Assembly: GCA_031255115.1 (NCBI GenBank)
Contig: JAIRTD010000244.1
Coordinates: 1 to 16,431, forward strand
Reading direction: 5' to 3'
Origin: Spirochaetaceae bacterium
Lineage (GTDB): Bacteria; Spirochaetota; Spirochaetia; Treponematales; Breznakiellaceae
DNA length: 16,431 nt
Positions 1 to 16,431 of the stretch are shown here, one piece after another (position 1 is the stretch's first letter; every line of letters starts with the position of its first letter). The notes under the pieces were generated by a model that worked only from the letters and a program-made list of their open reading frames with translations, was not told where the DNA came from and did not search any database. Both the position numbers and the translations under genes were made by a program.

Positions 1-2
1 TT

Positions 3-1547
3 ATCAATTCGGATATACGCAAGGCGGTCCAGCAGGGCGCCTCAAAAGAAAATATCACCGCCGGTATCGTTTGTTCCATCGTGGCCAACTACCTTAACAG
101 GGTGGTCGGTAACCGTACCATAGGGGGCAAGATTTTTCTCCAGGGCGGCGTGGCCAAGAACATGGCCGTGCCTCTGGCCTTTGCCATGATGCTGGACAAG
201 GAGATTCTTGTTCCGCCGTCGCCTGAACTCATGGGCTGTTTTGGCGTTGCCCTGCTTGCCAAACGCAAGAACGCCGATGGGCTTCTTGCCGAAAAAATCG
301 TTGACATTGACGAGCTTTTGGTGCGGGAAATAGGTTATGAGCGGGTTTTTACCTGTCAGTCCTGCGACAATTACTGTCCCATACAGGTGCTTTCGGTCGG
401 CGGTTCAGGCGGGCGCAAGTATATGTTCGGCGGCCGCTGCAACAAGTACACCAATATGCGCAAGGCCGTCAAGGATGTGCCGGTTTTTGATTATGTTGAA
501 AGGCGGCAGAAGATGCTCTTTGAGGAATTTGCCGCTCCGGAGATGACAGAAGAAAGCGCCGCTTCGGCAAAACGCAAATTTGTCGTGGGCATACCGCGCT
601 GTTTTTCTACCCATACCCTGTATCCCCTGTACAGTTGGTTCTTCCACGAACTGGGAATCAGGACCTTTCTCTCTACCGAAGTGGCCCACGCGGGAGTTGC
701 CCGGGCTGAGTCCACCTACTGTTTCCCCGCGGAGATTGCCCACGGCGCGGTGCAGGACTGCCTCGACAAGGGCGCCGACTATGTGCTGCTTCCCCATTTC
801 CGCGATATGCCCAGTTACGAAGAAGAGGTCCACGCCAATTTCTGCCCCATTACCCAGGGCCTTCCGTATTATATAGAAAAAGCCTTCCCCGATGTGGACA
901 AGAAGCGCTTTCTTCCCCTGGTGGTGAGCTTTAAGTTTGGCGAGAAAAAGGCCCTGGAGCTTTTTTCCCTGGCCACGGAACGGCTTGGCATAAACGAGGC
1001 CGAGACCAGAGCTGCCTTTGAGAAGGCCCTTGCCAAACAGGAAGCCTATTTTGAAGCGGCCCGCGCTCTGGGCAGGGAGGCCCTGGAAGAAGCCCGCAAA
1101 GCGGACCGTCCGGTAATCGCCCTCCTGGGACGGCCCTATAACGCCTTTACCCCTGAGGCCAATATGGGTATACCCCGTAAATTTACCACCCGGGGTTATT
1201 CGATAGTTCCCTTTGATATACTTCCCTTTGAGAACGAAGATATCTTTCCGAATATGTACTGGTACTACGGTCAGCAGGATGTCAAGACAGCGCGGCTTTT
1301 AAAGAACGAAGACAATATCTACCTCACCTATATCACCAATTTTTCCTGCGCGCCTGATTCGTTTATACTGCACTATATCAAATGGGCCATGGGGCAAAAA
1401 CCCTTTCTTGTGCTGGAACTGGATTCACATTCCGCCGATGCCGGTGTGGATACCAGGGTCGAGGCCTTCCTTGATATCATCGACGGATACAGGGCAAAAA
1501 ACTTGATCTTGAAGCCGAGCGCTACGATAACGGCTGGCGTTTTGTAA
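3..1547 (+). CDS. 2-hydroxyacyl-CoA dehydratase activase (BadF/HgdC-type fusion), partial, zero-frame part
   Basis: This is the interior of a very large activase of the BadF/BcrA/HgdC family, which uses ATP to pass an electron to 2-hydroxyacyl-CoA dehydratase-type enzymes. The reading frame is open from base 3 with no start, so the ATPase N-terminus lies outside the window. Visible parts, in order, are the end of the ASKHA ATPase fold (LQGGVAKN, then the glycine-rich MGCFGVALLAK), a cysteine patch (CQSCDNYC ... GGRCNKY) likely to bind an Fe-S cluster, and a DUF2229-like domain beginning VGIPRCFSTHTLYPLY. The conserved FLVLELDSHSADAGVDTR segment lies close to the end. Family members normally continue for several hundred more residues. 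Here the frame stops at 1547, about 15 codons past an A AAA AAC heptamer, and the missing part continues in the -1 frame. The true substrate cannot be read from this sequence. Confidence 0.85.
   Translation: MNSDIRKAVQQGASKENITAGIVCSIVANYLNRVVGNRTIGGKIFLQGGVAKNMAVPLAFAMMLDKEILVPPSPELMGCFGVALLAKRKNADGLLAEKIVDIDELLVREIGYERVFTCQSCDNYCPIQVLSVGGSGGRKYMFGGRCNKYTNMRKAVKDVPVFDYVERRQKMLFEEFAAPEMTEESAASAKRKFVVGIPRCFSTHTLYPLYSWFFHELGIRTFLSTEVAHAGVARAESTYCFPAEIAHGAVQDCLDKGADYVLLPHFRDMPSYEEEVHANFCPITQGLPYYIEKAFPDVDKKRFLPLVVSFKFGEKKALELFSLATERLGINEAETRAAFEKALAKQEAYFEAARALGREALEEARKADRPVIALLGRPYNAFTPEANMGIPRKFTTRGYSIVPFDILPFENEDIFPNMYWYYGQQDVKTARLLKNEDNIYLTYITNFSCAPDSFILHYIKWAMGQKPFLVLELDSHSADAGVDTRVEAFLDIIDGYRAKNLILKPSATITAGVL
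1496..1502 (+). promoter_or_regulatory. Candidate -1 ribosomal frameshift site (A AAA AAC)
   Basis: In the zero frame the bases read gcA AAA AAC, the classic X XXY YYZ slippery heptamer. A one-base backward slip continues exactly in the frame that encodes the rest of the activase (next codon CTT at 1502). A possible weak stem follows, AGCCG at 1513-1517 with CGGCT at 1531-1535, ten bases downstream. A one-base deletion or a sequencing error in this six-A run would look the same. Confidence 0.5.
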
Positions 1548-3022
1548 GCGAAAAGAAAAGCTCAGGCGATTTTGATCTCAGGATAGACAATGTTAAAACC
1601 GGCGAGAAGGTGCCTATTCAGGGAAACAAGCGGGTCAAGGTGCTGCTCTCCAACATGGGCGCTATTTCTACTGAATATATGGGGGCGGCGGTGCGGAGTC
1701 TGGGCATAAACGCCGAGGCCATGCCTGTCGCAACCACCAAGACCGTGCAGCTTGCCCGGGCCCACGCGTCCGGCAAGGAATGTGTGCCCAGTCATCTGGT
1801 TTTGGGGAGCGCCCTTCAGTTTATCTTTAGCGAGAACTACCGGAAGGACGAACTCTACCTTCTCTTTGTGCCCATCACCACAGGGCCCTGCCGTACCGGA
1901 CAGTACTTTGTGTACTATGAGAATTTGTTCCGGGATATGCGGCTTGAGAATATCGTCGTCTTTATACTTTCGGCGGATAATTCCTACACCGAACTGGGCG
2001 GGAGCTTTGCCAAAGAAATGTGGAAGGGCCTTGTGCTTTCCGACTATCTCAAGGACATTCAGACCAGCCTCAGGGCAGTGGCCGAAAATCCGGAGCAGGC
2101 CCTTGTAACGTATGAAAAGTCATGGCGCCGCGTCATGGACGCCGTTGAGTTTAGGCCCAAAGATATATGGAAGGAACTCAAGCAGGTTGCCGCCGATGTA
2201 AAGAAGATTCCCCTTAAACGCGCGGTCGCCGAGTGTCCCCGGGTTCTTATTGTCGGCGAGATTTATGTGCGCCGGGATGACTTTGCCGTAGGCGAACTTA
2301 TCGAGCTTATGAGCGAGCGGGGCATTGTGGTTAAGGTTTCCGGCATAGCCGAATGGATACATTACCTTGACTTCGTCCGCGAATACGCCCTTAAAAAACT
2401 CATCAAGCTCGAAAAACCGGTCAAGCGCTTTTTTTCTAAACCGTATTGGGACCTTAAAAAACTGGGTATCGAAGAGTGGTGGAAACATTCGGTGGAGAAG
2501 AAGGTTATCTCCATACTTGGCCCTACCGGCCTGGTGCCTGAGACGCCCCATGATATGCACGAGATCATGAAGAATACCCAGGAGCATTTTGTCAATCTGG
2601 AACTCAATTCGGAAATCGCCGTGTCATCAGGCGTTGCCGCTACGGCTATGGAGAAAGGGTATTCGGGTATAGTCAATATCAGTCCCTTTGCCTGTCTCAT
2701 AGGCCGGGTCATTGAAGGGCTCTTTACCCCCTGGGCCAGGGAGCGAAACTATCCCACCCTTTCTGTTGAAGTTGACGGAAACTTGCTGCCGCCTAACATA
2801 GTCAACAAGCTGAATATCTTTATGGTCAATGTACTCCGCTTTAAGGGCGGCAATGATCTTTCGTCATTGGTTGACGGATTTGAAGGTCTTGCTCCTGAAG
2901 ATCCTGCAGAGGAGGCTCCGGTTGAGGAGCGGGAGAGGGAGCTTGTCGGCGCCGCGGTCCGGGGAAATCCCGGCAGGGACTGCCCCCTGTCCGGTTGTGA
3001 TGGCTGCCGGGGCTGCGAGTAG
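1502..3022 (+). CDS. 2-hydroxyacyl-CoA dehydratase activase, C-terminal part (-1 frame)
   Basis: This is the C-terminal continuation of the activase. It includes the family-typical stretches VLLSNMGAISTEYMGAA, GKECVPSHLVLG, the conserved GPCRTGQY segment and a closing SGIVNISPFACLIGR region that resembles the 2-hydroxyacyl-CoA dehydratase subunit fold. The frame is coding-like from 1502 onward (LDLEAERYDNGWRF), well before the first possible start, GTG at 1610. That GTG has no convincing ribosome binding site, so the piece is probably made by frameshifting from the upstream part, or is a broken gene. The C-terminus is odd: an acidic linker followed by a cysteine cluster, CPLSGCDGCRGCE, which may hold metal or an Fe-S cluster. 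The U32 gene begins 29 bases downstream and is probably co-transcribed. Confidence 0.8.
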   Translation, partial: LDLEAERYDNGWRFVSEKKSSGDFDLRIDNVKTGEKVPIQGNKRVKVLLSNMGAISTEYMGAAVRSLGINAEAMPVATTKTVQLARAHASGKECVPSHLVLGSALQFIFSENYRKDELYLLFVPITTGPCRTGQYFVYYENLFRDMRLENIVVFILSADNSYTELGGSFAKEMWKGLVLSDYLKDIQTSLRAVAENPEQALVTYEKSWRRVMDAVEFRPKDIWKELKQVAADVKKIPLKRAVAECPRVLIVGEIYVRRDDFAVGELIELMSERGIVVKVSGIAEWIHYLDFVREYALKKLIKLEKPVKRFFSKPYWDLKKLGIEEWWKHSVEKKVISILGPTGLVPETPHDMHEIMKNTQEHFVNLELNSEIAVSSGVAATAMEKGYSGIVNISPFACLIGRVIEGLFTPWARERNYPTLSVEVDGNLLPPNIVNKLNIFMVNVLRFKGGNDLSSLVDGFEGLAPEDPAEEAPVEERERELVGAAVRGNPGRDCPLSGCDGCRGCE

Positions 3023-3051
3023 GCCCCGCGTGTCCGGGAGGACCGTAGCGT

Positions 3052-5169
3052 ATGCGGTATTTTAACGGCCGGCCCGTTGAGCTGCTTGCCCCGGCGGGAA
3101 ATTTTGCTATCTTCAAAGAGGTCATCAACGCCGGCTGCGACGCGGTGTACTGCGGTGGAAAGCGCTTTAATATGCGCCTCCACCGGAAGGATTTTAATTT
3201 TTCCGAAGCGGAACTTGCCGCCGCCCTTGAGCTTGCCCATGAGCAGGGTAAAAAAGTCTATATCACGGTAAACAATATGTACCGGGAAGAAGATCTCCCC
3301 CGGCTCGAAGAATACCTTGTGTTTCTTTCGGAGTTGAAGCCCGACGCCATACTGGTCCAGGATTTTGCCGTTCCGGCCCTGCTGCAAAAGCTCGGCCTTA
3401 CCCTGACCATGCACGCTTCGGTGATGATGAATGTCCACAACCTCGAAACCATAAAGCGCCTCGAAGAAAACGGCTTTAGCAGGGTGGTGCTTTCCAGGGA
3501 GCTTCCCCTTTCGTATGTACGCGCCGCCGCCGCCCTGAGCAATATTGAGTTTGAATATTTTGTCCACGGCGATATGTGCGTCGCCCACGGCGGCCAGTGC
3601 CTTTATTCGGGCATGATTTTTGGTTCCAGCTCCAATCAGGGCCGCTGCCTAAAACCCTGCCGCTGGGATTTTAAGATTGAACGCGGCGCGCGCCGTTATG
3701 CGACAAGCTTTCCTCTGGCGGTAAAGGATATGTACCTCTATGAGCATATTCCCGAACTAATCCACCACAGGGTTTCCTGCTTCAAGATTGAAGGAAGAAT
3801 GCGCGAAGCGGCGTACCTCGTTCCCCTGATAAACGCCTATGGCAGCGCCATAGACCGTTATATCGAAGACCCTCTTGCCTACGATCGCCGGAAGGACGCC
3901 GGGTTTCTCTATCAAAACCGTAAGCGCGATTTTTCTACCGCCTATGCCTTTGGGCGGCCCGGCCTTGCCAACATCAACCGCCGCATGGAAGGAACCGGCG
4001 CTTTTTATTCCACCGGAAAAGTGTTCAGCACGGCAAGCGAAGAGCCGGAACTTTCGGACGAAAAAATAGGGGCCATAAGAGAGACCCTGCGCCGCTTTCT
4101 TGAAAGCCGCGCCGGCCGGACCACAGACTGCCACAGGGCGCTGGAACTTGCCTGCAAGGTTCAGAATCTTGAACAGGCGCGCTATTGCGTTGAGCGGGGC
4201 GTTGATCATGTATACCTCTCAGGCGAAGTATTCCTGCCGGAAAAACCCTTTTCGACAGGGGCAATCAGGGAGCTGCTTGAACACCGGGGAAAAACCAAAA
4301 TCTGGCTCTGCCAGGGCCGCATGATGTTTGACCAGGAGCTTGAGGAATTTCTTGCGGCCCTTGAAAAACTCGACGGCCTCGACGGCCTTCTGGTTTCGAG
4401 CCTCGGGGGCCTCTCCGCGGCCAGCAATATCCGGAAAAATCTTGCCTGCAGGGGCGACTACGGCCTCAATATACAGAACAGCTTTTCCTGGCAGTACTAC
4501 CGGAACCACGGCCTTGAAGGGTTTACGATTTCGCCTGAAACAAAACCCGGCGATACCCTCGCCCTGCTTGACGCCCTGGCCTCAGGCGGAGCCCAAATTC
4601 CCGGCCAGGATGCCGCCGTAAACCAAAACGCCGCGGAACTCATTGTCTTTGGTTCTCCTACGGTGATGTACCTTGAACATGACCTTTTTGAAAACACCGA
4701 TGCTTGCGGCGCAAACGATAACGCCGGCGCTTGTAATGCAAACGATGACGCTATCGGCGATACCGCTATTGGTAACGCCAGTGATAACGCTATCGGCGAT
4801 ACCGCCATTGGTAACGCAAGCGATAAGGCCGGCGGGGCTGAGACCTTAAGCCTCATTGATGAAAAAGGGTTCCGCCACCCTGTGTTCAGGGATTCTTCGC
4901 GGGGCCTGGATTCCAGAGGCAGAAACCATGTGCTTCTTGTCAAAGACCTTTCGCTGCTTCCCTTTGCCGGGGAGCTTGTTTCCGCGGGGCTCAGGCGCGC
5001 ACGCGTTGAGGCTTCGTATCTGCCGGCGGAACAATTCAGGCGGGTTGTGGAACTCTGCCTCAGCGTCAGGGATCAGCCCGAAAACGCCGCCGCCCTGGTC
5101 AGGGATTTTACGCCGCCCCGGCTTGGCTTGAGCGCCGGGCCCTGGACTTTTACCGGAAGCGAGGAATAA
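3052..5169 (+). CDS. Peptidase U32 family protein (RlhA/TrhP-like RNA hydroxylation type)
   Basis: This 705-residue protein has the U32 fold: VELLAPAGNF at the N-terminus and the signature around EYFVHGDMCVAHGGQC. Four cysteines, C176, C183, C199 and C203, match the C-x6-C-x15-C-x3-C set that in RlhA and TrhP is linked to an Fe-S cluster and to hydroxylation of rRNA or tRNA. A role in RNA modification is therefore likelier than proteolysis, though U32 members are often labelled collagenase-like. The start at 3052 has GGAGG about ten bases upstream. Residues 1-300 form the conserved core and the rest is the long-form C-terminal region. From about residue 545 a low-complexity insert rich in Ala, Asn, Asp and Gly interrupts it, including two copies of AIGDTAIGNASDx. 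It overlaps the next gene by one base (taATG). Confidence 0.88.
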   Translation: MRYFNGRPVELLAPAGNFAIFKEVINAGCDAVYCGGKRFNMRLHRKDFNFSEAELAAALELAHEQGKKVYITVNNMYREEDLPRLEEYLVFLSELKPDAILVQDFAVPALLQKLGLTLTMHASVMMNVHNLETIKRLEENGFSRVVLSRELPLSYVRAAAALSNIEFEYFVHGDMCVAHGGQCLYSGMIFGSSSNQGRCLKPCRWDFKIERGARRYATSFPLAVKDMYLYEHIPELIHHRVSCFKIEGRMREAAYLVPLINAYGSAIDRYIEDPLAYDRRKDAGFLYQNRKRDFSTAYAFGRPGLANINRRMEGTGAFYSTGKVFSTASEEPELSDEKIGAIRETLRRFLESRAGRTTDCHRALELACKVQNLEQARYCVERGVDHVYLSGEVFLPEKPFSTGAIRELLEHRGKTKIWLCQGRMMFDQELEEFLAALEKLDGLDGLLVSSLGGLSAASNIRKNLACRGDYGLNIQNSFSWQYYRNHGLEGFTISPETKPGDTLALLDALASGGAQIPGQDAAVNQNAAELIVFGSPTVMYLEHDLFENTDACGANDNAGACNANDDAIGDTAIGNASDNAIGDTAIGNASDKAGGAETLSLIDEKGFRHPVFRDSSRGLDSRGRNHVLLVKDLSLLPFAGELVSAGLRRARVEASYLPAEQFRRVVELCLSVRDQPENAAALVRDFTPPRLGLSAGPWTFTGSEE
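4750..4827 (+). repeat. In-gene tandem repeat, 39-base unit, two copies
   Basis: Two near-identical 39-base units start at 4750 and 4789 and encode AIGDTAIGNASD plus one residue each. Degenerate relatives (ANDNAGACNAND) lie just upstream. The period is a multiple of three, so the U32 frame is kept. The insert lies in the poorly conserved C-terminal region. Confidence 0.85.
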
Positions 5170-6434
5170 TGGAAAGACAGGAAGCGCTTGCCCTGCGCAA
5201 GGATTATTTTATGCCCTGCGTCCAGCACTTTTACAAAGACCCGCCCCTTTTTGTCCGGGGGGACATGCAGTACCTGTACGACGAACAGGGAAAGAAGTAC
5301 CTTGATTTTTTTGCCGGTGTTTCGGTGATGAACTGCGGCCACTCCAATCCCTTTATCACCGAAAGGGTTGTCGCCCAGCTTGGCAAACTCCAGCACCTTA
5401 CCAATGTATACCTTACCGAACCGGTGCTGCGCCTTGCCGGGCGTCTGGCCCAGGTCATGCCGGGCGAACTGAGCAATTCGTTTTTCTGTAATTCAGGCTC
5501 CGAGGCCAACGAAGGCGCGCTGCTCCTGGCCCGAATTGTAACCGGAAAAAGAAAATTCATAGCCCTCAAAACAGGGCTCCACGGGAGAACCTACCTTACC
5601 ATGGCGGTTACCGGCATACCCATGTGGCGCGCGGACCCGTTTTTGCCCGATGATTTTTATTTTGCCAACAACGCCGAAGACGTTATCGCCTTCCTCGAAA
5701 AGGACAGGGACATAGCCGCCTTTATCTGCGAACCCCTCCAGGGGAACGGGGGCATAAGGCCTGTTCCGCCTGATTTTTTCAGGACAATAGCCGGACCCCT
5801 CAAGGCCCATGGGGCGCTTCTCATTGCCGACGAAGTGCAGTCAGGCTTTGCCCGTACCGGAAAGATGTTTGCCGTTGAACATTACGGCGTTGTCCCCGAC
5901 ATCATGACCATGAGCAAGGCCCTGGGAAACGGCATACCCATAGCGGCCTTTGCTTCGTCGCGGGAAACCGCCCTTCAATTTACACGGCCCTCGGCTTCAA
6001 CTTTGGGAGGAAATCCGGTCTCCGCAAGCGCGGCCCTCGCCGTTCTGGACTATATTGAAAAAGAAGAACTCTGCGCCAGAGCCGGGGAGCTTGGCGCGTA
6101 TCTCCGCTCCTGCCTTGAAAGCCTCGCGGCAAATTTTCCGGTGATAAAGGAAGTGCGCGGAAAAGGCCTCATGCTGGGCATGGAGCTTGCCCCTGACGCC
6201 GGGTCCGCCGGATCCACTGCTGCCGAAACCGCTGCCGGATCTACTGCCACTAGGTCAGCCGAAGCCGCCGCCCTGACCGACCATATTCTTGAAGAACTCA
6301 AGGAACGGGGCATCATACTCGGCAAGAACGGCCTTGACCGCAATGTGCTTGCCTTTCAACCTCCCCTGGTGATAAACCGCGGTGATATTGATTTTCTGGC
6401 CGGGAATTTAGAAACTATACTTAGGCGGTTGTAA
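5169..6434 (+). CDS. Class III PLP-dependent aminotransferase (AGXT2 / acetylornithine / GABA aminotransferase-like)
   Basis: This 421-residue fold-type I aminotransferase probably uses 2-oxoglutarate, pyruvate or glyoxylate as amino acceptor. Landmarks are MQYLYDEQGKKYLDFFAG near the N-terminus, the phosphate-binding CNSGSEANEGA, ICEPLQGNGG, the cofactor segment LLIADEVQSGFARTG with its conserved Asp, and the Schiff-base lysine K250 in MSKALGNGIP. STLGGNP and RGKGLMLG complete the class III pattern. The N-terminus resembles AGXT2-like enzymes more than ArgD, but substrate cannot be assigned from sequence. The start codon overlaps the U32 stop (taATG) with GAGGA just upstream, which suggests translational coupling. 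Near residues 340-362 there is an Ala/Ser/Thr/Gly-rich insert with a 27-base duplication, in the C-terminal domain between the conserved LMLGMEL strand and a following helix. Confidence 0.87.
   Translation: MERQEALALRKDYFMPCVQHFYKDPPLFVRGDMQYLYDEQGKKYLDFFAGVSVMNCGHSNPFITERVVAQLGKLQHLTNVYLTEPVLRLAGRLAQVMPGELSNSFFCNSGSEANEGALLLARIVTGKRKFIALKTGLHGRTYLTMAVTGIPMWRADPFLPDDFYFANNAEDVIAFLEKDRDIAAFICEPLQGNGGIRPVPPDFFRTIAGPLKAHGALLIADEVQSGFARTGKMFAVEHYGVVPDIMTMSKALGNGIPIAAFASSRETALQFTRPSASTLGGNPVSASAALAVLDYIEKEELCARAGELGAYLRSCLESLAANFPVIKEVRGKGLMLGMELAPDAGSAGSTAAETAAGSTATRSAEAAALTDHILEELKERGIILGKNGLDRNVLAFQPPLVINRGDIDFLAGNLETILRRL
6207..6260 (+). repeat. In-gene tandem repeat, 27-base period, two copies
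   Basis: GCCGGATCYACTGC occurs at 6207 and again at 6234, so two 27-base units encode AGSTAAETA and AGSTATRSA. The frame of the aminotransferase is preserved. The second unit has diverged toward its end. Confidence 0.65.
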
Positions 6435-6465
6435 GACCGGACTTGTTTATACACCATAGATTTGA

Positions 6466-6507
6466 GTTTGTCAGGTGTGGAATTAGTTAATTCCTTACCT
6501 GACAAAC
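6466..6507. repeat. Long inverted repeat (hairpin 1) in the 6435-6593 gap
   Basis: GTTTGTCAGGT (6466-6476) pairs perfectly with ACCTGACAAAC (6497-6507). Between them lies GGAATTAGTTAATTCC, itself a palindrome with seven-base arms. There is no T-run on either strand, so it is not a textbook intrinsic terminator. It could be an operator, an mRNA end structure or a remnant of a mobile repeat. Confidence 0.75.
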
Positions 6508-6510
6508 ACT

Positions 6511-6516
6511 TATAAT
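6511..6516 (+). promoter_or_regulatory. Candidate -10 box for the patatin-like gene
   Basis: TATAAT matches the sigma-70 -10 consensus perfectly and lies in an AT-rich gap 78 bases before the ATG. The hexamer 17 bases upstream (TAATTC, inside hairpin 1) is a poor -35. Transcription would start near 6523, so hairpin 2 would form close to the mRNA 5' end. Confidence 0.35.
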
Positions 6517-6520
6517 TGGA

Positions 6521-6551
6521 ATTCTCTGACAGTTTCAAATTGTCAGAGAAT
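6521..6551. repeat. Inverted repeat (hairpin 2) in the 6435-6593 gap
   Basis: ATTCTCTGACA (6521-6531) pairs perfectly with TGTCAGAGAAT (6541-6551) around a nine-base loop. It shares the core CTGACA with hairpin 1 and has no T-run. Confidence 0.75.
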
Positions 6552-6593
6552 AACAACCCGGTTAGTTGTAAAACCGTCTTTTAGGCGGATAGT

Positions 6594-7493
6594 ATGAGAA
6601 TAAAAAAAAATCTGAAATGGGCCCTGGTTCTCTCCGGAGGCGGGGCCAAAGGCTACGCCCACCTCGGTGTTCTTAATGTACTCGAAGACATGGGCGTTCC
6701 CCGGCCTTCCCTTATAGCCGGGACTTCCATGGGTTCCATCATAGGCGGCCTTTACGCCGCGGGCGTGAACCTTGAAAAGCTAAAGTCCTTTGTCCTCACG
6801 GAATTCGACATACTCCAGTACCTTGGTAAGACAAAGCGAAGGTACAAGGTGAACGGTCCTGTGGGCTGGGTGTTCCAGACCGGACAGATGTTGGGGAACC
6901 TGGCAACCAAAAGCGGCATGGACTCAGGGGAAGGCATACTCACCCTCCTTGACCGGTTCTGCGAAGGTAAAAAGATTGAAGAAGCCGAAATTCCCTTTCG
7001 CTGCAATGCGGTAGACCTTGTAAGCGGCAGGGAACTGGTTTTCAGGAGCGGCAGCATCGCCAGAGCGGCCAGGGCGTCAAGTTCCTTTCCCGCTTTCTTT
7101 GAACCCCTGGTCGAAGGCGGTATGCTCCTGGTGGACGGCGGCATCTGCAATAACCTGCCTGTGTACATTGCCCGGGACGAAGGCTTTAAACGCATACTTG
7201 CCGTGGATGTGGCCGGCTTTGAAAGCATTGCAGGCGAAAAATTTTCAAACGGCGCGCGTATCCTGTACCGCACTCTGGAAATCGCCATGCACTACAGCCA
7301 AATGGAAAAACGAAACCGGCCCTCGCTCCTCATCAACGCCGCCGATGATACTTCGCCCCTCTCCTTTGACAAGGCCGGCCACCTCATAGAGCTGGGAGAG
7401 AAAGCCGCCAGGGAAAGGCTTCGGGACCTGGAAAAGTTTTTTTCGGGGAGAAGGCTTTTTAAGCACAGGATGAAAGTCAGGGATATTCAGTAA
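6594..7493 (+). CDS. Patatin-like phospholipase / RssA-type serine hydrolase
   Basis: This 299-residue hydrolase has a Ser-Asp dyad. The oxyanion loop GGGAKG (residues 15-20) is followed by the nucleophile elbow GTSMG with Ser45, and later by the DGG motif with Asp181 (VDGGICNNLP). These are the complete signatures of bacterial patatins, which cleave acyl esters of phospholipids or related lipids. There is no signal peptide or membrane segment, so the enzyme is probably cytoplasmic or loosely attached to the inner face of the membrane. Its length fits the compact RssA-like subgroup. The ATG at 6594 has only a weak AGGCGG upstream. The gene is separated from the operon before it by the two inverted repeats and probably has its own promoter. 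It converges on groEL, with the groEL terminator between them. Confidence 0.85.
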   Translation: MRIKKNLKWALVLSGGGAKGYAHLGVLNVLEDMGVPRPSLIAGTSMGSIIGGLYAAGVNLEKLKSFVLTEFDILQYLGKTKRRYKVNGPVGWVFQTGQMLGNLATKSGMDSGEGILTLLDRFCEGKKIEEAEIPFRCNAVDLVSGRELVFRSGSIARAARASSSFPAFFEPLVEGGMLLVDGGICNNLPVYIARDEGFKRILAVDVAGFESIAGEKFSNGARILYRTLEIAMHYSQMEKRNRPSLLINAADDTSPLSFDKAGHLIELGEKAARERLRDLEKFFSGRRLFKHRMKVRDIQ

Positions 7494-7529
7494 AAAAAGG
7501 CTGCCGGAAAGTTTGCTTTCCAGGCAGCC
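7492..7529 (-). terminator. Rho-independent terminator of groEL
   Basis: On the minus strand a strong stem (GGCTGCC and GGAAAG pairing with CTTTCC and GGCAGCC, one bulged base, four-base loop) is followed by seven T residues (7498-7492). No T-run follows on the plus strand, so it acts for groEL rather than for the patatin-like gene. Confidence 0.88.
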
Positions 7530-7544
7530 CTGTTGCTATGCGGC

Positions 7545-9224
<1,680 letters not shown>

Positions 9225-9363
9225 TTACCGGAACCTGGGCGAAAAGGAATTCCATCCCTTGCCCGCGGATAACCGGTATTGTATGAAATTGATTGTTGCC
9301 CTAATGAAAAGGGACTTGTATATAAGATACTAAATTGAGACCTCAACGGCAATAGGGAAAATA

Positions 9364-9372
9364 TGGTATAGT
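9364..9372 (+). promoter_or_regulatory. Candidate extended -10 promoter for RNase HI
   Basis: TGG TATAGT fits an extended -10 element (TGn plus hexamer). The same ATATGGTATA string recurs before the lipoprotein gene at 10473. Transcription would begin near 9379, so the ATG at 9380 would be at or next to the mRNA 5' end. No good -35 and no ribosome binding site are visible. Confidence 0.45.
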
Positions 9373-9379
9373 GAATTTT

Positions 9380-9928
9380 ATGGAAATTGATATCTATACC
9401 GATGGAGGCTGCTCCGGAAACCCCGGCCCCGGCGGCTGGGCCTTCGTTATACTGGAGAAAATGGACTTTTCTGGGGAGAAAAATGGGGACAGAGCCCAAG
9501 ATTCCGGGGACAGAGCTCAGAGTTTTGGGGACAGAGCTCAAAAAATCCTGGCCCAGGAGTGGGGCGCCGAGGCCAATACCACCAATAACCGCATGGAACT
9601 GAGCGCCGCCGTTGCCGCCCTCTCTTCCTTGCAGGCAGGACCCAAACCGGAAAAAGTGAGGCTTTTTACTGATTCCCAATACCTGCAAAAGGGCATAAGC
9701 CAGTGGATTAGTGGATGGAAAAAAAACGGCTGGCGGACCGCCTCCAAAGACCCGGTAAAAAACAGGGATTTATGGGAGAAATTGGACCTTTTGAATGTTT
9801 CTATGGCTGTTGAATGGCACTGGGTAAGAGGACACGATGGAAACACCTATAACGAACTCTGCGATCAGATGACCCAGGAAGCAATTTTGTCAGTTACAGA
9901 CGGAAAACGCCCTTCAGAGCGTTCCTGA
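9380..9928 (+). CDS. rnhA: Ribonuclease HI with a GDRAQ-repeat insertion
   Basis: RNase HI cuts the RNA strand of RNA-DNA hybrids and so removes R-loops and primers. All active-site residues are present: D8 (YTDGG), E73 (NNRMEL), D98 (FTDSQY), H152 (WVRGHDGN) and D162 (ELCDQ). Family members are about 150 residues; this one is 182 because the loop after the first strand carries three GDRAQ units (residues 36-54, seven-residue period) made by three copies of the 13-base motif found all over this half of the window. The insertion replaces a surface hairpin and leaves the catalytic core intact. The start could be GTG at 9371, but that codon lies in the candidate -10 box, so ATG at 9380 is preferred. 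The gene is divergent from groEL. Confidence 0.88.
   Translation: MEIDIYTDGGCSGNPGPGGWAFVILEKMDFSGEKNGDRAQDSGDRAQSFGDRAQKILAQEWGAEANTTNNRMELSAAVAALSSLQAGPKPEKVRLFTDSQYLQKGISQWISGWKKNGWRTASKDPVKNRDLWEKLDLLNVSMAVEWHWVRGHDGNTYNELCDQMTQEAILSVTDGKRPSERS
9485..9538 (+). repeat. GGGGACAGAGCT repeat array inside RNase HI (3 copies, 21-base period)
   Basis: Copies begin at 9485 (ends in CC instead of TT), 9506 and 9527. The 21-base period equals seven codons, so each copy is read as GDRAQ. Confidence 0.9.
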
Positions 9929-9958
9929 AAAGCGGTTGTCGCCCGCCCGGCGCTTTTT
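9928..9958. terminator. Possible bidirectional terminator between RNase HI and the PC4-like gene
   Basis: AAAAGCG (9928-9934) pairs with CGCTTTT (9951-9957) and is flanked by A and T runs on the two sides, between convergent genes. The loop is large, so the call is tentative. Confidence 0.35.
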
Positions 9959-9967
9959 GGGACTAAA

Positions 9968-9979
9968 AGCTCTGTCCCC
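9968..9979 (-). repeat. Single GGGGACAGAGCT motif, minus orientation
   Basis: AGCTCTGTCCCC on the plus strand, between the convergent RNase HI and PC4-like genes. It is sense-oriented relative to the PC4-like transcript. Confidence 0.85.
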
Positions 9980-10003
9980 AATCCCAACGGCCGCCCAAAG
10001 CGC

Positions 10004-10249
10004 TCATTCCTGCCCCTGGTCAGGCTCACCCGCCAGGGCGCCGGAAAGGAGACAGGCCAGTTTTTGCGCTTCGTCCCTGGTCAGGGTTATCCCCTTACCG
10101 GCCTTTTCATGCCCCGGCGCCCAGTCCCGTACATCAAATTTCGGCTCCCGGCCGTTCCAGGAAATCCAGTTAAGTTCTTTTTTCCAACTGTTGTGTTCTT
10201 CGGAAAGCACGCCGTAGTGTTTCAATATATCGAAGCTAATCTCCGCCAT
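10004..10249 (-). CDS. PC4/YdbC-like single-stranded DNA-binding protein
   Basis: This 81-residue protein matches the YdbC-like branch of the PC4 (p15) family: an N-terminal FDILKHYGVLSE strand, then KELNWISWNGREPKFDVRDW and a C-terminal helix GITLTRDEAQKLACLL. PC4 proteins form dimers with a curved beta sheet that grips single-stranded DNA. Bacterial YdbC members bind ssDNA, but their cellular role is not settled. AAGGAG lies five bases upstream of the ATG at 10249. A GTG at 10252 is in frame but would be only two bases from that site, so the ATG is chosen. The gene converges on RNase HI. Directly upstream lie a candidate promoter and an array of the 13-base motif. Confidence 0.8.
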   Translation of the reverse strand: MAEISFDILKHYGVLSEEHNSWKKELNWISWNGREPKFDVRDWAPGHEKAGKGITLTRDEAQKLACLLSGALAGEPDQGQE

Positions 10250-10294
10250 CACAACTCCTTATCGCTGTTTTGTCCGTTCGCCCGGCAGCCGGGA

Positions 10295-10324
10295 TGTATA
10301 ACCAGTCTACTGGTTTTTTGTCTG
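10295..10324 (-). promoter_or_regulatory. Candidate promoter of the PC4-like gene
   Basis: On the minus strand CAGACA (10324-10319) and TATACA (10300-10295) are 18 bases apart. The motif array begins one base beyond the -35 box. The gap 10250-10554 (305 bases) holds this promoter, a small plus-strand hairpin, the four-copy motif array and the lipoprotein promoter. Confidence 0.35.
10300..10319 (+). terminator. Short candidate terminator hairpin
   Basis: AACCAG, loop TCTA, CTGGTT, then four more T residues (six in all, 10314-10319). The stem is only six pairs with three GC, so it is weak. It would shield the lipoprotein gene from plus-strand read-through. A second small perfect stem, CCCGG-CAG-CCGGG, lies at 10281-10293. 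Confidence 0.4.
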
Positions 10325-10325
10325 G

Positions 10326-10391
10326 GGGGACAGAGCTTGTCGAGGGGGACAGAGCTTACTGGGGGACAGAGCTTGCCGGAGGGACAGAGCT
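10326..10391 (+). repeat. GGGGACAGAGCTT array, four copies, intergenic
   Basis: Copies begin at 10326, 10345, 10362 and 10380 (the last has A for the first G). Spacings are 19, 17 and 18 bases, not codon multiples, as expected outside a gene. Confidence 0.9.
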
Positions 10392-10469
10392 CAAAAGTAC
10401 ACAACTAGGGGCAATCCCATTAAAAAATCTTGAGAAAATCGCAAATTAGTACCTTTTTTTTCTGGAATA

Positions 10470-10478
10470 TGGTATAAT
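10470..10478 (+). promoter_or_regulatory. Extended -10 promoter of the lipoprotein-LysM operon
   Basis: TGG TATAAT is a perfect extended -10 element, preceded by a T-rich tract (10454-10461). The string ATATGGTATA is identical to that before RNase HI. The predicted leader is about 70 bases. Confidence 0.6.
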
Positions 10479-10554
10479 TTAAATTGTAATTGAGCCAGTT
10501 CCGGAAATTTGATATATTGGAACAATTTTAAGTGTGATTGTCAGGAGTATAATT

Positions 10555-11664
10555 ATGACGAAAAAGCAGTTCTTTGGATTTTTGGGGATACTTATGCTGG
10601 TGCTACTAACGCTGGCCTGTAAATCCCAGCCGCCGGAAACCGAGCCAGAAAGCTTGGTTGCTCCCCCGGAAACGACCGCCCCTGTTGAGGAAGTAAGCCA
10701 GGCGTTGCTCAACAGCCTTAATGATGCCCGCAGCCGGGCTGAAGCGGCCCGCCAGGAGGCCCAGAGCGTAAACGGACCGGTTTATTTTCCCCAGGAATGG
10801 GAGCAGGCCGACGGCAGCTTTACCCGGACCGGGTCCAGCGTCAATACCGGCAATGCCCGGTCAGTACAGGATGCGATAGCTTCCTACAATTCTCTTACAA
10901 CGGCTTTTGAGGATATTGTCCGCCGTTCCCTGCCCCTTTTTGCAGAAGCCAAGCAGGAAGAAGTGTTTATCGCGCGCCAGGCCGCGATTGACGCAGGCGC
11001 CTTTGAGTTTTCTCCCGGCCGGTTTTACATTGCCGACGAAAAAGGCGAAGAAGTCAGCAGGCGGATTGAGGCGGAGGATTACCGGGACGCCATTGACGCT
11101 GCCGAAGTCGCGCTGAACTACTATACCAGCCTCAAGTTGGGCGCCGACGCCTATATGCTGCGGGGGGCCATTCTGGATGATGATCTGGCACATTATGACC
11201 AGCGGAATTTTGATTTGGCCGAAGAAAGCGGCCTCAAAGCCCTCAACGCCTATGACGACGGGGATATTGCGGCGGTAATGGTGGTAGTCGAGGAAGCCTT
11301 AAACCGGTACACCCAGGTGTGGAAAACCGCCTGGCGCAGCATTGCCTCAGAACGCCGGGATATCGCAAGCGTGGAACGCCGCGCTGCCCTGAATGTAAAG
11401 GCCAATGTGGCGGTCAAGGATGAATATGAATCAGCGGAATCCATATACAGTCAGGCCGGGACAAAATTTCAATCTGAAGAATTCGAAGATGCCGCCGAGT
11501 TGTATACCCGTTCAAGTTCCCTGTTTACCGCGGCATGGGAAAACGCCGAGTATAAGCGACAGATAGCTGATTATGCAATACGGGCGGCCGAGCAAAAAGT
11601 CGCGGAAAGCGATCAAACTGCCCGGGAAGCCGAGCTTATTCTTGAAGAAGGAGAAGAAGAATGA
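10555..11664 (+). CDS. Putative lipoprotein with alpha-helical (TPR-like) repeats
   Basis: This 369-residue protein starts with a lipoprotein-type signal peptide: basic KK, a hydrophobic stretch, then LTLAC with Cys22. The lipobox is relaxed (Thr at -3), as is common in spirochetes. After a Pro/Glu-rich linker the protein is almost entirely charged helices. Related blocks recur about every 75-90 residues (a helix beginning ARSRAEAARQEA or YESAESIYSQA, then an A-x3-Y-x3-A-x2-F/Y helix), which resembles degenerate TPR-like repeats. It is probably anchored in a membrane on the periplasmic or outer face and may scaffold envelope proteins; no enzyme motif is seen. AGGAG lies seven bases before the ATG at 10555. 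An in-frame GTG at 10534 would include that site and is rejected. The stop overlaps the next start (ATGA). Confidence 0.75.
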   Translation: MTKKQFFGFLGILMLVLLTLACKSQPPETEPESLVAPPETTAPVEEVSQALLNSLNDARSRAEAARQEAQSVNGPVYFPQEWEQADGSFTRTGSSVNTGNARSVQDAIASYNSLTTAFEDIVRRSLPLFAEAKQEEVFIARQAAIDAGAFEFSPGRFYIADEKGEEVSRRIEAEDYRDAIDAAEVALNYYTSLKLGADAYMLRGAILDDDLAHYDQRNFDLAEESGLKALNAYDDGDIAAVMVVVEEALNRYTQVWKTAWRSIASERRDIASVERRAALNVKANVAVKDEYESAESIYSQAGTKFQSEEFEDAAELYTRSSSLFTAAWENAEYKRQIADYAIRAAEQKVAESDQTAREAELILEEGEEE

Positions 11665-12560
11665 AAAAAAATATCGTAGTATTTCTGGTGTTGATCTGTT
11701 TTTCGGGCCTTGCCGGACTTGGCGCCCAGGGCATTGAACTCCCTGAACCCCGTTTTACGCCGTCCCTGGAGGCGGCTCCGCTGGCAGTTACCACCCTTCC
11801 CGATTCTGTGGATGGTCAGTGGTCTGAACTCTGGTCCGTTAACCCCGGTGATGCCGCGCAGCCTATGGATTTTTCTTCGGTTGCCGTTCTTGCGGCCGTG
11901 GGCTCTTCCGATATGCCGATTCCCAGGGATGTACGGAATAACCAGTATTTTATGGAAAGCGTCCGTCTGCGGGACCTGGCCAAAGAGGCCTTTGATTATG
12001 GCGATTATGACAGCTCGGCAGATTATGCCATAGAGTCCCAGCGCTATGCCCGGCTTTCCGATGAATATGTGGCATTACAGCTTAAAATCAGGGAAACCGA
12101 TACAGCCATAGGCAAAGCCCGTGACCGCATTGCCTGGGCGGTTTCCCGGGGCATAGACAAGACCTATCCCAGCCAGTTTGGAGAAGCCCAGGGGTCCTAT
12201 ACCGAAGCGGTTTCCCTGCGGGAAGAAGAACAATGGGATCCTGCCATTGCGGCGGCCCAGAAAGTCCTGTACATACTTGCCGATTCCAGTGAACGGCTTC
12301 CTCTTCCGGCCCAGTACACAGTTCGTACCTGGCGTACCGAACGGGACTGCCTCTGGAATATAGCGGGATATTCATGGGTATACGCCGATCCCTTCCAGTG
12401 GAAGAGACTGTATGAGGCCAACCGGGCCAAAATGCCCGAACCCAATAACCCTGATCTGATCCACCCCGGTACTATTCTGGATATTCCCAGCATACGGGGC
12501 GAAGTACGGCAGGGAATGTGGCAGGCAGGCCGCTCCTACAATCCCCTTCCTCCCAGATAA
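11661..12560 (+). CDS. Secreted protein with C-terminal LysM-like domain
   Basis: This 299-residue protein has a signal peptide of about 23 residues (MKKNIVVFLVLICF ... GLGAQ). Residues 100-210 are charged helices related in style to the upstream lipoprotein. Residues 218-278 form a LysM-like domain: QYTVRTW, CLWNIAGYSWVYADP, the tryptophan-asparagine segment WKRLYEAN, and the closing PDLIHPGTILDIPS. LysM binds peptidoglycan or other GlcNAc polymers, so the protein probably sits in the periplasm on the cell wall. It overlaps the lipoprotein stop by four bases (ATGA), with AAGGAG inside that gene's end, so the two are likely translated together and may form one envelope complex. Its 3' end overlaps the convergent Nudix gene by 25 bases. 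Confidence 0.78.
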   Translation: MKKNIVVFLVLICFSGLAGLGAQGIELPEPRFTPSLEAAPLAVTTLPDSVDGQWSELWSVNPGDAAQPMDFSSVAVLAAVGSSDMPIPRDVRNNQYFMESVRLRDLAKEAFDYGDYDSSADYAIESQRYARLSDEYVALQLKIRETDTAIGKARDRIAWAVSRGIDKTYPSQFGEAQGSYTEAVSLREEEQWDPAIAAAQKVLYILADSSERLPLPAQYTVRTWRTERDCLWNIAGYSWVYADPFQWKRLYEANRAKMPEPNNPDLIHPGTILDIPSIRGEVRQGMWQAGRSYNPLPPR

Positions 12561-13105
12561 AAAGAAAGAGCCGAGGCCATGAGGGCATGCACATAAGGCG
12601 GCTGCCCTATGGCCCGGATCACCTCTTCTTCCGGCGTCAGTTCAATTTCAACAAATTCGTCCTCATCGAGGCTTTGTTTTCCTGAATCAACAAGCTCTGT
12701 CCCCATAAAGAAGTGCACCCTGTTGGACATAATCGCCGGATTGGGACTTAGTTCCCCCAGTTTCTGGATTTTCCCCGCCGAATATCCGGTTTCTTCCAGC
12801 AGTTCGCGGCGGGCGCCGGCAAGCGGATCTTCTCCCCGTTCAATCACCCCGCCGGGAAACTCAAGGCTTATGGTCTGGGTTCCATGACGCCACTGGCGTA
12901 CCATGACAAAGTATTTTCTTCCGTCCTTTTCCAAAAGCGGTATAATTATGGCCCAATCCGCCGCGTCAATGACCGAAAAATGAGCTCTGTCCCCACCGGG
13001 AGAGAGGCTTACTATGTCCCGGACAGAAAAAACAGGACACGAAAAGACCTTTTTCTGGTTTTGGACAGACCAGACAAGTTTGTTTTCATTCATGGTAATC
13101 AGCAT
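12536..13105 (-). CDS. Nudix hydrolase, ADP-ribose pyrophosphatase-like
   Basis: A protein of about 189 residues with a complete Nudix box at residues 86-108 (GVIERGE ... RRELLEETGY) preceded by LEFPG, the arrangement of the ADP-ribose pyrophosphatase group, which hydrolyses nucleoside diphosphate derivatives with Mg2+. SNRVHFFMGTEL and LDEDEFVEIELTPEE also fit that group. Two copies of the 13-base motif lie within the gene and are read as GDRA (residues 38-41) and GTEL (135-138). The frame stays open to 13210, but that extension is just the motif array and lies over a predicted promoter, so the start is placed at ATG 13105; ATG 13093 (MNENKL) is equally possible because AAGGG sits one base from the first and 13 from the second. 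Overlaps the LysM gene by 25 bases. Confidence 0.85.
   Translation of the reverse strand: MLITMNENKLVWSVQNQKKVFSCPVFSVRDIVSLSPGGDRAHFSVIDAADWAIIIPLLEKDGRKYFVMVRQWRHGTQTISLEFPGGVIERGEDPLAGARRELLEETGYSAGKIQKLGELSPNPAIMSNRVHFFMGTELVDSGKQSLDEDEFVEIELTPEEEVIRAIGQPPYVHALMASALSFYLGGRGL
12692..12704 (-). repeat. GGGGACAGAGCTT motif inside the Nudix gene
   Basis: A perfect copy in the coding sense of the gene, read as GTEL just after the HFFM strand. Confidence 0.9.
12983..12994 (-). repeat. GGGGACAGAGCT motif inside the Nudix gene
   Basis: A 12-base copy in the coding sense, read as GDRA in a different frame from the copy at 12692. Confidence 0.88.
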
Positions 13106-13127
13106 ACCCTTTTTGCGGCCCTTGAGA

Positions 13128-13180
13128 AAGCTCTGTCCCCGTTGAAGAAGCTCTGTCCCCGTTGAAGAAGCTCTGTCCCC
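13128..13180 (-). repeat. GGGGACAGAGCTT array, three copies, Nudix leader
   Basis: Perfect copies end at 13180, 13160 and 13140 on the minus strand with an exact 20-base period (linker CTTCAAC). Twenty is not a codon multiple, so a read-through would use three frames (GDRA, GTEL, GQS). This marks the region as untranslated leader. Confidence 0.92.
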
Positions 13181-13203
13181 AGAAAAACCCTGCCATAAAT
13201 ATT

Positions 13204-13232
13204 TTGACAAGCCCTTTAAGGCAGGTTATGCT
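13204..13232 (+). promoter_or_regulatory. Sigma-70 promoter of the cytidylate-kinase-like gene
   Basis: TTGACA (13204-13209), a 17-base spacer, and TATGCT (13227-13232). The -35 is a perfect match. Transcription would start near 13239, giving a leader of about 170 bases that is filled by the three hairpin repeats. The gap 13106-13410 (305 bases) holds the motif array, this promoter and those repeats. Confidence 0.7.
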
Positions 13233-13244
13233 TAAATTAGCAAC

Positions 13245-13408
13245 GCTGTTCGGTTGAACATGGCGGCTCGCGCCGCCTAAAATGAGGTTATCAGCGTTGC
13301 TGTTCGGTTGGACACGGCGGCTCGCGCCGCCAAAAGAGAGGTTATCAGCAACGCTAAGCATTGCTGTTCGGTTGAACATGGCGGCTCGCGCCGCCGAAAG
13401 TGAGGTTA
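13245..13408 (+). repeat. Three copies of a REP-like two-hairpin element in a 5' leader
   Basis: Each copy begins GCTGTTCGGTT (13245, 13299, 13363), forms a small stem GTTC-GGTT-GAAC, then GGCGGC-TCGC-GCCGCC (13262-13277, 13316-13331, 13380-13395), and ends with GAGGTTA. On the minus strand the loop is GCGA, a GNRA tetraloop. Copy 2 has G for A twice in the small stem region yet keeps pairing by wobble. Linkers AGCAACGCT (13239, 13347) and AGCGTTGCT (13293) are reverse complements. Confidence 0.88.
13402..13405 (+). promoter_or_regulatory. Ribosome binding site supplied by the third hairpin repeat
   Basis: GAGG lies five bases before GTG at 13411 and decides that start. It is the conserved GAGGTTA tail of the repeat element, so the repeat family provides the ribosome binding site. 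Confidence 0.65.
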
Positions 13409-13410
13409 TT

Positions 13411-14232
13411 GTGGCGATTATAACTATATCCCGTGAATTGGCGGCTCTGGGGGATGAGACGATTAATGAAACGGCAAAAACCCTGAATTATCGCGTTATT
13501 GGCAAGGGTGTACTGGAAGAGCGTATAAAGGCCTGTGGTTTTGCCCTGGAAAAACTGGAAAAGTATGATGAACGGCGGCCTTCGTTTTTCGCGTCCCTTT
13601 CCCAGGACCGGGATGATTACCTCCATTATCTGCGCACCGCCATGCTTGCCGAGGCTGCCGACGGAAACTGCATATTCATAGGCCGGGGGGCGAATATTGT
13701 GTTCAGGAATACGCCGGGGATGATTTCAGTGTATCTGGTAAGTCCTGAAGATATACGTCTTAAACGGGTAAAAAGTTATTTTCACTGTGATGACAAAAGG
13801 GCCAAACAAATCATAAACCAGAGCGACTATGACCGGAAGGGTTTTCACCGCTATTTTTACGATGCCGACTGGACTGATTCTGGAAATTATCACCTTACCA
13901 TCAATACCGGCTATTTGCATCCGTCTTTTGCCGCGGAACTCATTAAATCAGCGGTAAAGCGGCTGGGAACTCCTGAGACCGAGGGGCTTGGCAAGATACG
14001 CCTCCAGGAAATGACCCTGGCCGAGCAGCTCATTCATCATATTATTTATGAAAAATCCATAGCCGTTCATTTTTTGGAAGCGGCAGTTTCAGGCGCCACC
14101 GCTACCCTTTATGGTGTTGCCAATTCCCAGGCTCTGGCCGAAGCGGCAATAGCGGCGGCAAAGGAACTTCCCCAGGTTTCGCAGGTTCAGTCCGAAATAC
14201 AGGTAGTGCAGGAGTACAACATCATGCCCTGA
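13411..14232 (+). CDS. Cytidylate-kinase-like protein with a C-terminal BON-like domain
   Basis: This 273-residue protein resembles the Cytidylate_kin2 family: AIITISREL at the N-terminus, then a helical lid region, CIFIGRGANIVF and the basic RLKRVKSYF segment. The phosphate-binding loop is not canonical: where relatives have a glycine-rich GSGG stretch this one has AALGDE, so kinase activity is doubtful. From about residue 205 a second domain follows, with the pattern of a BON domain (ATLYGVANSQALAEAA, then QVSQVQSEIQVV), a fold found in membrane-associated and periplasmic proteins. GTG at 13411 is chosen because of the GAGG five bases upstream; the frame is open back to 13282, but that part is the hairpin repeat. 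An ATG at 13378, inside the third repeat, is the alternative. The leader suggests post-transcriptional control. Confidence 0.72.
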   Translation: MAIITISRELAALGDETINETAKTLNYRVIGKGVLEERIKACGFALEKLEKYDERRPSFFASLSQDRDDYLHYLRTAMLAEAADGNCIFIGRGANIVFRNTPGMISVYLVSPEDIRLKRVKSYFHCDDKRAKQIINQSDYDRKGFHRYFYDADWTDSGNYHLTINTGYLHPSFAAELIKSAVKRLGTPETEGLGKIRLQEMTLAEQLIHHIIYEKSIAVHFLEAAVSGATATLYGVANSQALAEAAIAAAKELPQVSQVQSEIQVVQEYNIMP

Positions 14233-14259
14233 CAATATGGCCGGTTTTGTATGCGCTCC

Positions 14260-14288
14260 CTGACAAAGCTGGGTTTTATGGATATTAT
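14260..14288 (+). promoter_or_regulatory. Candidate promoter of the M32 carboxypeptidase gene
   Basis: CTGACA (14260-14265), a 17-base spacer and TATTAT (14283-14288), five of six matches in each box. Transcription would start about 14295, only three bases before the ATG at 14298, and no ribosome binding site is seen, so the mRNA may be leaderless. Confidence 0.45.
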
Positions 14289-14297
14289 TATACTAAT

Positions 14298-15818
14298 ATG
14301 AATCATAGAGAAGCGTTGGAAGCGCTGCGCCGTCTGGACCGGGAATACCGGCATCTCTGCCATGTTCTTGCCCTTCTTCAATGGGATCAGGAGACCTGCC
14401 TCCCCAAAGACGGGGTCATGGATCGTTCGGAACAATTGGCTCTGCTTGGGGGCATGGCCCATGAACAGCTTATTGACCCCAAGGTGGGAAAGCACCTTGC
14501 CGAAGCCGGCGTAACTGAGAAAAATCCCCAGGGCGATGAACGGTTTTCCGGTGAAGAACGCGATTTTTTACGGGTCTTTAGCAAGGAATATTACAAAGCA
14601 ATTAAACTTCCCCCTGATTTTGTCCGCTATGCGGCCAAGGCCGAGGGCCTTTCCCAGGCAGCCTGGGTGGAGGCCCGGCAAAAGAGCGATTTTTCGTTTT
14701 TTATGCCCCATCTTTCCACAATGGTGGAAATAGCAAAAAAGCGGACCCAATACTGGGGTTATGGGGACAGAGCTTATGACGGCCTGCTTGATATATACGA
14801 ACCGGGCATGACCGAACAGGGAATACAGGAGATTTTTGCCCCCCTTGCGGTCAAACTTAAAGATCTGGCGGAACGCATTACCGCAAAAGGGATCGAACCG
14901 TCAATTTTTTCCGCTTCGCGCTACGATTCCGGCATTCAGCACCAGTTCAGCCTGAAACTGATGGACTATTTGGGCTTTGACACAAAGCGGGGCAGGCTGG
15001 ATACCAGCGCCCATCCCTTTACCACAACCCTGGGAACCCGTGATGTGCGTATTACCACTCGTTATATAGAAGAAAATCCGCTTTCGGGCATTTTTTCGAC
15101 TATCCACGAAATGGGCCATGCTTTTTATGAACTTGGCCTGCCCGACAATCTCAGGGGAAGCTGCCTTGGCGACGGCAGTTCCATGGGCATCCACGAGTCC
15201 CAATCAAGGCTCTGGGAGAATGTCATAGGCCGCAGCAGGGCCTTCTGGACAGGGCTTTTTCCGCTTTTGGGCTCGTATTTCCCCGGCCAGCTTGGTTCAA
15301 TTTCTCTGGACGCCTTTATCCGTGAGGTAAACCGCGTAGCTCTGTCCCCCATACGCATAGAAGCCGATGAACTTAGTTACAGCCTCCACATTATCCTTCG
15401 TTTTGAATTAGAGCGGCGGCTTTTTTCCGGGAAACTCTCAGTAGAAGAGCTGCCCCGGGCCTGGAATGCCCTTATGAAGGAATACTTCAATATTGAAGTA
15501 GAGAACGACCGGGAAGGCGTATTGCAGGATGTTCACTGGTCTATGGGCTCTTTCGGCTATTTTCCCAGTTATGCCCTGGGGAATCTCTATGGACTACAAT
15601 TGTGGAAAAAACTCTGCGCGGATATTCCCCAGGCTGATTCCTGTATTGCCCAGGGGAAATTCGAAAAAATCCGCGCCTGGCTCAACGAAACTGTATATGT
15701 GTGGGGCAGGAGGCTTTGCCCGGAAGCATTACTGATCAAGGCCACCGGACAAAAACTCAAGGCGGATTCCTTTATGGAATATATCGAAACAAAATACACC
15801 GCGATTTATGGGCTTTGA
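14298..15818 (+). CDS. M32 family metallocarboxypeptidase (carboxypeptidase Taq type)
   Basis: This 506-residue zinc or cobalt carboxypeptidase removes C-terminal residues from peptides in the cytoplasm. The metal site is complete: HEMGH (H270, E271, H274) and GIHESQSR with E300 as the third ligand. Family landmarks LLQWDQETCLP, YDGLLDIYEPGMT, DTSAHPFT, RIEADELSYSLHIILRFELE and the late ALGNLYGLQL are all present, and the length is normal. The frame is open from TTG 14247, but the family N-terminus begins near MNHREALEALRRL, so ATG 14298 is preferred. Two copies of the 13-base motif fall at conserved places: one in sense, read as GDRA (residues 156-159) before YDGLLD, and one in antisense, read as ALSP before IRIEADE. 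The gene overlaps the next start by 11 bases. Confidence 0.93.
   Translation: MNHREALEALRRLDREYRHLCHVLALLQWDQETCLPKDGVMDRSEQLALLGGMAHEQLIDPKVGKHLAEAGVTEKNPQGDERFSGEERDFLRVFSKEYYKAIKLPPDFVRYAAKAEGLSQAAWVEARQKSDFSFFMPHLSTMVEIAKKRTQYWGYGDRAYDGLLDIYEPGMTEQGIQEIFAPLAVKLKDLAERITAKGIEPSIFSASRYDSGIQHQFSLKLMDYLGFDTKRGRLDTSAHPFTTTLGTRDVRITTRYIEENPLSGIFSTIHEMGHAFYELGLPDNLRGSCLGDGSSMGIHESQSRLWENVIGRSRAFWTGLFPLLGSYFPGQLGSISLDAFIREVNRVALSPIRIEADELSYSLHIILRFELERRLFSGKLSVEELPRAWNALMKEYFNIEVENDREGVLQDVHWSMGSFGYFPSYALGNLYGLQLWKKLCADIPQADSCIAQGKFEKIRAWLNETVYVWGRRLCPEALLIKATGQKLKADSFMEYIETKYTAIYGL
14763..14775 (+). repeat. GGGGACAGAGCTT motif inside the M32 gene
   Basis: A perfect 13-base copy in the coding sense, read as GDRAY within the conserved segment before the EPGMT motif. 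Confidence 0.9.
15338..15349 (-). repeat. GGGGACAGAGCT motif, antisense, inside the M32 gene
   Basis: A 12-base copy, and the only copy inside a gene that runs against the coding strand. It is read as ALSP immediately before IRIEADE. Confidence 0.8.
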
Positions 15819-16431
15819 GAATTTTGCCCTGGCCCGGGATAGCGGGTACCTGGCCTTTGCGCTGACAGGCGTTGCCCTGGGACTGTTTGCGCGGCTTATC
15901 CCCTTTTCCAGGGTCTCCCAAAAAAGGAAAAACCACATCATCCCGGCGCTGTTTCTGATTTTTTCAGCGCTTATTGTGCTTCTTTCCCTGTCTATTATTC
16001 ATTCCCGGGGAAAAATCTTCCTGGTAAAGGATTTTTATTTTGTTGGATTATTCATTCTGCTTCTTGGCGGCCTTGCCAGCCGCTTTTTCCGTATAGCCGG
16101 TTTTCCCCTCCTGGTCCTGGCAGGGGTTTTTACGGTTTTAAGCGGCTTTTTCTTGCGGCCCCTGGTCAACATTGACAGCCCCGAAACCGTTCTGGCCACG
16201 ATCAGCAGTGTTCCTGATTCAGACGCTTCGGGGGACAGAGCTTATACCGTCCAAATCTCCAAAAGGTGGGGTGGGGCCAGTACATATTCTTTTGACCTGG
16301 GCCCCCAAGTGGGGACAGAGCTCCAAACGGGGACAGAGCTTCAGACAGGGACAGAGCTTCAAGCGGGGACAGAGCTTCAAGCGGGGACAGAGCTTCAAGC
16401 GGGGACAGAGCTTCAAGCGGGGACAGAGCTT
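15808..16431 (+). CDS. Four-helix membrane protein with a GTELQA repeat tail, partial (3' end missing)
   Basis: I do not recognise this family. The 208 visible residues start at ATG 15808, overlapping the M32 stop by 11 bases; no ribosome binding site is seen, so coupled translation is likely. Four hydrophobic segments are predicted by eye at residues 13-33, 44-64, 76-94 and 98-116, with the basic loop SRVSQKRKN between the first two. A soluble part follows (VNIDSPETVLATISSVPDSD), then GDRAY at 142-146 from a single copy of the 13-base motif, a short segment KRWGGASTYSFDLGPQ, and from residue 169 a tandem tail of GTELQT and GTELQA units that continues to the window edge. The tail is entirely the 13-base motif at an 18-base period. 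Whether the gene ends soon after or continues into a further domain cannot be seen. Confidence 0.7.
   Translation, partial: MGFENFALARDSGYLAFALTGVALGLFARLIPFSRVSQKRKNHIIPALFLIFSALIVLLSLSIIHSRGKIFLVKDFYFVGLFILLLGGLASRFFRIAGFPLLVLAGVFTVLSGFFLRPLVNIDSPETVLATISSVPDSDASGDRAYTVQISKRWGGASTYSFDLGPQVGTELQTGTELQTGTELQAGTELQAGTELQAGTELQAGTEL
16231..16243 (+). repeat. GGGGACAGAGCTT motif inside the membrane protein gene
   Basis: A perfect single copy 80 bases before the tandem array, read as GDRA, a different frame from the array copies. Confidence 0.9.
16311..16431 (+). repeat. GGGGACAGAGCTT tandem array, at least seven copies, 18-base period, running off the window
   Basis: Copies begin at 16311, 16329, 16347 (A for the first G), 16365, 16383, 16401 and 16419, all exactly 18 bases apart (six codons). 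The last four units have the identical linker CAAGC, while the first units have diverged, which suggests recent growth at the 3' side. All are read as GTEL. Confidence 0.95.

Follow-up and report, generated by a model that had tools for sequence, protein, structure and literature searches.

The closest described systems are the REP, REPtron and REPIN repeats that accompany the gene of a REP-associated tyrosine transposase (RAYT), for example E. coli rayT. The spirochaete word described here occurs with an enzyme of the same family, as judged from an NCBIfam model and a PDB profile match, and in both systems repeats flank the enzyme gene. In contrast to REP, the spirochaete word is 12 bp, is non-palindromic and forms no hairpin, lacks the GT[AG]G foot, and carries no signal upstream of its purine. 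Moreover, whereas REP are extragenic, the word is located mostly inside genes, and its halo extends over tens of kb, mostly with no change in length. A simple REP pattern applied to the 50 kb around E. coli rayT gave six matches within 1 kb, two near 3.5 kb, and none beyond. Assignment as a plain REP element was disfavored on the hairpin, the foot and the extragenic location, despite the flanking RAYT gene.

Uptake sequences (DUS and USS) of Neisseriaceae and Pasteurellaceae also are short non-palindromic words within genes. These sequences exist as dialects and are kept better than their surroundings, and the spirochaete word resembles them in both respects. Unlike the evenly spread uptake sequences, the word is haloed around one enzyme gene, occurs in tens of copies, and tracks a nuclease clade. 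An uptake sequence was disfavored as the word does not spread genome-wide in hundreds: a one-contig genome of 4.06 Mb contains 47 copies, of which 34 are within 320 kb of the RAYT gene. IS200/IS605 elements likewise use a Y1 HUH enzyme, but all five of the five proteins tested scored under the cut-off of the IS200 model. A CRISPR array was rejected as copies are single, dispersed and on both strands; Pfam matches to the 14 window ORFs scanned included no cas family. Literature on RAYTs, CTGTCCCC, spirochaetes and two termite Treponema (including PMC6006769 and PMC8266576) revealed no such word in the accessible portions of the texts, and literature matches to bare GGGGACAG looked unrelated, among the matches listed and in the excerpts available.

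A 12-bp word in the window

The window, which is the whole 16,431-nt stretch analyzed (Spirochaetaceae bacterium, GCA_031255115.1, contig JAIRTD010000244.1, positions 1-16,431, forward strand), is part of a genome assembly (G000) of 1.92 Mb in 323 contigs that is 74% complete. The word is a sharp 12-mer, R-GGGACAGAGC-T, with unconserved flanks, and it is not self-complementary, in agreement with the original observation of a non-palindromic motif. When two or fewer mismatches to GGGGACAGAGCTT were allowed, 23 matches were located in positions 9485-16431 (16 on the plus strand, 7 on the minus strand), with no mismatch in 15, one in six, and two in two. These comprise all of the 23 copies counted by eye in about 7 kb, with the same strand distribution, and each contains the exact core GGGACAGAGC, which is absent from window positions 1-9484. 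Three of the copy starts originally listed, all on the minus strand, deviated by a single base and are corrected to 9967, 12982 and 15337. The proposed spacings of 17-21 bases hold for direct neighbors in the window. The claimed excess over chance was borne out: with up to three mismatches the whole window yielded 30 matches compared to 5.3 ± 2.5 in dinucleotide shuffles, none of 200 of which attained 30. The copies and relevant neighboring genes are as follows.

6594-7493: patatin-like gene at the groEL 3′ side, in the place of RAYT in several relatives
7545..9191, minus strand: groEL, left of the word cluster
9485..9539, plus strand: three in-frame copies at 21-bp intervals within the RNase H gene (ORF 9371-9928)
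9967..9979, minus strand: lone copy in the gap separating the RNase H gene from a PC4-domain gene; the relative G089 has a counterpart
10326..10392, plus strand: four intergenic copies 17-19 bp apart with unlike linkers
12692..12704, minus strand: copy within a NUDIX hydrolase gene, sense; common to G089
12982..12994, minus strand: copy within the NUDIX gene, sense; common to G089
13128..13180, minus strand: tandem of three copies with a 20-bp period, at the NUDIX gene 5′ end or just upstream (start codon uncertain)
14763..14775, plus strand: copy within an M32 carboxypeptidase gene, sense; common to G089
15337..15349, minus strand: copy antisense to the M32 gene; common to G089
16231..16243, plus strand: single copy in an ORF running from 15811 to the contig end; common to G089
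16306..16431, plus strand: array of seven 18-bp units that reaches the contig edge and codes repeated GTELQ

Copy positions among relatives are neither identical throughout nor explained by conserved protein sequence, outcomes that had been named as potentially refuting. In G089 there are counterparts for the third RNase H copy alone, for the first and last but not the middle two of the copies at 10326..10392, for the first copy of the tandem at 13128..13180, and for three copies of the terminal array (the last uncertain), where G089 also has a degenerate copy. Two arrays in the window resemble slippage products. An Rfam scan of RNA families gave no match at gathering scores.

Across G000 the core is present in 93 copies (61 on the plus strand, 32 on the minus strand) compared to three for the reversed word. 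As an array of the word lies at or across the end of several contigs, including that of the window, this total probably is an undercount. The genome-wide count that had been suggested as a check was far over Markov and reversed-word expectations. Flank, linker and near-match statistics were compiled from 395 copies at 30 loci chosen for carrying the word. Flanks and linkers held at most 0.15 bit per position, and the shared unit is the 12-mer only. A purine (A or G) directly precedes the core in 393/395 copies (486/498 across all loci) and T directly follows in 328/395, the core itself ending in C. Exact words numbered 395 against 2.3 expected and one-mismatch words 152 against 39, whereas two-mismatch words (500) were near expectation (558); thus, there is no cloud of near-matches beyond one mismatch in the 30 loci as a sign of slow decay. 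Mechanically called ORFs, which occupy 88% of the DNA, include 286 of the 395 copies, with both strands and every one of the six frames represented. Of 81 spacings between direct neighbors, 55 are multiples of three. The proposal that a unit is copied with its linker stood in part: local tandem growth is evident at 13128-13180 and 16306-16431, but single copies share no linker.

The word is linked to one RAYT clade and crowds around its gene

The cut-off of the NCBIfam RAYT equivalog model NF047646 was passed by all five proteins tested from relatives, and the RAYT profile finds E. coli TnpA-REP (4er8) at 3.5e-11. Residues H59 and H61 (His-x-His) and Y119, which we take to be the catalytic tyrosine, are invariant in 17/17 alignment rows. 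RAYT groups were reportedly described by Bertels et al. in 2017. The RAYT alignment, when run against viral_contigs, detected no relative. TnpA-REP cuts at C|T according to the accessible text of PMC8266576, and the C-T end of the word would match this dinucleotide, a fit at the level of sequence.

The RAYT relatives were the best 80 of 215, and the tree consisted of 70 of those 80 with 7 others. By a word-label criterion that was fixed, as was the RAYT score threshold (E ≤ 1e-76), after the data were viewed, GGGACAGAG was assigned to 40/51 rows of one tree group (clade A) and 0/26 of the other; other words were assigned to 0/51 and 12/26 rows, respectively, and 11/51 clade-A rows were without the word. 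The top enriched 9-mer belongs to the word in 33/51 clade-A RAYT loci and is outside it in 18/51, several of which are close variants. GGTGTCAGACACC is the word of a different dialect, and a second word has 842 copies in one genome. Word-rich genomes, defined as those with 10 or more copies, comprised 15/16 with a full clade-A RAYT and 13/179 others (p 6e-14), or 12/13 and 4/43, respectively, per genus (p 4e-8). Among the 13 genomes that are word-rich but lack a full clade-A RAYT, an A1 match was absent in six (including G000), weak in four, and partial in three; G146 (92% complete, 33 copies) is without an A1 match. G113 has a full RAYT that is 65% identical to clade-A rows, yet zero copies of GGGGACAGAGC. 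The word is linked to one RAYT clade and changes with the RAYT clade.

The density of the word forms a halo centered on the RAYT gene. In the 4.06-Mb genome, 6 of 26 clusters lie no more than 10 kb from the clade-A RAYT, where 0.13 would be expected (p 3e-9 by the binomial; random centers reach 6 in 0.2% of cases), and a RAYT of another clade has five copies within 20 kb. Within 10 kb of RAYT are 21/37 copies in G172 (0.24 expected) and 4/10 in G009. On one contig of RA.bin110 (profile of its contig C1 only, 58 copies, 100 of 137 places), 5-8 clusters per 10 kb lie at <5 kb from two RAYTs and 0.05 at >80 kb, an ~100-fold drop, among the matches listed. Across 46 of the 51 clade-A rows the density of the word per 10 kb was 19.6 at distances up to 500 bp from RAYT and 2.5 at 8-10 kb, compared to 0 to 0.2 for the reversed word, and 36/46 loci had a copy within 500 bp. 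The word was not enriched in four stretches without RAYT (L135, L138, L148 and L150).

The RAYT gene lies beyond the groEL 3′ end at 7 of 19 loci compared (G089, G091, G001, G072, G073, G172 and G161). No RAYT remnant was found in the window, including beyond the groEL 3′ end, and the search of the window genome that had been proposed gave no A1 match in the 74% complete assembly. A Y1 match in G000 (contig C1, profile positions 1-36) was considered as a RAYT past the contig edge and dropped because this contig has neither GGGGACAG nor a BLAST match to the other compared loci, and G000 has no A1 match. Overall the original interpretation is partly supported: its tentative RAYT parallel gained support in relatives from the NF047646 matches and the crowding of the word around RAYT genes.

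Occupied and empty orthologous sites

Of 262 pairs, the 196 with 68-85% identity and a flank value of 0.6 or more served to assess intactness. The core matched at 10/10 bases in 128/196 pairs while flanks were at 73.5% identity. Among pairs without the word, the occupied site had at least nine extra bases in 7/64. The anchored set contained 125 pairs, 96 with the word and 29 without. Occupied and empty sites were equal in length at 26 of these 29 and the word therefore seems, from such alignments, to overwrite more than it inserts; selection in genes and alignability favor same-length sites. At the 26 equal-length sites, 4.08 core bases differed on average against 2.59 predicted by the flanks (combined p 1.5e-4 if pairs are independent), and 5/26 individually surpassed their flank prediction; the core differed by only 1-3 bases in the three closest pairs.

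The site at 12692..12704 has different sequence of equal length in G172. The M32 site at 14763..14775, as it stands in G089, aligns free of gaps with other sequence in L144, and that at 15337..15349, again as in G089, aligns with L148, which is without the word, with motif columns ungapped. The RNase H gene presents an insertion series across relatives: the site has no copies in G108, one in G001, and one with degenerate copies in G089, and the three window copies (9485..9539) code GDRAQDSGDRAQSFGDRAQ, which precedes the conserved TTNNRMEL. On this modest and partly biased set, occupied and empty sites differ mostly by replacement at equal length; insertions form a minority, and in-frame tandem growth also occurs.

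Origin and significance of the word

The main rival explanation, which is a rather improbable one, is molecular drive in which point mutations turn near-matches into the word and RAYT nicking at exact words then biases recombination or repair toward alleles with the word, as is supposed for the accumulation of uptake sequences. This process accounts for same-length sites, intact copies within diverged flanks, a sharp optimum without two-mismatch excess, and the 1-3 core differences in the three closest pairs. However, the excess of core differences at empty sites (4.08 against 2.59) exceeds single steps, and drive alone leaves tandem growth and the RNase H insertion unexplained. The latter series, the RAYT linkage, the extra bases in 7/64 wordless pairs, and the spacings in multiples of three, which in-frame gene insertions would give, all agree with classical REP/REPIN-like transposition of the word as a small mobile unit inserted near RAYT. 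Nevertheless, the absence of a palindrome or conserved flank past 12 bp, the equal length of 26/29 empty sites, and the 286/395 copies in ORFs make transposition quite unlikely.

It is very unlikely that the copies are functional binding sites for regulation or chromosome organization under ordinary selection with RAYT a mere neighbor. Intact cores in 128/196 pairs amid flanks at 73.5% and the occurrence of word-rich genomes without a detected RAYT would suit such sites, but copies occupy both strands and all six ORF frames, and both the halo and the clade-specific words track RAYT. Chance, slippage or assembly artefact, which the appearance of the two window arrays might recall as regards slippage, is refuted by counts that in many genomes, including the single 4.06-Mb contig, far exceed both the Markov and the reversed-word control.

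As the word crowds at the RAYT gene and mostly replaces sequence, it looks to have been spread by RAYT near itself. The favored reading, with a probability of roughly 0.6, is a RAYT system whose word is minimal and spread locally from the RAYT gene. R-GGGACAGAGC-T would be recognized as cognate site, and also produced, by RAYT (TnpA-REP, an HUH/Y1 single-strand nuclease), whose gene is located beside groEL in several relatives. The enzyme may cut single-stranded word DNA (RGGGACAGAGCT) at the word-final C|T, acting mainly close to its own gene or the fork. The released 3′ end, which carries the word, could pair with partly matching single-stranded DNA nearby, its extension would overwrite about 12 bases, and decayed copies would be rewritten or lost. 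In the window we may see the halo of such a RAYT, its gene having been lost from G000, relocated, or missed by the assembly.

A broader possibility, advanced tentatively, is that spirochaete RAYTs are sequence writers that install a short clade-own word in place, base for base, near their gene, coding DNA included, and rewrite decayed copies, a self-maintaining drive with reach set by distance to that gene. The repeat here is reduced to 12 bp, the word tracks the enzyme clade, and the halo marks the site of activity. The minimal word, clade dependence and halo thus make donor, acceptor and reach testable. If this account is true, a domesticated nuclease alters neighboring protein-coding genes in place.

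The word and its unit

The family of 23 word copies in 9485-16431 (16 on the + strand and 7 on the - strand) that formed the original prediction was recovered in full, and a search for the exact core GGGACAGAGC in the window upstream of 9485 found none. The abundance is indeed far above chance: 30 matches with three mismatches allowed were present in the window compared to 5.3 expected, a number reached in 0 of 200 shuffles. The genome of the window contains 93 occurrences of GGGACAGAGC versus 3 of the reversed word. The unit was analyzed in 395 copies from 30 hand-picked loci carrying the word (484 kb). The base 5′ of the core was A or G in 393 copies, the 3′ base was T in 328, and positions further out held ≤0.15 bit each. 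As the conserved bases stop at one flanking position on each side of the core, the unit is the 12-mer R-GGGACAGAGC-T which, as described originally, is not palindromic. Of the 395 copies, 286 fall within ORFs that were called mechanically and together span 88% of the DNA. Neighboring copies ≤60 bp apart were arranged directly (81), convergently (7) or divergently (4), with 55 of the 81 direct spacings divisible by three. A cloud of near matches is absent around the word: exact, one-mismatch and two-mismatch occurrences numbered 395, 152 and 500 compared to 2.3, 39 and 558 expected. The last core base was the differing position in 54 of the 152 one-mismatch matches, and some loci possess their own variant there.

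Association of the word with RAYT genes

At least 10 copies of GGGGACAGAGC occur in 28 of 195 genomes of the family. A Y1 transposase is present in 22 of these word-rich genomes, but also in 119 of all 195, and the general family therefore says little about linkage to the word. When full clade-A RAYTs (REP-associated tyrosine transposases of the group linked to the word) were defined by E-values up to 1e-76 with a 17-protein alignment (A1), a cut chosen after the fact, 15 of the 16 genomes that possess one were word-rich versus 13 of the 179 others. The lone full-RAYT genome without a word copy, G113, has an enzyme 65% identical to clade-A rows. Among the 13 word-rich genomes without a full clade-A RAYT, three had partial matches to A1, four had weak matches, and six had none: the genome of the window, G090, G097, G146 (92% complete, 33 copies), G178 and G184. 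The five proteins tested all passed NCBIfam NF047646 and fell below the IS200 cut-off, and a RAYT profile search picked up the solved TnpA-REP of E. coli (4er8). Judged by these matches, the enzymes in the relatives are RAYTs. The link between word and RAYT, raised tentatively as a parallel in the original prediction, is well supported.

Copies are concentrated around the genes. Across 46 clade-A loci, density was 19.6 copies per 10 kb at ≤500 bp from the RAYT, 5.3–7.9 at 0.5–6 kb, 3.8 at 6–8 kb and 2.5 at 8–10 kb, compared to 0 to 0.2 for the reversed word. Orientations relative to the RAYT were 139 + and 110 - upstream, and 95 + and 95 - downstream. One genome, a single contig of 4.06 Mb, has 47 copies in 26 clusters. 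Of these, 14 copies and 6 clusters (0.13 expected; equaled by 0.2% of random centers) were located ≤10 kb from the clade-A RAYT, and 19 clusters were ≤320 kb away (equaled by 1.1%). The two RAYTs outside clade A in this genome had 0 within 10 kb, and one of them had 5 within 20 kb. The proportions of copies ≤10 kb from a RAYT were 21 of 37 in G172 and 4 of 10 in G009. On a contig of another genome, RA.bin110, that carries two RAYTs, the density of clusters per 10 kb, starting with the nearest bin, was 5.0, 8.0, 3.5, 2.0, 1.1, 0.6 and, at >80 kb, 0.05.

A tree of 77 RAYTs comprised groups of 51 (clade A) and 26 rows. The top enriched 9-mer lay inside RGGGACAGAGCT in 33 of the 51 clade-A rows; several of the other 18 had close variants and others nothing similar. 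All 40 loci labeled GGGACAGAG fell in the 51-row group, where the other labels do not occur, and all 12 labeled GTGTCAGA or GTGCCAGA fell in the 26-row group. By our criterion, 25 rows lacked a word (11 and 14, respectively). Dialects within the 51-row group include AGTA, AGGA and AGA endings, among others. Thus, word and enzyme clade change together. Separately, in genome G196 of the 26-row group (1.8 Mb), GGTGTCAGA occurs 842 times versus 8 for the reversed word, with 41 copies within 18.5 kb at locus L199 (RAYT at 8012-8512). This second word linked to a RAYT is far more prolific than the first. Locus L111 of genome G145 (clade-A RAYT at 12617-13099) is rich in GGGCCAGAGGC-type words rather than the common word.

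The window compared with its relatives

Features of the window are as follows.
4733-4826: 39-bp tandem repeat within a peptidase U32 gene
6466-6507: 20-bp inverted repeat (90% complementary, 2-nt gap) 3′ of an aminotransferase gene, possibly a terminator
7545-9191: groEL, the RAYT neighbor in G089, G091, G001, G072, G073, G172 and G161 (7 of 19 loci compared)
13239-13409: 53-bp unit, three times, with the GC-rich palindrome GGCGGCTCGCGCCGCC, 5′ of a cytidylate-kinase-like gene; missing from the corresponding place in G089, and found at seven genome places with ≤3 mismatches

The alignment with G089 runs from groEL to 16364. A G089 copy occupies the same columns for 13 of the 23 window copies; the last of these 13 matches, in the contig-edge array, is uncertain. 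The 10 unmatched copies are all within ~55 columns of a matched one, as tandem growth would give. Beyond groEL the window has a patatin-like gene; neither a RAYT remnant at this place nor a RAYT elsewhere in the incomplete genome was found. Our interpretation is that the window represents one half of a halo whose RAYT has been lost or cut off.

Gain and maintenance of copies

The RNase H loop holds 0 copies in G108, 1 in G001 and 3 in the window, a series that shows insertion and growth. With both flanks mapped separately, the word was absent in 29 of 125 site-relative pairs, of which 26 had the same length, 2 were shorter by ≥9 bases and 1 was longer. Another set, built with BLAST, had 64 pairs lacking the word: net length was unchanged in 46, and the occupied site had ≥9 extra bases in 7. 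Both sets are biased toward equal length because insertions of 12 or 13 bases are rarely tolerated in genes, and sites between genes seldom align.

TnpA-REP enzymes cut single-stranded DNA at C|T, keeping a 5′ link and freeing a 3′-OH from which replication may be primed or another strand attacked (PMC8266576). The word terminates in C-T. Given this end and the known cleavage, we propose that the RAYT would nick locally, near its own gene, and that the freed word would be copied into nearby DNA of partial match. We infer the copying step, and the foremost alternative is a drive acting on point mutations. In the 26 same-length pairs the core differed by a mean of 4.08 bases compared to 2.59 expected from the flanks; five pairs were notable singly, and the p combined over the pairs was 1.5e-4 under the assumption of independence, which holds only in part. 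In the three closest pairs the core differed by 2, 1 and 3 bases, near expectation. The core was also compared in 196 orthologous pairs, which come from 119 sites, are not independent and have a mean flank identity of 73.5%: 128 pairs kept it unchanged, 4 had a single difference and 64 matched at ≤8/10 positions. Neutral decay would leave more intermediates.

Quentin et al. (2018; PMC6006769) searched for hairpin REPs. In five subclasses they found canonical REPs ≤1 kb from the majority of tnpA-REP genes, and they describe other subclasses that have no REPs. No earlier description of such a RAYT-linked word was found in the portions of the literature searched. In our judgment, the word system is a variant within the RAYT/REP kind.
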